From Flammeovirgaceae bacterium (GTDB lineage: Bacteria > Bacteroidota > Bacteroidia > Cytophagales > Cyclobacteriaceae): 64,000 nt of DNA. This document shows, one piece after another, positions 1 to 64,000 of this stretch (within the stretch, counting starts at the first letter, position 1; every line of letters begins with the position of its first letter). The notes under the pieces are model-generated. The model saw nothing but the letters and a program-made list of their open reading frames with translations. It did no database searches and had not been told where the DNA came from. A program made the translations under genes and the position numbers. The stretch lies in assembly GCA_015180985.1 (NCBI GenBank), contig CP054185.1:2417225-2481224 (forward strand), read 5' to 3'.

Positions 1-2
1 TA

Positions 3-299
3 TTGATTTTCAGTGTAGGCGCAACCGTTATGGCATCGTTAAAATCAAATATTTATGAATTGGTAGGAGGGTCATCAATCCTGAGTCTTGTATCGCTGTT
101 TGTGCCGATGTTGCTGGGGTTATACTGGAAGGGTACCAGTGGCACAGGCGCCATGGTGTCGATGGTATCGGGAATGGCGGCCTGGATTTATTTTGAACTG
201 TACCCGATATCCGTACCGGCACTTATACCGGCTACCGCCATCAGCTTTGCGGCTGCAGTAGTTGGCAGTATTTTTTTTCCTGACAGGAAGTTTAGCTGA
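3..299 (+). CDS. Sodium/solute symporter, C-terminal end (partial)
   Basis: The reading frame runs in from the left edge, so only the last ~98 residues are present and the true start lies outside. The visible part is hydrophobic, with about three membrane segments (around SILSLVSLFVPMLLGLYW, TGAMVSMVSGMAAWIYF and ALIPATAISFAAAVVGSIFF) and a short soluble tail. The pattern LFVPMLLGLYWKGTSGTGAMVSMVSG is typical of late helices of the SSS (Na+/solute symporter) family. The substrate cannot be inferred. Its stop overlaps the convergent moeB-like gene by eight bases. Confidence 0.75.
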   Translation: MIFSVGATVMASLKSNIYELVGGSSILSLVSLFVPMLLGLYWKGTSGTGAMVSMVSGMAAWIYFELYPISVPALIPATAISFAAAVVGSIFFPDRKFS

Positions 300-1431
300 C
301 CGGCAGCGAGGGATCAATTTCGCGGGCCCACGCCAGAATACCGCCTTTCAGGTTATACAGGTTATCGAAGCCGTGATTTTTTTCAAGCCACTGGATGATA
401 TTTCCGCTGCGTCCGCCACTGCGGCAATGAATTACTACCTTCTTTGTTTTTGAAATGCTGGCAATATTATGGGGCACCTCGGCCATTGGAATAAGTTCGC
501 CACCAAGGTTTGATAATTCATTTTCATACGATTCGCGGACATCAATAAGCTGAAAATCCTCTCCGTTGTCAAGCATTTGTTTCAGTTCCTGTACAGTTAC
601 TTCTTTCATGCCCAAAGATTTGTTTTTATTCTGATTTATACCACAAAATAGTTCGTAATCGATTAATTCGGTTATGTAATTCCGCCCATTCCTATCAGGA
701 ATAGTGAGTGTTGTGGTATGAAGCACCTGGCTATCAAAAAGAAAGAGTTTACCCGCAAGTAATTCACCTTTACCGGTTAATAGTTTGATTGCCTCATTGG
801 CCATCAGGCTACCAACAATGCCCGGAAGTACACCTAAAACTCCGGCTTCCTCACAATTGGGCACTTCGTCCGGCCGGGGTGGGTGAGGGAATAAGTCGCG
901 GTAATTTGCGCTACGGGTTCCATCTTTCTTCACTATATTGAATACGGCTACCTGCCCTTCATATTGCAGGATGGCTCCGTACACCAGTGGCTTGTTGCAC
1001 AATACGCAGGCATCGTTAACGAGGTAACGCGTAGGGAAATTATCCGATCCATCGATAACCAGATCATAGTGAGTGATTATTTCCAGCGCATTGTGCCTGG
1101 TAAGTTTTACCGGATACGCAGTAAATGCCGGAAAGGGGTTTAGTTTTGCAAGTCTTTCAACGGCAGCTTCAGATTTATTTCTTCCAATGTCATCTGTTGT
1201 AAACAGTATCTGCCGCTGCAGGTTTGATTCCTGCACAACATCAAAATCGGCAATACCGATAGTGCCCACCCCTGCGGCCGTAAGGTACAGCAGGACAGGG
1301 CAGCCCAGCCCGCCCGCTCCAACCACCAGAACACGCGTGGATTTTAATTTTAGTTGTGCTTCAATACCGAAATCGGTTAAAACCAGGTGGCGGCTATAGC
1401 GTATTAATTCCTCAGCAGTTAACTTGTTCAC
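292..1431 (-). CDS. MoeB/ThiF-family adenylyltransferase with C-terminal rhodanese domain
   Basis: A 379-residue E1-like enzyme that should activate the C-terminus of a small sulfur carrier (MoaD or ThiS type) by adenylation. The N-terminal ~240 residues hold the nucleotide-binding VGAGGLGCPVLLYL motif (about residue 37), the SNLQRQ arginine segment and CEEAGVLG. The C-terminal ~100 residues are a rhodanese domain with active-site loop HCRSGGRSGN, expected to carry the persulfide. The usual first CxxC zinc pair before LFP is absent (RDLFPHPPRP instead), so this is a zinc-poor variant. Similar fusions serve molybdopterin, thiamine or thiocarboxylate-dependent synthesis; the exact pathway cannot be decided. 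It is convergent with the symporter and divergent from the RidA-like gene. Confidence 0.88.
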   Translation of the reverse strand: MNKLTAEELIRYSRHLVLTDFGIEAQLKLKSTRVLVVGAGGLGCPVLLYLTAAGVGTIGIADFDVVQESNLQRQILFTTDDIGRNKSEAAVERLAKLNPFPAFTAYPVKLTRHNALEIITHYDLVIDGSDNFPTRYLVNDACVLCNKPLVYGAILQYEGQVAVFNIVKKDGTRSANYRDLFPHPPRPDEVPNCEEAGVLGVLPGIVGSLMANEAIKLLTGKGELLAGKLFLFDSQVLHTTTLTIPDRNGRNYITELIDYELFCGINQNKNKSLGMKEVTVQELKQMLDNGEDFQLIDVRESYENELSNLGGELIPMAEVPHNIASISKTKKVVIHCRSGGRSGNIIQWLEKNHGFDNLYNLKGGILAWAREIDPSLPVS

Positions 1432-1448
1432 AAATTAAATGTACTACA

Positions 1449-1880
1449 ATGCGCAAAAACTTTTCAACCGGAGCTAAATGGGAGGATATTGTGGGGTATT
1501 CGCGGGCTGTACAGGTAGACAATCAACTGGAGGTTACCGGTACTGTGGCTGTTGATGAAAATGGCACGTTGGTGGGGAAAGATGATTTTTACGAACAAAC
1601 CCGTTTTATTTTAGGCAAGATGGCGCGGGTAATTGAATCTGCGGGCTTTGCCCTTAGCGATGTGGTGCGCACCCGTATTTTTGTTACGGATATATCGAAA
1701 TGGGAGGAAGTCGGGCGCGCCCATCAGCAGTTTTTCGGTACCATTAAGCCGGCAACCACCATGGTTGAAGTAAGCGCCTTAATATCTCCTGAATACCTTG
1801 TTGAAGTTGAGGCATCACTTATAAAATCAGCTGGTGGTGAAGTAAAGCGCCAGCGGCTTGAACTTTGGTCAACCCGGTAA
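1449..1880 (+). CDS. RidA/YjgF family protein
   Basis: A 143-residue cytosolic protein of the RidA family, trimeric enamine/imine deaminases that remove reactive intermediates of PLP enzymes. The start ATG at 1449 gives MRKNFSTGAKWED; an upstream extension of the frame would run into the divergent gene's promoter region. Family features seen are TRFILGKMARVIESAGFALSDVVRTRIFVTDI, with the conserved arginine, and the C-terminal KPATTMVEVSALISPEYLVEVEA, with the usual acidic residue. Length is normal for the family. Members differ in substrate and some are not deaminases, so only the family is assigned. Confidence 0.85.
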   Translation: MRKNFSTGAKWEDIVGYSRAVQVDNQLEVTGTVAVDENGTLVGKDDFYEQTRFILGKMARVIESAGFALSDVVRTRIFVTDISKWEEVGRAHQQFFGTIKPATTMVEVSALISPEYLVEVEASLIKSAGGEVKRQRLELWSTR

Positions 1881-1916
1881 CCGGTTGGCCTGATGATTGC
1901 TGGTTAAAGGCTTACT

Positions 1917-2666
1917 ATGAAACGTTTTTTCGTCATTCTTGCAGTTTGCATGACAGGCACCTTGTATGCCCAGGTTGACGAGATTAAACAGGCTTCTGAC
2001 GATAACAGCAGCAAAAAGTCAGGTCATTCAGATTCCGGTGATGATGGGGATAGTGGTGGCGGATTTTTTGCCTTCGATTTGTTTTTTAACGCTATTCCCG
2101 ATTGGCAACGGTTTAAACTGCAGGACGCCCGGGCGCGGTATCCGTCTATGGTTTCGCTGGAGGTATTTATGCAGGGTGCGGTAAAGCCTTCATCGTATTA
2201 CATACTATGGCCCCGCATTCGGGGTAATTGGGGGTTGTTTTCAACAGACTATCGTATTAACTATCTTATTGAAGAGGATGCCGATGGCGGACTTAAGCAT
2301 ATCCGTACAAACGATTGGCAAGTCCTTCAGCTTAACCTGATAACAAGCCGGTTTATAACATTCCGCCTTGGTACCGGAGTGATGAAAGAAGCCTTTGCAG
2401 ATGGCCGGTCATTTAACGAGTGGGATTTTATGCTGGGCTTTCATGCGCCTGATCAGTTCAAGCAAATCTGGTTTGAATACCGGTTTGCCAAGGATTGGGA
2501 GACAGGCGCAAACCCGCGTAGGGAGTTTAGTGCACAGTACCAGCACCAGCTCTTTTCAGCTGGTGCCTTGCACGGCTATTTCTCTGCTGGTGTAGTGTAC
2601 CAGCGTTACTATAACAGTATTGAAGTCTGGGGGATTCAGGGAGGTTTAATCCTCCGGCTCTATTAA
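1917..2666 (+). CDS. Probable outer-membrane beta-barrel protein of unknown function
   Basis: A 249-residue exported protein. Residues 1-19 form a signal peptide ending LYAQ. A low-complexity Asp/Ser/Gly/Lys stretch (about residues 25-50) follows, and the rest alternates aromatic and polar residues as in beta-strands (for example QVLQLNLITSRFITFRLGTG and WFEYRFAKDW), ending GLILRLY with a terminal aromatic residue typical of outer-membrane barrels. The Asp/Gly-rich segment may bind cations, which is a guess. No named family was recognised. It starts 36 bases after the RidA-like gene, so the two may be co-transcribed. Confidence 0.6.
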   Translation: MKRFFVILAVCMTGTLYAQVDEIKQASDDNSSKKSGHSDSGDDGDSGGGFFAFDLFFNAIPDWQRFKLQDARARYPSMVSLEVFMQGAVKPSSYYILWPRIRGNWGLFSTDYRINYLIEEDADGGLKHIRTNDWQVLQLNLITSRFITFRLGTGVMKEAFADGRSFNEWDFMLGFHAPDQFKQIWFEYRFAKDWETGANPRREFSAQYQHQLFSAGALHGYFSAGVVYQRYYNSIEVWGIQGGLILRLY

Positions 2667-2671
2667 TTAAA

Positions 2672-3871
2672 TCAGCTAAGTCTTTTTAATACCTTTTCAG
2701 TTATTGTTTGCCCAATAGCGAGTGATGAAGTTGCTGCCGGAGAAGGTGCATTGCATACATTGATAACATGCCTGTCTTCCAGGATCAGAAAATCATCAAC
2801 CAGGCCACCGGTGCGGTTGCACGCCTGGGCCCGTACGCCTGCGCCACCGTCAATCAGGTCGGCCTGTTGTATTTCAGGAAGTAGCTTTTGCAACGCTTTG
2901 GTAAATGCGGCTTTTGAAAACGAACGGTACATTTCTCCCATACCGGTTCTCCAATACTTCCAGGCTACCTTTTGAAACCCCGGCCAGGTCAATGATTCCA
3001 TCAACTCTCGCATGTTCACATCGGATTTCCGGTATCCTTCGCGCTTAAAAGCCAGTACCGCGTTAGGGCCCGCTTCAACACCACCTTTTATCATCCGGGT
3101 AAAATGAACACCAAGGAAGGGGAAGTTCGGATCAGGAACCGGGTAAATTAAATTTCTAACCAGGTACTCTTTCTCTTTTCGTAATTTATAGTACTCGCCA
3201 CGGAAGGGGATGATTTTTACGTTCAGTTTCTGTACAGTCAGGTTTGCGATTTTATCAGAGTATAGTCCGGCACAGTTCACAACCAGTTTTGCTGAATATG
3301 TTTGCCGGTTGGATGCAACAATAACTTTGTTATCCCCGGGCTGCAGATCAATTACTTTCTCATTGAATAGCAGTTTGCCTTCTGCTTGTTGAATCAGTTT
3401 ACTGTACATCAGTGCCACTTCCTTGTAATCAATTATCCCCGTTTGTGGCACATGGATGCCGGCAAGGCCATTTACGTGTGGCTCGTATTCTTTAAGTTCT
3501 TCCTTGCCCAGCATGCGCAGCCCGGTAAGCCCGTTTTCAATACCCCTGTTAAACAGATTCTTCAGTAAAGGAATTTCTGCCCCGGCAGTAGCAACAATAA
3601 TTTTACCACACAATTCGTATCGCACACCGTACTGATCACAAAATTGCAGCAACTGGTTGTAACCGGTAATGCAGTTTGTGGCCTTGAGGCTTCCCGGCTT
3701 ATAATAGATACCCGAATGGATTACCCCGCTGTTATTTCCGGTTTGGTGCCGGGCTACTTCGCTTTCCTTTTCGATAAGTGTAAGCTTAAGCCTGGGATTG
3801 TTCCGGAGAATCTGGTAGGCAGTTGCCAGTCCTACAATACCCCCGCCTATAATTATTACATCGCTCTGCAC
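2672..3871 (-). CDS. lhgO: L-2-hydroxyglutarate oxidase
   Basis: A 399-residue FAD-dependent oxidoreductase of the DAO superfamily, oxidising L-2-hydroxyglutarate to 2-oxoglutarate and passing electrons to the quinone pool. The N-terminus carries the dinucleotide-binding motif IIGGGIVGLATAYQIL. Family-typical segments are HQTGNNSGVIHSGIYYKPGS, PFRGEYYKL, NLIYPVPDPNFPFLGVHFTRM and GGAGVRAQACNRTGGLVDDF. Length matches LhgO/YgaF proteins. It is convergent with the outer-membrane protein gene, with five bases between the stop codons. The assignment over other DAO-family oxidases rests on the PGSLKA and LGVHFTRM segments. Confidence 0.9.
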   Translation of the reverse strand: MQSDVIIIGGGIVGLATAYQILRNNPRLKLTLIEKESEVARHQTGNNSGVIHSGIYYKPGSLKATNCITGYNQLLQFCDQYGVRYELCGKIIVATAGAEIPLLKNLFNRGIENGLTGLRMLGKEELKEYEPHVNGLAGIHVPQTGIIDYKEVALMYSKLIQQAEGKLLFNEKVIDLQPGDNKVIVASNRQTYSAKLVVNCAGLYSDKIANLTVQKLNVKIIPFRGEYYKLRKEKEYLVRNLIYPVPDPNFPFLGVHFTRMIKGGVEAGPNAVLAFKREGYRKSDVNMRELMESLTWPGFQKVAWKYWRTGMGEMYRSFSKAAFTKALQKLLPEIQQADLIDGGAGVRAQACNRTGGLVDDFLILEDRHVINVCNAPSPAATSSLAIGQTITEKVLKRLS

Positions 3872-4098
3872 GTGGCTTTATTTTGCCCGAAACTAAGGAA
3901 ACAACCCTAAACACTCCAATAAATCGGGGCAGTTGGGCCTCTGTAAATTGGCAACTTCTTTACTGGTCTGTTTGATGTCAGAATTTCGGCAGTTTTTCAG
4001 GTTTTGCCTATGCGGATTTATCCTATTTTTGCCTGCTTACAGAGAACGAGGCAGTTTTACCTGCCAGGTCGCTGTTATTATATTATTCAACTACGTTT

Positions 4099-6036
4099 AT
4101 GGATAAGAAGAAAGGCCGGTTTAGTTTCAGGTTTACCATCGGAAATAAAATCCTTGGGGGGTTTATGGCTGTTATGGCCCTCTTTATTGTTAATGCCGCC
4201 ATTATATTCATGACCGGCAACCAGATTGATAATGTAGTTAAAACCTCAGCGGAGATCATCCGCCCATCAAAAGATGCAATAAATGAGTTCGTTTTAACCG
4301 TTGAGCGGTACCAGAAACTGGTAACCAGTTGGGTTTATCTGCAAACCAATGAAGAAAATAAAAAAGCCCTGATACAATTGGTTAAATATGAATACCCGGA
4401 ATTAAAAGAACGCATCGAAAAGCTTAAAAACACCTGGGAGGTTGATAGTCAGAAAGTAATTGTTGATTCTGTTTTTGCCCGATTTGAACGCATCCAGCGT
4501 AGTGCCGAATCACAAATCACTTCACAACTGGCCACCTTCGAGAGTTATGAAGACGGCATTACCAAGCTGCTTGCCGAAGATGTTTTGGAGAGTCAGATTA
4601 ACCCCCAGTTGCAAACAATCCTTACTGATTTAAACAACCTGGCTAAAGCGCAAACGGTAATAACGGCTCAATCTGAAGAAGAGTTGATTGTCTCCACCCG
4701 AAACTTGCGGAACATTACCCTTATTTTGGCCGGTGTTACCATTTTGCTTGGTTTTGGTGCTGCCCTCTTGCTGATGCGATCAATAACCCGTCCGGTTAAC
4801 TTTCTTAAGAATGTGGTTGTAAAACTGGGCCGTGGCGAGTTGGTTGAAGAAAAGCAAACCAAGTTCAGCAACGATGAAATCGGAGAGATGGCCCAGGCGA
4901 TGGATAACCTTGTTACTGGTTTAAAAGCCACTACGTTATTTGCCGGCAATATCGGTAAAGGAAATTATGCCACTGATTTCAAGCCCCTCAGCGATCATGA
5001 TGTGCTGGGTAATGCGCTGATAAACATGCGCGATAACCTGGCCCGCGTAGCTGAAGAGGATAAGAAGCGCAACTGGGCTACCGAAGGGCTTGCCAGGTTC
5101 GGTGAAATACTTCGGTCCAATACAAACGACCTGAATAAGCTGGCTGATGAGATTATCATGAACCTGGTAAAATACCTAAAAGGCAACCAGGGCGCCATTT
5201 ATATTGTTGATGACGTTGAACGCGGAGAAGAACCCACCATTTCGATGAAATCGTGTTATGCGTGGGATAAGAAGAAATACCTGAACCACAAAATTCATAA
5301 GGGCGAAGGTCTGGCCGGGCAGGCCTGGCAGGAAGGCGAAACAATTTACCTGACTGAAGTTCCACAGAATTACATTAAGATTACCTCAGGCCTGGGCGAT
5401 GCCAACCCCACCTGTATTTTGATTGTTCCGCTTAAAGTAAATGAACAGATATTCGGTATTGTTGAAATTGCCTCATTCACTGAATTGCAGGACTTTGAAA
5501 TTGAATTTGTTGAGAAAATTGCCGAGAGTATTGCGTCAACTATTTCAACGGTAAAAGTAAATGCCCGTACACAGCGCCTGCTGGAAGAGTCGCAGGAAAT
5601 GACGGAACAGATGCGTGCGCAGGAGGAAGAGATGCGCCAGAATATGGAGGAGCTGCAGGCTACGCAGGAAGAGATGCAACGCAACCAGTCGGAAACCGAG
5701 GGCACTATGCTGGCCATTAACAATGCGCTGGCTATAGCCGATTATGATGTGGAGGGTAAGATCACCAAAATCAACAGCAACTACCTTACCTTATTGGGGT
5801 ATTCGCAAAGTGAAGTTATCGGTGAGCATCACCGGTTGTTTGTAACCAAAGACGAAAAGAGCAGCGAGGAATACAGGCAATTCTGGCGCGACCTGGCCTT
5901 GGGTAATTCAAAGCGTGGCACCTTTAAGCGGTTAACCCGCAGGGGAGAAGTGATTACCGTAAAATCCAATTTTAATCCGGTTAAAAACCGGCAGGGTGAA
6001 ATCGTTCGTATAATGGAAATCGCCTATGAGGCTTGA
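4099..6036 (+). CDS. Membrane HAMP-GAF-coiled-coil-PAS protein without output domain
   Basis: A 645-residue inner-membrane sensor-like protein. A first membrane helix (about residues 12-36) is followed by a ~165-residue helical periplasmic domain, a second helix (about 205-226), a HAMP domain (about 226-282, SITRPVNFLKNVVVKLGRGEL), a GAF domain (about 345-485), a Glu/Gln/Met-rich coiled coil (about 495-535) and a C-terminal PAS domain (about 540-645, with GYSQSEVIGEHHRLF). It ends soon after the PAS domain; no histidine kinase, GGDEF or methyl-accepting signalling tip was seen. It may signal through a partner or have lost its output. A terminator follows within 30 bases. Proteins of this architecture are often annotated as chemotaxis or PAS sensors in Bacteroidota. 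Confidence 0.75.
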   Translation: MDKKKGRFSFRFTIGNKILGGFMAVMALFIVNAAIIFMTGNQIDNVVKTSAEIIRPSKDAINEFVLTVERYQKLVTSWVYLQTNEENKKALIQLVKYEYPELKERIEKLKNTWEVDSQKVIVDSVFARFERIQRSAESQITSQLATFESYEDGITKLLAEDVLESQINPQLQTILTDLNNLAKAQTVITAQSEEELIVSTRNLRNITLILAGVTILLGFGAALLLMRSITRPVNFLKNVVVKLGRGELVEEKQTKFSNDEIGEMAQAMDNLVTGLKATTLFAGNIGKGNYATDFKPLSDHDVLGNALINMRDNLARVAEEDKKRNWATEGLARFGEILRSNTNDLNKLADEIIMNLVKYLKGNQGAIYIVDDVERGEEPTISMKSCYAWDKKKYLNHKIHKGEGLAGQAWQEGETIYLTEVPQNYIKITSGLGDANPTCILIVPLKVNEQIFGIVEIASFTELQDFEIEFVEKIAESIASTISTVKVNARTQRLLEESQEMTEQMRAQEEEMRQNMEELQATQEEMQRNQSETEGTMLAINNALAIADYDVEGKITKINSNYLTLLGYSQSEVIGEHHRLFVTKDEKSSEEYRQFWRDLALGNSKRGTFKRLTRRGEVITVKSNFNPVKNRQGEIVRIMEIAYEA

Positions 6037-6056
6037 TCTTCAGAACCCCTGTAAAC

Positions 6057-6139
6057 GCAAAAAAGTCCCGCGCCCCGGGACTTTTTTGTTTACCTAAACC
6101 TAAACCTATGAGAAGAATTACTCTACTCAGCCATTCTTA
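6057..6139. repeat. 83-bp direct repeat, left copy (island boundary)
   Basis: Identical by eye to 18874-18956, and bases outside both ends differ. It contains the terminator hairpin at 6059-6087, a CCTAAACCTAAACCT leader and an ATG at 6108 followed by codons for RRITLLSHS. The peptide looks like the beginning of an exported protein, and the leader resembles that of the susE-like gene at 33310. Immediately after the repeat the sequence changes to RHS-type coding sequence in another frame, so the original gene body is missing here. The two copies bracket the whole accessory array. Confidence 0.85.
6059..6087 (+). terminator. Rho-independent terminator after the sensor gene
   Basis: AAGTCCCG at 6063-6070 pairs with CGGGACTT at 6076-6083. 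The stem is flanked by A6 on the left and T6 on the right, so it could work in both directions. It lies 23 bases after the sensor stop codon. Confidence 0.8.
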
Positions 6140-7033
6140 TATGCGCCTGCGGGCCAGGGCATAACCGGCAGCGGGCATTGGGCGGTGGGCTTGCGGAGCG
6201 TGAGTGAAAATTTTGCGTTGCTGTCAGGCAGTGCTTTTGGTGCGTTATACAACACCGCTAACCTATCCGACAGCGAGCGGTTTAACATGGCGCTGGCTAT
6301 GTCGCAGCGGCCATCTGAAAGTGATTTAAGCTATATTGCTGCTGCCTTAGGTGCAAAAGGCATGGAAGTAAGCGGCAATAATATGTGGATGACTGTGAAT
6401 CTTGAGCAAGCAGTTTATGCCGGAGGATTGGAAGCCGAAAATCAAATCCGCATGGGCACCTATGGTGTGATCAATTTCTCAATAGGTGTTGGAAAGAAGC
6501 ATCTACTTTCAGCTCTTCGTTCTCATTATCGGCAACAACAGCAACAAACCGAAAAGGGGCCACTCTTCATTGATGGAATGATTTTGAACACCGATAATCC
6601 TTACAGGTATTCTCCCGTAGCTTATTTCAATTACACGCTAACAACAGGTGAAGGACACGTAGCAATTTATTCCGGCAACAGTGTTCGAATTATTTCCATT
6701 GATGGAAAAGGGAATTTAACGGATCGTACATCAAAGGTGGGTCCGAAGATTGATTTAATGAAGTACACTTCAAACAATGGATTTTTTCAATTGCCAAGAG
6801 ATTATTCCAGATCGAGTCTTGAAGAAGCAATGGGTAAAAAGTATGCGGATCAGTTCTGGCAAGTCTTTACAAATGGTGATGGTTACTTTATGACTGACAA
6901 GCCATTCAAAGCAATTGGAGCTTATCTAAATGATGCCCCATATAGTGATATCACATTTAGGTTTAGGTTCAACGTCAACAATTTTGAAGGGCACAATTAC
7001 AATGTGGTTTTAAATGTTTACTATGGTCATTAG
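6140..7033 (+). pseudogene. Module A: RHS-protein C-terminal tip, 5'-truncated; unknown CT domain
   Basis: The coding frame is recognisable from about 6140 (YAPAGQGITGSGHWAVG) and runs open to 7033, but it joins the 83-bp repeat out of frame, so no native start exists; a GTG at 6185 is the first possible one. From 6185 to 6541 it is nearly identical to 12799-13155 in module E (two base differences found). After the RQQQQQTEKGP delimiter it diverges completely, the pattern of polymorphic toxin C-termini. The ~160-residue CT has no family I recognise; GEGHVAIYSGN might belong to a papain-like fold, which is weak. It overlaps its partner gene by about 11 bases, as toxin-immunity pairs often do. 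Confidence 0.6.
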
Positions 7034-7511
7034 ATTATTCAAGGATAGATATTTTCAATCCTGTTTGTTGATTTGTTTTGTGCTCGGCTTCAGTCAGTGC
7101 AGCCGTAAGGATTGTTATCGACTACAGTTTCCAGTAACTCAAGATTCGACTTTAACCAAGGGGGCTCCAGTAGTATTTGATAACGGGATAGTTGGTTATG
7201 TTGAAGACGTGGAGAAATCAAATGAAGGTTCAGTTGCAGAGTTTTGTCTTCCTAATGCCGTGCAAATCCCTAAGAACTCAAAAATCTACGTTGGCTTTAT
7301 TCAAGCCTTCAGTGTTTACGGGATCAAGATTGAGTCAAGCAGTGAATCAGGATTTATAAGCAGTAAGGAATTATTGCAAGGATTTCCAATGGATTCTATT
7401 GACGTCAATTTTTCAGTTTCCGACACAGCGTTGACAAATAAGCTAATAGATATCGTGAAGGATATCAACGAGGAGCAAAAGAATAAAAAGGATTCAACTT
7501 CTAAGGAATAG
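7023..7511 (+). CDS. Module A partner: MCE/MlaD-like exported protein, candidate immunity
   Basis: About 162 residues. Two ATGs (7014 and 7023) are possible; 7023 gives a cleaner N-terminus, MVIRLFKDRYFQSCLLICFVLGFSQC, with a hydrophobic segment before a cysteine (signal peptide or atypical lipobox). The body (LTKGAPVVFDNGIVGYVEDVE, IPKNSKIYVG, FSVYGIKIES) has the spacing of the MCE/MlaD beta-barrel domain, though family membership is by eye only. The C-terminus is a charged helix rich in Lys and Glu. Position and overlap with the CT gene suggest an immunity role in the periplasm, but an independent lipoprotein is possible. A terminator follows directly. Confidence 0.5.
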   Translation: MVIRLFKDRYFQSCLLICFVLGFSQCSRKDCYRLQFPVTQDSTLTKGAPVVFDNGIVGYVEDVEKSNEGSVAEFCLPNAVQIPKNSKIYVGFIQAFSVYGIKIESSSESGFISSKELLQGFPMDSIDVNFSVSDTALTNKLIDIVKDINEEQKNKKDSTSKE

Positions 7512-7516
7512 AAACG

Positions 7517-7541
7517 CAAAGCCCCGCGACCCGGGGCTTTT
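7517..7541 (+). terminator. Terminator after module A partner
   Basis: AGCCCCG at 7520-7526 pairs with CGGGGCT at 7532-7538, followed by TTTTGTTTT. The preceding AAACGCAA at 7512-7519 begins directly after the partner's stop codon and matches the cassette-boundary motif seen elsewhere in the island. Confidence 0.75.
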
Positions 7542-7547
7542 GTTTTA

Positions 7548-7637
7548 TCAACCAGCAACCAAGTTTGAAAGGTTGTCTTTAAGTTTTTTCTTAGCGATGA
7601 GTGAATCGAGCAGAGCGAGGAAAGCAGACTTTTCTTT
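7548..7637 (-). pseudogene. 3' remnant of an unidentified gene, cut by the hairpin repeat
   Basis: On the minus strand the ~29 codons ending at 7548 read KSAFLALLDSLIAKKKLKDN..LVAG and a stop. This looks like a genuine coiled C-terminus joined to the hairpin repeat at 7638 onward, whose translation is shared by other repeat copies. So a gene once reading leftward lost everything but its last codons. LLDSLIAKKK recalls C-termini of type I restriction specificity subunits, but this is too short to assign. Confidence 0.35.
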
Positions 7638-7638
7638 C

Positions 7639-7710
7639 TGTCCCCGCAGCGCCTCCTGCAAGGAACTCTGCGGCAGGGTAGTATGTAAATAGCAAAAACC
7701 GTATCTTAGT
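7639..7710. repeat. Island hairpin repeat, copy R1
   Basis: An imperfect hairpin at 7644-7673 has outer arms CCGCAG/CTGCGG and inner arms TCCT/AGGA around GCA. It is followed by a conserved tail ending with TATCTTAG at 7702-7709, which resembles the Bacteroidota -7 box TAnnTTTG with one mismatch. Related copies lie at 9481, 11410, 14161 and 16363. It starts each RHS unit and here abuts a truncated minus-strand gene. Confidence 0.75.
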
Positions 7711-9058
7711 GATGTGCAATGACCTGCGCCCAATCGAATATTATCTACAATGTTTACCCGCCAAAGCAAATCGAAGGCAAACGGTCACCAGTTGCCTGCC
7801 CACCGCAGCCTTGGCGAAGGTGGGGACCCGCGAAAACGTAACCGGCAACAACTTTTTATACAACGGGGGCACGGAGCTAAACACTACCACTAACGTGTAT
7901 GACCTGTTTTTCCGCAACTACGACCCCACCCTGGGCCGCATGAATCAAATTGATCCGATGGCCGCCAAGTACGCCAGCCTTACACCATATAACTACAGCT
8001 TTAACAACCCGATAGGCTATAACGACCCCAGCGGAGCTGAGCCGCCCCAAACCATCAACCACAGCGCGTTTTATAACCAGTACTACATTGGCTATACCTA
8101 CGATGACCGGGTAGATTACACCGGCCTGGGTGACCCAGTGTGCGGCCACTGCTGGCGCACGGGCAACAGTTTAACCATGTATCAAAGTTTTACAGGATAT
8201 AGTACATCTAGCATGGGCCCCGGGTGGCGGCCTGGGCAGAGCGGCTTAACGCCCATCATCAGCCAATGGGCACCTGATTTTGGCGGGCCGGTGTATCTGG
8301 GTTTAGATGCTAACGGAAACTCAATACATGCGCTGCCGAGTCAAATTGAAAGAGCTGGGGGCGCTCGCGCGTACTTTAACCAAGTATATAATTACCGCCT
8401 GGGAATGGCAGCGTTTAATATGGTGCAGCGACCACTTGTAAAAGACGAGGGATATTCAGGCTTTTTTCCGGTAGTGAACGGGCGGTTGGATTTAGCGAAT
8501 GCAAAATTTTACAGGTGGAGTGCAGAGATTGACCTGAAAAATATTGTTGCGAGTGCACGAGAGCAACAAACCGGAGGGTGCCCTCCGGGTACGCCATGCG
8601 ATGGGCCATGGCTAAAAAACTCAGTTAATCAATATCATCCACCACAGAATAACCCTGAAGGGCTCTCTACTTCATTTATTCTAGGAACTTCTTTTACGGC
8701 AGGAAAGAACGTTGCCACCAAAGCTCGTCTAGAGATTCTAAGGCAAATCAAAATTAACAATTCACTAAGAGGCCCAAGTGTTCAATTTGACGGCCCACTA
8801 AAAGTACCCAACGGTGTAAAGTTCGTGGCTTCATATGGTGGCTATGGTTTTACTGCTTGGGGCGCCTATGATGTCAATTCACAATGGAAGTCGGGTCAAT
8901 TAAGCACTGGCCAAATGGTAGTTGAACAAATATCCAACGTCATTGGTGCTATAACCTATATGGGCATTGGTACTGCATGGAGCATTGGCTGGAATCTCGG
9001 AGGACAATATGGTCCAAGTAAGTGGTATGGCAGTGATGATACAAAGTGGTTTAAATAG
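7709..9058 (+). CDS. Module B: orphan RHS core with hydrophobic C-terminal toxin-like domain
   Basis: About 450 residues; the 5' part of an RHS protein is missing. RHS core residues (about 50-110) read NNFLYNGG, YDLFFRNYDPTLGRMNQIDPMAAKYASLTPYNYSFNNP and DPSG, the standard RHS-repeat-associated core. A linker with CGHCWRT and MGPGWRPGQ follows, then REQQTGGCP near residue 290, then a unique ~150-residue CT ending in a Gly-rich hydrophobic segment (IGAITYMGIGTAWSIGWNLGG). One base is missing in the leader relative to module F, so the ATGACCTGC start used there is out of frame; only GTG/ATG at 7709/7712 remain. This suggests a silent or poorly expressed orphan. A membrane protein follows 15 bases later, consistent with a membrane-acting toxin. 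Confidence 0.65.
   Translation: MMCNDLRPIEYYLQCLPAKANRRQTVTSCLPTAALAKVGTRENVTGNNFLYNGGTELNTTTNVYDLFFRNYDPTLGRMNQIDPMAAKYASLTPYNYSFNNPIGYNDPSGAEPPQTINHSAFYNQYYIGYTYDDRVDYTGLGDPVCGHCWRTGNSLTMYQSFTGYSTSSMGPGWRPGQSGLTPIISQWAPDFGGPVYLGLDANGNSIHALPSQIERAGGARAYFNQVYNYRLGMAAFNMVQRPLVKDEGYSGFFPVVNGRLDLANAKFYRWSAEIDLKNIVASAREQQTGGCPPGTPCDGPWLKNSVNQYHPPQNNPEGLSTSFILGTSFTAGKNVATKARLEILRQIKINNSLRGPSVQFDGPLKVPNGVKFVASYGGYGFTAWGAYDVNSQWKSGQLSTGQMVVEQISNVIGAITYMGIGTAWSIGWNLGGQYGPSKWYGSDDTKWFK
7793..7829. repeat. In-frame palindromic insert (CLPTAALAKVG type)
   Basis: TGCCTGCCCACCGCAGCC then TTGGCGAAGGTGGGGAC, with CCCACC/GGTGGG and CCTT/AAGG arms. It is translated in frame just before the RHS core residues RENVTGNN. 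Copies are at 12313-12349 and 16536-16571, and a related element interrupts the core at 12466-12498. Confidence 0.55.
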
Positions 9059-9073
9059 AAATAAAAAATTAGA

Positions 9074-9472
9074 ATGCTGTACCGATATATTTTTTGCAAA
9101 GCATATTACTTCTGCATCTGGGCTTTTAAGGAGAGAGAGTTTCCATGGGCATGGGCGGCTATGACTACATCAATGATTATTGTAGGTACAGTTATTACCT
9201 TATTGGAATTACTCGAAGTATTGATGTTGCCTGAAAGAATCAACATATACGGAGAGTACCACAAATATTTTTCGTTAGGCATGGCGATACTTTCTCTTTT
9301 CTATGTAAAGCACAATAACAGGTATCTGAAGATATTAAAGGGTTGCAAAAAGTTATCCGAGAGAAGAAGAAAATTCCTGCGCTTTGTGTGCGTTGCTTAC
9401 CTGTTGATTTTAGTTGTAGGCTTTTTTTGGTTTGGAGGAATAATCAGAGATTTCAATATTAAACACAAGTGA
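9074..9472 (+). CDS. Module B partner: small membrane protein, candidate immunity
   Basis: 132 residues with about three to four predicted membrane helices (around MTTSMIIVGTVITLLELLEV, YFSLGMAILSLFYV and FVCVAYLLILVVGFFWFGGII) and a basic loop, YLKILKGCKKLSERRRKF. It lies directly 3' of the module B CT and is AT-rich relative to the RHS core. Its layout (paired helices, Arg/Lys-rich cytoplasmic loop, final hydrophobic pair) resembles the module E partner at 13611-13988, so the two may be distant relatives. A membrane immunity protein against a membrane-targeting CT is the simplest reading; no direct evidence of activity. Confidence 0.5.
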   Translation: MLYRYIFCKAYYFCIWAFKEREFPWAWAAMTTSMIIVGTVITLLELLEVLMLPERINIYGEYHKYFSLGMAILSLFYVKHNNRYLKILKGCKKLSERRRKFLRFVCVAYLLILVVGFFWFGGIIRDFNIKHK

Positions 9473-9480
9473 AACTATTC

Positions 9481-9557
9481 TGTCCCCGCAGCGTCTCCTG
9501 CAAGGGAGTCTGCGGCAGGGCAGTATATAAATAACAAAAACCGTATCTTAGTAATGT
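9481..9557. repeat. Island hairpin repeat, copy R2
   Basis: Hairpin at 9486-9515 (CCGCAG/CTGCGG outer arms) followed by the conserved tail with TATCTTAG at 9544-9551. It begins eight bases after the module B partner stop and heads module C. Confidence 0.75.
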
Positions 9558-9579
9558 GTCCCGTCCCGGTTCGGTAACT

Positions 9580-10308
9580 ATGACCTGCACCAAATCCAAT
9601 ATCATCCACGAACGATTTAACATGGCTATGGGGTTGGTAAAAGATTATGGAGGTACCATAACACACGCGCCCACCATTGAAGCCATATGGAATACATTAA
9701 GTAACAACGGTGCAGTTGTATTTACCTTTGGCGGAGTTAGCGGCATAAATAACATCTATCTGGTAGGCGGCATAACGGCCACCGACAGGTCACCGGGCCC
9801 GCTAATTGCATCACAGGGCGGGTTTGCACCATGGATGCTGGCGGGGTGGCAGCAGGGGCAAACGCAAGAGGGGCCGCAGGGTCCGAAATTTTATTATGAT
9901 GCGATTCACGGTATGGTTTTGAACGATGGAAAGACATTAAGCCGTGATGATGTTGCTTTGTCTTTTGATCCATCGCCAGGTAATGCGACCTATCTTGGTT
10001 TTAAGAATGGAAAGCACCATGTGAATTTCAATATCGAAGACTTTGAAATAACGAAGGGTAATATTCGTGCTTTGATGATACACGAAATATTTGGCCATGG
10101 AGTCAAAGGTTATGGAGATAAAACAAATGATCATTACAAAGCATATTGGGCATCAATTGATAGCAAGTATTGGTCTTCAACAACTGACCAATTCAGAATC
10201 CATACAGCTGAAGGTTTATGGCTAACATGGACACGCATAGGAAACTATGACGGAATGCCAACAAAGTACATGAATGTAATTTATCAGTACCATCCATCTT
10301 TCAGGTAA
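9580..10308 (+). CDS. Module C: RHS-derived HExxGH zincin-like toxin candidate
   Basis: About 242 residues from ATG 9580, the leader start shared with modules E and F (MTC.KSNII). The RHS core is deleted: the leader joins directly to a linker beginning ERFNMA, also present in modules A and E. Then come WMLAGWQQGQTQEGP, the delimiter, and the CT. HEIFGHG at 10081-10101 (residue ~168) is an HExxGH zinc-site motif of the type known in M49 peptidases; the downstream H/D-rich NDHYKAYW could supply another ligand. The last ~170 residues align well by eye with module F. Expected activity is metallopeptidase; target unknown. The partner gene starts one base after the stop, so translation is probably coupled. 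Confidence 0.65.
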   Translation: MTCTKSNIIHERFNMAMGLVKDYGGTITHAPTIEAIWNTLSNNGAVVFTFGGVSGINNIYLVGGITATDRSPGPLIASQGGFAPWMLAGWQQGQTQEGPQGPKFYYDAIHGMVLNDGKTLSRDDVALSFDPSPGNATYLGFKNGKHHVNFNIEDFEITKGNIRALMIHEIFGHGVKGYGDKTNDHYKAYWASIDSKYWSSTTDQFRIHTAEGLWLTWTRIGNYDGMPTKYMNVIYQYHPSFR

Positions 10309-10309
10309 A

Positions 10310-10939
10310 ATGAGAAAGCTTTTGTTAGTATTGTTGCTGTTGAAAAGTGGAATTATATCAGCAGATGACTGTAAAAAAATTTCCAAAGAAGATATCTACA
10401 ACTATGCAGATATAATTTTTTTAGGTCATGTATTTGAGGTAGGAGATTCGACCTACCGAATAAATGTTATGGAGTGGTACAAGGGTAAATTTCTTGAGGA
10501 TACGCTAACAGGGATGATTACTCAAAGAGTAATGACTCCAAAGACTGGGAGCATTTGGCTAATCTTTGGCAAAACGCAGCCAGGTGATAAATTTTTGGCC
10601 GATGTATGTAGTGGTTCAAAGAGCCTAAGTTCACCACATGGTACACATGATATTACTTTTCCTGAAGTGCCCCCGCCTGATGTTTTTAAAAACCCTTCAC
10701 AGCTTTTCTTGGCTAAGCAGATAGTTTTAGATAAAGCCCTGAACGAGTTTTATTTTGATGTTGCCAGTTTACGGGCAAGGAAAGCGCAACAGGTAAATGA
10801 GAGTATAAAGGAAAAGTATAGTCATCTGGAAAAAAAATACTCTCAATTATCCGATGACCTGAATTTTTTGAAGTGGGCAGTAATTGTTTTGATTATTGTG
10901 ACAGTAACATCAACTGTCGTCCGTTTGATAAAGAAATGA
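10310..10939 (+). CDS. Module C partner: membrane-anchored NTR/TIMP-like inhibitor, candidate immunity
   Basis: 209 residues: signal peptide (1-18, cleavage likely after ISA), NTR-like domain (about 19-115), helical linker with heptad-like EKYSHLEKKYSQLSDD (about 160-180), and a C-terminal membrane helix ending in basic VRLIKK. The domain has the bacterial NTR/TIMP pattern: Cys21, then YADIIFLGHV, then EWYKGK, then GSIWLIF, then Cys100. It aligns without gaps in these segments with the module F partner, but lacks the equivalents of that protein's Cys20 and Cys73, a pair expected to form one disulfide. TIMPs inhibit zinc metalloproteinases, and the neighbour is zincin-like, so a cognate inhibitor facing the periplasm is inferred. 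Confidence 0.6.
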   Translation: MRKLLLVLLLLKSGIISADDCKKISKEDIYNYADIIFLGHVFEVGDSTYRINVMEWYKGKFLEDTLTGMITQRVMTPKTGSIWLIFGKTQPGDKFLADVCSGSKSLSSPHGTHDITFPEVPPPDVFKNPSQLFLAKQIVLDKALNEFYFDVASLRARKAQQVNESIKEKYSHLEKKYSQLSDDLNFLKWAVIVLIIVTVTSTVVRLIKK

Positions 10940-10943
10940 TTAA

Positions 10944-11261
10944 CAAACGCAAAATGGGCCTATCTCAATGACTGTTGGAAATGAACCAACAGGTACCGCG
11001 TATGTCAGAGGTTATCCTGTTGATGTCCGTGATGGACAGGGTCGAGGGATAATTTTCGAAGTTCCAACATATGCAATGACTGTTTCAGGCACTGATGCAA
11101 AAGGAAATGCAGTTTCGAAAACTTTTACAGTTCTACGTTATGGAGTTTATAATAACAAGAACGGGCCAAGTGTAGTAGGCACAAATAGTGGGACGTATAA
11201 TCTTACTTGGGGAAATTATCTTGGTGGAGCGGTACTAGGCTGCTTTTTTTGTACAGGTTAA
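10944..11261 (+). pseudogene. Module D: bare CT fragment starting at the QTQxGP delimiter
   Basis: Four bases after the module C partner stop, the frame opens with CAAACGCAA encoding QTQNGPIS, exactly the delimiter found before other CTs, and continues through ATG 10968 to 11261. About 100 residues follow (for example AYVRGYPVDVRDGQGRG and VSGTDAKGNAVSKTFTVLRYG). No RHS core or usable start is present, and the final residues CFFCTG are read from a putative IS3 end at 11250, so the domain is truncated at both sides. The family is not recognised. Confidence 0.5.
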
Positions 11262-11408
11262 AAGTAGGATTTTCTAATTTAACCAACCAAAAAAAAGTCA
11301 AAATGAAGAAGAGCAAATTTACCGAGGCCCAGATTATTGGCATCCTCAACGAACAAATCCAACAAGACCAGAAGGTGGCCGAAGTATGCCGCAAGCATGG
11401 TATTAGCT
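11250..11408 (+). mobile_element. IS3-family remnant: left end and start of orfA
   Basis: ATG 11302 begins MKKSKFTEAQIIGILNEQ and continues to VAEVCRKHGIS, the helix-turn-helix N-terminus of IS3-family OrfA transposase. It breaks at 11408, where hairpin repeat R3 begins; the rest of the IS is absent. TGTACAGGTTAAAAGTAGG from 11250 may be the left inverted repeat, placing the insertion in the module D CT. Confidence 0.7.
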
Positions 11409-11409
11409 C

Positions 11410-11486
11410 TGTCCCCGCAGCGTCTCCTGCAAGGAACGCTGCGGCAGGGTAGTATGTAAATAGCAAAAACCGTATCTTAGTGATGT
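11410..11486. repeat. Island hairpin repeat, copy R3 (best hairpin)
   Basis: CCGCAGCG at 11415-11422 pairs perfectly with CGCTGCGG at 11437-11444, with an inner TCCT/AGGA pair and GCA loop. The conserved tail has TATCTTAG at 11473-11480. It replaces the rest of the IS3 orfA gene. No RHS core follows; 11487-11668 holds leader-like sequence (GGTACGGTAACTATGACT) that degenerates, with no gene seen before ORF6N. Confidence 0.75.
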
Positions 11487-11668
11487 CTCCCGTCCGGTAC
11501 GGTAACTATGACTATGGCCTGTACCAAATTTAATGTCACCCAAAATCTGCCAAAGCATGAACGAAGTCGGGAGTATTACTTCCGCAACCATAACCTTGTT
11601 CTAAGCCCAGCTTTTGCCTTGGGGTGAAGAAATTTTTGGAGATATTTGAATAATAGCTAAAAGAACGG

Positions 11669-12199
11669 ATGACAAAGAGTGTTGCAGTTCCTGATGAAGT
11701 GGTAATGAATAAAATTTACCTGATCAGAAATCATAAAGTAATGTTGGACAGAGACCTTGCGGAACTTTACGGAGTGAAAGCCATACGATTAAGAGAACAG
11801 GTGAAACGTAATCAAGAGCGGTTCCCCGGGAATTTCATGTTCCAACTTACCGAACAGGAGGCAGAAAGCATGGTATCGCAAAATGCGATACCTTCAAAAC
11901 AACACCTGGGTGGTTACTTACCTTATGCTTTTACTGAACACGGAGTGTTAATGCTGGCCAATGTTTTAAAAAGTGAGCAGGCGATTAAAATGAGTATCCG
12001 GATAATAGAAATCTTTGTGAAGCTTCGGGAAACGTTACTGACTCACAAAGACATTCTACTGAAGCTTGAACAATTGGAAAGAAAAACCCTTCGGCAAGAT
12101 GGAGACATAAAACTGATTTTTAAATACCTGAAAGAATTACTCAATCCGCCTACCGTACCTACGCGCAAGATTGGTTTTAGGCGCAAAGAAGAAGATTAG
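11669..12199 (+). CDS. ORF6N domain protein
   Basis: 176 residues. The N-terminal ~95 residues carry the ORF6N DNA-binding domain: KIYLIRNHKVMLDRDLAELYGV, LREQVKRNQERFPGNFMFQLT and LPYAFTEHGVLMLANVL. A helical tail (LLKLEQLERKTLRQDGD) follows. ORF6N proteins occur in phages and mobile regions and resemble antirepressors; many Bacteroidota chromosomes carry single copies. Here it sits in the array between degenerate repeat R3 and module E with no partner gene, so it is probably a passenger. A regulatory role in the array is possible but unsupported. Confidence 0.85.
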   Translation: MTKSVAVPDEVVMNKIYLIRNHKVMLDRDLAELYGVKAIRLREQVKRNQERFPGNFMFQLTEQEAESMVSQNAIPSKQHLGGYLPYAFTEHGVLMLANVLKSEQAIKMSIRIIEIFVKLRETLLTHKDILLKLEQLERKTLRQDGDIKLIFKYLKELLNPPTVPTRKIGFRRKEED

Positions 12200-12233
12200 G
12201 GAAGCTAAGTGGAAGTACCCTGCCAAACAAGAA

Positions 12234-12241
12234 TAACTTAG
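12234..12241 (+). promoter_or_regulatory. TAACTTAG box before module E
   Basis: Same TAnCTTAG element as in the hairpin repeat tails, kept here although the hairpin itself is missing. It lies three bases before the module E start, too close for a normal 5' leader, so its role as a -7 box is uncertain. Confidence 0.3.
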
Positions 12242-12243
12242 CC

Positions 12244-13602
12244 ATGACCTGCGCCAAATCCAATATCATCCAATACCCGCCAAAGCAAAAGCGAAGGCAA
12301 ACGGTCACCAGTTGCCTGCCCACCGCAGCCTTGGCGAAGGTGGGGACCCGCGAAAACGTAACCGGCAACAACTTTTTATACAACGGGGGCACGGAACTGA
12401 ATACTACCACTAACGTGTACGATCTGTTTTTCCGCAACTACGACCCCGCCTTGGACCACATGAACGCCTGCCTGCCGAAGCGTTTGCGTAGGCATGGGGT
12501 AGACCCGATGGCGAGGAAGTACGCGAGCTTAACGCCTTACAATTATTCATTTAACGACCCGGTAACCTTCACCGATCCGAATGGTGCCGACCCTGAGGGA
12601 TACTGGGAAGGAGCCGAGCCGATTTTTGAACAATACACAATGCGGATGTACAGCCCAACTTACGGCTGGCTGCAGGATGATGTTATCTATCAGCGTATTG
12701 TTGGCTGGCGCGGCCCTGGAGCACGGTATGCCGGTCCGGGGCTTGACTGGATGTTTGGCAAGGCGGGAATAGGACCGGCATCGGGAGGGCACTGGGCAGT
12801 GGGCTTGCGGAGCGTGAGTGAAAATTTTGCGTTGCTGTCAGGTAGTGCTTTTGGTGCGTTATACAACACCGCTAACCTATCCGACAGCGAGCGGTTTAAC
12901 ATGGCGCTGGCTATGTCGCAGCGGCCATCTGAAAGTGATTTAAGCTATATTGCTGCTGCCTTAGGTGCAAAAGGCATGGAAGTAAGCGGCAATAATGTGT
13001 GGATGACTGTGAATCTTGAGCAAGCAGTTTATGCCGGAGGATTGGAAGCCGAAAATCAAATCCGCATGGGCACCTATGGTGTGATCAATTTCTCAATAGG
13101 TGTTGGAAAGAAGCATCTACTTTCAGCTCTTCGTTCTCATTATCGGCAACAACAGACACAGGGAAATGGGCCAAACGGATGGAATCAATTTTGGATCGGA
13201 TTTGCTGGTTCGCAGAACTCTACGGATTTCAGTTCGGCAACTACTGTAACAAGCACGGCTTTATTCTGGGTTGATGGTGTGGGAAGTTCAGTCAAGTACA
13301 GTGCTAGGACTTTTGGTGAACTCCGAAATGCTGTGAGAGCGGAAAAGTTCTTTAAACCTCTAGGTGTTGTTGGTGGGATAGTAACAACCTCAATGACAGC
13401 ATATGATGCGACACAGGATGGAAGTATATCAAATGGCGACTGGTTTAAAATTGGTGCTGGTGTTCTCCAAGTAGGTTTAGCTTTTACTCCAGTTGGGTGG
13501 GGTGTACTTGCCTACAATGGTGTAGATCTCTTAGTTGGCATCACGACAGGAACATCTGTTACAGACAGAATAGCAAATGGAATAGACAAAATAGGTAAAT
13601 AG
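12244..13602 (+). CDS. Module E: orphan RHS core with glycine-rich hydrophobic toxin-like CT
   Basis: 452 residues from ATG 12244 (MTCAKSNII). Leader, palindromic insert, RHS core (NNFLYNGG, YDLFFRNYDPALDHMN, VDPMARKYASLTPYNYSFNDP), a second palindromic insert inside the core, then a long linker almost identical to module A (12799-13155). After RQQQTQGNGP the CT is unique: about 145 residues with hydrophobic Gly-rich stretches (LGVVGGIVTTSMTAYDATQDG, GAGVLQVGLAFTPVGWGVLAYNGVDLLVGITTGTSVTDRI). Similar endings are common among Bacteroidota RHS proteins and suggest membrane insertion, though no named toxin family was recognised. A membrane partner gene follows nine bases later. Confidence 0.65.
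   Translation: MTCAKSNIIQYPPKQKRRQTVTSCLPTAALAKVGTRENVTGNNFLYNGGTELNTTTNVYDLFFRNYDPALDHMNACLPKRLRRHGVDPMARKYASLTPYNYSFNDPVTFTDPNGADPEGYWEGAEPIFEQYTMRMYSPTYGWLQDDVIYQRIVGWRGPGARYAGPGLDWMFGKAGIGPASGGHWAVGLRSVSENFALLSGSAFGALYNTANLSDSERFNMALAMSQRPSESDLSYIAAALGAKGMEVSGNNVWMTVNLEQAVYAGGLEAENQIRMGTYGVINFSIGVGKKHLLSALRSHYRQQQTQGNGPNGWNQFWIGFAGSQNSTDFSSATTVTSTALFWVDGVGSSVKYSARTFGELRNAVRAEKFFKPLGVVGGIVTTSMTAYDATQDGSISNGDWFKIGAGVLQVGLAFTPVGWGVLAYNGVDLLVGITTGTSVTDRIANGIDKIGK
12466..12498. repeat. Palindromic element inserted in frame within the RHS core
   Basis: Modules B and F encode MNQIDPM at this site. Here MN-ACLPKRLRRHG-VDPM is read instead, a net gain of 30 bases. The insert carries TGCCT/AGGCA arms and resembles the TGCCTGCC...GGGG element 150 bases upstream. 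The frame is preserved, as in Rickettsia palindromic elements. Confidence 0.6.
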
Positions 13603-13610
13603 TATATACA

Positions 13611-13988
13611 ATGATTCTTTTTGATTACATCTGGCTCAGGATCGCTAAAGTTTATTACAAATGGAGGGACAGTGAAGGTTTTACTGCTACTGGCTTTTTA
13701 TCGTTGAGTCAAGGAATTTTAGTTGGCGATATAGTACAAATCATTCTTAAGTTAACAGGTACTTCTGATTCGCTTTATGATTCTCTAGGCAAAGGAGGCT
13801 ATAGTAAGCTTGGTCTCGGCCTTACTCTTTTCCTGCTTGTCTTTAATTATCTCCGTTACCGAAAAAAGTACTGGCCTTTGCGAGAGCGATGGAGAGATGA
13901 GAGCCATTCATTTTTGAAAGGAATCTTAGTCATCTTGGCTCTACTATTCCCACTTGTTTTGTGGTACATGCTCATAAAATTGTTTTAA
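13611..13988 (+). CDS. Module E partner: small membrane protein, candidate immunity
   Basis: 125 residues. An N-terminal amphipathic part (IWLRIAKVYYKWRDSEGF) is followed by about three to four membrane helices (LSLSQGILVGDIVQIILKL, KLGLGLTLFLLVFNYL and LKGILVILALLFPLVLWYMLIKLF) and a basic loop, RYRKKYWPLRERWRD. It starts nine bases after the module E CT. The helix and loop order matches the module B partner, supporting a shared immunity-protein type for both hydrophobic CTs. Function is inferred from position and topology only. Confidence 0.5.
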   Translation: MILFDYIWLRIAKVYYKWRDSEGFTATGFLSLSQGILVGDIVQIILKLTGTSDSLYDSLGKGGYSKLGLGLTLFLLVFNYLRYRKKYWPLRERWRDESHSFLKGILVILALLFPLVLWYMLIKLF

Positions 13989-14002
13989 CCAAATATAGAG
14001 AA

Positions 14003-14160
14003 GAGGCTGTCTCAAAAGAAGAGATGGCTTCTTTTTTTGAAGGCTTAGATTTTCTTTTAGCTTTTGAAGTAATTTTTTGAAGAAGAAAAATCTTGAGCCG
14101 GACTTAGGCTGCCCATTTCGCTATATTATGTGCCAGAGCAAGCAATCCGGTTTCAATTTT
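14003..14160 (-). mobile_element. IS1182-type transposase remnant
   Basis: GAGGCTGTCTCAAAAG at 14003 resembles a terminal inverted repeat of IS1182-type elements. On the minus strand, the codons ending at 14104 read KIETGLLALAHNIAKWAA and a stop, like the C-terminus of those transposases. The remainder was lost where hairpin repeat R5 begins at 14161. Confidence 0.6.
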
Positions 14161-14238
14161 CTTCCCCCGCAGCGTCTCCTGCAAGGGCTCTGCGGCAGGC
14201 GGTGTACGTAAGCAAAAATAATTCTAACTTAGTAAATG
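14161..14238. repeat. Island hairpin repeat, copy R5
   Basis: Hairpin at 14167-14195 (CCGCAG/CTGCGG) with a diverged tail in which the box is TAACTTAG (14225-14232). It abuts the IS1182 remnant exactly and leads into module G after a shortened leader. Confidence 0.7.
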
Positions 14239-14266
14239 TATAAAAAGTCAATCCAGTCCCGCCTGC

Positions 14267-15256
14267 ATGAACCAGGTTTATAAATACAGCCTTAACAACC
14301 CGGTGGGCTATAACGACCCCAGCGGAGCTGAGCCGCCCCCAACCATTAACCACAGCGCGTTTTATAACCAGTACTACATAGGCTATACCTACGATGACCG
14401 GGTAGATTACACCGGCCTGGGCGACCCGGTGTGCGGCCACTGCTGGCGTACCGAAATGCCCGGGGTTATGGGCTTTTATATGGCGGCTACGGGGTATGGC
14501 GGTGCCTTATTTGGCATGGGCCCCGGGTGGAAGCCGGGGCAGGGCAGTATGTTTGCCGCTTTTAATGCGTGGGTTGACAACCAGGTAGCAAAAGCCCACC
14601 AGCGACAGAATATTAAGAGAGGAATTACAGAAGCGCTTACAAGTAAAGACCAAGGAATATTTAATGTCGATCCCCGAACAGGAAAGGTTACCCAACTATT
14701 TTCGCAGGATAAATTCAGAAAGGACTTTGACACATATATTAACATGATTGCAGGTACTACTTCTTTTGTGCGGGGGTATGAAGGAGCTGCAGGGCCCGGT
14801 CATCCATTGTGGAGTTTATTTTTGGGCAAATTACGCAACACATTGGAGACATTAGGCTTTCGTGAAAGAGAGGGTACAAAAATTGGTTTTAACAGTAATG
14901 GATATGGAGTAGTTATTATCGGTAACGGTAATACGGAGCATGCTCTAAAAAAAGTAGGCTACAAGCATATTGGTGAAGTGGATCTAAACAACCCTGAAGA
15001 TCTATTTAACATATTGAATAAACTAACGGCAGCCAATGAACTGGAAGCAATCAGTAGTTTTTATCAAACATTCTATACCAATCCACTGAATCAGAATTGG
15101 CGGGGTGAGTTGAAACTGTATTATCGTGATCCTTCGCACCCGGGATATTACTGGAGCCCTGCCACAAGTGGCGATATCGGATATAAAATTCAAATATCCT
15201 CGGATGGAAGCTGGTCCGTTCGGTCATTTTCTTGGCAACTTGGTCCTCCTAATTAA
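14267..15256 (+). CDS. Module G: orphan RHS tip with unidentified CT
   Basis: 329 residues from ATG 14267. Only the end of the RHS core remains (MNQVYKYSLNNPVGYNDPSGAEPP), then the same linker as module B (TINHSAFYNQYYIGYTYDD..CGHCWRT) for about 60 residues. Thereafter it diverges: GFYMAATGYGGALFGMGPGWKPGQG, a helical region and a ~200-residue CT rich in charged residues (NGNTEHALKKVGYKHIGEVDLNNPEDLFNILNKL). No QTQxGP delimiter is seen, unlike most modules. The CT is not recognised; its soluble, mixed character would suit an enzyme. A small exported protein follows 13 bases later. Confidence 0.6.
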   Translation: MNQVYKYSLNNPVGYNDPSGAEPPPTINHSAFYNQYYIGYTYDDRVDYTGLGDPVCGHCWRTEMPGVMGFYMAATGYGGALFGMGPGWKPGQGSMFAAFNAWVDNQVAKAHQRQNIKRGITEALTSKDQGIFNVDPRTGKVTQLFSQDKFRKDFDTYINMIAGTTSFVRGYEGAAGPGHPLWSLFLGKLRNTLETLGFREREGTKIGFNSNGYGVVIIGNGNTEHALKKVGYKHIGEVDLNNPEDLFNILNKLTAANELEAISSFYQTFYTNPLNQNWRGELKLYYRDPSHPGYYWSPATSGDIGYKIQISSDGSWSVRSFSWQLGPPN

Positions 15257-15269
15257 CTTTTCTAGTTAT

Positions 15270-15728
15270 ATGATCGTAATGCTTAAACTCATAGTACCTA
15301 TTTTACTGCTGTTGATTAACATTTCTTGTAGAGTAAATCCTGAGATTGCAAAAAGGATTGAACTGGATGGGCTAAATGGACGATGTTACTACTTTTTTAG
15401 TAGAGACAATAGAAATATTATTCGTGTGGCAAAAATTGAATACTTAAAGTATATCTGTTGTGATGTTACAATAAACAGTGATACTATTTTAATTGGCGAA
15501 AAATTTATTGCAGACATTTCTGTCACAGGCCGAGATTTCAAAGCATTTATAACCGAGCCATCACAGGATACAATCACAGGGAAATTTGAACCGAGCGAAC
15601 TTCCTCAGAAAACGAAAGCTTACTATTTTGAACCCACCGTCCCTGGTCTTTTCAATTTTAAATGCAGAATCGAATATGATACAATTTCAATTCCCTTTGA
15701 GTATAAGTTTCTTGTTTTGCCAAAGTGA
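15270..15728 (+). CDS. Module G partner: small exported protein, candidate immunity
   Basis: 152 residues from ATG 15270; the frame is open further upstream but would overlap module G deeply, and the hydrophobic signal MIVMLKLIVPILLLLINISC sits at this start. A cysteine at the end of the signal may be lipid-modified, although Asn at -3 is not a classic lipobox. The mature part is beta-rich with CRVN, GRCYYFF, YICCDVTIN and FNFKCRIEYDTISIPFEYKFLVL, resembling an immunoglobulin-like fold. The gene is AT-rich. A role as immunity lipoprotein follows from position only. Confidence 0.45.
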   Translation: MIVMLKLIVPILLLLINISCRVNPEIAKRIELDGLNGRCYYFFSRDNRNIIRVAKIEYLKYICCDVTINSDTILIGEKFIADISVTGRDFKAFITEPSQDTITGKFEPSELPQKTKAYYFEPTVPGLFNFKCRIEYDTISIPFEYKFLVLPK

Positions 15729-15778
15729 GGGGTTTAGTAAATAGTCACAGTATTTTCTGCTATAACTTAAAATTCCTT

Positions 15779-15786
15779 TATATTTG
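15779..15786 (+). promoter_or_regulatory. Bacteroidota -7 box before the VapBC-like pair
   Basis: TATATTTG is an exact match to TAnnTTTG, 14 bases before the ATG at 15801. No clear -33 TTTG element was found at the usual spacing, so this is moderate evidence. Confidence 0.5.
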
Positions 15787-15800
15787 TTTATCATGTATCT

Positions 15801-15965
15801 ATGATAATAAGAGTAAAAAAGCGAATGAAGCCGGAAGAGGTGGAGAAGAAGCTTCGAACCCGCAAGAAAACTAAAGTTCTTCGCGCCAAGGATCATTTAG
15901 GCAAGGTAAAATGGAACGAAGACCCTCTTGCTTATCAAATCCGCAAGCGGAATGAGTGGGATTAG
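15801..15965 (+). CDS. Putative antitoxin of a VapBC-like pair
   Basis: A 54-residue, very basic protein (MIIRVKKRMKPEEVEKK... ending AYQIRKRNEWD). Its stop lies inside the start of the PIN gene, with a 14-base overlap, the usual order for a VapB antitoxin followed by VapC toxin. The C-terminal acidic/aromatic KVKWNEDPLAYQ could be the toxin-binding tail. No DNA-binding fold was recognised in the N-terminus, so the identification depends on gene order. Confidence 0.5.
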   Translation: MIIRVKKRMKPEEVEKKLRTRKKTKVLRAKDHLGKVKWNEDPLAYQIRKRNEWD

Positions 15966-16323
15966 AATTGTTTCGGACACCAACCCGTTAATTTACCTGC
16001 TGTCCGGAAGTAAAGAAGTTGGAAATCATCTGGATGGAAAAGAATGTTGGATTTCAGTAATAACCGAACTGGAATTATTTGGCAAAAAAGGTCTTAGTGC
16101 TCAGCATAAACGCGAGATCCAAAAATTATTGGATAGTTGTTTTATTGTTGACTTGCTTCCGGAAATCAAGTCTCTTATTAAAGATATTCAGCAGACCAAT
16201 ACCTTAAAGTTACCAGATGCCATTATTGCTGCAACTGCAATATACCTTGATTTACCCCTGCTTACAGCCGATAAGAATTTTAAAAAGATCGGAGACCTTG
16301 AGCTTATTCTGATTTCAATTTAA
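15952..16323 (+). CDS. PIN-domain ribonuclease toxin, VapC-like
   Basis: 123 residues from ATG 15952 (MSGIRIVSDTNPLIYLL). PIN-domain acidic residues are visible in SDTNPLIY, ISVITELELFG, KLPDAIIAATAIYLDLPLLTADKNF, matching the conserved Asp, Glu, Asp, Asp set that binds metal at the RNase active site. Length is typical of VapC. With the overlapping upstream small gene it forms a type II toxin-antitoxin unit between modules G and F, probably a passenger stabilising the island. The RNA target cannot be predicted. Confidence 0.8.
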   Translation: MSGIRIVSDTNPLIYLLSGSKEVGNHLDGKECWISVITELELFGKKGLSAQHKREIQKLLDSCFIVDLLPEIKSLIKDIQQTNTLKLPDAIIAATAIYLDLPLLTADKNFKKIGDLELILISI

Positions 16324-16362
16324 TTTCTTCTCTCCATGGCCTTTGTTGTGCCTTCTTCTCCC

Positions 16363-16438
16363 TTCCCCGCAGCATCTCCTGCAAGGTGCTCTGCGGCAGG
16401 GCAGTATGTAAATAACAAAAACCGTATCTTAGTGATGT
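16363..16438. repeat. Island hairpin repeat, copy R6
   Basis: Hairpin at 16367-16396 (CCGCAG/CTGCGG) and conserved tail with TATCTTAG at 16425-16432. It lies 29 bases before ATG 16461 of module F, the most plausible promoter-leader-start arrangement among the copies. Confidence 0.75.
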
Positions 16439-16460
16439 ATCCCGTTGCGGTACGGTAACT

Positions 16461-17750
16461 ATGACCTGCACCCAATCGAATATCATCTACAATGTTTACC
16501 CGCCAAAGCAAAATCGAAGGCAAACGGTCACCAGTTGCCTGCCCACCGCAGCCTTGGCGAAGGTGGGGACCCGCGAAAACGTAACCGGCAACAACTTTTT
16601 ATACAACGGGGGCACGGAATTAAACCCCGCTACCAACGTGTATGATCTGTTTTTCCGCAACTACGACCCCGCCCTGGGCCGCATGAATCAAATTGATCCG
16701 ATGGCCGCCAAGTACGCCAGCCTTACGCCTTATAACTTTGCCCTTAACAACCCCGCCACCCTTAACGACCCGCTGGGCGATGACGTGGAGCCGCCCCCGC
16801 CCGGTGAGTACCGCGAATATATTTGCGGCCAGTGCTGGCGCGATGAACGCAGCATGAATATGTACATGTCCGCTACAGGATATGGCGGAGGAGGTTATAC
16901 CAACTGGCAGGCCAGTACGTTTGCTGGAATGATGTCCATTGGTTCATTTCTTTCAGCAGCTTTGAGTAGTCCTCATGGAGGAACGTGGCGTGCCGGCAAT
17001 GCCACATTTTTTACCAGTACTTCGCAGGCGATAGCTGTGGGTTTGAACTATTTGAGTTTCCATGGAGTTTCCAAGTCACTAGGTTCTGCATTGGCGTCAA
17101 ATTCTTCGGGTAAATCTACTGATGTAAAGGCAGAAAGTGGGTGGGTACGTGGCTGGGCTAAAGTATGGAACGGGAAGTATGGTGAAAAGAGCAGAAATGT
17201 TTGGAAGAGGATACCAAAGCTGGGTACAGACAAGAAGGAGGGGAGAGCTGAAAGCACTAATTTTTTAACCTGGACACATTCAGCATGGATGCTGGCGGGG
17301 TGGCAGCAGGGGCAAACCCAAACAGGGCCTGACTTTTATTATAACGCATTAAATGGCTTGGTGCTTAATAATGGTACAATACTGAGTAAAAATGATTTGG
17401 TTTTAACTTTTAATAATTTGCCATATAGAGATGCGAGATACTTAGGATTTAAAGACGGTAAGTATCATGTAAACTTCGACATTAAAAGTTTCGAAGAAAC
17501 TCAAGCCAATATACGGGCAACAGCAATACATGAAATTTTTGGTCATGGTGTTAAGGGTTACGGCAATCCTGACAAGACGCACCATAAGGCATATTTTGCT
17601 ACTATCGATAGTAAATACTGGAAAGCAACCACTGATGCTTTTAAAACATCTACGGTCGATCTCATGTGGAAATATTTTTATAATGAGGTCGGTAATCAAA
17701 GGATGCCAGAACCTTATCAGACCTTGTACGATTTATACCACAGTAAGTGA
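16461..17750 (+). CDS. Module F: orphan RHS core with HExxGH zincin-like toxin domain
   Basis: 429 residues. Leader MTCTQSNII, palindromic insert, complete RHS core (NNFLYNGG, YDLFFRNYDPALGRMNQIDPMAAKYASLTPYN), linker with CGQCWRD, a ~120-residue spacer, WMLAGWQQGQTQTGP and a ~140-residue CT. HEIFGHG at 17529-17549 (residue ~357) is an HExxGH zinc motif; the following HHKAYFATIDSKYW matches the module C CT (HYKAYWASIDSKYW), marking conserved residues. It is the most complete orphan tip in the array and has a leader with promoter-like box. The CT is inferred to be a metallopeptidase; the substrate is unknown. The stop codon overlaps the partner's ATG by one base (TGATG). Confidence 0.7.
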   Translation: MTCTQSNIIYNVYPPKQNRRQTVTSCLPTAALAKVGTRENVTGNNFLYNGGTELNPATNVYDLFFRNYDPALGRMNQIDPMAAKYASLTPYNFALNNPATLNDPLGDDVEPPPPGEYREYICGQCWRDERSMNMYMSATGYGGGGYTNWQASTFAGMMSIGSFLSAALSSPHGGTWRAGNATFFTSTSQAIAVGLNYLSFHGVSKSLGSALASNSSGKSTDVKAESGWVRGWAKVWNGKYGEKSRNVWKRIPKLGTDKKEGRAESTNFLTWTHSAWMLAGWQQGQTQTGPDFYYNALNGLVLNNGTILSKNDLVLTFNNLPYRDARYLGFKDGKYHVNFDIKSFEETQANIRATAIHEIFGHGVKGYGNPDKTHHKAYFATIDSKYWKATTDAFKTSTVDLMWKYFYNEVGNQRMPEPYQTLYDLYHSK

Positions 17751-18364
17751 TGAAGAAGGTAATTTTTATGTCTTTATTGACTCTTACTTTTGTGGAGTCG
17801 TTAGCTTGTGCCTGTACAACAATCTCGAAGTATGATGATTACACGACTTCGGACTTTGTATTTATTGGAACGGTCACAGATGTAAATAACGTGTTTTTTG
17901 AAATTAGAGCACATGAATTTTTCAAAGGACAAAGTTCTGACACCTTAGTTGCCAATATTGATGACTGCTCGATAGTCCCGGAGAAAGGAGAGATTTGGTT
18001 GTTCTATGCAGTTAAGACAGATGATAATAGAATTTATGTGAGCCAGTGTGGGTCATCACGAAGTTTTAGAAGACCCTTTAGCTTTAACATGAACAATTTT
18101 CCTAAACCACCACCACCTAACGTTGATGAAGGACTCCTAAAAGTAATGAATGAATTGAATAAGGATAGGGCGCTCGCGGAACTTCATCATGACATATCGA
18201 GTCTTCGCGTAAAGAAAATTCAGACTGACTTACAAAATGCTAATGAAGATCTATTGGAAGTCAAAGGGCAAGTCAGATTGCTTATTGTTGGTCTATGTTT
18301 TTGCATCGTTCTAACAGGTATTCTTGGAGTTATTATTTACAGGAAAGTTCGAAGAAACCATTGA
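17750..18364 (+). CDS. Module F partner: membrane-anchored TIMP-like inhibitor, candidate immunity
   Basis: 204 residues from ATG 17750 (a GTG one codon earlier is also in frame). The signal peptide ends SLA, a signal peptidase I site, leaving CAC at the mature N-terminus, like the CxC start of TIMPs whose Cys1 amine chelates the protease zinc. Four cysteines (20, 22, 73, 100) fit two disulfides, Cys1-type with 73 and Cys3-type with 100. SDFVFIGTV, FFKGQ and GEIWLFY match the NTR fold. A helical linker and a C-terminal membrane helix (LLIVGLCFCIVLTGILGVIIY) anchor it. Paired with a zincin-like CT, it is a strong immunity candidate. Bacterial NTR proteins also exist without a protease partner. 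Confidence 0.65.
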   Translation: MKKVIFMSLLTLTFVESLACACTTISKYDDYTTSDFVFIGTVTDVNNVFFEIRAHEFFKGQSSDTLVANIDDCSIVPEKGEIWLFYAVKTDDNRIYVSQCGSSRSFRRPFSFNMNNFPKPPPPNVDEGLLKVMNELNKDRALAELHHDISSLRVKKIQTDLQNANEDLLEVKGQVRLLIVGLCFCIVLTGILGVIIYRKVRRNH

Positions 18365-18367
18365 GGC

Positions 18368-18805
18368 TGAAGTGACCGGAGAGTAGGGAGAGAAGTTCAA
18401 ACGCAAGGAAGGCCTGACCCTATAGATATTTGGAACAAGGACAGATTAGCCGTATTAAATGGTTTGTTAGATCACTTACACTACATGGGGCATCATCCTG
18501 ATGAACAACATAATCTGCGAGATATAGTAAAAAGTTTTAACGAACCTGTTCCGTGGTGGAAAGGTTGGATACCAGGAGCTGGCCCAAGTAATTCTACGGG
18601 AGGTATTGCCAAAGTATTTGGAGGGTATGTTCAATGGAACATTGCTGCGGCATTGGAAATCCTGATTGGTGAGCAACCGCCATGTATTATCTTTAATTTA
18701 TCGGAGGAGTGTTCGTCTTTGCGCTGTACACCATCTTCGATCCCCACCACAAAAGCCCTTACGTTGACCGGTGGAACATGCGGATGGGCTTTGAGTACAT
18801 ACTAA
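18368..18805 (+). pseudogene. Module H: bare CT fragment at the QTQxGP delimiter
   Basis: The frame is open from 18370 to 18805 without an ATG upstream of the delimiter; CAAACGCAA at 18398 encodes QTQGRPDPIDIWNKDRL, the same delimiter as other modules. The next ~100 residues (LLDHLHYMGHHPDEQHNLRD, PWWKGWIPGAGPSNSTGG) are unlike other CTs. The end overlaps another gene remnant in a different frame, so the domain is probably cut near 18700. No function is assigned. Confidence 0.45.
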
Positions 18806-18858
18806 AAATGCGGAATAAAAGCCTGTTGAAGATAAAGCCGAAATACATTAACCAGTAG
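18697..18858 (+). pseudogene. 3' remnant of an unidentified gene before the terminator
   Basis: Fifty-three codons read FIGGVFVFALYTIFDPHHKS, then VDRWNMRMGFEYILKMRNKS, and a stop at 18858, 16 bases before the right 83-bp repeat and its terminator. The composition looks coding, perhaps the end of a membrane or barrel protein. It probably belonged to the gene that originally preceded this terminator. Confidence 0.35.
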
Positions 18859-18873
18859 TTAATATAATATAAA

Positions 18874-18956
18874 GCAAAAAAGTCCCGCGCCCCGGGACTT
18901 TTTTGTTTACCTAAACCTAAACCTATGAGAAGAATTACTCTACTCAGCCATTCTTA
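18874..18956. repeat. 83-bp direct repeat, right copy (island boundary)
   Basis: Matches 6057-6139 over the full 83 bases. It has the same terminator (hairpin core 18880-18900), leader and ATG at 18925 with codons RRITLLSHS, ending here at TAA directly after. The following 67 bases to the msrA stop codon hold no gene. Confidence 0.85.
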
Positions 18957-19023
18957 ACGGCATGAGCGTATTAAGGTTTCGGCTATGCGGGCAATTTTTT
19001 TATAAATTATACCAGCGGAAGGG

Positions 19024-19647
19024 CTATTTCTTCAGTTTTTCAGCAAACACCTTTTTAAACTTATCCACCTTTGGCTGGATAACATACGAGCAATACGGGG
19101 CGCTGCCGTTCAGGTTATAGTAGTTCTGGTGGTAGTCTTCGGCTTTATAAAATCCGGTAAATGGGCTAATCTCTGTTACAATAGGGCTTTCAAACGCTCC
19201 GGAGGCATCTAGGTTTTTCTTGTATTTTTCAGCCAGTTGTTTTTGTTCAGGTGAATGGTAAAAAATCACCGACCGGTATTGTGTGCCTACATCGGCACCC
19301 TGCCGGTTAAGGGTAGTGGGGTCGTGGGTTTGCCAGAAAATCTCCAGCAACTCATCGAACGAAATTACTTTCGGATCATAAGTGATTTGGACAACCTCGG
19401 CATGACCGGTTAACCCACTGCAAACCTCTTTGTAGGTTGGGTTTTTGACCCGCCCACCTGCATAACCTGATTCAACTTTTTCCACGCCTTTTACGCGTTG
19501 AAAGATGGCCTCGGTACACCAGAAGCAACCGCTTCCGAATGTGGCAAATGATAGACTTTGATTCATGGTGGTTTTCGTACGGTTTTCCTGGCTATAGCAT
19601 GCAACGGATAGCAGGGCAATGAATATAATGGTAAGTCGTGTAAGCAT
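19024..19647 (-). CDS. msrA: Peptide-methionine (S)-S-oxide reductase, exported
   Basis: 207 residues. It repairs S-methionine sulfoxide in proteins. The active-site motif GSGCFWCTEAIFQRVKGV is present near residue 40, followed by ESGYAGG, GHAEVVQI, FWQTHDPTTLNRQGADVGTQYRS and EDYHQNYY, all hallmark MsrA segments. The N-terminus MLTRLTIIFIALLSVACYSQ is a signal with lipobox LSVAC, so the enzyme is probably a periplasm-facing lipoprotein. It sits just outside the island and is transcribed toward it. No MsrB partner is nearby. Confidence 0.95.
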   Translation of the reverse strand: MLTRLTIIFIALLSVACYSQENRTKTTMNQSLSFATFGSGCFWCTEAIFQRVKGVEKVESGYAGGRVKNPTYKEVCSGLTGHAEVVQITYDPKVISFDELLEIFWQTHDPTTLNRQGADVGTQYRSVIFYHSPEQKQLAEKYKKNLDASGAFESPIVTEISPFTGFYKAEDYHQNYYNLNGSAPYCSYVIQPKVDKFKKVFAEKLKK

Positions 19648-19722
19648 ACCTCATTAACTGCCTGGCAGGTAATTTGGTTTAAGCATTTAAATAAATCCGG
19701 TGATTTTGTCTTACAGCTTACA

Positions 19723-20859
19723 TCAATAGTTCTGGTAAAACTGGCGGATAGCCGGTATCAGCTGGTCGTATATAGGGCTGGCAAAAGCCAGAAACATGGC
19801 CTGCGCATCAGGCGGATAGGCCTCTTTACGTTTACACAGTTCAACCTGTTGCGGGGTAAGGGCGCGCTCATCGCCATTAAATTTACCCCAGGTGGCATTC
19901 CAAACGTACCGCCCCGGAAATTTTCGATGAGTAAGTACGCCACCGGTTTTGGCATCAACCACAATCATGCTAAGCAGGCCTTCTGAAACTACTTCTTTAC
20001 GAACGGTGGTAACTTTGGCTGAAACGGTGTTGTAAACCGGCACCGTTTTACCATCAACCTTGGCTTCGCCAACTTTTACACTGTCTTTGGTTACGGTTTC
20101 TACGCGTTCGTTTACGGTAGTATTACCCACCGAAAAGTCATCAAAATGCAAACGCAGGATGTGGTCCGTTCGGGGCAGGTTAATGTTCTTCGCCTCACCG
20201 GGTGTAAAGAAGCGTACAAAGTCGCGCTCGGTATAATTGCGGTGGAGGTATTCTTCTACTTTATCCTGGAAGAATCCGCCACTCAGGTTATAGCGGTTCG
20301 GTACAGCCACCTGGTCAACCACTACAAAAACCGTTGCTTCAAATTTGGCTTTATCCAGGTACTCTACAACGTCTTTATAGTTTGGCACGTATTGATTGGC
20401 TTCGGCAAACTGAAAGTAGGCTCGTTTTGCATCGGCCCGGGTTCCTTTCATTAATGAGTTGATGCCTTCGTTATACAGTTCATCAGCAGCTTTTTCTTTA
20501 ACAGATCCGAGTTGGTCGTAGTAGTTTTTTGGATTCGGAATTACTCGTAATGCGCCCGGTGCCTGGCGGATGGCTTCGTACATGTTGTTGATTTTCTGAT
20601 ACGACTCCAGGGCATTTTTCCATTTTGTATTTGAATTGGAGGCAATTTGATTTTTTGCATCCGTTTCGAGCCACTCCACGGCCATCGGATAACTGTTGCG
20701 AAGGGTTTCTTTTGATTTGTCATGATCCGGATTTTGGCGCAGCCGCCCAATGGCTTGCATCACTGCCCCATAGTAGTCGCCCCGTTCAAAGGCCTGTTTA
20801 CCTGAAGAACAACCGATTAAAAAACTCAGTACGAGCAGATACAGGAAATTTCTCAGCAT
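19723..20859 (-). CDS. Conserved lipoprotein with TPR-like helical region
   Basis: 378 residues. The signal MLRNFLYLLVLSFLIGC has a lipobox (LIGC), so it is a lipoprotein. The next part (GKQAFERGDYYGAVMQAIGRLRQNPDHDKSKETL and similar helices) suggests tetratricopeptide-like repeats, followed by a beta-rich domain (IVVDAKTGGVLTHRKFPGRYVWNATWGKFNGDERAL). I do not recognise a named family. The start is 49 bases upstream of the esterase stop, and the gene may be co-transcribed with it. Function is unknown. Confidence 0.7.
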   Translation of the reverse strand: MLRNFLYLLVLSFLIGCSSGKQAFERGDYYGAVMQAIGRLRQNPDHDKSKETLRNSYPMAVEWLETDAKNQIASNSNTKWKNALESYQKINNMYEAIRQAPGALRVIPNPKNYYDQLGSVKEKAADELYNEGINSLMKGTRADAKRAYFQFAEANQYVPNYKDVVEYLDKAKFEATVFVVVDQVAVPNRYNLSGGFFQDKVEEYLHRNYTERDFVRFFTPGEAKNINLPRTDHILRLHFDDFSVGNTTVNERVETVTKDSVKVGEAKVDGKTVPVYNTVSAKVTTVRKEVVSEGLLSMIVVDAKTGGVLTHRKFPGRYVWNATWGKFNGDERALTPQQVELCKRKEAYPPDAQAMFLAFASPIYDQLIPAIRQFYQNY

Positions 20860-20908
20860 ATACTTTTAGTTGAACTGATTACAAAATAAGTGCCCGAATT
20901 TAGCCAGA

Positions 20909-22123
20909 TTAATTCTTTCCGGAAGGAAAAAAATAAACCAGAATATCATCTACTGTATCGCGCCAGTTTCCCCACGAATGCCCCTGGCTGGTTTCAGTAT
21001 AATGATAGGTACAGGTGTTTTTATCAAATATTTCTTTCATTTTCTGAGCTCCTTCCCGGGCATCGTTGATGGTGCCGGTGGTCAGGAAGATTTTAACCGG
21101 GGGCCTATCGGCCTGTTCACAAAAGTTGTAGATGGCCGGCTTAAACCAAAATGCCGGTGACTGGATGCCGGCCATACCGAAAATATCCGGCCGTGAAAAA
21201 GCGAAATAGGCAGCCGTTAACCCGCCCATGCTGGTGCCGATGATGGCCCGTTCGTCCGGGTTGGGTGCGGCCTTTAGTTTTGATTCAACCAGGGGTATTA
21301 ATTCATCGGTAAAGAACGAAAGGTATCGGTCGTTCATGGCCAACTCCTGCATTCTGCGGTTGTTCGATCGGTTTACCGGTTCACGGTGATCGACCAGTAC
21401 AACCAGCAGGGGTTGTATTTTATTCTGATTGATCAGGTTATTTAGAATCACCTCCAGATTACCCAGCTTGGGGTGCAGGTATTCGTACGCGTCAGTAAAA
21501 TAGGCTATGGCATATCTTCCGGAAGATTTATAGTTGGGTGGATAATAAACAGAATACATTACCTGATAGCCGAGCACTTTACTGGTAAGAAGGATGTCGC
21601 GTTCTAATGTACCGGCAGGTGTACCGGGTATGGGTTGCGTTATCTGATCAGGCTTCCAATCCGGCATTCTTAGTTCCGAGTTGGGACTACCACCACCAAC
21701 CCCTGACCATTGCTGAAGGGGGTTGGCCGGATCAAGGATCCAGTCCTTCTCATTTAACAGAATTTTGTAATCAAGCCGGGCATCTTTCGGAAAAGAAGCC
21801 TTGGCCATCCACAGGTCAGTACCCCTAAGTCGGGTACCGGTAAGCGGGTAATTTGTTTTATATCCCCAATTGTTAAAATCACCTCGCCAGGCTACCTGGT
21901 TGGCCTTGCCACGAAACAAAAACAAAACGGAATCCTTATCAGCTAAAGGAATTTGGCCATTGTTTAGCAGCGAGTTCCATAGCCTGTTTAAGTCGGTATT
22001 CCGGAGAGAGTCTGATGAGATGGCAGCTATTCGATTCAGTTCTGCTGTAACATGGCCAATCAGCGCATAATCCTGCGCGAACAGCCGACAAGTCAGCATG
22101 CATACAAGGGGTAGCAGTTTCAT
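20909..22123 (-). CDS. Exported esterase-family alpha/beta hydrolase with CBM48-like N-domain
   Basis: 404 residues. A signal peptide (1-17, ending LFAQ) precedes a CBM48/E-set-like domain (about 60-160, FRGKANQVAWRGDFNNWG and FPKDARLDYKILLNEKDW) and a putative esterase domain of the enterochelin-esterase/EstD type (about 175-400). The nucleophile elbow is GTSMGG, with a C-terminal GHSWGNW histidine. VMYSVYYPPNY and YAIAYFTDAYEYLHPKLGNLEVILNNLI are family-typical. It overlaps the MFS gene by four bases, so it belongs to the alpha-glucan cluster. It may remove acyl groups from sugars, but the substrate is not determined. Confidence 0.8.
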   Translation of the reverse strand: MKLLPLVCMLTCRLFAQDYALIGHVTAELNRIAAISSDSLRNTDLNRLWNSLLNNGQIPLADKDSVLFLFRGKANQVAWRGDFNNWGYKTNYPLTGTRLRGTDLWMAKASFPKDARLDYKILLNEKDWILDPANPLQQWSGVGGGSPNSELRMPDWKPDQITQPIPGTPAGTLERDILLTSKVLGYQVMYSVYYPPNYKSSGRYAIAYFTDAYEYLHPKLGNLEVILNNLINQNKIQPLLVVLVDHREPVNRSNNRRMQELAMNDRYLSFFTDELIPLVESKLKAAPNPDERAIIGTSMGGLTAAYFAFSRPDIFGMAGIQSPAFWFKPAIYNFCEQADRPPVKIFLTTGTINDAREGAQKMKEIFDKNTCTYHYTETSQGHSWGNWRDTVDDILVYFFPSGKN

Positions 22124-23652
22124 TTTGCTGAGCGGATGATCACTTCATCATGGTCATCTACACGTAAACTTAACAAACCGGCAATAATCATTGAAATCCC
22201 TCCTGTAACCAGGATATAAATGGATTCGCCTTTGAAGAAGTGCGTCAGCATAAATCCCAAAATAGTGCCGGCAATAATTTGGGGGATCACAATAAAAAAA
22301 TTAAACACGCCCATGTAGTAGCCCATCTTTTCGGCAGGTAATGAACCGGAGAGCATGGCATAAGGTATTGATAGAATACTGGCCCAGGCAATGCCTACAC
22401 CCACCATTGAAAGAATAAGCAGGCTTGAATCCTGTAAAAAGTAGAAAGACATCAGGCCCATACCGCCCAGTACCAGTGCAACCAGGTGGGTTACTTTGCG
22501 GCTGGTGTATTTAGCGGCCACGGGTAATACAAATGCAGTTAAGGCGGCCACACCATTGTAAACCGCAAACAGAAAATTCACCCAGTCGGCTCCCTCATTA
22601 TAGGCTTTTCCCACCGTATCGGTAGCCTGATAAAAATATTTAGTTACAACGGGTGTAGTGTAAATCCACATGGAAAACAAAGCAAACCACGAGAAGAACT
22701 GTACGCGTGCTAATTGTACCATAGTTTTAGGCATATTCATAAAATCGCTTGCCATGTGCACGATGCCAAGGTAGGAGCGTTGTTTCCGTATATATAAAGC
22801 CGTCAACAGAAATATAGCACCGAAGATTATCAGGCCACCGGGCAATACGTACAATTCTTTTTCAACGTTTCTGTTAAAAATCAGGGCGGCAACTACTGTT
22901 CCGAGCAATAAAAGCATTGCCCCGGTTTTTACAAACCGCTTCCGATTTCCTTCTTCATTGTCCAGTTTTCGTTTTTCGCGGCTTTTCAGTTTTTCATGTT
23001 CTTCAGCGGTAGGCGGATATTCTTTGGTGCTGAAAACCGTCCACATAACAGTGACGAAAAGCATGAACGCTCCGACATAGAAGGAGTACTTAACCGAATC
23101 CGGTACAGTTCCCACTTGGGCTGTATTTGCAATTTTTAGCCAATTTGAAAAGATGTAGGGGAGGAGTGAGGCGACAACGGCACCGGTTCCGATAAAAAAA
23201 CTCTGCATGGCAAACCCGGCTGTACGCTGGGCCGGTGGCAGCAGGTCGCCAACAAATGCACGGAAGGGCTCCATGCTGATGTTGATGGAGGCATCCATTA
23301 TCCAGAGCATGCCTACTGCTACCCACAAAGCCGGTGAGTTGGGCATAAAGCAAAGCGCCAGCGAAGCCATGATAGCTCCAATAGTAAAATATGGCCTCCT
23401 GCGGCCCCAGGTAGAGTGCCAGGTGCGGTCGCTGTAAAAACCAACAATAGGTTGTACAATCAAACCGGTTATAGGAGCGGCCAGCCAGTAAACGGCCAGG
23501 TCTTCCGGTTTGGCTTCAAGGGTCTGAAAGATGCGGCTGGTATTGGCGTTTTGCAAAGCAAAGCCGAATTGAATGCCGAGAAAACCGAAACTCATATTCC
23601 AGATTTGCCAGAAACTGAGCCGGGGTTTGTTTACTTGACTGAGTGAACTCAT
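22120..23652 (-). CDS. MFS sugar transporter, SLC45/maltose-type
   Basis: 510 residues with about 12 membrane helices and a long charged central loop (KSREKRKLDNEEGNRKRF). The N-terminus KPRLSFWQIWNMSFGFLGIQFGFALQNAN and GLIVQPIVGFYSDRTWHSTWGRRRPYF are typical of the MFS family that includes sucrose and maltose symporters. Position between the GH31 alpha-glucosidase and esterase, with the regulator upstream, indicates uptake of maltose or small malto-oligosaccharides across the inner membrane. A paralogue starts at 53715. The start overlaps nothing; seven bases separate it from the GH31 stop. Confidence 0.85.
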   Translation of the reverse strand: MSSLSQVNKPRLSFWQIWNMSFGFLGIQFGFALQNANTSRIFQTLEAKPEDLAVYWLAAPITGLIVQPIVGFYSDRTWHSTWGRRRPYFTIGAIMASLALCFMPNSPALWVAVGMLWIMDASINISMEPFRAFVGDLLPPAQRTAGFAMQSFFIGTGAVVASLLPYIFSNWLKIANTAQVGTVPDSVKYSFYVGAFMLFVTVMWTVFSTKEYPPTAEEHEKLKSREKRKLDNEEGNRKRFVKTGAMLLLLGTVVAALIFNRNVEKELYVLPGGLIIFGAIFLLTALYIRKQRSYLGIVHMASDFMNMPKTMVQLARVQFFSWFALFSMWIYTTPVVTKYFYQATDTVGKAYNEGADWVNFLFAVYNGVAALTAFVLPVAAKYTSRKVTHLVALVLGGMGLMSFYFLQDSSLLILSMVGVGIAWASILSIPYAMLSGSLPAEKMGYYMGVFNFFIVIPQIIAGTILGFMLTHFFKGESIYILVTGGISMIIAGLLSLRVDDHDEVIIRSAK

Positions 23653-23659
23653 ACGTTAG

Positions 23660-26062
23660 TTAATTCCATCTGATAGTAAAAGTATCAGCGTTGTTTTCAA
23701 AAGCAATTATCGTTACCGGTTCTTCCGGTGCCGGATCAGGATCTGTAATAGGATCATATTTTTCGAGCGGCTCAAAAAAGCGGTTTATGGCCTGGGTAAT
23801 GTTTTGTAACTGGCCGTTAACAGTTACCTGATTTACTTGTGGGAAGCCATGAAGAACAACATTCAGTGATCGGATTCCTTCGGTAAACTGGCGATGCAGC
23901 TTTTCGATAACAATTCCTTTGGCCGCACCGTTAAGTTCGATGTGCCATAACGCAAAGTTTCCATTTGAATAATTAAAGGTATGGCCATCATCCCAATACA
24001 GGCGAACGGAGGAAGTAGTTAAAGAAAAATACACATGAAGTTCCAATGTACCAGAATGTGACACCGTGTTGAAGCCGGGCTCCTGCATGGCTATAATAGC
24101 CCCTTCTTTTACAAACACCGGCAACCGGTGTATGGGGCACTCAATCAGAAATTCCTGGGGACCTGTGTATTGTTTCCCATCATACAACGAATACCAGTTT
24201 CCTTCAGGTAAATACACCCGGGTAATGTCCTTTGTACTTTCAACGGGTGCCACCAGTATAAACGGCCCGAAAAGATACTGGTGATGGTACCGGTGATCAT
24301 AAATTTTTGAATCATGCGTGTAATCAATTGCAAGCGATCGTTGTACCGGCATGCCGGTTTGAACGGCCTCGTAAAATGCTGAATAGATATAAGGCATGAT
24401 ACGGTACCGGAATCGGATATAGTTTCGGCATATTTGTTCTGCTTCTTCTCCGTACGTCCAGGGTTCGGCATCGCGTGAGTTTATCATGGAATGCCCCCGG
24501 AAGAAAGGGGAGAAACTGCCGATAGTAAGCCATCGTGTAAATAGTTTACTATCGGCATTGCCTACAAATCCGCCTACATCGTATCCGGCAAAGGCGATAC
24601 CGGTTAAGCCCATGCTGTTCACCAGGCGTACACCCAGCATCATGTGTTCATCATAGGCCACATTGTCGCCCGTCCATACCGCTGCGTAGCGCTGTACACC
24701 CGAAAAGCCTGAGCGTGTAAGGTTGAATGGCCGCCTGCCGGCCAGCAGGTTTACGGTGCCTTCGTAGGTGCTTCTGGCCATCATCAGGCCGTAGATGTTG
24801 CGGCCCCTGCGCATGGTGGATTTGTTCCCTTCAAAATCAAGTTCAATATTCTCCGGCAGCATGTGGCCCCAGGTGGCAATCTCGTTCATGTCGTTCCAGA
24901 AGCCATCAATACCCAGATCGGTATAGGCTTTAAGTTGATTCATCCACCAATTTCTGGTGTCGGGTTTGGTAAAATCGGGGAAGTGACACCAGCCGGGCCA
25001 CACCTGGCCGGTGTAGTTGGTTCCATCCGGGTACTTTAAAAATACATCGTGCTTTAGGCCGTCATCATAGGTCTCGTATCCATTTTCAACTTTAATGCCC
25101 GGGTCGCACATAACCACCACGTGAAAACCCAGGTTTTCGAGTTGCTGAAGCATGGATTTTGGATCGGGAAAATGCTGGTTGTCCCAGGTAAAGATTTTGT
25201 ACTTCTCCATGTAGTGGATGTCGAGCACAATAACATCGCAGGGTATATTTTTATCGCGAAAGGTATTGGCAACACTCAACACTTCCTTATCGGGATAATA
25301 ACTGTACCGGCATTGCTGGTAACCGAGACTCCATTTTGGGGGTAAGCTCATCCGACCGGTAAGGTGGGTGTATTGGCGGATGACATCGGCAACCGAAGTT
25401 CCATAGATAAAGTAGTAATCCATTTCGCCCTGGTCGGCCGAGAAACTGGCGAATCGGTTATTGGATGCACCAAAATTGAAGAAAGATTTATGTGTGTTAT
25501 CGAAGTAAATGCCGTAGCAGAGACCATTGTGAATACCCATATAAAAAGGAGTGGAGCAATACAGCGGGTCGGAGCCTGCATGGTAACCGTAGGCATCGGT
25601 ATTCCAGTTCTGATAGCCACTTCCTCTTCGATCGAGCGGACCTGTTTTTTCACCAAGACCGACAAAGCGTTCACCGGGTTGTAGTTTCTTATAAGTTGTA
25701 ACCTGCTCGCCATTCCAGCAGGTGCCCAGCGGATCATCTTCGTTAATAACCTGTTGTGCCGGTGTAAGAAATGCAAATCCTGAATTTTGCTTTCGGATAT
25801 TTACCGTTAACGCTTGAGTTCGAAGGGAAATGAGGTTTTCATCTTCCATTACGGAGAACTCAGTGTTTTCGGGATGCGCAATAACGGCATACGAAAAATC
25901 TTCAAACTGCTTTTCGGTTGTACAGGTGATACGGATAACAGAACCCGAGAACAACTGTACTTTTACCAGCGCCTCGTTGGTATAAAAAGTAATGCCATCG
26001 TGTTGCTTTGTCCATTCTTTCAGATTTCCTAATGAACGGGTTGCAGTTTTAAAACGGCTCAT
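23660..26062 (-). CDS. GH31 alpha-glucosidase
   Basis: 800 residues with no signal peptide, so probably cytoplasmic. The order is an N-terminal beta-sandwich, a (beta/alpha)8 barrel and C-terminal beta domains. The nucleophile region is GFWNDMNE (Asp at about residue 390) and the acid/base region WTGDNVA (Asp about 465); HSMINSRDAEPW and RYRIMPYIYSAFYEA are also family hallmarks. It releases glucose from alpha-linked oligosaccharides. It lies 99 bases after the LacI-type gene on the same strand, followed by the sugar transporter, forming a regulator-enzyme-transporter set. Linkage preference (1,4, 1,3 or 1,6) cannot be read from the sequence. Confidence 0.92.
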   Translation of the reverse strand: MSRFKTATRSLGNLKEWTKQHDGITFYTNEALVKVQLFSGSVIRITCTTEKQFEDFSYAVIAHPENTEFSVMEDENLISLRTQALTVNIRKQNSGFAFLTPAQQVINEDDPLGTCWNGEQVTTYKKLQPGERFVGLGEKTGPLDRRGSGYQNWNTDAYGYHAGSDPLYCSTPFYMGIHNGLCYGIYFDNTHKSFFNFGASNNRFASFSADQGEMDYYFIYGTSVADVIRQYTHLTGRMSLPPKWSLGYQQCRYSYYPDKEVLSVANTFRDKNIPCDVIVLDIHYMEKYKIFTWDNQHFPDPKSMLQQLENLGFHVVVMCDPGIKVENGYETYDDGLKHDVFLKYPDGTNYTGQVWPGWCHFPDFTKPDTRNWWMNQLKAYTDLGIDGFWNDMNEIATWGHMLPENIELDFEGNKSTMRRGRNIYGLMMARSTYEGTVNLLAGRRPFNLTRSGFSGVQRYAAVWTGDNVAYDEHMMLGVRLVNSMGLTGIAFAGYDVGGFVGNADSKLFTRWLTIGSFSPFFRGHSMINSRDAEPWTYGEEAEQICRNYIRFRYRIMPYIYSAFYEAVQTGMPVQRSLAIDYTHDSKIYDHRYHHQYLFGPFILVAPVESTKDITRVYLPEGNWYSLYDGKQYTGPQEFLIECPIHRLPVFVKEGAIIAMQEPGFNTVSHSGTLELHVYFSLTTSSVRLYWDDGHTFNYSNGNFALWHIELNGAAKGIVIEKLHRQFTEGIRSLNVVLHGFPQVNQVTVNGQLQNITQAINRFFEPLEKYDPITDPDPAPEEPVTIIAFENNADTFTIRWN

Positions 26063-26161
26063 GCTTGCAGATAAAGTTCGGCAACCAATATAAATGGAAA
26101 ATACCGCAATGCCTGAATGGAATTTAGTGAACTACACAGCAAACGTTTTCGAAGGAGGGAG

Positions 26162-27202
26162 TCAGGCTTTTTTACGCAAAGAGGATTCTCTTACTATTAA
26201 GCGGGTTTTAAGTATCCGGGTTTCGGGTGGGACAACGGCATTTTCTTTTCCTTGCTTTTCAATCTGCCGGATGAGCAGTTTGGCTGCCTCCTGCCCCATT
26301 TCGAAACCGGGTTGATCAACCGATGAGAGGGGAGGGTCCATCAATGCGCTGAAGAACCAGTTGCTGAACCCGACTACGGCAACATCATCAGGAATTTTTA
26401 ATCCACTTTGTTTAATAGCCTGCATGGCGCCCATAGCCAGCAGGTCGTTGTTGGCAAAAATAGCATCGGGCCGTGGGTTAAATTTCAATAATTTTTCAGC
26501 AGCTGCTTTACCTTCGTCCAACGAACCGGTCGGACAAATGATAATCAGTGATTCATCAGCGGGCAGCCCATTTTCGGTAAGTGCATCGAGGTAACCCTTT
26601 TTACGGTCTTCGGCAATGGCCAGGCCGGGGGCTGATTCGAGGTGTGCTATGCGCTTGCATCCTTGTTTAATAAGGTGAAGAACCGCCTCATGTGCGCCCA
26701 CGTAATCATCAACAATAACTTTGCTGGTGTTTGGATTGGTGTACATCCGGTCAAAAAATACAATGGGAACTTCTTTGGCCAGGATGGACTCAATGTGTTC
26801 ATAGTTTTTGGTTTCGCGCGAGATGGAGATGAGCATGCCGTCAACACGGCTGTTAAAGAGGGCTTTCAGGTCGGTGGCTTCGCGTTCAAACGATTCATTG
26901 GATTGGGTGAGGATGACGTTGTAACCTGCTTCGTAAGCCACCGATTCGATGCCACTGATTACGGTTGAGAAGAAGAAGTGCACAATTTCCGGAATGACAA
27001 CGCCTACGGTATTCGTTTTACTTTGGCGAAGGCTCAACGCTACGATGTTGGGCTGGTAGTTAAGTTTTTCGGCCAGTTCGTTAACGGCTTTTTTTGTGTC
27101 AGGGCTGATGTCGGGGTGGTCTTTTAATGCACGGCTCACCGTGGAGGGCGAAATGCCCAGTTCGCGGGCGATGTCTTTAATGGTAACCTGATTGAACTTC
27201 AT
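26162..27202 (-). CDS. LacI-family transcriptional regulator
   Basis: 346 residues from ATG 27202 (MKFNQVTIKDIARELGIS); a 12-residue in-frame extension upstream is unlikely because the helix-turn-helix begins here. Residues ~6-26 (TIKDIARELGISPSTVSRAL) form the DNA-binding motif, followed by hinge helix LNYQPNIVALSLRQ and a periplasmic-binding-type sensor domain (VGVVIPEIVHFFFSTVI, IFANNDLLAMGAMQAI). It would repress or activate genes depending on a sugar signal. Palindromes upstream and before the susE-like gene suggest control of this locus and of itself. Confidence 0.92.
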   Translation of the reverse strand: MKFNQVTIKDIARELGISPSTVSRALKDHPDISPDTKKAVNELAEKLNYQPNIVALSLRQSKTNTVGVVIPEIVHFFFSTVISGIESVAYEAGYNVILTQSNESFEREATDLKALFNSRVDGMLISISRETKNYEHIESILAKEVPIVFFDRMYTNPNTSKVIVDDYVGAHEAVLHLIKQGCKRIAHLESAPGLAIAEDRKKGYLDALTENGLPADESLIIICPTGSLDEGKAAAEKLLKFNPRPDAIFANNDLLAMGAMQAIKQSGLKIPDDVAVVGFSNWFFSALMDPPLSSVDQPGFEMGQEAAKLLIRQIEKQGKENAVVPPETRILKTRLIVRESSLRKKA

Positions 27203-27224
27203 ACAGCTAAGGTAAGCAATCAAT

Positions 27225-27247
27225 GCAACATGTTGCACAAACGTTTG
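27225..27247. promoter_or_regulatory. Two adjacent palindromes, candidate LacI-family operators
   Basis: GCAACATGTTGC (27225-27236) and CAAACGTTTG (27238-27247) are perfect inverted repeats lying side by side in the 167-base gap between lacI and the divergent amylase. CAAACGTTTG has the central CG usual for LacI-family operators and recurs within the site at 33213-33224. Confidence 0.6.
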
Positions 27248-27369
27248 AAAATCATTTTGAAAGAGATTTTTTCAATACCCCCGTTCACAGGCAGGTTTTA
27301 TTTTTACAGATGCCGTGAATGATTGTGATTGTATTTTATTTTTAAGCGGTGCAAGTAAATTGAAGTTGA

Positions 27370-30228
27370 ATGATTCGGAACATACTTTTTATTACGGTAT
27401 TAATCTTTTTAGTCTTTACTGTAAATGGTAAAGAAGCAATTAACCCCACAATTACTCCCGTTTTCTTTACACCATCAACCACCATTACCGTTACGTACGA
27501 TGTTACAGGTACCCCACTTGCTAATTTAACCACAGCGTATATCTGGGTGTGGATTCCCGGTAAAAACACCAATGCCATCTATAACATTAACCCGGCAAAT
27601 GCCACGGCAGCACCTGCCATGTTTACCAAAAACCTGGTTGGCGGACGGACCTTATTTTCAATTACATTTACCCCATCAGCATTTTTTTCAGGCAGTATTG
27701 CTGCCGAAACTTCCATCGGCATGTTGCTTAAAGGCCCTGACTGGAGTAATGGCCAGACAACCGATTACATTGCCAATTTTTGGGATGGCAATTTTAAAGT
27801 TCAACTTACCTCTCCGCAACAACAACCCCTCTTTGTATCAAATCTTGACATAATTCATATTGAGGCACAAACACCTGTTGTTGCAACCTTTCAACTCTTT
27901 GTTAATGGTAATCTGGTTAACTCGCAATCGGGAATTACGGTCTATTCGTACGATCATCAGGTTACTGAAGTGGCGGGCGGCAGCACGGTAGCGGTAGTAG
28001 CCCAGGCGGGTGCTGCATCAGACAACGCCTCCTTTCAGTACCTCATTTCAACGAGTAGTCCCGTACAACCCAGGCCAAGTGGTGTAAGGCCCGGAATCAA
28101 TTACCAGCCAGATAATACGCGGGCTATTCTTTGCTTGTGGGCCCCGGGCAAAAACTCAGTTTATGCCTTTGGTGATTTCAGTAACTGGCAAGTGCTGCCG
28201 GAACATTTAATGTTTCGGGATGGCGAGTATTTCTGGATTGAATTAACCGGACTACAACCTCAGCAGGAATATGGTTACCAGTACCTGGTTAATGAACAAC
28301 TTAAACTGGCCGACCCGTTTGCTGATAAAATTCTTGACCCGCTTGATCAGTATATCTCACCATCAGTTTATCCGGCTCTTAAACCTTATCCGGTTCAGGC
28401 GCTTAATTCAGCTGACTATTTTAATCGTGTTTCTGTTTTTCAAACAGGTCAGGTACCATTTACCTGGCAGATCAGCAATTTTCAAAAACCTGCCAAAGAG
28501 AACCTTGTTATTTATGAAGTTCTGCTTCGTGATTATTTCTCAAGCCAACACCGAACATACCAAAGCCTGCTCGATACGCTGTCGTACCTGAAGCGCCTGG
28601 GCGTTAACGCAATTGAGTTAATGCCCATTATGGAATTTAATGGGAATGAGGGGTGGGGCTATAACCCTACCTTTATGTTTGCACCTGACAAATACTATGG
28701 GCCCAAAGAAAAGTTAAAGGAACTGGTTGATGCCTGCCATGCTAATGGAATGGCTGTAATACTGGACATTGCTTTAAATCATCAGGATATTCCTAACCCG
28801 ATGGTGCTGCTTGATTTTGATTTTTCCACTTTCAGGCCAACAGCACAAAACCGTTGGTTTTTTACTCAAGCCAGGCATCCGTTTAATGTCTTCTATGACA
28901 TGAACCACGGCAGCACCTACACGCAACAGTACGTGGATACGGTTAATTACTACTGGCTTAAAGAGTATAAAATTGACGGTTTCCGGTTTGACCTTTCCAA
29001 GGGTTTTAGCACAACTAATTACTGCACAACCCCAAACTGCGATACCGGGGGGGAAGTTGCGGCCTGGAGCGGGTATGATGCAACCCGCATTGCTTTATTG
29101 AAGCGGATGGCTGATAAAATCTGGAGTCACTCTCCGGATGCCTATATCATTCTTGAACATCTGGGCTCAAATACCGAAGAAAAGGAGTTGGCAGAATACC
29201 GATACAGCGAAGGCAAAGGAATGTTGCTGTGGGGTAATATGAATCATGCCTATAGCCAGATTAGCATGGGCTACGGCTCCGATGCTGATATCAGCGGAGT
29301 TTATTATAAAAACCGTTCGTGGGAAACACCGGGTTTGGTGGCTTATATGGAGAGTCACGATGAGGAAAGAATCATGTACAGAAATTTGACAAATGGTAAT
29401 TCGGCCTCGGGATACTCTGTGCGCAATCTCAGTACGGCATTAAACCGGATAAAGGCCGCGTCATTACTGTTCTATACCGTGCCCGGTCCGAAAATGCTCT
29501 GGCAATTTGGTGAGCTGGGTTATGATTTCAGCATCAACCAGTGCGTAGGTGGATCGGTTAGTTCAAATTGCAGGTTAGATCCCAAGCCGGTTGTGTGGGA
29601 TTATTACAATCAGCCCTCCAGGCAATCGCTGTTTTATTACACGGCCGATCTCATACGTTTGAAGAAAACGTATGATGTTTTTCAGTCGGGTAATTTATTA
29701 ATGACTACCGGCAACTCCTTAGTTAAGCAAATAATTCTTCGCAATGAGCCTTATACAGCTGCCCCCACATCAGCTGATGACATGAACGTAGTTATTGTAG
29801 CTAATTTTGATGTTGTACCTGTAACGACCAATATATCCTTTCCACACACCGGTGTTTGGTTTGACTATTATTCCTATGGAATGCCCATCACGATTTCATC
29901 AACCTCTACCAGTTTTACTCTGGCACCCGGTCAGTATCGGCTTTTTACCGATGTTGAAATTGAAAACGGCATCGTGACCGGGATTGACCGCACCGCTTGG
30001 GAGCCTCTGGTGCTGGATGTTTTTCCAAATCCATTCATCAACAGATTAAATTTGAAAACCGATATGCTGGTTGATAAGGCCTGCCTGATAAACATAACCG
30101 GTACACGTTTTTGTTTAACAAAGATTTCCGATACAGAGTGGCTTGTACCCGCCCTGGCTGGTGGTGTGTATATTCTGGAACTTGGCCTGCGCAACCGGAT
30201 TGTTCATGTAAAAGTTGTTAAAGAGTAA
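27370..30228 (+). CDS. Secreted GH13 alpha-amylase-family enzyme with T9SS sorting domain
   Basis: 952 residues. A signal peptide (MIRNILFITVLIFLVFTVNG) is followed by beta-sandwich domains (about 25-240), a CBM48-like domain (about 245-335, YAFGDFSNWQVLPEHL), the GH13 barrel (about 375-800) and a T9SS type A sorting tail (about 880-952, PNPFINRLNL to VYILEL..VKVVKE). Catalytic residues are Asp541 (FRFDLSKG), Glu596 (IILEHLG) and Asp664 (ESHDEERI). The enzyme should be secreted through the outer membrane and anchored at the cell surface to cleave alpha-glucans before SusC/D uptake. It is divergent from lacI and seven bases upstream of pgmB. Confidence 0.9.
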   Translation: MIRNILFITVLIFLVFTVNGKEAINPTITPVFFTPSTTITVTYDVTGTPLANLTTAYIWVWIPGKNTNAIYNINPANATAAPAMFTKNLVGGRTLFSITFTPSAFFSGSIAAETSIGMLLKGPDWSNGQTTDYIANFWDGNFKVQLTSPQQQPLFVSNLDIIHIEAQTPVVATFQLFVNGNLVNSQSGITVYSYDHQVTEVAGGSTVAVVAQAGAASDNASFQYLISTSSPVQPRPSGVRPGINYQPDNTRAILCLWAPGKNSVYAFGDFSNWQVLPEHLMFRDGEYFWIELTGLQPQQEYGYQYLVNEQLKLADPFADKILDPLDQYISPSVYPALKPYPVQALNSADYFNRVSVFQTGQVPFTWQISNFQKPAKENLVIYEVLLRDYFSSQHRTYQSLLDTLSYLKRLGVNAIELMPIMEFNGNEGWGYNPTFMFAPDKYYGPKEKLKELVDACHANGMAVILDIALNHQDIPNPMVLLDFDFSTFRPTAQNRWFFTQARHPFNVFYDMNHGSTYTQQYVDTVNYYWLKEYKIDGFRFDLSKGFSTTNYCTTPNCDTGGEVAAWSGYDATRIALLKRMADKIWSHSPDAYIILEHLGSNTEEKELAEYRYSEGKGMLLWGNMNHAYSQISMGYGSDADISGVYYKNRSWETPGLVAYMESHDEERIMYRNLTNGNSASGYSVRNLSTALNRIKAASLLFYTVPGPKMLWQFGELGYDFSINQCVGGSVSSNCRLDPKPVVWDYYNQPSRQSLFYYTADLIRLKKTYDVFQSGNLLMTTGNSLVKQIILRNEPYTAAPTSADDMNVVIVANFDVVPVTTNISFPHTGVWFDYYSYGMPITISSTSTSFTLAPGQYRLFTDVEIENGIVTGIDRTAWEPLVLDVFPNPFINRLNLKTDMLVDKACLINITGTRFCLTKISDTEWLVPALAGGVYILELGLRNRIVHVKVVKE

Positions 30229-30235
30229 CACCTGC

Positions 30236-30889
30236 ATGGAGGCTTGTATTTTTGATTTAGATGGGGTTATTGTTGATACCGCCCGTTTTCATTTTTTAGC
30301 ATGGAAACGCCTCGCTTCAAAGTTGGGAATTGAGCTTACCGAGCAGTACAACGAAAAGTTAAAGGGGGTAAGCAGGCTTGATTCCTTGAATTTTATACTT
30401 GAGTTAAAAAAAATTAAACTGACCGAGGATGAGAAAATGCAACTGGCCGAAAAAAAGAATGCCAGGTTTGTTGAATATATTCATGCGATGAATCCCCGCG
30501 ATATTTACCCCGGTGTTCCCGAGTTGCTTTCCGAATTAAAATCCGTAAAAATAAAAGTCGGGCTTGCCAGCAGTAGCAAAAATGCTCATTTGGTTTTGGC
30601 TCAACTCGGAATTTCCGATCAGTTTGAGGTAATCGTTGACGGAACAATGATTACCCACACAAAACCTCACCCCGAGATTTTTTTAAAGACAGCCGCCCTG
30701 CTTACTACGCCACCGGCAAAGTGCCTGGTTATTGAAGATGCTGCAGCCGGGGTTGCCGCTGCCAAAGCAGCCGGTATGAGCTGTATAGGAATTGGCGAGA
30801 AGTCGGTTTTAAATCAAGCCGATCTCGTGGTTAATAATATTGCTGAACTATCATTAACGGTGCTTAACCAACTTATGCAACATAGATAA
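30236..30889 (+). CDS. pgmB: Beta-phosphoglucomutase
   Basis: 217 residues from ATG 30236 (MEACIFDLDGVIVDTARFHF). A HAD-superfamily mutase: DxDGV motif I, KGVSRLDSLNFIL in the cap, GLASSSKNA motif II and the KPHPEIF / IEDAAAGVAAAKAAGM motif III-IV. It converts beta-glucose 1-phosphate to glucose 6-phosphate. The gene lies eight bases before a GH65 phosphorylase, whose product is beta-glucose 1-phosphate, a well-known functional pair. Length is standard for the family. Confidence 0.95.
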   Translation: MEACIFDLDGVIVDTARFHFLAWKRLASKLGIELTEQYNEKLKGVSRLDSLNFILELKKIKLTEDEKMQLAEKKNARFVEYIHAMNPRDIYPGVPELLSELKSVKIKVGLASSSKNAHLVLAQLGISDQFEVIVDGTMITHTKPHPEIFLKTAALLTTPPAKCLVIEDAAAGVAAAKAAGMSCIGIGEKSVLNQADLVVNNIAELSLTVLNQLMQHR

Positions 30890-30896
30890 TGTAGCA

Positions 30897-33188
30897 ATGA
30901 AACAGTATTTAAAGCATGATCCGTGGCAAATTATTGAAGAGGGGTTTAATCCGCATGTCAATAAGGTTTCTGAAAGTATCTTCAGCATTGGTAACGGGCA
31001 CATGGGCCAGCGGGGTAATTTTGAAGAAGCCTATTCAGGCGAAAGCCTGCAAGGCACCTATGTGGCTGGTGTATATTATCCTGATAAAACACGGGTAGGC
31101 TGGTGGAAGAACGGGTATCCTGAGTACTTCGCCAAAGTGTTAAATGCACCGAGATGGATTGGCATTGGGGTAAACATCGAAAAACACGAGTTGGATTTGG
31201 CAACAGCCCGCGTTGAATCATTTTATCGCATACTTGATATGCGAACAGGCTTGTTAACCCGGCAGTTTGTTGTGATGCTGCCTGACGGTAAGAAGTTGGA
31301 AGTTGAAAGCAAGCGGTTTTGCAGCATGGCCCAGGGCGAAGTGGGCGCAATTTCGTACACACTCCGGGCAGTAAACTTTTCGGGCGTGGCCCAACTTACC
31401 CTGGATGTTGATGCCGATGTAATTAATCAGGATTCAAACTACCAGGAGAAATTCTGGGATGAAGTCTCTAAAGATTCATATCACCAACGCGTTATAGTAA
31501 CCGCCCAAACAAAGAAAACACAATTTCAGGTTGCTACCGGAATGAGTTACCGGGTTCAGTCGGGCGGTAAACCTATTGAGCCACGGAACATGCAGGTTAT
31601 CCAGCGCGAGAAATACGCAGCTCATGTTTTTGAGGTTGAGCTTCAGCAGGATAAGGCCGTTACTATTTACAAATATGCGGCAGTACTATCTTCCCTTAAT
31701 CATCCGCAGGAAAAGTTAACGGAGCGGTGCCAGGCCATATTGGATGGTGCCTTGCAAGCCGGTTTTGATGACCTTTTTCAGGCCCATGCGCACACCTGGC
31801 AGCGTAAATGGGAGGAGTGTGATATTACCATTGAAGGAGACGTAGCTGCACAGCAGGGAATACGGTTTAACATTTTTCAACTAACCCAAACCTATACGGG
31901 CAACGATGAACGCCTGAATATTGGGCCTAAAGGATTTACGGGCGAGAAGTACGGAGGCAGCACATATTGGGATACCGAAGCGTATTGCATCCCCTTTTTT
32001 TTAGGAACTGCCCCGCCACGGGTTGCCCGGAATCTGTTGATATACCGGTACAAACACCTTGCCAGGGCTATTGAAAATGCGGGCAAACTGGGGTTCACAG
32101 GGGGTGCGGCACTTTATCCAATGGTAACCATGAATGGTGAGGAATGTCATAATGAATGGGAGATAACCTTTGAAGAGATTCATCGAAACGGAGCGATTGC
32201 CTATGCCATTTACGATTACGTTCGCTATACCGGTGATGAAGGCTACCTGGCCGACTATGGCCTCGAAGTTTTGATCGGGATTGCACGGTTCTGGTCGCAA
32301 CGGATTAACTGGTCGGAGGATAAAAAGAAATACGTGATGTTGGGCGTTACCGGTCCTAACGAGTATGAAAACAATGTAAACAACAACTGGTATACGAATT
32401 ATATTGCTGTTTGGACCTTGCGGTACACCATAGAGGTACTCAATCACGTTAAAGTCACGGCAGCCGACAAATGGAAGGCTCTGCAAAATAAAGTAGCATT
32501 TTCTGAAACCGCTGAACCGGCCCGATGGAATGACATTGTGGCCAATATGTATTTTCCTTACGACAAAACCAGAGAAATATTTCTTCAGCAGGATGGGTTT
32601 CTGGATAAAGAATTGATTCCGGTAAGTGCCCTTGCCGAGCAGGATCGGCCGCTTAATCAAAAATGGTCGTGGGATCGTATCCTTCGCTCGTGCTTTATTA
32701 AACAGGCCGATGTGTTGCAAGGACTGTATTTTTTTGAAGAGCAGTTTACTTTGGAAGAAATAAAACGCAATTTTGATTTCTATGAGCCGATGACTGTTCA
32801 CGAGTCTTCGCTTTCGCCATGCGTACATTCAATATTGGCTTCCCGTTTAGGTTATTATGATAAAGCGTATGAAATGTACCTCCGCACCAGCCGGCTTGAC
32901 CTTGACGATTACAACAACGACACCGAGGATGGCTGCCACATTACCAGCATGGCAGGTACATGGATGAGCATTGTAAAAGGTTTTGGCGGAATGCGGGTGC
33001 AGGATGGAAACCTTCACTTAAAACCGTTTCTCCCACAGCAGTGGAAGTCGTATTCCTTCCGGTTGGAGTTCCAAAACCGGATAATTAAAGTAACAATTAC
33101 AAAGGCAGGAACAGATGTTAAACTTATTGCGGGTAACGATTTAAGCATAATTGTTAATGGCATTGAGCGAAAACTCATGCTAAACTGA
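30897..33188 (+). CDS. GH65 disaccharide phosphorylase, maltose phosphorylase-like
   Basis: 763 residues, cytoplasmic. The inverting GH65 family phosphorolyses alpha-glucosyl disaccharides into beta-glucose 1-phosphate and glucose. Catalytic acid Glu489 lies in GVTGPNEYENNVNNNWYTN. Other hallmarks are SIGNGHMGQRGNFEE, YWDTEAYCIPFFL, EEIHRNGAIAYAI and HESSLSPCVHSILAS. With pgmB beside it and malto-oligosaccharide genes around it, maltose phosphorylase is most likely; kojibiose, nigerose or trehalose phosphorylase cannot be excluded. It is co-directional with the amylase and pgmB. Confidence 0.9.
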   Translation: MKQYLKHDPWQIIEEGFNPHVNKVSESIFSIGNGHMGQRGNFEEAYSGESLQGTYVAGVYYPDKTRVGWWKNGYPEYFAKVLNAPRWIGIGVNIEKHELDLATARVESFYRILDMRTGLLTRQFVVMLPDGKKLEVESKRFCSMAQGEVGAISYTLRAVNFSGVAQLTLDVDADVINQDSNYQEKFWDEVSKDSYHQRVIVTAQTKKTQFQVATGMSYRVQSGGKPIEPRNMQVIQREKYAAHVFEVELQQDKAVTIYKYAAVLSSLNHPQEKLTERCQAILDGALQAGFDDLFQAHAHTWQRKWEECDITIEGDVAAQQGIRFNIFQLTQTYTGNDERLNIGPKGFTGEKYGGSTYWDTEAYCIPFFLGTAPPRVARNLLIYRYKHLARAIENAGKLGFTGGAALYPMVTMNGEECHNEWEITFEEIHRNGAIAYAIYDYVRYTGDEGYLADYGLEVLIGIARFWSQRINWSEDKKKYVMLGVTGPNEYENNVNNNWYTNYIAVWTLRYTIEVLNHVKVTAADKWKALQNKVAFSETAEPARWNDIVANMYFPYDKTREIFLQQDGFLDKELIPVSALAEQDRPLNQKWSWDRILRSCFIKQADVLQGLYFFEEQFTLEEIKRNFDFYEPMTVHESSLSPCVHSILASRLGYYDKAYEMYLRTSRLDLDDYNNDTEDGCHITSMAGTWMSIVKGFGGMRVQDGNLHLKPFLPQQWKSYSFRLEFQNRIIKVTITKAGTDVKLIAGNDLSIIVNGIERKLMLN

Positions 33189-33212
33189 TTTGTGTTTAAG
33201 CCGGGCAATTTT

Positions 33213-33224
33213 GCAAACGTTTGC
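33213..33224. promoter_or_regulatory. GCAAACGTTTGC palindrome, candidate LacI operator
   Basis: A perfect 12-base inverted repeat in the 121-base gap between the GH65 gene and the susE-like start, sharing CAAACGTTTG with the site near lacI. A GTACGTTTCCG half-match follows. Confidence 0.6.
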
Positions 33225-33309
33225 GGGTACGTTTCCGAAAAAAATCGGTGTGAAATCTGTATTAATAGCCGATTAACTTTTTTATTTTTATTCAATTAAA
33301 CCTCAACCT

Positions 33310-34029
33310 ATGATAAAGTTTCTACCAAAGATTACTGCATTCTTTGTTTCTGTTGGACTCATCGTCAGCGGGTGCGACAACGGTAATGCGGATGTCACAA
33401 TTTTTGACTCACCACCGGAAGTAACCGTTAGTAAACCCAACTCGGTTACCTCTAACGTTAACTTTACAATGAAATTGCGGTTTCGTGACGGAGCCGATCC
33501 CAGCATTTCAAGTTCTCCGTTAAGTTCTGCAACGTGGGAAATTACCCTGGGTCCTACAGTTATTCAAAGCGGCTCACTTGATCTGTCAGGTGTTTTACAG
33601 GATGTGGATGTTCCGGTTACAGCCTTAGCTATTGGTACACCCTCTGATGATATCAACACCTACAACCTTTACAACTTGCGGGTAATTGCCGAGGACCAGA
33701 ATGCCAACAAGGATACCGTAGATGTTCCATTCCGCGTGGTTGGAACCGTTGGTATTATTGGTGATGCTACCCCCGGTGGTTGGGGAGCAAGCACCGCAAT
33801 GACGCGCGATGCATCAGACCCTGATTTGTACAAAATTACCAACGTTGTTCTCACCTCCGGTGAGGCAAAGTTTCGCGCAGATAACTTCTGGGGAATTAAC
33901 TGGGGTGCGGCTGCCTTTCCAAGCGGCACCGGTACATTTAATGGTGCAAATATTTCGGGTATTACACCGGGCACCTACGATGTTACCCTTAATGTCTCTA
34001 CAGGTGCTTACAATTTTGTGAAAAAGTAA
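33310..34029 (+). CDS. SusE/SusF-like outer-membrane starch-binding lipoprotein
   Basis: 239 residues. Signal with lipobox IVSGC, so a surface lipoprotein. An N-terminal SusE-type immunoglobulin-like domain (about 30-140, ITLGPTVIQSGSLDL) precedes a carbohydrate-binding domain (about 145-239: VGIIGDATPGGWGASTAMTRD, KFRADNFWGINWG and GTYDVTLNVSTGAYNFVKK), a pattern seen in SusE/SusF proteins. It should hold alpha-glucan at the cell surface for SusC/D. The AAACCTCAACCT leader before the ATG resembles that in the island boundary repeat. It is shorter than classical SusE, with one binding module. Confidence 0.8.
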   Translation: MIKFLPKITAFFVSVGLIVSGCDNGNADVTIFDSPPEVTVSKPNSVTSNVNFTMKLRFRDGADPSISSSPLSSATWEITLGPTVIQSGSLDLSGVLQDVDVPVTALAIGTPSDDINTYNLYNLRVIAEDQNANKDTVDVPFRVVGTVGIIGDATPGGWGASTAMTRDASDPDLYKITNVVLTSGEAKFRADNFWGINWGAAAFPSGTGTFNGANISGITPGTYDVTLNVSTGAYNFVKK

Positions 34030-34051
34030 TTAGCCTAACCAAACCCTACTT

Positions 34052-37033
34052 ATGATAAAGTTTTACCAGTCCATACGCTGTTGCCTGGTTGTTATGATGG
34101 CAGCGGCATCAGTCAGTGCATTTGCACAACGAATAAACGTAACGGGACGTGTCACCTCATCCGATGATGGCTCCGCGCTACCGGGAGTTAATATTTTAGA
34201 AAAAGGAACCAACAACGGAACAATAACCAATGCCAATGGTGACTTCTCCATATCAGTTGCCGAGAACGCCACCCTTGTTGTTTCTTTTGTTGGTTATGCC
34301 ACTCAGGAAGTAGCAGTAGGTGCTCAAAGTGTAATTAATATCTCATTGAATGCTGATATTACAGCGCTGGAGGAGGTAGTAGTAATAGGTTATGGTTCGC
34401 AGGAACGCAAAGAGATTAATAGTGCAGTTGCCAGCGTTTCTGCCAAAGATTTTAACCGCGGTAACGTTACAAGCCCCACGCAATTGTTAACCGGAAAAGT
34501 GGCCGGCTTGTCCGTTTCGAGGGCCGGTGGCGATCCGAACCAGGCACAAACCCTTCGGTTACGGGGTATTACCACGTTTGGTGCGAACTCCGAACCACTT
34601 ATTGTTATTGACGGTATAGTCGGTGCGAGCCTGGATAACGTTGATCCTAATGACATTGCTTCAATTGATGTTTTGAAGGATGGTTCAGCGGCCGCCATCT
34701 ACGGTACACGAGGTTCCAGCGGTGTAATCATGATTACAACCAAATCGGGTAAAGCAGGCCGGGGTAACTATACCAATGTAGAATACAATGGATTTGTTTC
34801 CGTTGATAACGTAGCCAACAAAATAACGGTTTTAGGCCCATCCGAATTTGTTGCCCGGGGCGGCCAGGATTTCGGTTCACAAACCAATTGGTTTAATGAA
34901 TTAACCCAAACCGGGTATTCCTATACCAACAACTTAACGGTTTCGGGTGGTACCAATGCCGGTACAACCTATTCGGCTTCCGTAAATTATCGGAATAACG
35001 ATGGCATTGTAAAGGGGGTTAACTTTCAGCGGTGGAATACCCGATTGGCACTTGGGCAGGAAGCTATGAATGGCAAATTGCGATTTAATTTTGCAGTTGC
35101 CTATAACGACAGAAAGCAAGAAAGTATTAACATGGCCGCTTTCCGGTATGCCGTTATTTATAACCCGACAGCACCTATTTTTGATAATGATGAAACGGAT
35201 GTTGATGGGGGCTATTTTCAGCGCGACCTGTTTGATTTCTTTAACCCAATTGCATTAAGCAGGCAGCAGCAGTTTGTTGGTGAGCGAAAAAATACGCTGC
35301 TAAATTATAGCGCAGAATATGACATAATTCAGGATCTTACCGCTAAAATCAATTTTGCCCAGACTCGCGAAACTGGTTTAGATGGTGCCTTCTGGAGTAT
35401 CTATGACAAGGCCGAAGGTGCAGGAACCCATGGTTCGGCAAGGCGCAGTACCTACGATAATACGAATGACCTGTTGGAGTTTACCCTCAAGTACAACCGC
35501 AAATTCGGCACCGATTTGAATAGTGAATTCTTGTTGGGTACGGCCTCGCAGAAGAGAACCTTCGAAGGGTATGCTGTTCGCGTAAAACAGTTTTTGTATG
35601 ACTACACCTCGTTCTACAACCTCTCATTCGCTTCCAATCGCGAAGGGGTTAACACAGAAGCTTCAGGCTACCGTTCGGAGGACGTACTTTTATCAACTTT
35701 CGGTAGAGCAAACTTTAATTATAAAAATACCTACTTCTTCTCAGCAACGGTTCGGGCCGAATCGTTTAGTGGATTTGGTGAGAATGAAAAGACCGGTATT
35801 TTTCCGGCAGCCAGTGCCGGTGTTCAACTCAGCGAGTTATTTGATTTAGGCCCTGTAAGTAACCTGAAGTTCCGGCTATCGTACGGTGTTACAGGTGCCT
35901 TGCCTCCCTTCTCCGATTTAGCGCTCCCTGTACTTGTTCCTGGAGGTACGGTTGATTTTGACGGAGACCCCTCTACTGATGATGACCAGTTTGTTATCGC
36001 CAACCAGGCCCGCGATCCCAACCCGACTTTAAAATGGGAGGAAAAGACAGAAATTAACGTGGGTGTTGATTTTGGTTTCTTCGGCAACCGCCTTACCGGT
36101 GCTATTGAGTACTACACCAGAAACATCGATGATCTGCTGTTTTCTGTTTCCATCCCAACCGGGGCGCCCAATCCGTTTGACCCAAGTCAACCGGCTAACG
36201 TAGCAGGTAATGCCTGGGCTAATATCGGGCAGATTAAATCAGCGGGTTTTGAGTTCACAGCATCGTATAACGACATACCCATTGGTCCGGTAAAATGGAC
36301 GCCCAGCCTGAACTTTACTATTTATGACAAACCGGTTATCGAATCGTTTAGCGTAGGCGACTTGGGTTTTGGTGAGATTCGCCTTGCAACTCCAGGTTCG
36401 CCCGGACAGAACAACAACGAAATTATACGAAACATTGCCGGCCGGCCACTGGGCGATATGTACGGACCGGTATTCCGTGGGATTGATGAAAATGGCAACT
36501 ATGTGTTAAGCACCACCGACCCTGATGAGTTTGTAGTGGTAGGTAATGGTTTGCCCGATGGTGAATTTGGGTTTACCAACACGTTTACGTATAAAAACTG
36601 GGATTTAAACTTCCTGCTGCGGGGTGTATTTGGTCACGATTTGTATAACTCGTACAGAGGATTCTATGAAAACCGCGATGCGGCCTCCAATACATGGAAC
36701 AGCGTTGTAACCGATAAAACCCCGTTTGTTACCCAATCACCTACCTTCAGTTCGCTGTTTGTTGAGGATGCTACTTACCTGCGGCTGGATAACGCAACTA
36801 TCGGGTACAACTTGTCAGCTAAAAACCCTGTCTTTTCAAGAGCCAGAATCTACCTGAGCGGGCAGAATTTGTTTACCATTACTGACTACACCGGAATTGA
36901 CCCTGAGGTACGTTATTTTGACACAGAAAACGGTAACACGTTCACCACTAACCTTGCCCCAGGGTTAGAACGCAGGAATACCTACTTTACCACCCGAACC
37001 TTTACATTTGGAGTTACATTGACCTTAAAATAA
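34052..37033 (+). CDS. susC: SusC-type TonB-dependent outer-membrane transporter
   Basis: 993 residues. Signal peptide (1-25, FAQ end), carboxypeptidase-regulatory-like domain (about 28-110, INVTGRVTSSDDGSALPGVNILEKGTNNGT), EEVVVIGYGSQERKEI junction, plug (about 120-240, containing SIDVLKDGSAAAIYG), then the large barrel ending RTFTFGVTLTLK. It imports oligosaccharides through the outer membrane with TonB energy. The gene is 22 bases after susE-like and eight before susD, an obligate pair. Surface loops include Asp/Gly-rich stretches. Confidence 0.95.
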   Translation: MIKFYQSIRCCLVVMMAAASVSAFAQRINVTGRVTSSDDGSALPGVNILEKGTNNGTITNANGDFSISVAENATLVVSFVGYATQEVAVGAQSVINISLNADITALEEVVVIGYGSQERKEINSAVASVSAKDFNRGNVTSPTQLLTGKVAGLSVSRAGGDPNQAQTLRLRGITTFGANSEPLIVIDGIVGASLDNVDPNDIASIDVLKDGSAAAIYGTRGSSGVIMITTKSGKAGRGNYTNVEYNGFVSVDNVANKITVLGPSEFVARGGQDFGSQTNWFNELTQTGYSYTNNLTVSGGTNAGTTYSASVNYRNNDGIVKGVNFQRWNTRLALGQEAMNGKLRFNFAVAYNDRKQESINMAAFRYAVIYNPTAPIFDNDETDVDGGYFQRDLFDFFNPIALSRQQQFVGERKNTLLNYSAEYDIIQDLTAKINFAQTRETGLDGAFWSIYDKAEGAGTHGSARRSTYDNTNDLLEFTLKYNRKFGTDLNSEFLLGTASQKRTFEGYAVRVKQFLYDYTSFYNLSFASNREGVNTEASGYRSEDVLLSTFGRANFNYKNTYFFSATVRAESFSGFGENEKTGIFPAASAGVQLSELFDLGPVSNLKFRLSYGVTGALPPFSDLALPVLVPGGTVDFDGDPSTDDDQFVIANQARDPNPTLKWEEKTEINVGVDFGFFGNRLTGAIEYYTRNIDDLLFSVSIPTGAPNPFDPSQPANVAGNAWANIGQIKSAGFEFTASYNDIPIGPVKWTPSLNFTIYDKPVIESFSVGDLGFGEIRLATPGSPGQNNNEIIRNIAGRPLGDMYGPVFRGIDENGNYVLSTTDPDEFVVVGNGLPDGEFGFTNTFTYKNWDLNFLLRGVFGHDLYNSYRGFYENRDAASNTWNSVVTDKTPFVTQSPTFSSLFVEDATYLRLDNATIGYNLSAKNPVFSRARIYLSGQNLFTITDYTGIDPEVRYFDTENGNTFTTNLAPGLERRNTYFTTRTFTFGVTLTLK

Positions 37034-37040
37034 TACACCG

Positions 37041-38534
37041 ATGAACAGCAGAATAATTAAAATACTGACAACGGCCATTGTGCTGGTAGCATTAGGTGCC
37101 TGCGAGGCCCCCGATCAGGAGTTGTTTAGTGTTATACCAAAGGAAATTCAGGATAATACTACTGATCCTACTGCTTTGAAGGCGATTGCTCAAAGCGCTT
37201 ACGTTCCGCTGATCGGAACCTGGGGTGGTCACAATTCACTGTGGTCAATGCACGAGGTTTCTTCCGATGAGATGGTTATCGCCCAAAAGGGTGCTGACTG
37301 GGAAGATGGCGGGCAATGGATCCGTATGCACCGCCACCAGTTTAATCCAAGTGAACAATCCATTGGTAACGGCTGGAATTATTGTTATTCCGCAATTGGC
37401 CAACTCAATAACCTGTTGAAAACGTATGGAAGCAACCCGTTGTTGCGTTCTGAACTGGAGTGCGTTCGGGCCTTGGTTTATTTGTGGCTAATTGATGCTT
37501 ATGGTAATGTGCCCATTGTTACTGAAACTTCAACCGATCCAACTCCGCCAACCAATACAAGGCAAGAAGTTTTTAATTTCATTGAAACGAGTATTCTTGA
37601 TAATATCGATAACCTCCGTCAGGAGAAGACTTACGCATCAATGAACTACTATGTTGCCCAAACGATACTGGCCAAGTTATACCTGAATGCGCAGGTTTAT
37701 ACCGGCACCGCTAAGTTTACAGAAGCCGCAGCAGCCGCAAATGAAGTCATCACCAGCGGGTTGTACTCATTAGAAGCGAATTATCTCGATAATTTTAAAA
37801 CGAATAACTCGGGTTCTAATGAGAACATATTTGTTATCAACTATGATGAAAATAACGGAGGTGGATTTAACCTTGGTCAAATGACAGGGCATTACCTTAC
37901 CCAGCAGACATTTAACTTACAGCAGCAACCCTGGAATGGGTACGCCACCCTTGAAGATTTTTATAATTCTTATGCATCAAATGATACGCGCAGAGGCAGT
38001 TTTCTGGTAGGACCTCAGTTTTCGTCCACCGGTGTTCGTTTGAAGGATTTAAGCGCTGAACCAGGTGATCCGGATGGCCAGGATCTGACCTTTACTCCTG
38101 AAATCAATGAGTTGGCGCCCAACAGTTTTCGGCAGGCGGGTGCACGGGTTGGCAAGTGGGAGTTCCGCCTGGGTGCTGGCCCCAACTTAAGCAATGATTT
38201 TCCGATTTTCCGTTATTCTGATGTATTGCTGATGCGTGCAGAAGCCCTGTGGAGGTTGAATCCTGCCAGTACAGAAGCGCTTAATCTGGTAAACCAGGTA
38301 CGGGCCCGTGCGCAAATTAACCCACTGGGTGCTTTAACGGCTGATGACCTGCTTGCTGAACGTGGCCGGGAAATGTTTGCTGAAGGCTACAGACGCTCCG
38401 ACCTTATTCGCTTCGGGAAGTTTAATGATGCATGGTGGGAGAAACCCGCTTCAGCGGCATTCAGGAATTTATTCCCGATACCACAAGGACAACTCCTGGT
38501 TAACCCTGACCTTGTACAAAATCCCGGGTATTGA
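37041..38534 (+). CDS. susD: SusD/RagB-type glycan-binding lipoprotein
   Basis: 497 residues. Signal with lipobox ALGAC; the mature protein is the lid for SusC. Family features are helical TPR-like repeats (SAIGQLNNLLKTYG, ECVRALVYLWLIDAYGNVPIVTETS, YVAQTILAKLYLNAQVYTG) and the C-terminal DVLLMRAEALWRLN and ERGREMFAEGYRRSDLIRFGKF block. It binds the alpha-glucan oligosaccharide at the cell surface. The gene ends the SusECD set and is followed by a terminator within 30 bases. Confidence 0.95.
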   Translation: MNSRIIKILTTAIVLVALGACEAPDQELFSVIPKEIQDNTTDPTALKAIAQSAYVPLIGTWGGHNSLWSMHEVSSDEMVIAQKGADWEDGGQWIRMHRHQFNPSEQSIGNGWNYCYSAIGQLNNLLKTYGSNPLLRSELECVRALVYLWLIDAYGNVPIVTETSTDPTPPTNTRQEVFNFIETSILDNIDNLRQEKTYASMNYYVAQTILAKLYLNAQVYTGTAKFTEAAAAANEVITSGLYSLEANYLDNFKTNNSGSNENIFVINYDENNGGGFNLGQMTGHYLTQQTFNLQQQPWNGYATLEDFYNSYASNDTRRGSFLVGPQFSSTGVRLKDLSAEPGDPDGQDLTFTPEINELAPNSFRQAGARVGKWEFRLGAGPNLSNDFPIFRYSDVLLMRAEALWRLNPASTEALNLVNQVRARAQINPLGALTADDLLAERGREMFAEGYRRSDLIRFGKFNDAWWEKPASAAFRNLFPIPQGQLLVNPDLVQNPGY

Positions 38535-38561
38535 TTTCATAGGTTATAACTATTTGTTTCG

Positions 38562-38594
38562 AAGAAAGCGTCAAATTCTGACGCTTTCTTGTTT
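38562..38594 (+). terminator. Terminator after susD
   Basis: AAGAAAGCGTCA (38562-38573) pairs fully with TGACGCTTTCTT (38579-38590) around a five-base loop, followed by GTTTT. Confidence 0.85.
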
Positions 38595-38626
38595 TATTGT
38601 ACATTAGTTAGCTAATTGGTGAAACT

Positions 38627-41600
38627 GTGTGGAGGTATTCTTTTGTTCTTCTTTCTCTTCTTTTAAGCTGCAATCGTGATAAGCACCAAGCAGGTTTTGT
38701 ATTGATGCTGCCTGCTGATACCGGGGTAGATTTTGAAAACAGGCTTACATTCACCGAAGCGTTCAATTGTTATACCTATCGAAATTTTTACAACGGTGCA
38801 GGGGTTGCTATAGGTGATATTAATAATGACGGCCTGGCTGATATCTACTTTAGTGGTAACCAGGTTAACAACAAGTTGTATTTAAATAAAGGCAATTTTC
38901 AGTTTGAAGATATAACCGTAAAAGCAGGCGTGGCCTGTGAAAATGTCTGGTCAACCGGAGTAAGTATGGCTGACGTAAATGCAGATGGCTGGCTTGATAT
39001 TTTTGTATGTAAGTCGGGCCCGCCATTGGGGGGTGTCCGCCATAATGAGTTGTTCATTAATAATGGCGATTTAACTTTTACAGAGCGTTCTGCCGAATGG
39101 GGTGTGGCCGATGAAGGCCTTTCAATTCACGCTGTTTTTTTTGATTATGATAAAGATGGTGATCTGGATTTTTATCTATTGAATAATTCCAATCGCGCTG
39201 TGGGTATTTTCGATCTGAACATCGGGCAACGCAGCATTCGCGATCCCTTCGGGGGAAATAAACTTTACCGAAATGAAGGCAGTAAATTTACCGATGTAAG
39301 CGAACAGGCGGGTATTTATGGCAGCGCCATCGGCTTTGGTTTAGGGGTTACCGTTGCAGATGTTAATCGGGATGATTGGCAGGACATATTCGTAAGCAAT
39401 GATTTTTTTGAGCGCGACTATCTGTACATCAATAACCGCGATGGCACTTTTAGTGAAATGCTTGAGGAATGTATTAACGAAATAAGCCTGGGCTCAATGG
39501 GGGCTGATATTGCCGACCTGAATAATGACGGGTATCCTGAAATTTATGTTACCGAAATGCTGCCCGAAAAAATGGAGCGTAGAAAATCAACGGCTTTATT
39601 TGAAGATTGGAATAAATACGAAGCTAATCTTAACAATGGGTATTACAGGCAATTTAGCCGTAATGTGCTTCAGCTAAATAACGGACCCTTGCCCGAACAG
39701 CCCAATAGGGTGGTATTTAGTGAAATTGGCCGCTTTGCCGGTGTGGCTGCAACCGACTGGAGTTGGGGTGCGCTTATTTTTGATTACAACAATGATGGCC
39801 TTAAAGACATCTTTGTTGCTAATGGTATTCCTCGCGACTTGACCGACCAGGATTACATCGCTTTTGATGCCGCTGCTATGCTTCAACAGTTCCATCCTGA
39901 CAAGGATAGCCTGTTGCTTACTAAACTAATCAACCTGATTCCCTCCACACCGGTATCAAACTATTTGTTTAAGAATAACGGAGAACTCCGGTTTGTTAAT
40001 ACTGCTCGTGCATCTGATGTCGGCAAGCCTGGATTTTCTAATGGCGCTGCATATGGCGACCTGGATAATGATGGCGACCTGGACTTGGTTGTAAACAACA
40101 TTAATGAGGCAGCCGGTGTTTACAGGAATATGTCAAGAGAGTCGGACTTAAAAAGTTCAAACTTTATAATCCTGAACTTTTCAGGTTCGGCCGGCAACAC
40201 AAAATCCTTTGGTGCCAGGGCCGCTGTTTATTGTGCTGATTTAACCTTGCATGCCGAACATTCTCCTGTTAAAGGTTACATGTCATCCGTAGACCAACGC
40301 CTTCACTTTGGTTTGGGTGAGCGTACCCGGGTGGATTCAATAGTTATTTCCTGGCCTAATGGTGGTAAATCAACTCTACGGAATGTGCCCGCTAACCAGT
40401 TTTTAAATTTAAACGAGCCGGGTCCATCACCAACTGAATTTCAAAGGATAAACGAAAATGTGAAACCAATTTTCAGGGAAGTAATTTTTTCTTCAATTAA
40501 TTTTAAACATGTTGGCAATTCGTTTAATGATTTTAACAGGCATCCGATGCTGTTTGAAATGATGAGCAACGAAGGTCAACAGTTGGTTGTGTTCGATTTC
40601 AACGATGATGGACTGGATGATATTTTGATTGGCGGTTCGGCCGGCTTCGTTACTCACCTGTGGCTTCAGCAACCCAATGGTAATTTCAAAGAGTTGCGTC
40701 CTTTCGGAAAGGAATCACTTTTAGAATGCAAGGATATTGTTATTGACGATTTTAATTCCGATGGGTTACCCGATGTGTACCTTGCTGCAGGTGGTAGTCA
40801 GTTTTCAAATCAGGCGCCACAGTATCGTGATAAGCTCTATATTAATCAGGGTGATGTGAGGTTTGTGGAGGCACCACGAATACTGTCCAGCGGTGATAAA
40901 CCTGAAAGCACTTCGTTTACTTTTGCCATTGATTATGATAGAGATGGGATTGCTGATCTGGTTACCGGTGAGCGCCTTAAGCCCTTTCAATACGGTTTGC
41001 CTGCAGACGCCAGGTTATTAAAAGGTAATGGCGATGGTACCTTTAATGATGTTACAGACCGGATTGCTCCGGATTTAAAAAGTTGCGGCTTGCTCCGAAG
41101 CGGTGCATCGTTCGATTTTGATAAGGATGGTGATGAGGACATAGCCATAACAGGGGAATGGATGGGATTAACTGTTTTACGAAATGACAAGGATGTATTT
41201 ACTGATGTTTCTGTTCAACTTGGTCTGAAAGCCTCAACTGGTTTGTGGAATACCCTAACGGTTACGGATGTAAACAATGACGGATTTCCGGATCTCATTG
41301 CTGGTAATCAGGGTCTGAACTCAGCTTTTTCCGCTTCCCCTGAAAAGCCCCTTACCATGTATGTGCACGATTTTGATGGAAATGGCAGCCTTGAGCAGAT
41401 TATTTGTGTGCACGTTAATGGTAAGGACTATCCGCTAGCCATGTGGTCAACTTTGGTCAAACAGATTCCATCAGTTAAAAAAATCATACAACGGCACCAT
41501 GAGTATAAGGATAAATCGATTCAGGAAATTTTTGAACGCAATGTGTTGAATGCGGCTACAAAGCTGGAAGTCACCGAACTAAGCAGCATGGTTTACCTGA

Positions 41601-41950
41601 ATGATAATGGCAAACGTTTTTTGCCAATACCTCTTCCGTGGCAGGCCCAGTTAACAAAAGTTTATGCCATCCATTGTATGGATGTTAATGCTGACGGATT
41701 TATTGATTTGCTGCTTGCCGGCAACCAGTATAAAGCCAAACCTGAAGTAGGTATTTCGGCTGCCGGTTATGGTACACTTTTGCTTGGCAGAGGAGACGGA
41801 AGTTTTATGTACGTTAACCCTGCCCGGTCGGGTATATATGTAAATGGTGAAGTGCGCGATATTGAACAAATTAAAGTTAACCAGGATATATTTGTTATTT
41901 TTTTAATCAACAATGAGCCGTTGAAGTTTTTCAAACTAAACATACCATGA
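38627..41950 (+). CDS. FG-GAP/ASPIC-UnbV lipoprotein 1
   Basis: 1107 residues from GTG 38627. Lipobox-like LLLSC at the signal end. Two blocks of FG-GAP/VCBS repeats with calcium-type DxNxDGxxD loops (for example DINNDGLADIY, DVNADGWLDIF, DLDNDGDLDLV) flank an ASPIC/UnbV domain near residues 500-600 (RLHFGLGERTRVDSIVISWPNG). Such proteins fold as beta-propellers, and are common beside SusC/D genes in Cytophagales, though their role is not established; extracellular binding is plausible. Two paralogues follow. The stop overlaps the next gene's start by four bases (ATGA). Confidence 0.85.
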   Translation: MWRYSFVLLSLLLSCNRDKHQAGFVLMLPADTGVDFENRLTFTEAFNCYTYRNFYNGAGVAIGDINNDGLADIYFSGNQVNNKLYLNKGNFQFEDITVKAGVACENVWSTGVSMADVNADGWLDIFVCKSGPPLGGVRHNELFINNGDLTFTERSAEWGVADEGLSIHAVFFDYDKDGDLDFYLLNNSNRAVGIFDLNIGQRSIRDPFGGNKLYRNEGSKFTDVSEQAGIYGSAIGFGLGVTVADVNRDDWQDIFVSNDFFERDYLYINNRDGTFSEMLEECINEISLGSMGADIADLNNDGYPEIYVTEMLPEKMERRKSTALFEDWNKYEANLNNGYYRQFSRNVLQLNNGPLPEQPNRVVFSEIGRFAGVAATDWSWGALIFDYNNDGLKDIFVANGIPRDLTDQDYIAFDAAAMLQQFHPDKDSLLLTKLINLIPSTPVSNYLFKNNGELRFVNTARASDVGKPGFSNGAAYGDLDNDGDLDLVVNNINEAAGVYRNMSRESDLKSSNFIILNFSGSAGNTKSFGARAAVYCADLTLHAEHSPVKGYMSSVDQRLHFGLGERTRVDSIVISWPNGGKSTLRNVPANQFLNLNEPGPSPTEFQRINENVKPIFREVIFSSINFKHVGNSFNDFNRHPMLFEMMSNEGQQLVVFDFNDDGLDDILIGGSAGFVTHLWLQQPNGNFKELRPFGKESLLECKDIVIDDFNSDGLPDVYLAAGGSQFSNQAPQYRDKLYINQGDVRFVEAPRILSSGDKPESTSFTFAIDYDRDGIADLVTGERLKPFQYGLPADARLLKGNGDGTFNDVTDRIAPDLKSCGLLRSGASFDFDKDGDEDIAITGEWMGLTVLRNDKDVFTDVSVQLGLKASTGLWNTLTVTDVNNDGFPDLIAGNQGLNSAFSASPEKPLTMYVHDFDGNGSLEQIICVHVNGKDYPLAMWSTLVKQIPSVKKIIQRHHEYKDKSIQEIFERNVLNAATKLEVTELSSMVYLNDNGKRFLPIPLPWQAQLTKVYAIHCMDVNADGFIDLLLAGNQYKAKPEVGISAAGYGTLLLGRGDGSFMYVNPARSGIYVNGEVRDIEQIKVNQDIFVIFLINNEPLKFFKLNIP

Positions 41951-42510
41951 AAAAGTACCCCGCTTTATATTTTACCGCATTTATCTTAGCAATAACCATT
42001 ACTGCCTGCCGCCAATCGGAGTATGAGCGCCTGGTGAAAAACGAATTGGCGCGAAACGTTCGGTATGATTCGCTGTTTCTTGGGCTTCGTTTTAATATGA
42101 GCAGCAAAGAATTCTATACTGCTTGCTGGGAAATGAACAAGCAAGGCTTAATCATGCAAGGCCCCGGTAATCTGAGTGTCCAGTATCAACTGGACTCTTC
42201 TCAGATGCGGTCGCTAACCTACATGTGGTTTTATCCTGATTTTAAAAATGACTCTATTTATAAAATGCCGGTTGAGTTTCAATATGTCTATTGGTCGCCT
42301 GTATTTCAGCCTTTGTCAGCCGACTCACTGCTTGTGGATGTAAAGAATTTATTTGAAAAGTGGTATGGTGGTTCATTTCTATATCAGGAAAGTAAAGACG
42401 GTTTACAGAAAGTTTGGGTAAAAGTTGACGGGAACAGACGCATCCGGCTGTATAAAAAGAATATTTCAACTGTTAGCGCTGAATTTCTTGATCTGATTAA
42501 TTCTAAATGA
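41947..42510 (+). CDS. Small lipoprotein of unknown function
   Basis: 187 residues. Signal with lipobox ITAC; mature part starts CRQSEYERLVKNELARNVRYDSLFLGLRF and continues mixed alpha/beta with several Trp/Tyr residues (YMWFYPDF, FEKWYGGSFLYQ). No family is recognised. It is squeezed between two ASPIC paralogues with four-base overlaps at both ends, so it is translated as part of the same message and likely acts with them at the membrane. Confidence 0.75.
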   Translation: MKKYPALYFTAFILAITITACRQSEYERLVKNELARNVRYDSLFLGLRFNMSSKEFYTACWEMNKQGLIMQGPGNLSVQYQLDSSQMRSLTYMWFYPDFKNDSIYKMPVEFQYVYWSPVFQPLSADSLLVDVKNLFEKWYGGSFLYQESKDGLQKVWVKVDGNRRIRLYKKNISTVSAEFLDLINSK

Positions 42511-45500
42511 AAGTGAGTAAGCTTGGCTTTATACCTTTTATAGTAGCGTTGGCACTTACCGCATGCAACGTGCAGGACGACAATAATGCCCCACTCTTTA
42601 AATTAATGCCTGATTCCGATACCGGAATATCGTTTCGGAATGACCTTCCCTTCAACAGTGAGTTTAACATATTTACTTACCGGAATTTTTATAATGGCGG
42701 TGGCGTAGCTATTGGCGATGTTAACAATGACGGTTTAGCTGATATTTACTTAACAAGTAACCTCGGCTCGAACGCACTCTATTTGAATAAAGGAAATTTT
42801 AGATTTGAAGATATTACTGAAAAAGCCGGTGTAGCCGGTAAACAAGCGTGGAGTACCGGAGTGGCTATGGCTGATGTGAATGGCGATGGGTGGCTGGATA
42901 TTTATGTGTGCAATTCTGGCGACATTAAAAACGATAACCGCGAAAACGAATTATTTATAAACAATGGCGATTTAACATTTACAGAAAGTGCAGCTTCATG
43001 GGGCTTGAACGACAGGGGCTTTTCAACTCATGCTGCTTTTTTTGATTATGATAACGATGGCGATCTGGATGTTTACCTGCTCAACAACTCGTTTAAAGCC
43101 ATCGGCAGTTTTAACCTAATGCAGAATATACGCCATGAACGCGACTCAGTGGGAGGTGATAAATTATACCGGAATGACGGCAACCGGTTTACCGATGTGA
43201 GCATGGCAGCCGGCATTTATGGCAGTGTAATTGGTTTTGGTTTAGGTGTAACTGTAGGTGATGTGAACAATGATGGCTGGATGGATATTTTTATTTCCAA
43301 TGATTTTTTTGAGCGCGATTACTTATACCTCAATAACCGCAACGGCACCTTTCATGAAATTTTAGAACAGGCTATGCCCGGCATAAGTGCTGCTTCAATG
43401 GGCGCTGATATTGCCGATATAAATAACGATGGATGGCTTGACATTTTTGTAACCGATATGCTTCCCGAGCAATATGAACGATTAAAGCAGGTAACCATCT
43501 TTGAAAACTGGGATAAACTAACTTATAATGTACGCAACGGATACTACTACCAGTTTACCCGCAACATGCTTCATCTGAACAACGGCAACAATACGTTTAG
43601 TGACATAAGTCGTTTGGGTGGAGTTGAAGCAACAGACTGGAGCTGGGGGGCATTGATTTTTGACATGGACAATGATGGCTTGAAGGACATTTTTGTTGCA
43701 AACGGAATTTATAAAGACATTACCGATTTGGATTATCTGAACTTTATCGATAAGCCTGAAACCAAACAGAAAATAATTAACCGGCAACGTGTTGATTACC
43801 AGGCGCTCATTGATCCGATACCGGTTAATCCGGTACCCAACTATGCCTTTAAAAATATGGGTGGGTACCGCTTCGCTAATCACGCCTTGCCGTGGGGTCT
43901 TGGCGCCCCATCACATTCCAATGGTGCTGCTTACGGAGATCTGGATAACGATGGCGACCTGGATCTGGTTGTAAACAACGTAAACAATCAGGCCTCGGTT
44001 TTCCGTAATACAGTCAATGATACTCCCGGTTCAGCAAACTCTATACGCATTATTCTAAAAGGTAAATCGCCCAATACTTGGGCAATTGGCAGTCGTATCC
44101 AAATTTATGCGGGTGGTAACCGGTATACGTTTGAGCAAATGCCAAACCGGGGCTTTGAGTCATCAGTCGATCCGGTAATCGTTGCCGGATTAGGGTCTGC
44201 TGAATTCATTGATACTCTTCGCGTAGAATGGCCAGGAGCAACTGAAACCGTTTTAACCAAAATTAGTACAAACCAAACCCTGACCCTTTTACAAGAAGAA
44301 GCCAAAGAAAAATCAGCGAAGAAGCCGATTCAGAATTTAACCTGGTTTACCGAAGCAACGAAAACCGGCATTATTACAGCTGTACATCAGGAAAATGAGT
44401 TTATCGACTTTAACCGGGACCGACTTCTCTATCAAATGTATTCAACACTTGGCCCACGCATAGCCGTGGGCGATGTTAATAATGACGGACTTGATGACTT
44501 TTATCTGGGTGGTGCCAAAGGGTATGCCGGTCAATTGCTGGTGCAGAAACCGGATGGAAGCTTTAAACGCCAGCCGGTGCCTGTTTTTGAAATGGATAAG
44601 GATTACGAAGACGTTGATGCGGTATTCTTTGACTTTGATAACGATGAGGCCCTCGATTTATTCGTTGTTAGCGGTGGTAATGAATTTTCTTTTGGCGCCC
44701 CTGAATTGGTAAGCCGCTTATATCTGAATAATGGTCAGGGCCAATTCAGCCGATCTTCTCAGCCCGCACTTAACAATACCACAGGGGTGTCATCCACCGC
44801 ATGTGCCGGTGATTTTAACCGCGATGGCTTTACTGATTTATTTATTGGCACCCGCTTTAAGGCCTTTCAATATGGAATACCTGCGGGCGGTTTTATTTAT
44901 CAAAACGATAAGACGGGCAGGCTGGTGGATGTTACCCGCCAGGTAGCACCCGAATTAGCCGATGTTGGCATGATAACCGATTCAAAGTGGGTAGACTATG
45001 ATTCTGATGGCGACCTTGATCTGATACTGGTTGGTGAGTGGATGGCTGTTGAGGTTTTCGAGAATCAGCAGGGTATGCTTAAAAGAGAAACAACTGACCT
45101 TGATATAACTAACTTATCCGGCTGGTGGAACGTGGTAGAAGCGGCTGACCTTGATCAGGATGGTGATATTGACTTTGTGTTAGGCAATCATGGTTACAAT
45201 TCACGGTTCAGGGCCGGTGCAAAAGAGCCCGTTTTATTGTATGTAAATGATTTTGATTTCAACGGAAGCCTTGAGCATATCTATGCAAAGAAAACAGCCG
45301 GCAGAATTCTGCCTTATGCTTTAAAGCACGACTTGGTGGCTCAATTACCCGGGTTAAAAAAGAATTACCTGGAATACAAAAAATTTAACAGTCAAACCGT
45401 TGACGAAATTTTTAATAAGGAGCAGCTTCAATCTGCTTTGGTACATCAGGCGGTTCAATTTGCTTCCGGTATTTTAGAAAACGTCAACGGCCGATTTGTA

Positions 45501-45827
45501 TTCCATGAGTTGCCCATTGAAGCACAATTTTCACCGGTTTATGCCATTTTGATTACAGATGTTAATGAAGATGGCATAAGTGACCTCGTTTTGGGTGGCA
45601 ATTTGTATGAGGTTAAGCCCGAAGCCGGGCAATACGATGCCAGTTATGGTTTGGTGCTGCTTGGAAAAGGTAATTTGGAGTTTACCTCAATTGTAACTAC
45701 GGTCTCGGGCTTTCAGGTAAGGGGCGCTGTACGCGATATCAGTCTGGTAAAGACACCGGCTGCCGTGCTTACCGTGGTGGCCCTGAATAACGATAGCCTT
45801 AGGGTGTTTGTAAGAAATCGTAAATGA
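42507..45827 (+). CDS. FG-GAP/ASPIC-UnbV lipoprotein 2
   Basis: 1106 residues with classic lipobox ALTAC. Same architecture as the preceding paralogue: N-terminal FG-GAP repeats (DVNNDGLADIYL, DVNGDGWLDIYV), ASPIC domain (about 510-600, ending DTLRVEWPGATETVL), a second repeat block and a C-terminal segment FHELPIEAQFSPVYAILITDVNEDG. The strong likeness to neighbours at 38627 and 45824 indicates tandem duplication. It overlaps both neighbours by four bases. Confidence 0.85.
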   Translation: MKVSKLGFIPFIVALALTACNVQDDNNAPLFKLMPDSDTGISFRNDLPFNSEFNIFTYRNFYNGGGVAIGDVNNDGLADIYLTSNLGSNALYLNKGNFRFEDITEKAGVAGKQAWSTGVAMADVNGDGWLDIYVCNSGDIKNDNRENELFINNGDLTFTESAASWGLNDRGFSTHAAFFDYDNDGDLDVYLLNNSFKAIGSFNLMQNIRHERDSVGGDKLYRNDGNRFTDVSMAAGIYGSVIGFGLGVTVGDVNNDGWMDIFISNDFFERDYLYLNNRNGTFHEILEQAMPGISAASMGADIADINNDGWLDIFVTDMLPEQYERLKQVTIFENWDKLTYNVRNGYYYQFTRNMLHLNNGNNTFSDISRLGGVEATDWSWGALIFDMDNDGLKDIFVANGIYKDITDLDYLNFIDKPETKQKIINRQRVDYQALIDPIPVNPVPNYAFKNMGGYRFANHALPWGLGAPSHSNGAAYGDLDNDGDLDLVVNNVNNQASVFRNTVNDTPGSANSIRIILKGKSPNTWAIGSRIQIYAGGNRYTFEQMPNRGFESSVDPVIVAGLGSAEFIDTLRVEWPGATETVLTKISTNQTLTLLQEEAKEKSAKKPIQNLTWFTEATKTGIITAVHQENEFIDFNRDRLLYQMYSTLGPRIAVGDVNNDGLDDFYLGGAKGYAGQLLVQKPDGSFKRQPVPVFEMDKDYEDVDAVFFDFDNDEALDLFVVSGGNEFSFGAPELVSRLYLNNGQGQFSRSSQPALNNTTGVSSTACAGDFNRDGFTDLFIGTRFKAFQYGIPAGGFIYQNDKTGRLVDVTRQVAPELADVGMITDSKWVDYDSDGDLDLILVGEWMAVEVFENQQGMLKRETTDLDITNLSGWWNVVEAADLDQDGDIDFVLGNHGYNSRFRAGAKEPVLLYVNDFDFNGSLEHIYAKKTAGRILPYALKHDLVAQLPGLKKNYLEYKKFNSQTVDEIFNKEQLQSALVHQAVQFASGILENVNGRFVFHELPIEAQFSPVYAILITDVNEDGISDLVLGGNLYEVKPEAGQYDASYGLVLLGKGNLEFTSIVTTVSGFQVRGAVRDISLVKTPAAVLTVVALNNDSLRVFVRNRK

Positions 45828-48800
45828 ATAAGCGCACCCTGATACCAATAGCAGCATGCATATTCCTGTCAATGTGCCGTGAGCAGGAAAATAACTGGTC
45901 GTTTATACCCCCATCACAAAGCGGAGTATCGTTTGCCAATACCCTTGTTGAAGATGAGAGCAATAACATTATAGAGTACCTCTATTTTTATAACGGTGCA
46001 GGTGTAGCCGCAGGCGATATCAACAATGATGGCCTTACCGATCTCTTCTTTGTTTCTAACCAGGGTTCCAATGTACTGTATTTGAACAAAGGAAATCTTA
46101 AGTTCAAGGACATTACTCAATCATCCGGAATCAAATCCAAAAGAAAATGGGAAACGGGTGTAACCATGGCCGACATTAATGGGGACGGTTTTCTTGACAT
46201 TTATGTATGTGGTGTTGGCGGATACCGGCATTTCAACGGCCGTAACCAATTGTACCTGAACAATGGCGATTTAACATTTACCGAACAGGCGGCCGAATTC
46301 GGTATTGATTTTACCGGTTTTTCAACACATGCCAGTTTTTTTGATTATGATAATGATGGTGATTTGGATATGTATCTGCTTAATCACAGCGTGCATACCC
46401 CGCGTTCCTATGCGCCCGGTGATGTGCGCTTGCTTAGCGATTCCCTTTCGGGAGACAAACTTTATAAGAATCAATTAGTGGAGTCGGGGAAGGTTCTTTT
46501 TGAAGATGTAACAAAACAGGCTGGCATTCTTAACAGCCATATCGGATATGGATTGGGTGTAGCTGTGGCTGATGTAAACTGGGATGGCTTTGCTGATCTG
46601 TACATCGGCAACGATTTCCATGAGAATGACTACCTGTACATCAATAACGGTGACGGCACCTTTAAGGAAATTATCCGCAACGCTACAACTCACACAAGCC
46701 GGTTTTCAATGGGAAATGATATTGCCGATTTTAATAATGACCTATGGCCTGATATTGTTGCGGTTGATATGCAGCCGAGAAATGAACAGGTTCGCAAGCG
46801 TTCGGCCGGTGAAGATGCTTATGATATTTTCAATTTTAAACTTAAATATGGGTATCATGCTCAGGTTGCACGGAATACCCTTCAGTTAAATGCCGGAATG
46901 CATCAGGGAACACCGTTGTTTAGCGAGATGGCCTACCTGGCCGGCATCGCCTCTACCGATTGGAGTTGGGCGCCCTTGTTTGCAGATTTTAATAATGATG
47001 GTTTTAAGGACTTGTACATTACCAACGGCATTGTACGAAGGCCAAATGATATGGACTATATCAGTTACATTGCTCATGACTCCGTTCAGCTTTCACTTCA
47101 GGTTTTTGATAAGAACGATTTGGAAATACTAAAAAAAATGCCCGAAGGAAAAGAATCTAATTTTCTGTTCCTTAATCGTTCAAACTATACATTTCAGGAT
47201 ATAACCCATACTGCCGGGCTCTTTCGCCCTTCCTTCTCCAATGGCGCCACGTATGCCGATCTGGACAATGATGGCGATTTGGATTTGGTTGTAAATAATA
47301 TTAACGAGCCGGCACACATTATTCGGAACAATACAGGCAGGCAACAGGGAAACTACCTGGCTGTTTCGCTTCACGGCCCCGCAGGGAATACTTTTGGCGT
47401 GGGGGCCAAAGTAATACTGTTTACCGGTGGTGCCCGGCAACTGCAACACCTTATGCCTGCCCGGGGTTGGTGTTCATCAGTTGATGGCCGCCTTCATTTT
47501 GGCGTAGGCAGTCACGCTTTGATTGATTCGGTAATGGTTATTTGGCCGGGTAATCGTATGCAGATTCTTAAATCGGTAACTGCCAACCAACAGGTCACTA
47601 TTGATTATAGTAATAATAATCGGGCTTTTACTAATAATGTTTTATTCGGTAACCAGCAATTTCTACTTACGGCTGTAACCCCGGTGCCTGATTACCGGCA
47701 TGTTGAAAACGAATACAACGCCTTTGCTTCTGAAACACTTATTCCGCACATGTTGTCAGAACAGGGCCCACCCAGTGCAGTTGGTGACGTTAACGGTGAT
47801 GGCCTGGATGACTTTTTTATTGGTGGCGGCAGGGGGCAAAGCGGTGCATTATATATTCAAAAAACTAACGCAAGTTTTACACATTCTGATCAACCCGCAT
47901 TCCTTGCGGATGTTTCTGATGAAGATACAGCCGCTGCTTTTGCTGATGTTGATGGGGATGGCGATCCCGACCTGATAGTGGCAGCGGGCGGTCAGGAAAC
48001 TAATCAGCAATTAATTCCACGGCTTTATATTAACGAAAAGGGCCGATTTGCTAGGCATACGTTTCCACCAGTATCAATTAACGCATCCTGCATTAAGCCG
48101 GCTGATTTTGACAACGATGGTGATGTGGATTTGTTTATTGGCTCTAATGTAATTCCGGGCTTGTACGGAATGAGCCCGCTGAGCTTTCTATTCAATAATG
48201 ATGGCAGTGGAAATTTTTCTGTTAATCAAACTTGGTTAGCCCATGCTAATTTTGATAATGTTACCCGCGTGCGGCCGGGCATGGTAAAAGATGCTGACTG
48301 GACCGACATTAATGGCGATGGCTTGCCTGACCTGATGTTGCTGGGTGAATGGATGCCGGTAACTTTATTAATACAACAGCCCAATCACACATTTGTAAAT
48401 AAAACCGAAGCCTACGGCCTGGCAGGAACTTCCGGGTTGTGGAATGCCATGCTAGCCACCGATTTGGATAATGATGGTGACGTAGACTTTGTATGTGGTA
48501 ACCTGGGATTAAATTCACGGCTTACAGCTTCAACCAGCAAACCCCTGCAGATGCTACTGGGCGATTTTGATGCAAATCAAAGTTCCGATCACATTCTAAT
48601 CTATTATAATGGCGATTCGGCCTATGTATTTCCTACCCGCGACCAACTGATAAAACAGTTGCCATTTTTAAAGAAACGACTGCTAAAGTATAAGGATTTT
48701 TCAACAATACAGGTGGAGAATCTATTGTCTGCTGAACAATTGGCAAATGGCAGCAAACTGCAGGTTACTGAATTATCTTCGGTAGTGCTTGAGAATACCG

Positions 48801-49147
48801 GAGGAAAATTTATTGTTAGACCCCTGCCGATTGAAGCCCAAATGTTTCCGGTGTGTGCAATTGAAGCGGATGACCTGGATGACGATGGCATTTTGGATAT
48901 TCTGCTTGCCGGTAATCAATCTGCGGTGCAGCCTGAAATCGGGCCGCATGATGCGGGCTTGGGCTTAGTACTCAAAGGAATCGGTGGTTGCCAATTTCAA
49001 TCGATTGCACCTCACACCTCTGGCTTTTTTGTTACAGGTGAAGTTCGTAGTTCAGGAATTTTACGATCAAATGAAAACCAGTACCTGTATCTTTTTGGCA
49101 GAAATGGCAACTCTTTAGTTATCTTTAAAAGAAAACCAGCAGATTGA
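45824..49147 (+). CDS. FG-GAP/ASPIC-UnbV lipoprotein 3
   Basis: 1107 residues. Signal followed by LSMC, an atypical lipobox, so lipid attachment is less certain than for copies 1 and 2. Repeats (DINNDGLTDLFF, DINGDGFLDIYV, DLDNDGDLDLVV) and the ASPIC domain (RLHFGVGSHALIDSVMVIWPGN) match the paralogues, but a loop near residues 185-210 differs (LLNHSVHTPRSYAPGDVRL). The stop and the next ATG share one base (TGATG), keeping the polycistronic chain. Confidence 0.85.
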   Translation: MNKRTLIPIAACIFLSMCREQENNWSFIPPSQSGVSFANTLVEDESNNIIEYLYFYNGAGVAAGDINNDGLTDLFFVSNQGSNVLYLNKGNLKFKDITQSSGIKSKRKWETGVTMADINGDGFLDIYVCGVGGYRHFNGRNQLYLNNGDLTFTEQAAEFGIDFTGFSTHASFFDYDNDGDLDMYLLNHSVHTPRSYAPGDVRLLSDSLSGDKLYKNQLVESGKVLFEDVTKQAGILNSHIGYGLGVAVADVNWDGFADLYIGNDFHENDYLYINNGDGTFKEIIRNATTHTSRFSMGNDIADFNNDLWPDIVAVDMQPRNEQVRKRSAGEDAYDIFNFKLKYGYHAQVARNTLQLNAGMHQGTPLFSEMAYLAGIASTDWSWAPLFADFNNDGFKDLYITNGIVRRPNDMDYISYIAHDSVQLSLQVFDKNDLEILKKMPEGKESNFLFLNRSNYTFQDITHTAGLFRPSFSNGATYADLDNDGDLDLVVNNINEPAHIIRNNTGRQQGNYLAVSLHGPAGNTFGVGAKVILFTGGARQLQHLMPARGWCSSVDGRLHFGVGSHALIDSVMVIWPGNRMQILKSVTANQQVTIDYSNNNRAFTNNVLFGNQQFLLTAVTPVPDYRHVENEYNAFASETLIPHMLSEQGPPSAVGDVNGDGLDDFFIGGGRGQSGALYIQKTNASFTHSDQPAFLADVSDEDTAAAFADVDGDGDPDLIVAAGGQETNQQLIPRLYINEKGRFARHTFPPVSINASCIKPADFDNDGDVDLFIGSNVIPGLYGMSPLSFLFNNDGSGNFSVNQTWLAHANFDNVTRVRPGMVKDADWTDINGDGLPDLMLLGEWMPVTLLIQQPNHTFVNKTEAYGLAGTSGLWNAMLATDLDNDGDVDFVCGNLGLNSRLTASTSKPLQMLLGDFDANQSSDHILIYYNGDSAYVFPTRDQLIKQLPFLKKRLLKYKDFSTIQVENLLSAEQLANGSKLQVTELSSVVLENTGGKFIVRPLPIEAQMFPVCAIEADDLDDDGILDILLAGNQSAVQPEIGPHDAGLGLVLKGIGGCQFQSIAPHTSGFFVTGEVRSSGILRSNENQYLYLFGRNGNSLVIFKRKPAD

Positions 49148-51165
49148 TGATTCGCCTTGTTGCAATACTCTGCATTTTTTATTCACACCTGTGTGCGCAG
49201 TCTGATTGGAACATTACGGCAACCACTATTAACCCAGCCAACTATTACGGAGTTACCGTAGCCAATGGCATGATTGGCCTGGTATCCTCGCCTGAACCAA
49301 TGAAGGTAAAAGATGTAGTGCTCAATGGTGTTTATGATTATTACCAGCGCGGCCGCGTATCTAACATCCTCAAATCCTTCAATCATGTAAATATGAACCT
49401 CGATGTGGATGGGGTTCGCATTTCCCGTAAGGATGTTTCAGATTACCGCCAGGAACTGGATATGAAAAGGGCAGTGCTAACCACCCGATTTGAAGTGAGT
49501 GACAAAGTAAATGTAACCCACTCTCTGATGGCGCTTAGACACTTGCCATACACCGCTTTGAGCACAGTTACCATTTCGGCAAAGAAAAATGTGCGTATAA
49601 GCCCGATGAGTGTAATTGAGGCACCCGACCACCTTACCGATGTTAGAAACTATTACAGCGAAATTGACAGGCCGCATGTTAAAATACCGTTGCTCACTTC
49701 GGTAGCCAGAAGTCCTTCTGGTAAGCATGTTGTTGCGGCCAGTACTAGTTTTATATTTAATGAGCCCCACGGCAAGGAACCGGATGTTATTCACGAAGAT
49801 TGGGACTACAACATGCATCTTGCTAAGTTTACGAAGGAACTTAATGCGGGTGAGTCATATAGTTTTAGTGTAGTTTCTTCGGTAACTTCTACTGCTCACT
49901 ATGGCGATCCGCACAACGAAGCTGAACGCCTTACTATTTTTGCAGTGCTTGAACGCACCGAGCGACTGATGAACCTTCATAAAGAAGCCTGGAATAAACT
50001 CTGGCAAAGCGATATTGTAGTTGCCGGTGATCCGCAGGCTCAGAAAGACATCCGGTTTGCATTGTATCATTTGTTTTCCTTTGCCCGCGAGGGTACAGCG
50101 TACAGCCTTTCGCCTATGGGCCTCAGTGGTTTGGGGTATAACGGTCATGTTTTCTGGGATACTGAGTTGTGGATGTATCCGCCATTGCTCGTGCTTCAGC
50201 CTGAAATAGCGAAGTCCTTATTAGAATACAGGTACCAGCGGTTAAGTGCTGCAAAGCAAAATGCCTTTTCGCATGGCTATAACGGAGCCATGTTCCCGTG
50301 GGAGTCATCAGCAGAAGGATCGGAAGATACACCCGTGTGGGCCCTGACCGGGCCTTTTCAACACCATATTACGGGTTGCGTTGGCTGGGCTTTTTGGAAA
50401 TACTATCAGGTGACCAAAGATAAGGCGTGGCTTCGCGAGCGGGGGTATCCAGTTTTAAAAGAGGTGGCTGATTTCTGGGCAAGCCGGGTTGAACGAAAAG
50501 GCCCCGGCCGCTTTGAAATCAACAATGTTATCGGTGCCAACGAATGGCAGGAGAATATTAACAATAACGCCTTTACTAATGGAATGGCCCGAACTGTTTT
50601 GCGTTATGCTACCCAGGCTGCAAAGGAGTTAGGCGTTGTTCCCGACCCGGATTGGGAGCATGTTGCCCAAAATATTCCTATTCTCAAGTTTCCGGATGGT
50701 ACCACCCGCGAGAACGAGACTTACAACGGTGAAATGATAAAACAGGCTGATGTAAACCTGTTGGCATTTCCACTGGAAGTCATTTCCGATCGGACGCAAA
50801 TTGAAAAGGACTTATCCTACTACGAGACAAGAATGTCGCCTGAAGGCCCCGCTATGGGATTTGCTGTTTTAGCAACGCTGTATGCCCGCCTTGGCAAGCC
50901 TGATAAAGCGTATAATATCTTCTTAAAAAGTTATAAACCCAACGAAGTACCGCCTTTTGGTGTGCTGGCCGAGACAGCCGGTGGATCCAATCCATACTTT
51001 GCTACGGGTGCCGGGGGTATGCTGCAAACGGTATTGTTCGGTTTTGCCGGACTTCAGATTTCGGACACCGGTATCAGCCAGCGGAAGATACCATTACCTT
51101 CTGGCTGGCGATCGGTAGAGGTAAGAGGAGTAGGTATTAATAAAATTGCAATTGTTCAAAAGTAG
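49147..51165 (+). CDS. Exported GH65-family enzyme
   Basis: 672 residues from ATG 49147 with signal peptide MIRLVAILCIFYSHLCAQ, so periplasmic or secreted. GH65 features are VANGMIGLVSSPEP, GHVFWDTELWMYPPLLVLQPE, YNGAMFPWESS and the catalytic-acid region VIGANEWQENINNNAFTNGMA (Glu466). A periplasmic GH65 has no access to pooled beta-phosphoglucomutase, so hydrolysis (trehalase- or glucosyl-disaccharide hydrolase-like) is more plausible than phosphorolysis; this is inferred. It contrasts with the cytosolic GH65 at 30897 and closes the ASPIC chain. Confidence 0.8.
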   Translation: MIRLVAILCIFYSHLCAQSDWNITATTINPANYYGVTVANGMIGLVSSPEPMKVKDVVLNGVYDYYQRGRVSNILKSFNHVNMNLDVDGVRISRKDVSDYRQELDMKRAVLTTRFEVSDKVNVTHSLMALRHLPYTALSTVTISAKKNVRISPMSVIEAPDHLTDVRNYYSEIDRPHVKIPLLTSVARSPSGKHVVAASTSFIFNEPHGKEPDVIHEDWDYNMHLAKFTKELNAGESYSFSVVSSVTSTAHYGDPHNEAERLTIFAVLERTERLMNLHKEAWNKLWQSDIVVAGDPQAQKDIRFALYHLFSFAREGTAYSLSPMGLSGLGYNGHVFWDTELWMYPPLLVLQPEIAKSLLEYRYQRLSAAKQNAFSHGYNGAMFPWESSAEGSEDTPVWALTGPFQHHITGCVGWAFWKYYQVTKDKAWLRERGYPVLKEVADFWASRVERKGPGRFEINNVIGANEWQENINNNAFTNGMARTVLRYATQAAKELGVVPDPDWEHVAQNIPILKFPDGTTRENETYNGEMIKQADVNLLAFPLEVISDRTQIEKDLSYYETRMSPEGPAMGFAVLATLYARLGKPDKAYNIFLKSYKPNEVPPFGVLAETAGGSNPYFATGAGGMLQTVLFGFAGLQISDTGISQRKIPLPSGWRSVEVRGVGINKIAIVQK

Positions 51166-51177
51166 ATTTAAGTAGGT

Positions 51178-52524
51178 ATGAGGGTGTTTAGGTGTTTTTT
51201 TTTATGTGTTATTTTTTTAACAGGCTGTACAACAAGCAACAAAAATTATCAACCCGCAGCCAGCAATGCTGAATTTTTGCATCGATCGATAAAGGCAATT
51301 ACTGATCGTATTGTTCATGATATTTTCTCGCCACCGGTAGCCAGCCGCATTTATGCCTATACATGTGTGGCAGCCTATGAGGCAGTAGTTCCGTTTCATG
51401 CTGATTTAATTTCACTGGCTGGCCAGGTAAACGGTCTGAACGAAGTTCCTCAGCCCGAGGCCGGGCTTGAATATGCCCCCACACTGGCAAGCGTTCAGGC
51501 GGCACTGCAGGTTGGTAGGGCGCTGATCTTTTCCGAATCGGATCTGGATGAATTTTATAATCAGGTAATGAGCGAGTTTAAACAAACAGGTATGCCTGAT
51601 GCTGTTTTTGATCGTTCGGTTGCTTATGGTAAGGCGGTAGCCAAGCACATACTGGCATGGGCCGATAAGGACAATTACAAGCAGTCAAGGTCATTTCCTA
51701 AATTCACCATTACCCAGGATCCGGCCCGCTGGCGGCCAACGCCTCCGGCTTATATGGATGCCGTTGAACCCCATTGGATGACCATCCGGCCTTTTGTGTT
51801 AGACTCATCCACCCAGTTTATTCCAGCTCCGCCAATCCCGTTCTCCACAAAAAAAGATAGTCCGTTCTACAAAGCTGCCTATGCGGTTTATGAAACAGGT
51901 AAAAATTTAACGGAAGAACAACGCCAGATTGCCTCCTTCTGGGACTGCAACCCCTTTGTAATGAATGTTCATGGACATGTAATGTTTGCTTCTAAGAAAA
52001 TTTCTCCCGGTGGTCATTGGATAAACATCGTACGGGTTGCCTGTACCAAAAAGCAGGCTGATGTGGCAACCACTGCCGAAGTCTATGCCCGTGTTGCCCT
52101 GGCTCTTGCCGATGGGTTTATCAGTTGTTGGGATGAAAAATACCGAAGCAATCTGGTTCGACCGGAAACCTATATCAACCAGTTTATCGACCAGAACTGG
52201 GTACCCTTGCTTCAAACCCCGCCATTTCCTGAGCACACCAGCGGGCATAGTGTTATTTCAACTGCTGCAGCCGTAACGTTAACTGATCTTTTTGGCGATA
52301 ATTTTGAATTTACCGATGATACCGAGCTTGAATTTGGTTTAGGCCAACGAAGTTTCAAATCCTTTGTTGAGGCCAGCCAGGAAGCGGCCATAAGCCGGTT
52401 TTACGGAGGAATACATTATAGGGCAGCTATTGATGAAGGTGCTAAACAGGGCCGTAAAGTTGGCGAATGGGTAGTTGCCAATATCACCACAAGAAAGAAG
52501 GCAACAGCACCAGTAAACCCTTAA
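51178..52524 (+). CDS. Vanadium haloperoxidase/PAP2-like lipoprotein
   Basis: 448 residues. Lipobox FLTGC. The family signature near the C-terminus is RPETY, PPFPEHTSGHSVIS and SRFYGGIHYRAAIDEG, corresponding to the vanadate/phosphate-binding Arg, Ser-Gly-His and Arg/His residues of the PAP2-haloperoxidase superfamily. The N-terminal half is helical (ASRIYAYTCVAAYEAV, ASVQAALQVGRALIF). Many Bacteroidota members have no proven haloperoxidase activity and may be phosphatases. It lies 12 bases after the GH65 gene and two before the DUF3179 gene. Confidence 0.85.
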   Translation: MRVFRCFFLCVIFLTGCTTSNKNYQPAASNAEFLHRSIKAITDRIVHDIFSPPVASRIYAYTCVAAYEAVVPFHADLISLAGQVNGLNEVPQPEAGLEYAPTLASVQAALQVGRALIFSESDLDEFYNQVMSEFKQTGMPDAVFDRSVAYGKAVAKHILAWADKDNYKQSRSFPKFTITQDPARWRPTPPAYMDAVEPHWMTIRPFVLDSSTQFIPAPPIPFSTKKDSPFYKAAYAVYETGKNLTEEQRQIASFWDCNPFVMNVHGHVMFASKKISPGGHWINIVRVACTKKQADVATTAEVYARVALALADGFISCWDEKYRSNLVRPETYINQFIDQNWVPLLQTPPFPEHTSGHSVISTAAAVTLTDLFGDNFEFTDDTELEFGLGQRSFKSFVEASQEAAISRFYGGIHYRAAIDEGAKQGRKVGEWVVANITTRKKATAPVNP

Positions 52525-52526
52525 GA

Positions 52527-53705
52527 ATGAAAAAACTTTTTTTCGCCATAACGCTTGCCATGTTAATGGCTGTGGAAATAGCCCGTGTTTATTATATCAT
52601 GCCCTTTCCCGGAAGCCAGCAGCAAAACTCTATTAACCTGGCGTATTTTCTCCATAATTACATTAATCTGTTCCGGCTTATTGGCATTGCTGCAATAATT
52701 TATCCCGCATATTCGCTCATAAACACCGGCAACCGATTAGGAAGATGGTTGATAATGCTGGCCATTGGTTTATGGCTTGTAGTGGTTTATATGTTCAACT
52801 TCAGGATGCAGGCCGATAAGATGTTTTACGAACCCAGAACAAAAAAGCTTGCCCCGGTTTCCGAGAATAAGGTATTACCACAGCAATTGATAATTGGGGT
52901 TACCATCAACAACGAATCAAAAGCTTATCCGATTGAAATCATCGGGTATCACCACCAGGTGCGCGACTCTGTTGGTGGTGTTCCGGTAATGGTAACCTAT
53001 TGCACCGTTTGCCGTACAGGCCGTGTATTTAGTCCGCTCGTTAACGGTGTACCGGAAATATTCAGGCTGGCAGGCATGGATCATTTCAATGCCCTGTTTG
53101 AAGACAGCCGCACCAGGTCCTGGTGGCGACAGGCAAATGGCGAGGCGATTGCGGGCCCGCTGAAGGGAAGCCAACTCAGTGAAATTCCCTCCGAGCAAAT
53201 GACACTTGCTGCCTGGGTAGCGCGGCATCCCAATACAACCATCCTTCAGCCCGATAAGGAATTCACTGATTCGTATGAAAAGCTTGCCAATTACGATGAA
53301 GGAAAGTCAAAGAGCAAGCTTACCGGTACCGATTCCGTTTCGTGGCGGGAAAAATCGTGGGTAGTTGGTATAAAACTTAACAACTCCGCCAGAGCATACG
53401 ATTGGATTGAATTGAGCAAGGCGCGGCTAATTAATGATGCATTCGATGGTGTATTTACTTTACTGGCGCTTGAACCCGACTCCGCTTCTTTTCATGTTTG
53501 GCTGCGGCCTGATTCACTCAACTTTATACTTAAGGATGGTGTGATGACAGATAAACAGACCTCATCCAGGTGGGACTGGGATGGATCATGTACAGAAGGA
53601 GCATTGAAAGGCAACAGGCTCACACCGGTGCAGTCGTACCAGGAGTTCTGGCATTCGTGGCGAACGTTTAACCCCTCTACAACCCGGTATATGGTTCCAA
53701 ACTGA
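52527..53705 (+). CDS. DUF3179 domain membrane-anchored protein
   Basis: 392 residues from ATG 52527; a 20-residue in-frame extension would overlap the preceding gene. Three N-terminal membrane helices (about 1-20, 45-65, 75-95) precede the DUF3179 domain with its signature VTYCTVCRTGRVFSPLVNG, two close cysteines, and SWWRQANGEAIAGPLKG. DUF3179 proteins have an unknown biochemical role; the CxxC suggests metal or redox chemistry. Genomic position gives no more than a link to the extracellular part of this run. Confidence 0.85.
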   Translation: MKKLFFAITLAMLMAVEIARVYYIMPFPGSQQQNSINLAYFLHNYINLFRLIGIAAIIYPAYSLINTGNRLGRWLIMLAIGLWLVVVYMFNFRMQADKMFYEPRTKKLAPVSENKVLPQQLIIGVTINNESKAYPIEIIGYHHQVRDSVGGVPVMVTYCTVCRTGRVFSPLVNGVPEIFRLAGMDHFNALFEDSRTRSWWRQANGEAIAGPLKGSQLSEIPSEQMTLAAWVARHPNTTILQPDKEFTDSYEKLANYDEGKSKSKLTGTDSVSWREKSWVVGIKLNNSARAYDWIELSKARLINDAFDGVFTLLALEPDSASFHVWLRPDSLNFILKDGVMTDKQTSSRWDWDGSCTEGALKGNRLTPVQSYQEFWHSWRTFNPSTTRYMVPN

Positions 53706-53714
53706 TTGACTTAT

Positions 53715-55046
53715 ATGATTAAACCCCGCCTTTCCTTCTGGCAAATCATCAACATGAATGTTGGTTTCTTCGGTATCCAATACTCCTTTGGTTTGCAGCA
53801 AAGTGCGGTTAATCCCATTTACGATTTTCTGGGCGCTACCCCTGATCAGATTCCGATACTGAACCTGGCGGGTCCGGTAACCGGTTTGGTGGTGCAGCCG
53901 ATTATCGGTGCCCTCAGCGATAAAACCTGGAGCCCACGGTGGGGCAGAAGACACCCGTATTTTCTGGTGGGTGCCATTATTTGCAGCATAGCACTGTTTA
54001 TTTACCCGTTCAGCAGTTCACTTTGGATGGCGGCCGGGTTACTATGGATTTTGGATGTTGGAAACAATACGGCTATGGAACCGTACCGCGCTTTTATTGC
54101 CGATCGGCTGCCGGCTGATCAGCAGCGATTGGGGTTCCAGGCACAGAGTTTTTTTACCGGGTTTGGTCAGACCCTCGCCAATCTTTCACTGTTTGCGTTC
54201 CCTATTATTATTATTGGTAAAACCGGAGCCATTCCCAATTGGGTTTTCGCTTCTTTCTTTTTTGGCTCTTTTTGCTCGGTAGCTTCCGTTATATGGAGCA
54301 TCCGAACCACCCCGGAACTGCCTCCCGATGAGACCGACCTTGCTCAAATACGTTCGCAGAAATTAAACCTGCTCAGCCCGTTCAAAGATATTTTTTCAGC
54401 CATCCGCCACATGCCCGCCATCATGTGGCAGCTTGCCTTAGTTTACTTGTTTCAATGGTATGCTTTGTTTTGTTACTGGCAAAATGCATCCAAGAGTGTG
54501 GCCCTTTCTGTTTTTGGAATAACGCCTTCATCCGACCCGGCTATGTACGAGCAGGCTGTCAGCCTTACGGGATTGGTAAACGGGTGGTATAATATTGTAA
54601 CCTTTGCAACTGCGTTTGGTTTGGCCTGGCTGGCCAGGAAGTACAGCCCCAAATACATCCACCTGGGGTGCCTGGTACTTGCAGGCACAGGCTTTATCTT
54701 CTTTCCGTTTATAGAATCAAAAGAACTTTTGTTTGTGGCGATTACCGGTTTCGGAATCGGCTGGGCAAGCATGATGGGTATTCCGTACCTGTTGGTGGTG
54801 GGTTCTATTCCTAAAGAGCGTTACGGAGTTTATATGGGCATTATCAATACTATGATTGTTGTGCCCATGATTTTGCAAAATCTTACGTTTGGTTTTTTTC
54901 TTAAAAATTACCTTAATAACGATCCGCGAAACGCGGTACTGACGGCCGGCATCCTGCTGTTAATGGCAGCCGTTGCATTGCTTCGCATTAAGCCGGTTGC
55001 TTCTTCACGTCAGCAAACTCAGGTTATAGGCGCGGGAGGACATTAA
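53715..55046 (+). CDS. MFS sugar transporter, SLC45/maltose-type
   Basis: 443 residues from ATG 53715 (MIKPRLSFWQIINMNVG), about 12 membrane helices. KPRLSFWQI, GLVVQPIIGALSDKTWSPRWGRRHPYFL and MEPYRAFIADRLPADQQRLGFQAQSFF match the paralogue at 22120-23652, which has the longer central loop. It directly precedes a GH13 alpha-glucosidase, so it likely imports the alpha-glucoside that enzyme cleaves. The start at an upstream TTG is less likely than this ATG. Confidence 0.85.
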   Translation: MIKPRLSFWQIINMNVGFFGIQYSFGLQQSAVNPIYDFLGATPDQIPILNLAGPVTGLVVQPIIGALSDKTWSPRWGRRHPYFLVGAIICSIALFIYPFSSSLWMAAGLLWILDVGNNTAMEPYRAFIADRLPADQQRLGFQAQSFFTGFGQTLANLSLFAFPIIIIGKTGAIPNWVFASFFFGSFCSVASVIWSIRTTPELPPDETDLAQIRSQKLNLLSPFKDIFSAIRHMPAIMWQLALVYLFQWYALFCYWQNASKSVALSVFGITPSSDPAMYEQAVSLTGLVNGWYNIVTFATAFGLAWLARKYSPKYIHLGCLVLAGTGFIFFPFIESKELLFVAITGFGIGWASMMGIPYLLVVGSIPKERYGVYMGIINTMIVVPMILQNLTFGFFLKNYLNNDPRNAVLTAGILLLMAAVALLRIKPVASSRQQTQVIGAGGH

Positions 55047-55049
55047 GTT

Positions 55050-56684
55050 ATGGCCACACCGTGGTGGACACAAGCTGTAATTTATCAGATCTATCCGCGA
55101 AGTTTCAAAGATGGAAATGGCGATGGAGTGGGCGACCTTCGGGGTATAATTGAGAAGCTGGATTATATAAAGAGCCTTGGTGTTGATGCGGTATGGCTTA
55201 ATCCCATTTACCGCTCTCCAGGAGTTGATGGTGGCTACGATATCAGTGATTACCGCGCTATCGATCCGCAGTTCGGTACCATGGATGATTTTGATGAGCT
55301 GCTTCGAGGCATGCATAAGCGAGGGATTCGTTTGATTATGGATATTGTAGTTAATCACACATCCGATCAACATCCCTGGTTTAAAGAATCACGGAAATCG
55401 GTTGATAACCCGTACAGGAGCTACTACTTCTGGAGGAAAGGTAAAGACGATGGTCCACCCAACAACTGGCTTTCTTTTTTTGGAGGCAGCGCCTGGCAGT
55501 TTGATGAGCCTACCGGTGAGTACTACCTTCATTTGTTTTCGAAAGAACAACCCGATATAAACTGGGAAAACCCTGCGGTTCGAAATGAATTTAAAGAACT
55601 GATGATGTTCTGGCTCAACAAGGGTGTGGATGGCCTGCGGCTTGACGTGATCACCGCCATCAGTAAACGAACGGATTTTCCTGATTCCGATACCACCGAT
55701 TTTAATAAGACCATCGAACGCTATTATGCCAATGGGCCCCGTTTGAAAGAATTTATCCTGGAGATGCGGGAGCAAGTTTGGAATAAATTCGGCTGTTTAA
55801 CCATAGGCGAGGGACCTGGAATAACACCCGCTAATGCAATGGATTATATTAGGCCAGGCTACGGTTTGGATATGATCTTTCACTTTGGCCACATGTTTCT
55901 CGATCAAGGCCCCGGAGGACGATTTGACCCGGTTCCATGGACGTTGCCGGAGTTTAAGAAACTATTTGCCACCTGGGACGAGGCACTGGCTAATGGCTGG
56001 GGAAGTATTTTTCTGGGCAATCACGATTTTGCCCGGATGGTTTCCAGGTGGGGAAATGACGGTACTTACCATCGGCAATCAGCAAAGCTGTTATTAACCT
56101 TATTGCTTACCATGCGGGGTACACCGTTTATTTATCAAGGCGATGAAATCGGTATGACTAACCTGGTACTCAATTCAATAGAAGAAGCCGTTGATGTTGA
56201 ATCGCGTAACAGTTATGAAGTAGCCAGACTGGCCGGAAAAAGCGAACCAGAGTTTTTGCAAAGCATAAACTATTCTGGTCGGGATAATGCGCGTACACCG
56301 GTGCAATGGGATGGTTCAACGTATGCAGGATTTTCTGAATATAAACCATGGATGAGGATAAATCCGAATAGCGTACACATTAACGTTGATACAGAAGAAG
56401 CTGATCCTGATTCAATCTTAAATTACTTCCGAGCGTTGTTGCACTTGCGTAAATCAACCCCTGCATTAATAGGGGGTAAGTTTGACCTGGTCTATCCGGA
56501 TGATCCGTTATTGTTTGCGTACTACCGTACCCTTCAAAAACAGAAATTTTTTATAGCGCTTAATTTTTCAGATAATGAAATTGCTGTGCCTCCTTCAAAA
56601 GGGAATGTGTTGATTGGAAATTACCCTCCGAAACATGAACTTTCTACACTCAGGCCATGGGAGGCCCTTGTTATACAGTTATGA
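55050..56684 (+). CDS. GH13 alpha-glucosidase, oligo-1,6-glucosidase-type
   Basis: 544 residues, cytoplasmic. GH13 regions: DIVVNHTSDQHPWF, catalytic Asp199 (GLRLDVITAI), Glu254 (TIGEGPG) and Asp326 (LGNHDFAR). WWTQAVIYQIYPRSFKDGNGDGVGDL is the standard beginning of the alpha-glucosidase/isomaltase/trehalulose group. The residue after the second Asp motif is Val (DVI), which occurs in several specificities, so 1,4 versus 1,6 preference is open. It begins three bases after the transporter stop and overlaps the ROK kinase. Confidence 0.92.
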   Translation: MATPWWTQAVIYQIYPRSFKDGNGDGVGDLRGIIEKLDYIKSLGVDAVWLNPIYRSPGVDGGYDISDYRAIDPQFGTMDDFDELLRGMHKRGIRLIMDIVVNHTSDQHPWFKESRKSVDNPYRSYYFWRKGKDDGPPNNWLSFFGGSAWQFDEPTGEYYLHLFSKEQPDINWENPAVRNEFKELMMFWLNKGVDGLRLDVITAISKRTDFPDSDTTDFNKTIERYYANGPRLKEFILEMREQVWNKFGCLTIGEGPGITPANAMDYIRPGYGLDMIFHFGHMFLDQGPGGRFDPVPWTLPEFKKLFATWDEALANGWGSIFLGNHDFARMVSRWGNDGTYHRQSAKLLLTLLLTMRGTPFIYQGDEIGMTNLVLNSIEEAVDVESRNSYEVARLAGKSEPEFLQSINYSGRDNARTPVQWDGSTYAGFSEYKPWMRINPNSVHINVDTEEADPDSILNYFRALLHLRKSTPALIGGKFDLVYPDDPLLFAYYRTLQKQKFFIALNFSDNEIAVPPSKGNVLIGNYPPKHELSTLRPWEALVIQL

Positions 56685-57601
56685 GCATGAACCGGCAGCT
56701 TTGGGGCATTGACCTTGGAGGAACAAAAATTGAAGGTGTAATTCTGGAATCGGCTGACAATCCGGTAGTCGTTTATCGAAATCGTTTACCTACCGAAGCG
56801 GAAAAAGGATATGATCATGTAATTAATCAAATCGATGCCCTTGTAAATGACATGAAACGCCATGCCGGATTTGCTCCCGCACGGATTGGCATCGGCACAC
56901 CGGGCACCATCGACCCGGCCACACGGTTGCTTAAAAACAGTAACTCGGTGAAACTGAATGACAAACCGCTTAAAGATGATTTGGAAAACCGGTTGCAACT
57001 TTCGGTATTGATGGCCAACGATGCCAATTGTTTTGCCCTGGCTGAAACAAAAATGGGAGTAGTACACGAGGTTCTTCCACAGGCTGAGGTAGTATTTGGG
57101 GTAATAATCGGTACCGGAGTGGGGGGAGGCATTGTTGTGAATGGCAAAGTGCTAAACGGCCTCCACGGCATTGCAGGCGAATGGGGCCATAATTTTTTAG
57201 ATGAATCAGGCGGGCCTTGTTATTGCGGTAAATCGGGTTGTGTTGAAAAGATTTTGGCCGGGCCTTCCTTGGAAAGTTTTTATCAAAACCTTACCGGCTT
57301 AAAAAAGACCTTAAAAGAGATTTACATTCTTTCGCAAACCGGCACAGACGAGGCTGCGGTTCAAACCATGCAGCGATTAACTCATTTTTTTGGCCTGGGC
57401 CTTAGTGTTGTATTGAATATCCTTGACCCCGATGTTGTGGTAATCGGAGGTGGTGTTGGTAATATCGATGCAATTTATACGGCAGGTGTTGACTCCTTGC
57501 GCAGGCACCTGTTTAATAACCGCCTGGAAACTCCCGTGTTGAAGCCGAAACTTGGCGACAGCGCTGGAGTTTTTGGGGCCGCATTTTTAGGTCAGTTTTA
57601 G
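56681..57601 (+). CDS. ROK-family sugar kinase
   Basis: 306 residues from ATG 56681, overlapping the alpha-glucosidase stop by four bases. Phosphate loop GIDLGGTKIEG, then RIGIGTPGTIDP, NDANCFALAE, GTGVGGGIVVNGKVL, and the ROK zinc motif GHNFLDESGGPCYCGKSGCVEKILAG (HX..CxCGxxGCxE). No DNA-binding N-domain, so it is a kinase rather than a ROK repressor. It would phosphorylate glucose (or fructose) freed by the upstream enzyme. Confidence 0.9.
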   Translation: MSMNRQLWGIDLGGTKIEGVILESADNPVVVYRNRLPTEAEKGYDHVINQIDALVNDMKRHAGFAPARIGIGTPGTIDPATRLLKNSNSVKLNDKPLKDDLENRLQLSVLMANDANCFALAETKMGVVHEVLPQAEVVFGVIIGTGVGGGIVVNGKVLNGLHGIAGEWGHNFLDESGGPCYCGKSGCVEKILAGPSLESFYQNLTGLKKTLKEIYILSQTGTDEAAVQTMQRLTHFFGLGLSVVLNILDPDVVVIGGGVGNIDAIYTAGVDSLRRHLFNNRLETPVLKPKLGDSAGVFGAAFLGQF

Positions 57602-57638
57602 ATTAATGTATATTTAAAAGTCCATATGGATTGATGAC

Positions 57639-58622
57639 ATGAAACGCATAGCCGTAGTTGGACCCATCCCCCGTGACCATATTGTTACCCATACCGGTGA
57701 CCTGATACAAAAGTGGGGGTGTGTCGCCCATCCGGTCATCGCCTTGTCGGTGCTGGCTGGTGGAAAAATTGAAATTATTCCGGTCAGTCATGTTCGCCAA
57801 GTTGATGTTGACAATGTAAAAGAAGTATTTAAGGGCTACCTCGGAATAAACCTTAATCACATTACCGCCAGAAACGATCAGGGCGACATTATAAGCCTGA
57901 AGTTTATAGACATAAATAACCGGCTTGAGCGCCAAACCGGGTTCATGGATCCGATCGTGCCGGCTGACATGAAAAAATTATTGAATTGTCAGGTTTTTGT
58001 TTTTGTGCCTATTAGCGATTACGAAGTATCCCTTGAAACACTCAGGTATCTTAAAGCGAAAAGCAAAGGCCTGATTATATTTGATGCTCACGGCCCAACC
58101 ACCGCCTGTTTATTCAATGGCGAACGTCAGCGAAAATTCTGGATAGATCGGGACCAGTGGCTACCCTACATCGATGTACTGAAAATGAACCTTGAAGAAG
58201 CGCAGGCTTCCTGGTTTAAAAAGGAGTATGAATCGACTGATCTGGCTGGCCGGCAGCCTGACAGGGATGAACTTCGGGCGTTTGCTGTACATTGCCTGGA
58301 CAAAGGAGTTAAGTGTGTTTACATCACCCTGGATTCCAGAGGATGCCTTGTCTATTTTATTGAGCGCAAACGTTTGCGCGAAGAATTGGTACCTGCCATA
58401 ACGGTTAATCATGTTATTGATACAACGGGTTGTGGCGATTCCTTTGCCGGGGGCCTTGGCTTTGGCTTGCTGCAAAAGCGGAAGGATTACCTGGGTGCGG
58501 CCCGCTTTGCGAATGCTTTAGGCGCCTTGCGTACACAAGGAAAAACATTCGGAGTTTTTAAGCCGCTTGCCGAAACTATGCAAATCATCCGGCAAGGATA
58601 TGTGCAGGTGCCGGTTAAATAA
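57639..58622 (+). CDS. PfkB-family carbohydrate kinase
   Basis: 327 residues. Ribokinase-like fold with C-terminal signature HVIDTTGCGDSFAGGLGFGL holding the catalytic Asp and anion hole. The N-terminal GG signature is atypical (MKRIAVVGPIPRDHI and LAGGKIEIIPVSHV), so the substrate (fructose, nucleoside or other) cannot be assigned. It lies 37 bases after the ROK kinase, ending the plus-strand sugar run, and may be co-transcribed. Confidence 0.8.
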   Translation: MKRIAVVGPIPRDHIVTHTGDLIQKWGCVAHPVIALSVLAGGKIEIIPVSHVRQVDVDNVKEVFKGYLGINLNHITARNDQGDIISLKFIDINNRLERQTGFMDPIVPADMKKLLNCQVFVFVPISDYEVSLETLRYLKAKSKGLIIFDAHGPTTACLFNGERQRKFWIDRDQWLPYIDVLKMNLEEAQASWFKKEYESTDLAGRQPDRDELRAFAVHCLDKGVKCVYITLDSRGCLVYFIERKRLREELVPAITVNHVIDTTGCGDSFAGGLGFGLLQKRKDYLGAARFANALGALRTQGKTFGVFKPLAETMQIIRQGYVQVPVK

Positions 58623-58699
58623 ATTCAGCTATTCAATTACGCCACAATACCCTAAAAGCATTACTTTTATCAGAGCACACTACCGTCAATTTGCCACTT

Positions 58700-60400
58700 A
58701 TGAATTTGAACATTAATGCCGAAAATCAAAATACCTACGATGCCATCGTAATTGGGTCGGGTATTAGCGGAGGTTGGGCCGCCAAAGAACTCACCGAAAA
58801 GGGACTTAAAACCATCATGCTTGAGCGCGGCAGAAACATTGAGCACATTAAAGATTATGTAAACGCCAATAAAGAACTCTGGGAGTTTCCTCACCGCGGC
58901 CGTAGGACCCAGCAAATGATAAAGGATTATCCCGTGCTTAAGCGCGATTACCCATTAAATGAAACCGTGCTCGATATGTGGGTAAAAGATAAGGAGTGCC
59001 CGTATACTGAGATTAAGCGATTTGACTGGTATCGCGGATATCATGTCGGAGGCCGTTCTCTAATGTGGGGTCGCCAGAGTTATCGGCTAAACAAGTGGGA
59101 CTTCGAAGCCAATGCCAGGGAAGGTATTGCGGTTGATTGGCCTATCCGTTATGAAGATATTGCTCCATGGTACAGTTATGCCGAAAAGTTTGCAGGCATC
59201 CAGGGTAATAAAGATGGTTTAGACGTATTGCCCGATGGGGATTTTATGCCTCCGATGGAGCTTAACTGTGTGGAGAAGGAGGTAAAGAAGCGCCTGGCAG
59301 AATACTATAAAGGCAAACGCCACCTGATTATCGGACGCAGTGCAAACTTAACGCAACCACACTACGACAGGATAAATTGTCAGTACCGTAACCGCTGCTG
59401 GCGTGGTTGCCCGTTTGGTGGTTACTTTAGTACTCAATCGGCTACGTTACCTGCTGCGATGAAAACGGGGAACCTTACTCTCCGGCCATTTTCAATCGTA
59501 ACAAAAATTCTTTACGATAAAGACAAGAAACGGGCCACCGGGGTTGAAGTGCTTGATGCTGAAACCAATCAAACCTATGAGTTCTATGCTAAAATCGTTT
59601 TTGTTTGCGCTTCCGCGTTAAACTCTACATGGGTGCTCATGAACTCAGCCACGGAGGTGTGGCCTGATGGTTTAGGCAGCAGCAGTGGTGAACTCGGTCA
59701 TAACGTAATGGACCATCATTTCAGAGCCGGTGCCAAAGGCCGGGTTGAAGGGTTTAGCGATAAGTACGAGTACGGAAGAAGGCCTACAGGAATTTATATA
59801 CCACGATTCAGGAATATTTTTGGCGATAAACGCGATTACCTGCGCGGATTTGGTTACCAGGGCGGAGCCGGAAGAGGCCGTGGTGTTGAGGTGGCTGAAT
59901 TTACTATAGGTGCCGACTTAAAAGATGCGTTAAGTGTACCAACTGATGACTGGCAAATAGGCATTACCGCCTTTGGTGAAATGCTGCCGTACCACGAAAA
60001 CAAAGTAACGCTTGATAAAAATACGAAAGACAAATGGGGATTACCGGTATTGGCCTTCGATGTGGAAATAAAGGAAAACGAAAAGAAGATGCGCATCGAT
60101 ATGATGAACGATGCCAAAGAGATGCTTGAAGTAAGCGGTGTAAAGGATGTGGAGACCTATGATCACGGCTATGCCGTGGGTATGGGCATCCACGAAATGG
60201 GAACTGCACGCATGGGTCGCGATCCGAAAACCTCGGTGCTTAACAAGTACAATCAGGTGTGGGATGCACCGAATGTGTTTGTTACAGACGGAGCCTGCAT
60301 GACCAGTGCCTCGTGTGTTAACCCATCATTAACCTATATGGCGTTGACCGCCCGGGCAGCCGACTACGCGGTTGCTGAACTTAAAAAACGTAATCTTTAA
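58700..60400 (+). CDS. GMC-family oxidoreductase, glucoside 3-dehydrogenase-like
   Basis: 566 residues from ATG 58700. FAD-binding VIGSGISGGWAAKELTEKGL at the N-terminus; middle GRSLMWGRQSYRLN and CQYRNRCWRGCPFGGYFSTQ (a Cys-rich segment); C-terminal GIHEMGTARMG and NPSLTYMALTARAADYAV with the active-site His/Asn region. Followed 18 bases later by a gluconate-2-dehydrogenase subunit-3-like gene, the usual pair for periplasmic sugar 3-dehydrogenases. No signal peptide is evident, so export would rely on the Tat-like partner, as in related systems. Substrate unproven. Confidence 0.8.
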   Translation: MNLNINAENQNTYDAIVIGSGISGGWAAKELTEKGLKTIMLERGRNIEHIKDYVNANKELWEFPHRGRRTQQMIKDYPVLKRDYPLNETVLDMWVKDKECPYTEIKRFDWYRGYHVGGRSLMWGRQSYRLNKWDFEANAREGIAVDWPIRYEDIAPWYSYAEKFAGIQGNKDGLDVLPDGDFMPPMELNCVEKEVKKRLAEYYKGKRHLIIGRSANLTQPHYDRINCQYRNRCWRGCPFGGYFSTQSATLPAAMKTGNLTLRPFSIVTKILYDKDKKRATGVEVLDAETNQTYEFYAKIVFVCASALNSTWVLMNSATEVWPDGLGSSSGELGHNVMDHHFRAGAKGRVEGFSDKYEYGRRPTGIYIPRFRNIFGDKRDYLRGFGYQGGAGRGRGVEVAEFTIGADLKDALSVPTDDWQIGITAFGEMLPYHENKVTLDKNTKDKWGLPVLAFDVEIKENEKKMRIDMMNDAKEMLEVSGVKDVETYDHGYAVGMGIHEMGTARMGRDPKTSVLNKYNQVWDAPNVFVTDGACMTSASCVNPSLTYMALTARAADYAVAELKKRNL

Positions 60401-60418
60401 TTTTAACCTGCTTAGTGT

Positions 60419-61057
60419 ATGGATAGAAGAGATCTTTTAAAGCGAATTGCACTGGTTACCGGTGCGGCTGTGGTAGGCGGAGACTTTTTCCTGATGGGTT
60501 GTAAACAATCCGGTAAGCCAGAGGCGGGATTCAGTCCGGACAATATTGCGTTGCTGAATGAAGTAGGCGAAACCATTATTCCGGCTACGCAAACACCGGG
60601 TGCCAAAGCCGCCCAGGTGGGCGAATTTATGCAGGTTTATGTAACCGACTGTTACACCGAGCGCCAACAGGCCGCTTTTATGGAAGGGCTGGTTTCCTTA
60701 CAGGAAGCCTGCAATAAAATGCACGGCAAAAGCTTTATGGATTGCGATGAAGCCCAACGGAAGGAGTTTTTAATTACTCTGGAAAAAGAAGCAAAGGTAT
60801 ACAACCAGAAGCGTGACGAAGAAGATAAACCAAAACGCGAAGCTCATAATCAGCAAAACAGTACACTCGCCTGGAAAGATCAAACCGAATTTGAAGGATC
60901 CCCCAGTCATTACTATACCATGATTAAGCAACTTACCCTGCTTGGTTTCTTTACTTCCGAAACCGGCATGACAGAAACACTCCGGCATATACCTGTACCC
61001 GGCCGTTACGATGGCGAGTTTCCGTATGCCAAAGGCGATAAAGCCTGGGCTGAATAA
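60419..61057 (+). CDS. Gluconate 2-dehydrogenase subunit 3-like protein with Tat-type signal
   Basis: 212 residues. The N-terminus MDRRDLLKRIALVTGAAVVGGDFFLMGCK has a twin-arginine-like RRDLLKR motif, a hydrophobic segment and a lipobox-like LMGC. The mature part (NEVGETIIPATQTPGAKAAQVGEF and FTSETGMTETLRHIPVPGRYDG) is typical of the subunit-3 family that escorts GMC dehydrogenases. It probably forms the export partner of the preceding flavoprotein. It is convergent with the MFS gene at 61083. Confidence 0.85.
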   Translation: MDRRDLLKRIALVTGAAVVGGDFFLMGCKQSGKPEAGFSPDNIALLNEVGETIIPATQTPGAKAAQVGEFMQVYVTDCYTERQQAAFMEGLVSLQEACNKMHGKSFMDCDEAQRKEFLITLEKEAKVYNQKRDEEDKPKREAHNQQNSTLAWKDQTEFEGSPSHYYTMIKQLTLLGFFTSETGMTETLRHIPVPGRYDGEFPYAKGDKAWAE

Positions 61058-61082
61058 GAGGTAGCGGTTTTTAAAAAAGCAT

Positions 61083-62321
61083 TCAGTGCGCTTTTGCTTC
61101 TTTATCAACTTTATCCTGGAATAAAAGAGCAAAGATTACGATAACAAAGGCAGCAAATCCTGCCGGTATCCACCAGAATTGTTTCCACTGCTCAGGGCTT
61201 AGTGCGGTAGCGGTTCCCAGGAAACTGTTATACAGGGCACCGGCAATCTGCGCCCCAATCAGCATGCCCACTCCGTATGTTACAAGTACCAGGAAACCCT
61301 GTGCCTGCCCTCGAATTTTTTCAGTTGACTTTTTATCAACATAAATCTGGCCGGTTACAAAGAAAAAATCATAACAAATACCATGAAGCGCTATGCCCAC
61401 TATAATCATCCAGTGGATACTTTCAGGTGCACCCAGTGCAAACAAACTGTAACGCAGCACCCAAGCGAACATACCCACCAGCAACATCCATTTTACTCCC
61501 AGCCTGGCGAAAAAAAGAGGCATTAGCAGCATGAATATAACTTCACTCATTTGCCCCAGCGTTTGCGTACCGGCAATGTTGGTGAATCCGCTCGCACCAA
61601 GATAAATCTGGGTATAATTATAGTATGCGGCCAGGGGGATGCATATCAGAAACGAGCAAAGCAGGAAAATATAAAATGGTTTACTGCCCAGGGCTTTAAA
61701 TGCATCAATACCCGCGATGCTGCGAAGGGATACTTTTTCTCCGGCTCCTTTTGGAGGTGTATGTGGAAGCGAAAAACTATAGAAGCCAAGAAGTATGGAG
61801 GCAGCGGCCGTAGTATAAAGCGGAAGCGCTGTTTTTTCAGCAACGCCATTAATTAATTTACCCAGAACAAAACTGATGAATAACCCGGCTACAATCCACC
61901 CGATGGTTCCAAACACTCGGATTACCGGAAACTGGTTTTCCTGATCGGTAATGTTATGAAAGGCAAGCGAGTTGGCCAACCCCAGGGTGGGCATATAACA
62001 TAAGTTGTAAGCGAGTAACAAAATGATAAACAAGGTGGGCGACTGACTGGCTTGCGGCACAATAAACATGATGATTCCGCCCAGGATGTGAAGTACACCT
62101 AAAACCTTTTCGGTTGCAAAGTAACGGTCGGCTATCAGGCCAAGGAAAAACGGTGCTACAATAGCGGCAATCGGGTTAACCGTGTAGGGCCAGTGGGTAA
62201 GGTTGGTCATGCCCAACTCAGTCATGTAAACAGCTACGGTAGTGTACCATGCGCCCCAGATGAAGAACTGAAAAAACATCATGGCGCTAAGGCGCGGAAC
62301 AAGTAAGGATGGTGCAGACAT
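61083..62321 (-). CDS. MFS transporter of the nucleoside:H+ symporter type
   Basis: 412 residues, about 12 helices. PRLSAMMFFQFFIWGAWYTTVAVYMTELGM, WPYTVNPIAAIVAPFFLGLIADRYFATEKVLGVLHILGG and IYVDKKSTEKIRGQAQGF are typical of the NupG/XapB group; Bacteroidota members often sit by sugar-oxidation genes and may import modified sugars. Its divergent neighbour is the Gfo/Idh/MocA gene, with a palindrome between them. Substrate is undetermined. Confidence 0.8.
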   Translation of the reverse strand: MSAPSLLVPRLSAMMFFQFFIWGAWYTTVAVYMTELGMTNLTHWPYTVNPIAAIVAPFFLGLIADRYFATEKVLGVLHILGGIIMFIVPQASQSPTLFIILLLAYNLCYMPTLGLANSLAFHNITDQENQFPVIRVFGTIGWIVAGLFISFVLGKLINGVAEKTALPLYTTAAASILLGFYSFSLPHTPPKGAGEKVSLRSIAGIDAFKALGSKPFYIFLLCSFLICIPLAAYYNYTQIYLGASGFTNIAGTQTLGQMSEVIFMLLMPLFFARLGVKWMLLVGMFAWVLRYSLFALGAPESIHWMIIVGIALHGICYDFFFVTGQIYVDKKSTEKIRGQAQGFLVLVTYGVGMLIGAQIAGALYNSFLGTATALSPEQWKQFWWIPAGFAAFVIVIFALLFQDKVDKEAKAH

Positions 62322-62378
62322 ACAGGTTTAAGTTTTCCTTAATATCTGCTGAATTTTATCGTATTGCAAGTGTCTTAT

Positions 62379-62392
62379 TGCAATCGTTTGCA
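62379..62392. promoter_or_regulatory. TGCAATCGTTTGCA imperfect palindrome, possible LacI-family operator
   Basis: Lies in the 135-base gap between divergent genes 61083-62321 and 62457. It resembles GCAAACGTTTGC at 33213 with one base changed, so the region may share the regulon or have its own regulator. Confidence 0.4.
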
Positions 62393-62456
62393 CAAAAAAT
62401 CCGATGTCATATTCTATTCTTTTAAATATATTGTCATCATTAAAATCTGATTGTGC

Positions 62457-63614
62457 ATGAACCGAAAAATCCGCATGGGTATGATAGGAGGGGGTCATGG
62501 TGCATTTATTGGTGCCGTACACCGTAAGGCTGCCGCGTTGGATGGGACCCTTGAATTGGTTTGTGGATCTTTTAGCAGCAATCCCAAGACATCCCTGGAA
62601 ACGGGTAAAGCACTTTTTCTTAGTGAGAACAGGGTTTATCCAACTTATGCTGAAATGATTCATGCTGAAAAGAAACTTCCGGCCGAAAAACGGATGGAGG
62701 CTGTTTCTATCGTAACACCTAACCACCTGCATTTCGATCCGGCCAGGATGGCGCTTGAAAATGGTTTCCATGTTATCGTAGATAAACCGTTGTGCCTTTC
62801 TACATCAGAAGCAAGGCAATTGGTAAAGGTGGTCAAGAAAACAGGGCTGATCCTGGCCCTTACCCATACCTACACGGGTTACCCGATGATAAAGGAAGCC
62901 AGGCGATTGGTAAATAGCGGTGTGTTCGGTAAAATCCGGAAAGTGTATGTAGAATATACACAGGGATGGCTTGCCCAACCTGTTGAAAAGACCGGTCAAA
63001 AACAGGCTTCGTGGCGGTCGGATCCAAAGTTTTCAGGATTGGGTGGTGCCATTGGCGATATCGGCACCCATGCGGCAAATCTGGCTGAGTATATTACCGG
63101 ATCATTTATTACCGGGTTGTGTGCCGATCTACGGGCTATCGTAAAGGGCCGTGTACTTGATGATGATGCCTCCATGCTCATCAACTTCGATAATGGCGCT
63201 TCGGGTGTTTTAATTGCCACCCAGGTTGCTGCAGGTGAAGAGAATAATTTAGTTATCCGTGTTTACGGTGAGAAAGGTGGTTTGGAGTGGCGGCAGGAAG
63301 AGCCCAACACGCTTGTTTTAAAGTGGCCCGACAAACCACGGGAAATTTATCGTACCGGAATGGGATATGTTTCAGAGGCTGCAAAACTCAATACGCGCAC
63401 TCCATCAGGTCATCCCGAAGGTTACCTCGAAGCATTTGCCAACCTGTACCAATCATTTGCCAGAGCCGTAAACGATTTTAAGCCGGGAAAGAAAATCGAT
63501 CCTGCGAAATACGATTTTCCTGATGTGGAAGACGGCCTGCGCGGAATGGCCTTTATCGAAGCCTGTGTTAAGTCATCAAAGCAAAAGCAAAAATGGGTAC
63601 CCATAAAACTATGA
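62457..63614 (+). CDS. Gfo/Idh/MocA-family sugar oxidoreductase
   Basis: 385 residues from ATG 62457 (MNRKIRMGMIGGGHGAFIGAVHRKAA). NAD(P)-binding GMIGGGHGAF, then VSIVTPNHLHFDPARMALENGFHVIVDKPLCLS with the catalytic Lys in DKP, and DIGTHAANLAEYITG with a conserved DxGxH motif. The family oxidises or reduces sugar hydroxyl/keto groups. Translation is coupled to the next gene through a four-base ATGA overlap, so the products work together, likely on 3-keto sugars made by the GMC enzyme. Confidence 0.9.
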   Translation: MNRKIRMGMIGGGHGAFIGAVHRKAAALDGTLELVCGSFSSNPKTSLETGKALFLSENRVYPTYAEMIHAEKKLPAEKRMEAVSIVTPNHLHFDPARMALENGFHVIVDKPLCLSTSEARQLVKVVKKTGLILALTHTYTGYPMIKEARRLVNSGVFGKIRKVYVEYTQGWLAQPVEKTGQKQASWRSDPKFSGLGGAIGDIGTHAANLAEYITGSFITGLCADLRAIVKGRVLDDDASMLINFDNGASGVLIATQVAAGEENNLVIRVYGEKGGLEWRQEEPNTLVLKWPDKPREIYRTGMGYVSEAAKLNTRTPSGHPEGYLEAFANLYQSFARAVNDFKPGKKIDPAKYDFPDVEDGLRGMAFIEACVKSSKQKQKWVPIKL

Positions 63615-64000
63615 CGACCATTAAAGGTCCTGCTTTGTTTCTTGCCCAATTTATGGGCGCTAAACCTCCCTTTAATAAAATGGAGAGCATTTGCCGGTGG
63701 GCCGCTTCGTTGGGATTTATCGGAGTACAGATTCCGACAGTTGATGCGCGTTGCATTAATCTGAAAAAGGTTGCCGAAAGTAAAGACTTTGCCGATGAGT
63801 ATAAAGAAACCGTTCGAAGCTATGGTGTTGAAATTACAGAGCTTTCAACTCATCTGCAGGGGCAGTTGGTAGCGGTTCACCCTGCGTATGATCAATTATT
63901 TGATGGATTCGCGCCCACATCGGTGCGCAATAACCCCAAAGCCCGCCAGGCTTGGGCGGTGGATCAATTAAAACTTGCCGCTAAGGCCAGCCGCAATCTC
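63611..64000 (+). CDS. Sugar-phosphate isomerase/epimerase-like TIM barrel (partial, N-terminal)
   Basis: 130 codons run to the right edge from ATG 63611. WAASLGFIGVQIPTVDARCINLKKVAE and GVEITELSTHLQGQLVAVHPAYD resemble the first two barrel strands of the xylose-isomerase-like/IolE family, with a potential metal-site region after the second strand. It overlaps the Gfo/Idh/MocA gene by four bases. The C-terminal part is outside the window, so activity cannot be judged. Confidence 0.75.
   Translation, partial: MTTIKGPALFLAQFMGAKPPFNKMESICRWAASLGFIGVQIPTVDARCINLKKVAESKDFADEYKETVRSYGVEITELSTHLQGQLVAVHPAYDQLFDGFAPTSVRNNPKARQAWAVDQLKLAAKASRNL

What the first reader, a model, noticed from the sequence alone, without database searches (positions are those of the whole stretch)
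9580..18364. Zincin-like toxin paired twice with a TIMP-like, membrane-anchored partner
Modules C and F both end in a CT with HEIFGHG, an HExxGH zinc motif, and both are followed immediately (one-base gap; one-base overlap) by a gene for an exported NTR/TIMP-like domain plus a C-terminal membrane helix. TIMPs inhibit zinc metalloproteinases by inserting the N-terminal Cys1 region into the active site. The module F partner would be cleaved to expose CAC at its N-terminus. A polymorphic toxin with a TIMP-type immunity protein would be a new toxin-immunity chemistry to my knowledge; I could not search the literature.
Basis: partly seen in the sequence, partly recalled or inferred. Interest (0 to 1): 0.9.

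Follow-up and report, generated by a model that had tools for sequence, protein, structure and literature searches.

The report
Bacterial protease toxin with TIMP-like immunity
Two gene pairs in a Cytophagales-type bacterium join a predicted zinc-protease toxin to a membrane-anchored partner whose predicted shape is that of the animal protease inhibitor TIMP, suggesting that bacteria use a TIMP-like plug to protect themselves from their own protein-cutting toxin.

Summary
Modules C and F each end in a related toxin tip (HEIFGHG, about 55% identical over about 155 aa). Each is followed, one base apart or overlapping by one base, by a gene for an exported protein with a C-terminal membrane helix. 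The partner's AlphaFold2 model (pLDDT 91.6) finds TIMPs as its best matches in the whole PDB (Foldseek E 6e-5; Z 11.2 to N-TIMP-3), in register from residue 1. The toxin tip belongs to a Cytophagales Rhs-toxin family in which HExxxH plus a later His are invariant. That family is related by profile to Pfam Tox-MPTase2 (hhalign 96%). A third intact pair stands in another genus, at the end of a full-length, signal-peptide-bearing 1482-aa Rhs protein. Two further genomes keep the partner beside a toxin remnant. Other toxins of the family carry unrelated lipoprotein partners. Best reading: a periplasm-acting metallopeptidase toxin with a TIMP-fold immunity protein anchored in the inner membrane, which I found described nowhere in the literature searched. 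Inhibition by the TIMP N-terminus is plausible but unproven: the module C partner lacks Cys1. In this genome both toxins are orphan cassettes without a delivery part.

The parts
9519..9556 (+). repeated cassette leader in front of module C, directly after a CCGCAG...CTGCGG hairpin
   Evidence: four copies in the genome, all in this array
9556..10308 (+). module C toxin cassette, 250 aa, no recognisable Rhs core or signal peptide; CT domain 9829-10305
10081..10098 (+). HEIFGH metal motif of toxin C; candidate third ligand His (HYKAY) at 10132-10134
   Evidence: sequence; invariant in 9 family members
10310..10939 (+). module C partner, 209 aa: signal peptide (cut probably after residue 18, mature N-terminus DDC), NTR/TIMP-like domain, helix, C-terminal membrane segment 10856-10936 with basic end
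   Evidence: homologous to partner F, whose model is TIMP-like
16400..16437 (+). repeated cassette leader in front of module F
16461..17750 (+). module F toxin cassette, 429 aa: Rhs-associated core (about 16584-16778) plus CT domain 17283-17747
   Evidence: (TIGR03696 E 4.1e-11)
17529..17546 (+). HEIFGH metal motif of toxin F; candidate third ligand His (first of HHKAY) at 17580-17582
   Evidence: sequence; lies in helix 74-90 of the model, the third His opens helix 100-109
17750..18364 (+). module F partner, 204 aa from ATG: signal peptide, mature N-terminus Cys1-Ala-Cys3 at 17807, NTR/TIMP-like domain to about 18085, Pro-rich link, long helix ending in membrane segment 18251-18349 with basic end

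Best explanation
Modules C and F are Rhs polymorphic-toxin cassettes. The C-terminal domain is a small zinc metallopeptidase toxin of a Cytophagales family related to Tox-MPTase2, in which the zinc-binding helix carries one extra residue (HExxGH) and a His on the next helix (HxxAY) is the likely third ligand (inferred from invariance). The gene directly after it encodes the immunity protein: Sec-exported, with a TIMP/NTR-fold domain in the periplasm, held in the inner membrane by a C-terminal helix. When a full-length Rhs toxin of a sister cell delivers the peptidase into the envelope, the NTR domain binds the peptidase and blocks its active-site cleft, most likely with the N-terminal strand next to the zinc as in TIMP. 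Shown here: genes, pairing in two genera, selection, TIMP fold of the partner model, family link of the toxin. Inferred: zinc binding, proteolysis, periplasmic site of action, protection. Most speculative: chelation of the zinc by the mature N-terminus. In this genome the two toxins are orphan cassettes and may serve as a silent reservoir while the partners give immunity.
For: Partner fold: AF2 model of partner F, 10-sequence alignment, pLDDT 91.6, pTM 0.76; the 14 best PDB hits by Foldseek are all TIMPs, then agrin NtA and other NTR domains; best VIA Z 11.2, rmsd 2.7, 106 residues, to N-TIMP-3, model residues 1-140 on chain 1-121. Cysteines fit TIMP C1-C70 and C3-C99: C3 and C81 are conserved, and C1 and C54 are together present (F, L026, L027, L028, L029) or together absent (C, L024, L025). 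Toxin: H83, E84, H88, H100 are among only seven invariant columns in nine relatives at 21-55% identity to F; hhalign 96.4%, E 1.4e-9 against three Tox-MPTase2-like proteins with HExxH. Precedent for HExxH/HExxGH exchange inside one zinc-peptidase family: DPP III has HEISH in C. abyssi and HELMH in Corallococcus (PMC5805324, PMC9820243). Pairing: third intact pair L027/L037, where the toxin is the tip of a 1482-aa protein with a signal peptide; partner beside a truncated toxin in L025 and beside only a toxin C-terminal remnant in L024. Toxins with TIMP partners form one supported clade (96/96). All partners in the wider toxin family look exported and membrane-anchored, which points to the envelope as site of action.
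Against: No toxicity, proteolysis or protection data. Toxin model only moderate (pLDDT 72.8, first 33 residues mostly under 50); its best peptidase match, abylysin, is weak (E 0.24, prob 0.82; Z 4.8) and unrelated chains score as high. F and C themselves do not match Tox-MPTase2 in Pfam. Partner C, L024 and L025 lack Cys1. Standalone relatives of the partner occur without any toxin (L026, L028-L031). No complex was modelled.
Confidence: 0.75

Rival explanations
1. The partner is the immunity protein and has the TIMP fold, but inhibits by another face (exosite binding or general cleft occlusion by loops), without N-terminal chelation of the zinc.
For: Cys1 and its disulfide mate are absent in partner C, L024 and L025. 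Residue 2, which in TIMPs fills S1' with Ser/Thr (PMC3779175; PMC3679795), is Asp or Ala here. NTR domains also serve roles without protease inhibition (PMC3679795). Other family members are guarded by unrelated lipoproteins.
Against: The mature N-terminus is predicted two residues before Cys3 in partners C, L024, L025 and L026, and this is a permitted cut in F and L027 (signal-peptidase -3/-1 rule applied by hand), so the TIMP N-terminal geometry is kept. TIMP binds zinc with the main-chain amine and carbonyl of residue 1, not with the Cys side chain (PMC3779175).
Confidence: 0.4
2. The toxin domain is a metal-dependent enzyme other than a peptidase (or a dead zincin), and the TIMP fold of the partner is an accident of recruitment from common envelope NTR proteins.
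For: HExxxH is not the classical zincin motif; the toxin model has no strong zincin match; NTR proteins without toxins are found in relatives.
Against: Profile link to Tox-MPTase2, HExxH in its closest outgroup, minigluzincins abylysin and selecase among the best structural rows, and E84 is invariant. A TIMP fold beside a putative metallopeptidase is an unlikely coincidence, and it holds in three intact pairs.
Confidence: 0.12
3. The partner is not immunity but a second exported factor, for example an accessory or anchor that presents the toxin.
For: Type I membrane topology with a long helix; no functional data.
Against: It stands where immunity genes stand in polymorphic toxin loci (PMC3482391); it is kept while the toxin is lost (L024, L025), as orphan immunity genes are; other toxins of the family have other exported proteins in the same slot.
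Confidence: 0.08

Closest known systems
Animal TIMPs, N-terminal (inhibitory) NTR domain; PF00965
   Same: Predicted fold, register from residue 1, Cys1-x-Cys3 start (partner F), positions of two of the three N-domain disulfides, exported, paired with a zinc metallopeptidase
   Different: No TIMP C-terminal domain; instead a Pro-rich link, a long helix and a membrane anchor. Third disulfide absent. Cys1 missing in partner C. Position 2 is Ala/Asp. Only one distant homologue (L026) matches the Pfam model, below cut-off
Tox-MPTase2 (PF15638), Rhs metallopeptidase toxin of Bacteroidetes (Zhang et al. 2012, PMC3482391)
   Same: Rhs context, Bacteroidota, domain order, HE..H then H (or E) on the next helix, then Q..H..W..T...[FY]K
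   Different: HExxGH in place of HExxH; sequence too far for the Pfam model. The 2012 survey lists no immunity protein for Tox-MPTase2
Dipeptidyl peptidase III (MEROPS M49)
   Same: HExxGH zinc motif, with HExxH variants in the same family (PMC5805324, PMC9820243)
   Different: Cytosolic two-domain exopeptidase with Glu as third ligand (general knowledge); no homology seen here; the motif likely arose independently
Minigluzincins (abylysin, selecase)
   Same: Size and arrangement: short sheet, zinc helix, next helix with third ligand; best peptidase rows in both fold searches
   Different: HExxH plus Glu (general knowledge); match weak

Membership tests
Rhs polymorphic toxin with immunity gene | Rhs core followed by variable C-terminal toxin domain | tested here: met
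   Met for module F (TIGR03696 E 4.1e-11) and for relatives L016, L037, L044 and L045; module C has lost its Rhs core
Rhs polymorphic toxin with immunity gene | Immunity-type small gene directly after the toxin | tested here: met
   Gap of one base in C, overlap of one base in F, overlap in L027
Rhs polymorphic toxin with immunity gene | Delivery part (signal peptide, YD repeats) | tested here: not met
   Absent in C and F: the Rhs-core ORFs found in this genome are 313-542 aa. Present in L037 of another genus (1482 aa)
Rhs polymorphic toxin with immunity gene | Toxicity relieved by the partner | not testable with these tools
   Needs expression experiments
Tox-MPTase2 (PF15638) | Match to the Pfam model | tested here: not met
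   No match for F or C up to E 1; L016 only E 0.01
Tox-MPTase2 (PF15638) | HExxH | tested here: not met
   HExxGH or HExxSH in all nine members of this family
Tox-MPTase2 (PF15638) | Profile similarity to members | tested here: met
   hhalign 96.4%, E 1.4e-9 against L018, L020 and L023; only three sequences on that side
TIMP (PF00965) | NTR/OB fold | tested here: met
   Foldseek E 6.1e-5, prob 1.00; Z 11.2, partner F model
TIMP (PF00965) | Mature N-terminus Cys1-x-Cys3 | tested here: inconclusive
   Met in partner F (CAC, if cut after the Ala before it; a cut before Cys3 is also possible) and L027; not met in partner C (DDC)
TIMP (PF00965) | Disulfides C1-C70, C3-C99, C13-C124 | tested here: not met
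   By position, the first two are possible in F; the third has no cysteines
TIMP (PF00965) | Match to the Pfam model | tested here: not met
   None of the toxin-linked partners; L026 E 0.0045, 17.2 bits, cut-off 23.1
TIMP (PF00965) | Inhibits a zinc metallopeptidase through its N-terminus | not testable with these tools
   No complex could be modelled; no experiment
Zincin fold (clan MA) | Zinc helix plus third-ligand helix against a sheet | tested here: inconclusive
   Model has strands 34-65, helix 74-90 with HEIFGH, helix 100-109 opening with His100; structural matches weak

The most novel reading that the evidence does not exclude
A bacterial toxin-immunity pair uses true TIMP-type chemistry: the immunity protein's mature N-terminal residue chelates the catalytic zinc of the toxin. 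The bacterial NTR proteins from which it came would then be prokaryotic relatives, and perhaps forerunners, of animal TIMPs.
Probability: 0.4. Interest if true: 0.9.

Novelty: new variant of a known kind. Interest (0 to 1): 0.78.

Why it matters
Peptidase toxins of bacteria rarely have a known immunity mechanism; in the passages read, the 2012 survey names none for Tox-MPTase1-3. A TIMP-fold immunity protein would be the first inhibitor of this shape known to act in bacterial warfare, so far as the held literature shows. It would tie the best-known animal inhibitors of metalloproteases to a bacterial arms race, and give a small, directly testable pair.

Tried and rejected
(1) The first scan of genome contigs used the two window toxins only and chose linker peptides as patterns; nothing was found. 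(2) Toxin relatives were not found in phages, plasmids or viral contigs, nor partner relatives. (3) Weak hits L004-L008 and L019 looked unrelated on reading and were dropped. (4) Sequence and profile searches of the PDB gave no meaningful hit for the CT domain or the partner; only fold comparison showed the TIMP link. (5) Pfam, NCBIfam, PHROGs and PADLOC know neither the CT domain nor the partner. No complex was modelled. (7) Literature searches for a TIMP/NTR immunity protein gave nothing relevant. (8) Membership in M49 (DPP III) was considered because of HExxGH and set aside: the profile link goes to Tox-MPTase2 with HExxH. (9) Whether the toxin-linked partners come from one recruitment is unresolved: the tree puts them in two places with low support.
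Full report
WHAT IS THERE. The window lies in a single-contig 3.38-Mb genome, of the same order as a Microscilla-derived locus, hence Cytophagales by inference. From about 6.2 to 18.8 kb it holds an array of Rhs cassettes, each a short ORF with a variable C-terminal (CT) domain followed by a small gene. The CT domains are 54-56% identical and the partners 27-29%. In both genes pN lies below pS. The genome holds no further copy of either gene.

THE PARTNER HAS THE TIMP FOLD. By sequence alone it matches nothing curated. A search of 99 relatives with the two-row profile found eight convincing homologues. They share Cys3, a (V/I)FxG strand, ExxKG, a W(L/I) strand and a C-x-x-S segment. With ten sequences AlphaFold2 gave a confident model of partner F (pLDDT 91.6). 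In Foldseek against the PDB the 14 best hits are TIMP-1 and TIMP-2, followed by agrin NtA and other NTR domains. The second aligner gives Z 11.2 to N-TIMP-3 in its complex with TACE, with both aligned ranges starting at residue 1. The rows below are also TIMP, NtA and complement NTR domains, so the match stands for the NTR fold as a whole, with TIMP closest.

THE CYSTEINES BEHAVE LIKE THOSE OF TIMP. TIMP joins C1 to C70 and C3 to C99 (general knowledge of the family). Here C3 and C81 are conserved. C1 and C54 are both present in F, L026, L027, L028 and L029, and both absent in C, L024 and L025. As the latter three are close relatives, this is one or two events, not eight independent observations. 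Applying the -3/-1 rule by hand, signal peptidase would cut two residues before Cys3 in C, L024, L025 and L026; in F and L027 this cut is permitted but not the only one. The TIMP geometry, in which the amine and carbonyl of residue 1 bind the zinc (PMC3779175), is thus possible throughout, although residue 1 is Cys only in some.

ANCHORING. After the NTR domain comes a Pro-rich link, then one long helix (residues 108-184 of the mature model) ending in a hydrophobic segment and a basic tail. Signal peptide plus C-terminal helix with a basic end predicts a type I inner-membrane protein with the NTR domain in the periplasm (inference).

THE TOXIN. Searching the order gave distant relatives; the scan of named genomes added Marinigracilibium pacificum and named the Microscilla and Cytophagales loci; the family search added two more, L044 and L045, beside L027, which the partner search had found. 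In the nine-row alignment the invariant columns are T73, H83, E84, H88, H100, A103 and W113. Four of the seven are what a zinc peptidase needs: HExxxH and a further His. Next of kin outside the family are proteins with HENFH or HEYNH that match Pfam Tox-MPTase2 (E 2e-22 for L018 and 3e-5, just below cut-off, for L020; L023). Profile comparison links the two groups (96.4%, E 1.4e-9). So HExxGH is best read as HExxH with one inserted residue. DPP III shows that both forms occur within one zinc-peptidase family (PMC5805324, PMC9820243). The model of CT-F is only moderate (pLDDT 72.8); it puts HEIFGH in a long helix and His100 at the start of the next. Fold searches are weak, with minigluzincins as the best peptidase matches. 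Zinc binding is therefore well supported by conservation, and only moderately by structure.

THE PAIRING IS NOT A ONE-OFF. L027/L037, from another genus of the same family, has the CT domain (54% identical to F) at the end of a 1482-aa protein with a signal peptide and YD repeats, and a TIMP-like partner overlapping its end. L025 keeps the partner behind a toxin truncated before the HE motif. L024, same genus as the window, keeps it behind a remnant of the toxin's last residues. Loss of toxin with retention of partner is what orphan immunity genes do. Standalone NTR proteins without toxin also exist (L026, L028-L031), including one fused to MORN-like repeats (L031), so the immunity protein was probably recruited from a common envelope family. 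Other toxins of the family carry different neighbours: a TPR lipoprotein (L015), other lipoproteins (L014, L016, L044, L045). The toxins with TIMP partners form one clade (96/96).

HOW IT MOST LIKELY WORKS. A full-length Rhs protein, as in L037, is exported and delivers the CT metallopeptidase to the envelope of a neighbour. Sister cells carry the NTR protein on the periplasmic face of the inner membrane, where it plugs the active site. Shown: genes, selection, pairing, fold of the partner, family of the toxin. Inferred: zinc, proteolysis, location, protection. In the window's own genome the Rhs-core ORFs found are 313-542 aa, so C and F are orphan cassettes; they may be silent stock for recombination, as described for polymorphic toxins (PMC3482391), while the partners may still protect.

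NOVELTY. The 2012 survey of polymorphic toxins gives no immunity protein for Tox-MPTase2 and does not mention TIMP or OB-fold in the text held. My literature searches found no TIMP- or NTR-type immunity protein, though only open-access papers were searchable. I file it as a new variant of a known kind: a polymorphic toxin pair of the usual layout, with an immunity fold not reported before as far as I could search, and a toxin family with an altered zinc motif.

Noticed in passing
window 7677, 9519, 11448, 16400: A 38-base leader (GGCAGTATGTAAATAACAAAAACCGTATCTTAGTGATG) preceded by a CCGCAG...CTGCGG hairpin stands before four cassettes and nowhere else in the genome; possibly a promoter or recombination boundary of cassettes.
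   Followed up: partly
own genome, 1537136-1550219, minus strand: Second array with seven Rhs-core matches in ORFs of 313-542 aa; no full-length Rhs toxin with this core was seen in the genome.
   Followed up: no
window 6185-9472 and 12244-15728: Modules A, B, D and E also pair an Rhs CT ORF with a small exported or membrane gene (MlaD-like weak match E 0.001 for 7014-7511; hydrophobic segments in 9074-9472, 13611-13988, 15126-15728). The immunity genes of the array seem to sit in the envelope.
   Followed up: partly
L031:1486-1839: A TIMP-like domain at the end of a protein with MORN-like repeats, not linked to a toxin.
   Followed up: no
L028, L029, L030: Standalone NTR proteins with a helical tail but no membrane segment, ending in K/E-rich residues; function unknown.
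   Followed up: no
L011 (= L015 region), L013: Toxin arrays of the same family with further decayed copies, one with the second zinc His altered (EFLGPG), beside tandem TPR lipoprotein genes in L011.
   Followed up: no
window 18464-18805: ORF after module F that looks like a stray CT fragment without its own partner.
   Followed up: no

Follow-up and report, generated by a model that had tools for sequence, protein, structure and literature searches.

Three large FG-GAP/ASPIC proteins (here called A1, A2 and A3) and a small lipoprotein (sLP), encoded downstream of a SusC-SusD pair in a 64,000-nucleotide stretch of DNA from a Flammeovirgaceae bacterium (the window), appear from comparison of loci to belong to an old cassette of fixed gene order, common to many environmental Bacteroidota. 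It would thus be both broader and older than the preliminary description of this DNA had proposed. We hypothesise that one dedicated family of SusC-SusD outer-membrane transporters has A1, sLP, A2 and A3 as its accessory lipoproteins, and that these function in ligand capture at the surface. We put the probability of this reading at roughly 0.55.

The genes are listed in Table 1. The preliminary description had noted a chain of genes overlapping by four bases, and the ORF coordinates bear this out: the A1-sLP-A2 and A2-A3 junctions each overlap by 4 nt, an arrangement resembling that found in translational coupling. The listed GH65 ORF starts at a TTG at 49144, but the next codon is an ATG at 49147, which is the last base of the A3 stop codon. 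With this ATG, the one-base run into GH65 that had also been claimed is correct. The N-terminus of GH65 is signal-peptide-like, as judged by eye and not by a predictor. For the DUF3179 gene, the ATG at 52527 is a better fit than the listed start at 52467. Profile matches show that the SusC/RagA and SusD/RagB genes adjoin. The chain is not continuous with SusD, because a gap of 92 nt containing a hairpin intervenes.

Table 1. Features of the SusC-SusD-ASPIC locus and its neighbours (window coordinates).
Feature	Position	Strand	Description
SusE/F-like lipoprotein	33310..34029	+	Weak assignment: PF16411 SusF_SusE E 6.9e-5, 23.7 bits, below the 27.5-bit cut-off; lipobox-like N-terminus by eye
SusC TonB-dependent transporter	34052..37033	+	TIGR04056 OMP_RagA_SusC 638.4 bits, cut-off 368.25
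SusD-like lipoprotein	37041..38534	+	PF07980 E 1.1e-28; in the SusD clade found with sLP-type ASPIC cassettes (SusD tree)
Terminator-like hairpin, putative attenuator	38562..38590	+	12 pairs, T-rich tail, in the SusD-A1 gap
A1	38627..41950	+	FG-GAP/ASPIC lipoprotein, 1107 aa, GTG start, first-position clade; ASPIC domain residues 528-593
sLP	41947..42510	+	187-aa lipoprotein between A1 and A2; relatives at the same place elsewhere
A2	42507..45827	+	FG-GAP/ASPIC lipoprotein, 1106 aa, second-position clade; ASPIC domain residues 526-593; second propeller about 610-1106
A3	45824..49147	+	FG-GAP/ASPIC protein, 1107 aa, groups with third-position proteins; ASPIC domain residues 525-592; unusual lipobox
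GH65 kojibiose-hydrolase-type enzyme	49147..51165	+	ATG start; probably exported
PAP2/vanadium-iodoperoxidase-family protein	51178..52524	+	448 aa; lipobox-like N-terminus; match to 4cit
DUF3179 protein	52527..53705	+	PF11376 E 1.1e-52; cassette membership uncertain

The domains of the three large proteins were analysed using Pfam. A1, A2 and A3 contain 8, 9 and 7 FG-GAP_3 stretches, scoring 253.7, 251 and 246.2 bits against a cut-off of 26.9. Each also has a single UnbV_ASPIC domain (E 2.6e-20, 7.5e-16 and 3e-19; 72.5, 58.2 and 69.1 bits; cut-off 23.4). They are the only UnbV_ASPIC matches at E <= 0.001 in their own 3.38-Mb genome; across 59 genomes, this one included, the number per genome ranges from 0 to 40. 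The earlier claim of three lipoproteins of about 1100 residues agrees with the lengths and with the lipoboxes of A1 (LLSC) and A2 (LTAC), and sLP has ITAC. The A3 lipobox is unusual, being either LSMC, with Met at position -1, or an earlier IAAC. A loose lipobox pattern is present in 20 of 26 third-position proteins, window A3 being counted by means of IAAC. In a separate alignment of 26 proteins, the lipid-anchor Cys is invariant. Like the surface glycan-binding proteins of Sus-type PULs (SusE/F), the three are encoded with SusCD as lipoproteins, but they differ in having no Pfam match to PF16411 at E <= 0.001.

AlphaFold generated a model for A2 with pLDDT 84.8 and pTM 0.86, which aligns with CRTAC1 (9etn) at Z 40.9 over 459 residues (2.4 A). 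The second propeller of the model aligns with the LGI1 EPTP domain at Z about 31. On the basis of this one model, the proteins are predicted to adopt a CRTAC1-like fold (a propeller plus the ASPIC part) with an additional propeller. When the ASPIC profile was run against PDB sequences, just CRTAC1 and integrins were found below E 0.1. The animal protein CRTAC1 (cartilage acidic protein 1) is secreted. It shares the FG-GAP propeller and ASPIC/UnbV domain, whereas the window proteins are bacterial lipoproteins with a second propeller (in the A2 model) and are encoded with SusCD. The VCBS propeller supercluster likewise has PF13517 FG-GAP_3/VCBS-type blades with Ca loops, but the term ASPIC is absent from the accessible text describing it (PMC8023676).

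For sLP, there was no Pfam or NCBIfam match at E <= 0.001, and nothing significant among PDB sequences (best E 0.9). Its AlphaFold model has a pLDDT of 94.0. A fold name was considered and rejected: Foldseek gave no match at E <= 0.001, and the best VIA-align Z of 6.9 is too weak.

The recurring unit consists of SusC-SusD, a gap of about 90 nt that often holds a terminator-like hairpin, and A1-sLP-A2-A3, often with a vanadium-iodoperoxidase-family gene. It was characterised in 80 named loci, the best 80 of at least 579 confirmed stretches, and the sample therefore leans towards this cassette. Genes in the neighbourhood maps were labelled using profiles built from the window genes and their matches, not Pfam, and genes that are fragmented or lost at contig ends make the presence counts too low; one set of maps leaves DUF3179 and GH31 genes unlabelled, their profiles having been left out, and among the 20 control loci, one (L129) contains an ORF of 398 aa labelled as ASPIC. 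The median gap is -4 nt for A1-sLP, sLP-A2 and ASPIC-ASPIC, and 89 nt for SusD-A1; the overlaps are upper bounds, because first possible start codons were used. Cassettes with one, two and four ASPIC copies also occur.

A tree was constructed from 215 ASPIC proteins, all over 900 aa, with position labels taken from the neighbouring genes. A1, A2 and A3 each join their positional counterparts from other Bacteroidota families. Thirty-one of 33 first-position proteins (those with sLP next) lie in one clade with window A1 (support 1.0), and 31 of 32 proteins directly behind sLP lie in one clade with window A2 (0.78). All 25 third-position proteins fall with window A3 in a wider clade of 79 (support 1.0), which also includes second-, third- and 6 first-position proteins from cassettes without sLP. 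The tree points to A1, A2 and A3 being old paralogues that have kept their positions, and so upholds the duplication and specialisation suggested previously. Recent local amplification is ruled out by the positional tree and by same-genus loci that have the same order.

The association with SusCD is similarly persistent. In 60 of the best 80 of at least 579 loci, a SusD gene is located no more than 5 genes upstream in the same orientation; none was seen in the other 20, some of which are cut at contig ends. In two whole genomes a SusD match lies within 10 kb upstream of 15 of the 23 ASPIC matches, whereas 2000 rotations gave 0.5 on average and 10 at most (using rounded genome sizes and 68 of 72 SusD rows, the other 4 being second fragments of genes already counted); 8 of the 23 have no PF07980 SusD upstream. 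A linkage to SusECD and glucosidases had been proposed, of which the SusCD part is supported by these counts; the SusE-like gene is a weak assignment.

The SusD genes of sLP-type cassettes form their own clade. In the SusD tree all 32 of them lie in one clade of 34 (support 0.984), and the tree requires 13 label changes, whereas 200 shuffles required 51.6 on average and never fewer than 43. The ASPIC-rich SusD clade has 73 members, of which 4 are labelled as without a following ASPIC, and 13 of 50 SusD followed by ASPIC without sLP lie outside it. Among the 16 best matches to the window SusD in the 59 genomes, its own included (E <= 4.6e-90), ASPIC follows directly in 15 and after two genes in one. 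Eight of the next 9 were examined, and none is directly followed by ASPIC. More distant SusD of the ASPIC type recur further down the list (L012, L154, L107, L018), and the dedication is therefore without a clean similarity border. Concordant trees are also expected from shared inheritance of a linked block. Within the same genus, two divergent versions of the whole SusC-SusD-ASPIC block precede the same GH65 gene: relative to the window, one locus (L014) has a GH65 match of 76% but a SusC match of 34%, and another (L004) has 77% and 72%.

Hairpins were found in 32 of 54 SusD-ASPIC gaps, as against a mean of 1.2 and a maximum of 4 after shuffling. These gaps, of 40-400 nt, come from 53 of 66 SusD-ASPIC neighbours plus the window, and the shuffle was of two-base blocks, not strictly dinucleotide. 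A hairpin follows SusD in 54 of 78 cases when ASPIC comes next, and in 15 of 50 when it does not follow directly.

These observations suggest that the three propeller lipoproteins probably serve SusCD as its own capture unit at the surface. The double-propeller proteins would be displayed on the cell surface, docked on or around SusCD as non-redundant subunits, with sLP as a small partner of A1/A2. The hairpin would allow SusCD to be produced at higher levels than the large propellers, and the genes behind the cassette would adapt it to a substrate. BtuG is a β-propeller, and the BtuG-BtuB system has one propeller and is not known to include a SusD. By analogy with BtuG on BtuB, the propeller subunits would capture ligand and pass it to SusD/SusC; no glycan-binding residue was identified in them. 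The likeness considered here is one of function; BtuG-BtuB of Bacteroides serves vitamin B12 uptake and is a stable complex of a surface lipoprotein with a TonB-dependent transporter (PMC6143338, PMC10404256). More tentatively, SusC-SusD-A1-sLP-A2-A3 might represent an undescribed, widespread class of outer-membrane uptake machine. In it, SusCD would be combined with a dedicated small lipoprotein and three CRTAC1-like double-propeller lipoproteins, each distinct, and the hairpin after susD would set the expression ratio. The machine would often be coupled to an iodoperoxidase-family enzyme and could import small glycosides or non-glycan ligands, for which no polysaccharide depolymerase need be encoded at the locus.

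The preliminary description had suggested glycan binding, with α-glucans in view, and the window itself is in keeping with a specific α-glucan role. The GH65 enzyme scores 1122.8 bits against NF053734 (cut-off 800) and 793 bits to the FjGH65A structure (7fe3), and the block also holds GH13, GH31, a second GH65 and the SusE-like gene. Of the 13 genomes of this genus with at least 2 ASPIC matches, the window's own among them, 12 have the close kojibiose hydrolase. FjDexUL of Flavobacterium johnsoniae, which has a related GH65, acts on branched dextran; according to the accessible text (PMC10316084), in which the terms FG-GAP and VCBS do not appear, its eight genes are SusR, C, D and E/F homologues, GH66, GH31, GH97 and GH65, none being FG-GAP. 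GH66 and GH97 were not found among the Pfam-scanned window proteins, which represent part of its ORFs. Elsewhere the same cassette adjoins GH127, amidase, glycerol kinase/GlpD-like, 3-keto-disaccharide hydrolase or trehalase genes, which speaks against a specific α-glucan role for it. Four loci (L021, L025, L035, L042) have no glycosidase among the 1-3 downstream genes scanned, and two from the same family (L016, L019) have the A1-sLP-A2-A3 set without GH65, their genomes giving no GH65 match at E <= 1e-30. It is thus rather unlikely that A1-A3 are specific binding proteins for branched dextran or starch, and a dextran-locus label from GH65 alone is ruled out by the differing neighbours. The α-glucan link appears to be local to the window, where the substrate is probably an α-glucoside or branched α-glucan, because a kojibiose hydrolase and other α-glucosidases lie behind the cassette.

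We consider it improbable that the ASPIC proteins act as enzymes, such as sugar lyases or dehydratases, with the active site in a propeller. Aldos-2-ulose dehydratase contains propellers of the VCBS type, and these are related to the RGL11 family of rhamnogalacturonan lyases (PMC8023676, accessible text). Few glycosidases lie behind the ASPIC loci of two genomes, among the families listed (25 of 66 and 25 of 112). The second propeller of A2 does align with the dehydratase (4a7k) at Z 27.4, but many unrelated propellers score Z 25-31; the match is therefore generic, and a catalytic reading based on it was rejected. Moreover, the residues conserved across the three positions are mostly D, N and G of the repeats together with core aromatics, and no catalytic motif was identified.

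Slightly less probable still is that the cassette, instead of capturing nutrients, acts together with the iodoperoxidase-family protein in redox or halide chemistry at the surface. The window PAP2 protein matches the vanadium iodoperoxidase of Zobellia galactanivorans (4cit) at E 2.1e-149, with aligned segments KYRSNL[VI]RPE, TSGHS and SR.YGGIHYRAAI. These retain K-x6-RP, SGH and SR-x3-G-x-H, which we take to be the active-site segments of the family. For at least 31 of 50 strong family matches (E <= 1e-100), a listed ASPIC match is no more than 10 kb away. Against this, 4 of 12 strong matches in five single-contig genomes are not near a listed ASPIC (3 in G040, 1 in G001), one genome (G012, L151) has the peroxidase with no ASPIC match, and a PAP2 gene was seen in only 11 of the 32 named sLP loci (from the best 80 of at least 579), several of whose stretches are cut.

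Recent tandem duplication for dosage, with no distinct roles, would suit the equal lengths and tandem position, but deserves almost no credence in view of the positional grouping across several families, the pairwise identities of 46.6, 39.3 and 42.4%, and the conserved residues private to each position (4 in A1, 8 in A2, 10 in A3).

No description of the cassette was found among the literature matches listed for ASPIC/FG-GAP proteins with SusCD, Bacteroidetes or iodoperoxidase, where a lower-ranked paper could be missed. The Arenibacter genome paper (PMC5064120) gives SusD counts and five iodoperoxidase homologues, not linked to each other. In their accessible text, PMC3174227 and PMC2668756 mention ASPIC/UnbV or FG-GAP just in passing, and PMC11036162 and PMC11345257 lack the terms FG-GAP, VCBS and ASPIC. 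ASPIC/FG-GAP proteins are numerous in some environmental Bacteroidota, and the earlier statement that their role is not established agrees with these matches, in which no bacterial function is assigned. The present analysis links iodoperoxidase-family genes to SusCD-ASPIC loci. It also cautions that one adjacent glycosidase is poor ground for naming the substrate of such a locus. The fixed order, with its own SusD group and frequent hairpin, turns 'FG-GAP repeat protein' into a testable hypothesis, namely that these proteins are subunits of a nutrient-uptake complex.

The cassette consists of SusC and SusD genes, three genes (A1, A2 and A3) for FG-GAP/UnbV_ASPIC proteins, here called ASPIC, and a gene for a small lipoprotein, sLP. 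The coordinates agree with the preliminary description of three large genes and a small lipoprotein gene that overlap, by 4 nt at the A1/sLP, sLP/A2 and A2/A3 junctions and by one base at the end of A3, where the ATG at 49147, a possible GH65 start, shares one base with the A3 stop. The 3.38-Mb genome has three ASPIC matches, all in this cassette.

Cassette genes in the window
Gene	Coordinates	Content
A1	38627-41950	FG-GAP_3 repeats and one UnbV_ASPIC domain
sLP	41947-42510	small lipoprotein gene
A2	42507-45827	FG-GAP_3 repeats and one UnbV_ASPIC domain
A3	45824-49147	FG-GAP_3 repeats and one UnbV_ASPIC domain

Upstream of A1 lie the genes for a SusE-like protein (match below cut-off), SusC and SusD. 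Neither Pfam nor NCBIfam gives a match for sLP at E <= 0.001. The GH65 protein scores 1122.8 bits against the NCBIfam kojibiose hydrolase equivalog and 793 bits against FjGH65A, and the first gene 3' of it encodes a lipobox-bearing protein related to the Zobellia iodoperoxidase (E 2.1e-149). A DUF3179 ORF, listed at 52467-53705, shares 58 nt with this peroxidase gene; an internal ATG at 52527 is its likelier start. The window also contains an upstream alpha-glucan block (26162-33188: LacI regulator, GH13, a HAD-family beta-phosphoglucomutase-like gene and a second GH65) and, at 58691-61057, a GMC oxidoreductase followed by a 212-aa protein, which has no match in NCBIfam and is read as of the gluconate-dehydrogenase-small-subunit type.

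The cassette is found well beyond the genus. A genome collection representing 84,980 species by one genome each was scanned, and among the best 80 of 579 loci the complete order SusC-SusD-A1-sLP-A2-A3 is kept in Roseivirga (L021), Algoriphagus (L025) and Maribacter (L027, L087). It also occurs in Marinoscillum (L035, L037), Phaeodactylibacter (L042), Saprospiraceae (L054) and a Bacteroidales MAG (L026), among others, with a fourth ASPIC gene added in Chryseolinea (L061). Of these best 80 loci, 60 have a same-strand SusD no more than five genes upstream, 32 have sLP, 34 a peroxidase-family (PAP2) gene, 11 both of these, and 9 a GH65 of any type. In two single-contig genomes, 15 of 23 ASPIC matches are preceded by a same-strand PF07980 SusD at a distance of no more than 10 kb; 2000 rotations gave 0.5 on average and at most 10. 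In the 59-genome comparison set, own genome included, 19 have an sLP match (weak in G056), each together with at least one ASPIC match. Two MAGs labelled Gemmatimonadaceae/Gemmatimonas (L046, L070) carry SusC-SusD-ASPIC runs, reflecting either transfer outside Bacteroidota or mis-binning.

Position within the cassette is mirrored in a tree of 215 ASPIC proteins. First-position proteins with sLP downstream fall into one clade with window A1 (31 of 33, support 1.0), and those directly after sLP into another with window A2 (31 of 32, support 0.78). All 25 third-position proteins lie with window A3 in a broader clade (79 proteins, support 1.0), which also includes proteins from sLP-less cassettes (22 second-position, 13 third-position and 6 first-position) plus 12 unplaced. 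The positional exceptions are L058 and L079. At L058 (Neolewinella maritima) the first- and second-position proteins cluster together, counter to the general pattern, as after recent duplication or gene conversion. Residues private to a position, conserved at 90% there and below 20% in the others, number 4 for A1, 8 for A2 and 10 for A3. The copies and their specialisation are old, and the copies keep their positions.

In a tree of 114 SusD proteins, including some from ASPIC-less loci, all 32 of the sLP type fall in a clade of 34 (support 0.984), nested in a larger clade, rich in ASPIC-type SusD, of 73 members (support 1.0). The latter also holds 37 of 50 SusD followed by ASPIC without sLP, 13 lying outside, and 4 of the 32 labelled as having no ASPIC gene after them. 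The labels change 13 times on the tree, against a mean of 51.6 and a minimum of 43 in 200 shuffles. Among the 59 genomes, own included, the best 16 matches to the window SusD (E <= 4.6e-90) have ASPIC as the next gene in 15 cases and after two genes in the remaining one (G040, L116). In the next nine rows ASPIC comes directly after in none of the eight fetched (L144-L150, L153), but ASPIC-type SusD recur further down (L012, L154, L107, L018), so that there is no clean similarity border.

Within the cassette the genes are tightly packed, with median gaps of -4 nt for A1-sLP (n=38), sLP-A2 (n=38) and ASPIC-ASPIC (n=77); the SusD-A1 gap has a median of 89 nt (n=66). A terminator-like hairpin with a T-rich tail is present in 32 of 54 SusD-ASPIC gaps, against a mean of 1.2 and a maximum of 4 in 50 shuffles. 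Within 150 nt after SusD a hairpin is found in 54 of 78 cases with ASPIC next, compared with 15 of 50 without ASPIC directly next, some of the latter being interrupted ASPIC loci. In the window the hairpin lies 36 nt from A1, with little room for a promoter. We infer read-through attenuation.

In the genus sample of 17 genomes, own included, 13 have at least two ASPIC matches. All 13 have a strong iodoperoxidase-family match, and 12 a close kojibiose hydrolase, which among the 13 is missing only from G011 (81% complete); close GH65 was found in none of the other four. One of these four (G012, L151) has an iodoperoxidase-family gene of 61% identity with neither an ASPIC match nor a close kojibiose hydrolase. 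In the fetched same-genus loci, two versions of the block stand ahead of similarly close GH65 and peroxidase genes. The first, SusC-SusD-A1-sLP-A2-A3, is found in the window, L003 and L004, and partly cut or diverged in L001, L005 and L012. The second (L008, L009, L013, L014) combines a distant SusC (32-36%) and SusD (28-30%) with three ASPIC genes; sLP is missing, and a gene of about 300 aa precedes GH65. Identity to the window GH65 is 76% in L014 and 77% in L004, while for SusC it is 34% and 72%. We read the transporter and ASPIC genes as having been exchanged together, although GH65 and peroxidase may have moved instead. The two 300-aa genes scanned (L009, L014) give weak GyrI-like matches under the Pfam cut-off. 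In cassettes without sLP (L009, L014, L015, L066, L083, L093), proteins of this kind are encoded close to the peroxidase or the final ASPIC gene, with PF06445 over the cut-off in L015, L066 and L093 only.

The genes behind the cassette vary: amidase and a glyoxalase-domain gene (L021), a xylose-isomerase-like gene (L025), three GH127 (L027), GH13 (L034), FGGY kinase and glycerophosphate-oxidase-like genes (L035), aldo-keto reductase and 3-keto-disaccharide hydrolase (L037), trehalase with MFS and GH65 (L054), or trehalase (L001, L018). Because the downstream genes differ elsewhere, the alpha-glucan link belongs to the window lineage and not to the ASPIC family. Trehalase, trehalose-phosphate synthase/phosphatase, or FGGY kinase with glycerophosphate-oxidase-like genes adjoin the cassette in L022, L001, L018, L054 and L035, a hint that small alpha-glucoside osmolytes (trehalose, glucosylglycerol) may be ligands. 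Among 48 proteins behind ASPIC loci in two genomes, the 25 of 66 families listed include PAP2 (5), GH43 (1) and sulfatase (1), whereas for 70 genes after ASPIC-less SusD the 25 of 112 listed include GH32 (3), GH43 (3), GH2 (2), GH30 (1) and sulfatase (2), a glycosidase contrast that is indicative only. Iodoperoxidase-family genes show strong linkage to ASPIC genes: for at least 31 of 50 strong matches a listed ASPIC match is no more than 10 kb away. Unlinked copies exist as well in several carriers. PAP2 stands inside the cassette in L031 (sLP-PAP2-ASPIC) and upstream of SusC in L152.

The AlphaFold model of A2 (pLDDT 84.8, pTM 0.86) matches CRTAC1 (9etn; Foldseek E 3.9e-28, Z 40.9 over 459 residues), and this match is assigned to the N-terminal half because the ASPIC domain is at 526-593. 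A second predicted propeller, at about 610-1106, resembles LGI1 EPTP (Z about 31) and the propeller of aldos-2-ulose dehydratase (Z 27), values of a kind that many propellers reach and that do not point to a function. The predicted sLP model (pLDDT 94) gave no convincing match in structure comparison.

SusCD uptake loci with surface lipoproteins are a known type, of which the ASPIC-sLP set is apparently an undescribed variant: no description of a SusCD-ASPIC-sLP set was found in the literature searched, which was mainly open-access and in part covered only by its higher-ranked matches, so that this is no proof of absence. BtuG has a propeller fold. BtuG on BtuB is the closest working analogue, by analogy and not as a claim of family: a lipoprotein at the cell surface that forms a stable complex with a TonB-dependent transporter (PMC10404256). 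In the probable mode of action, A1-A3 would be displayed on the cell surface by lipid anchors, and the propeller lipoproteins would dock on SusCD. Propeller faces with Ca would capture ligand and hand it over to SusD/SusC, and the neighbouring enzymes would adapt the cassette.
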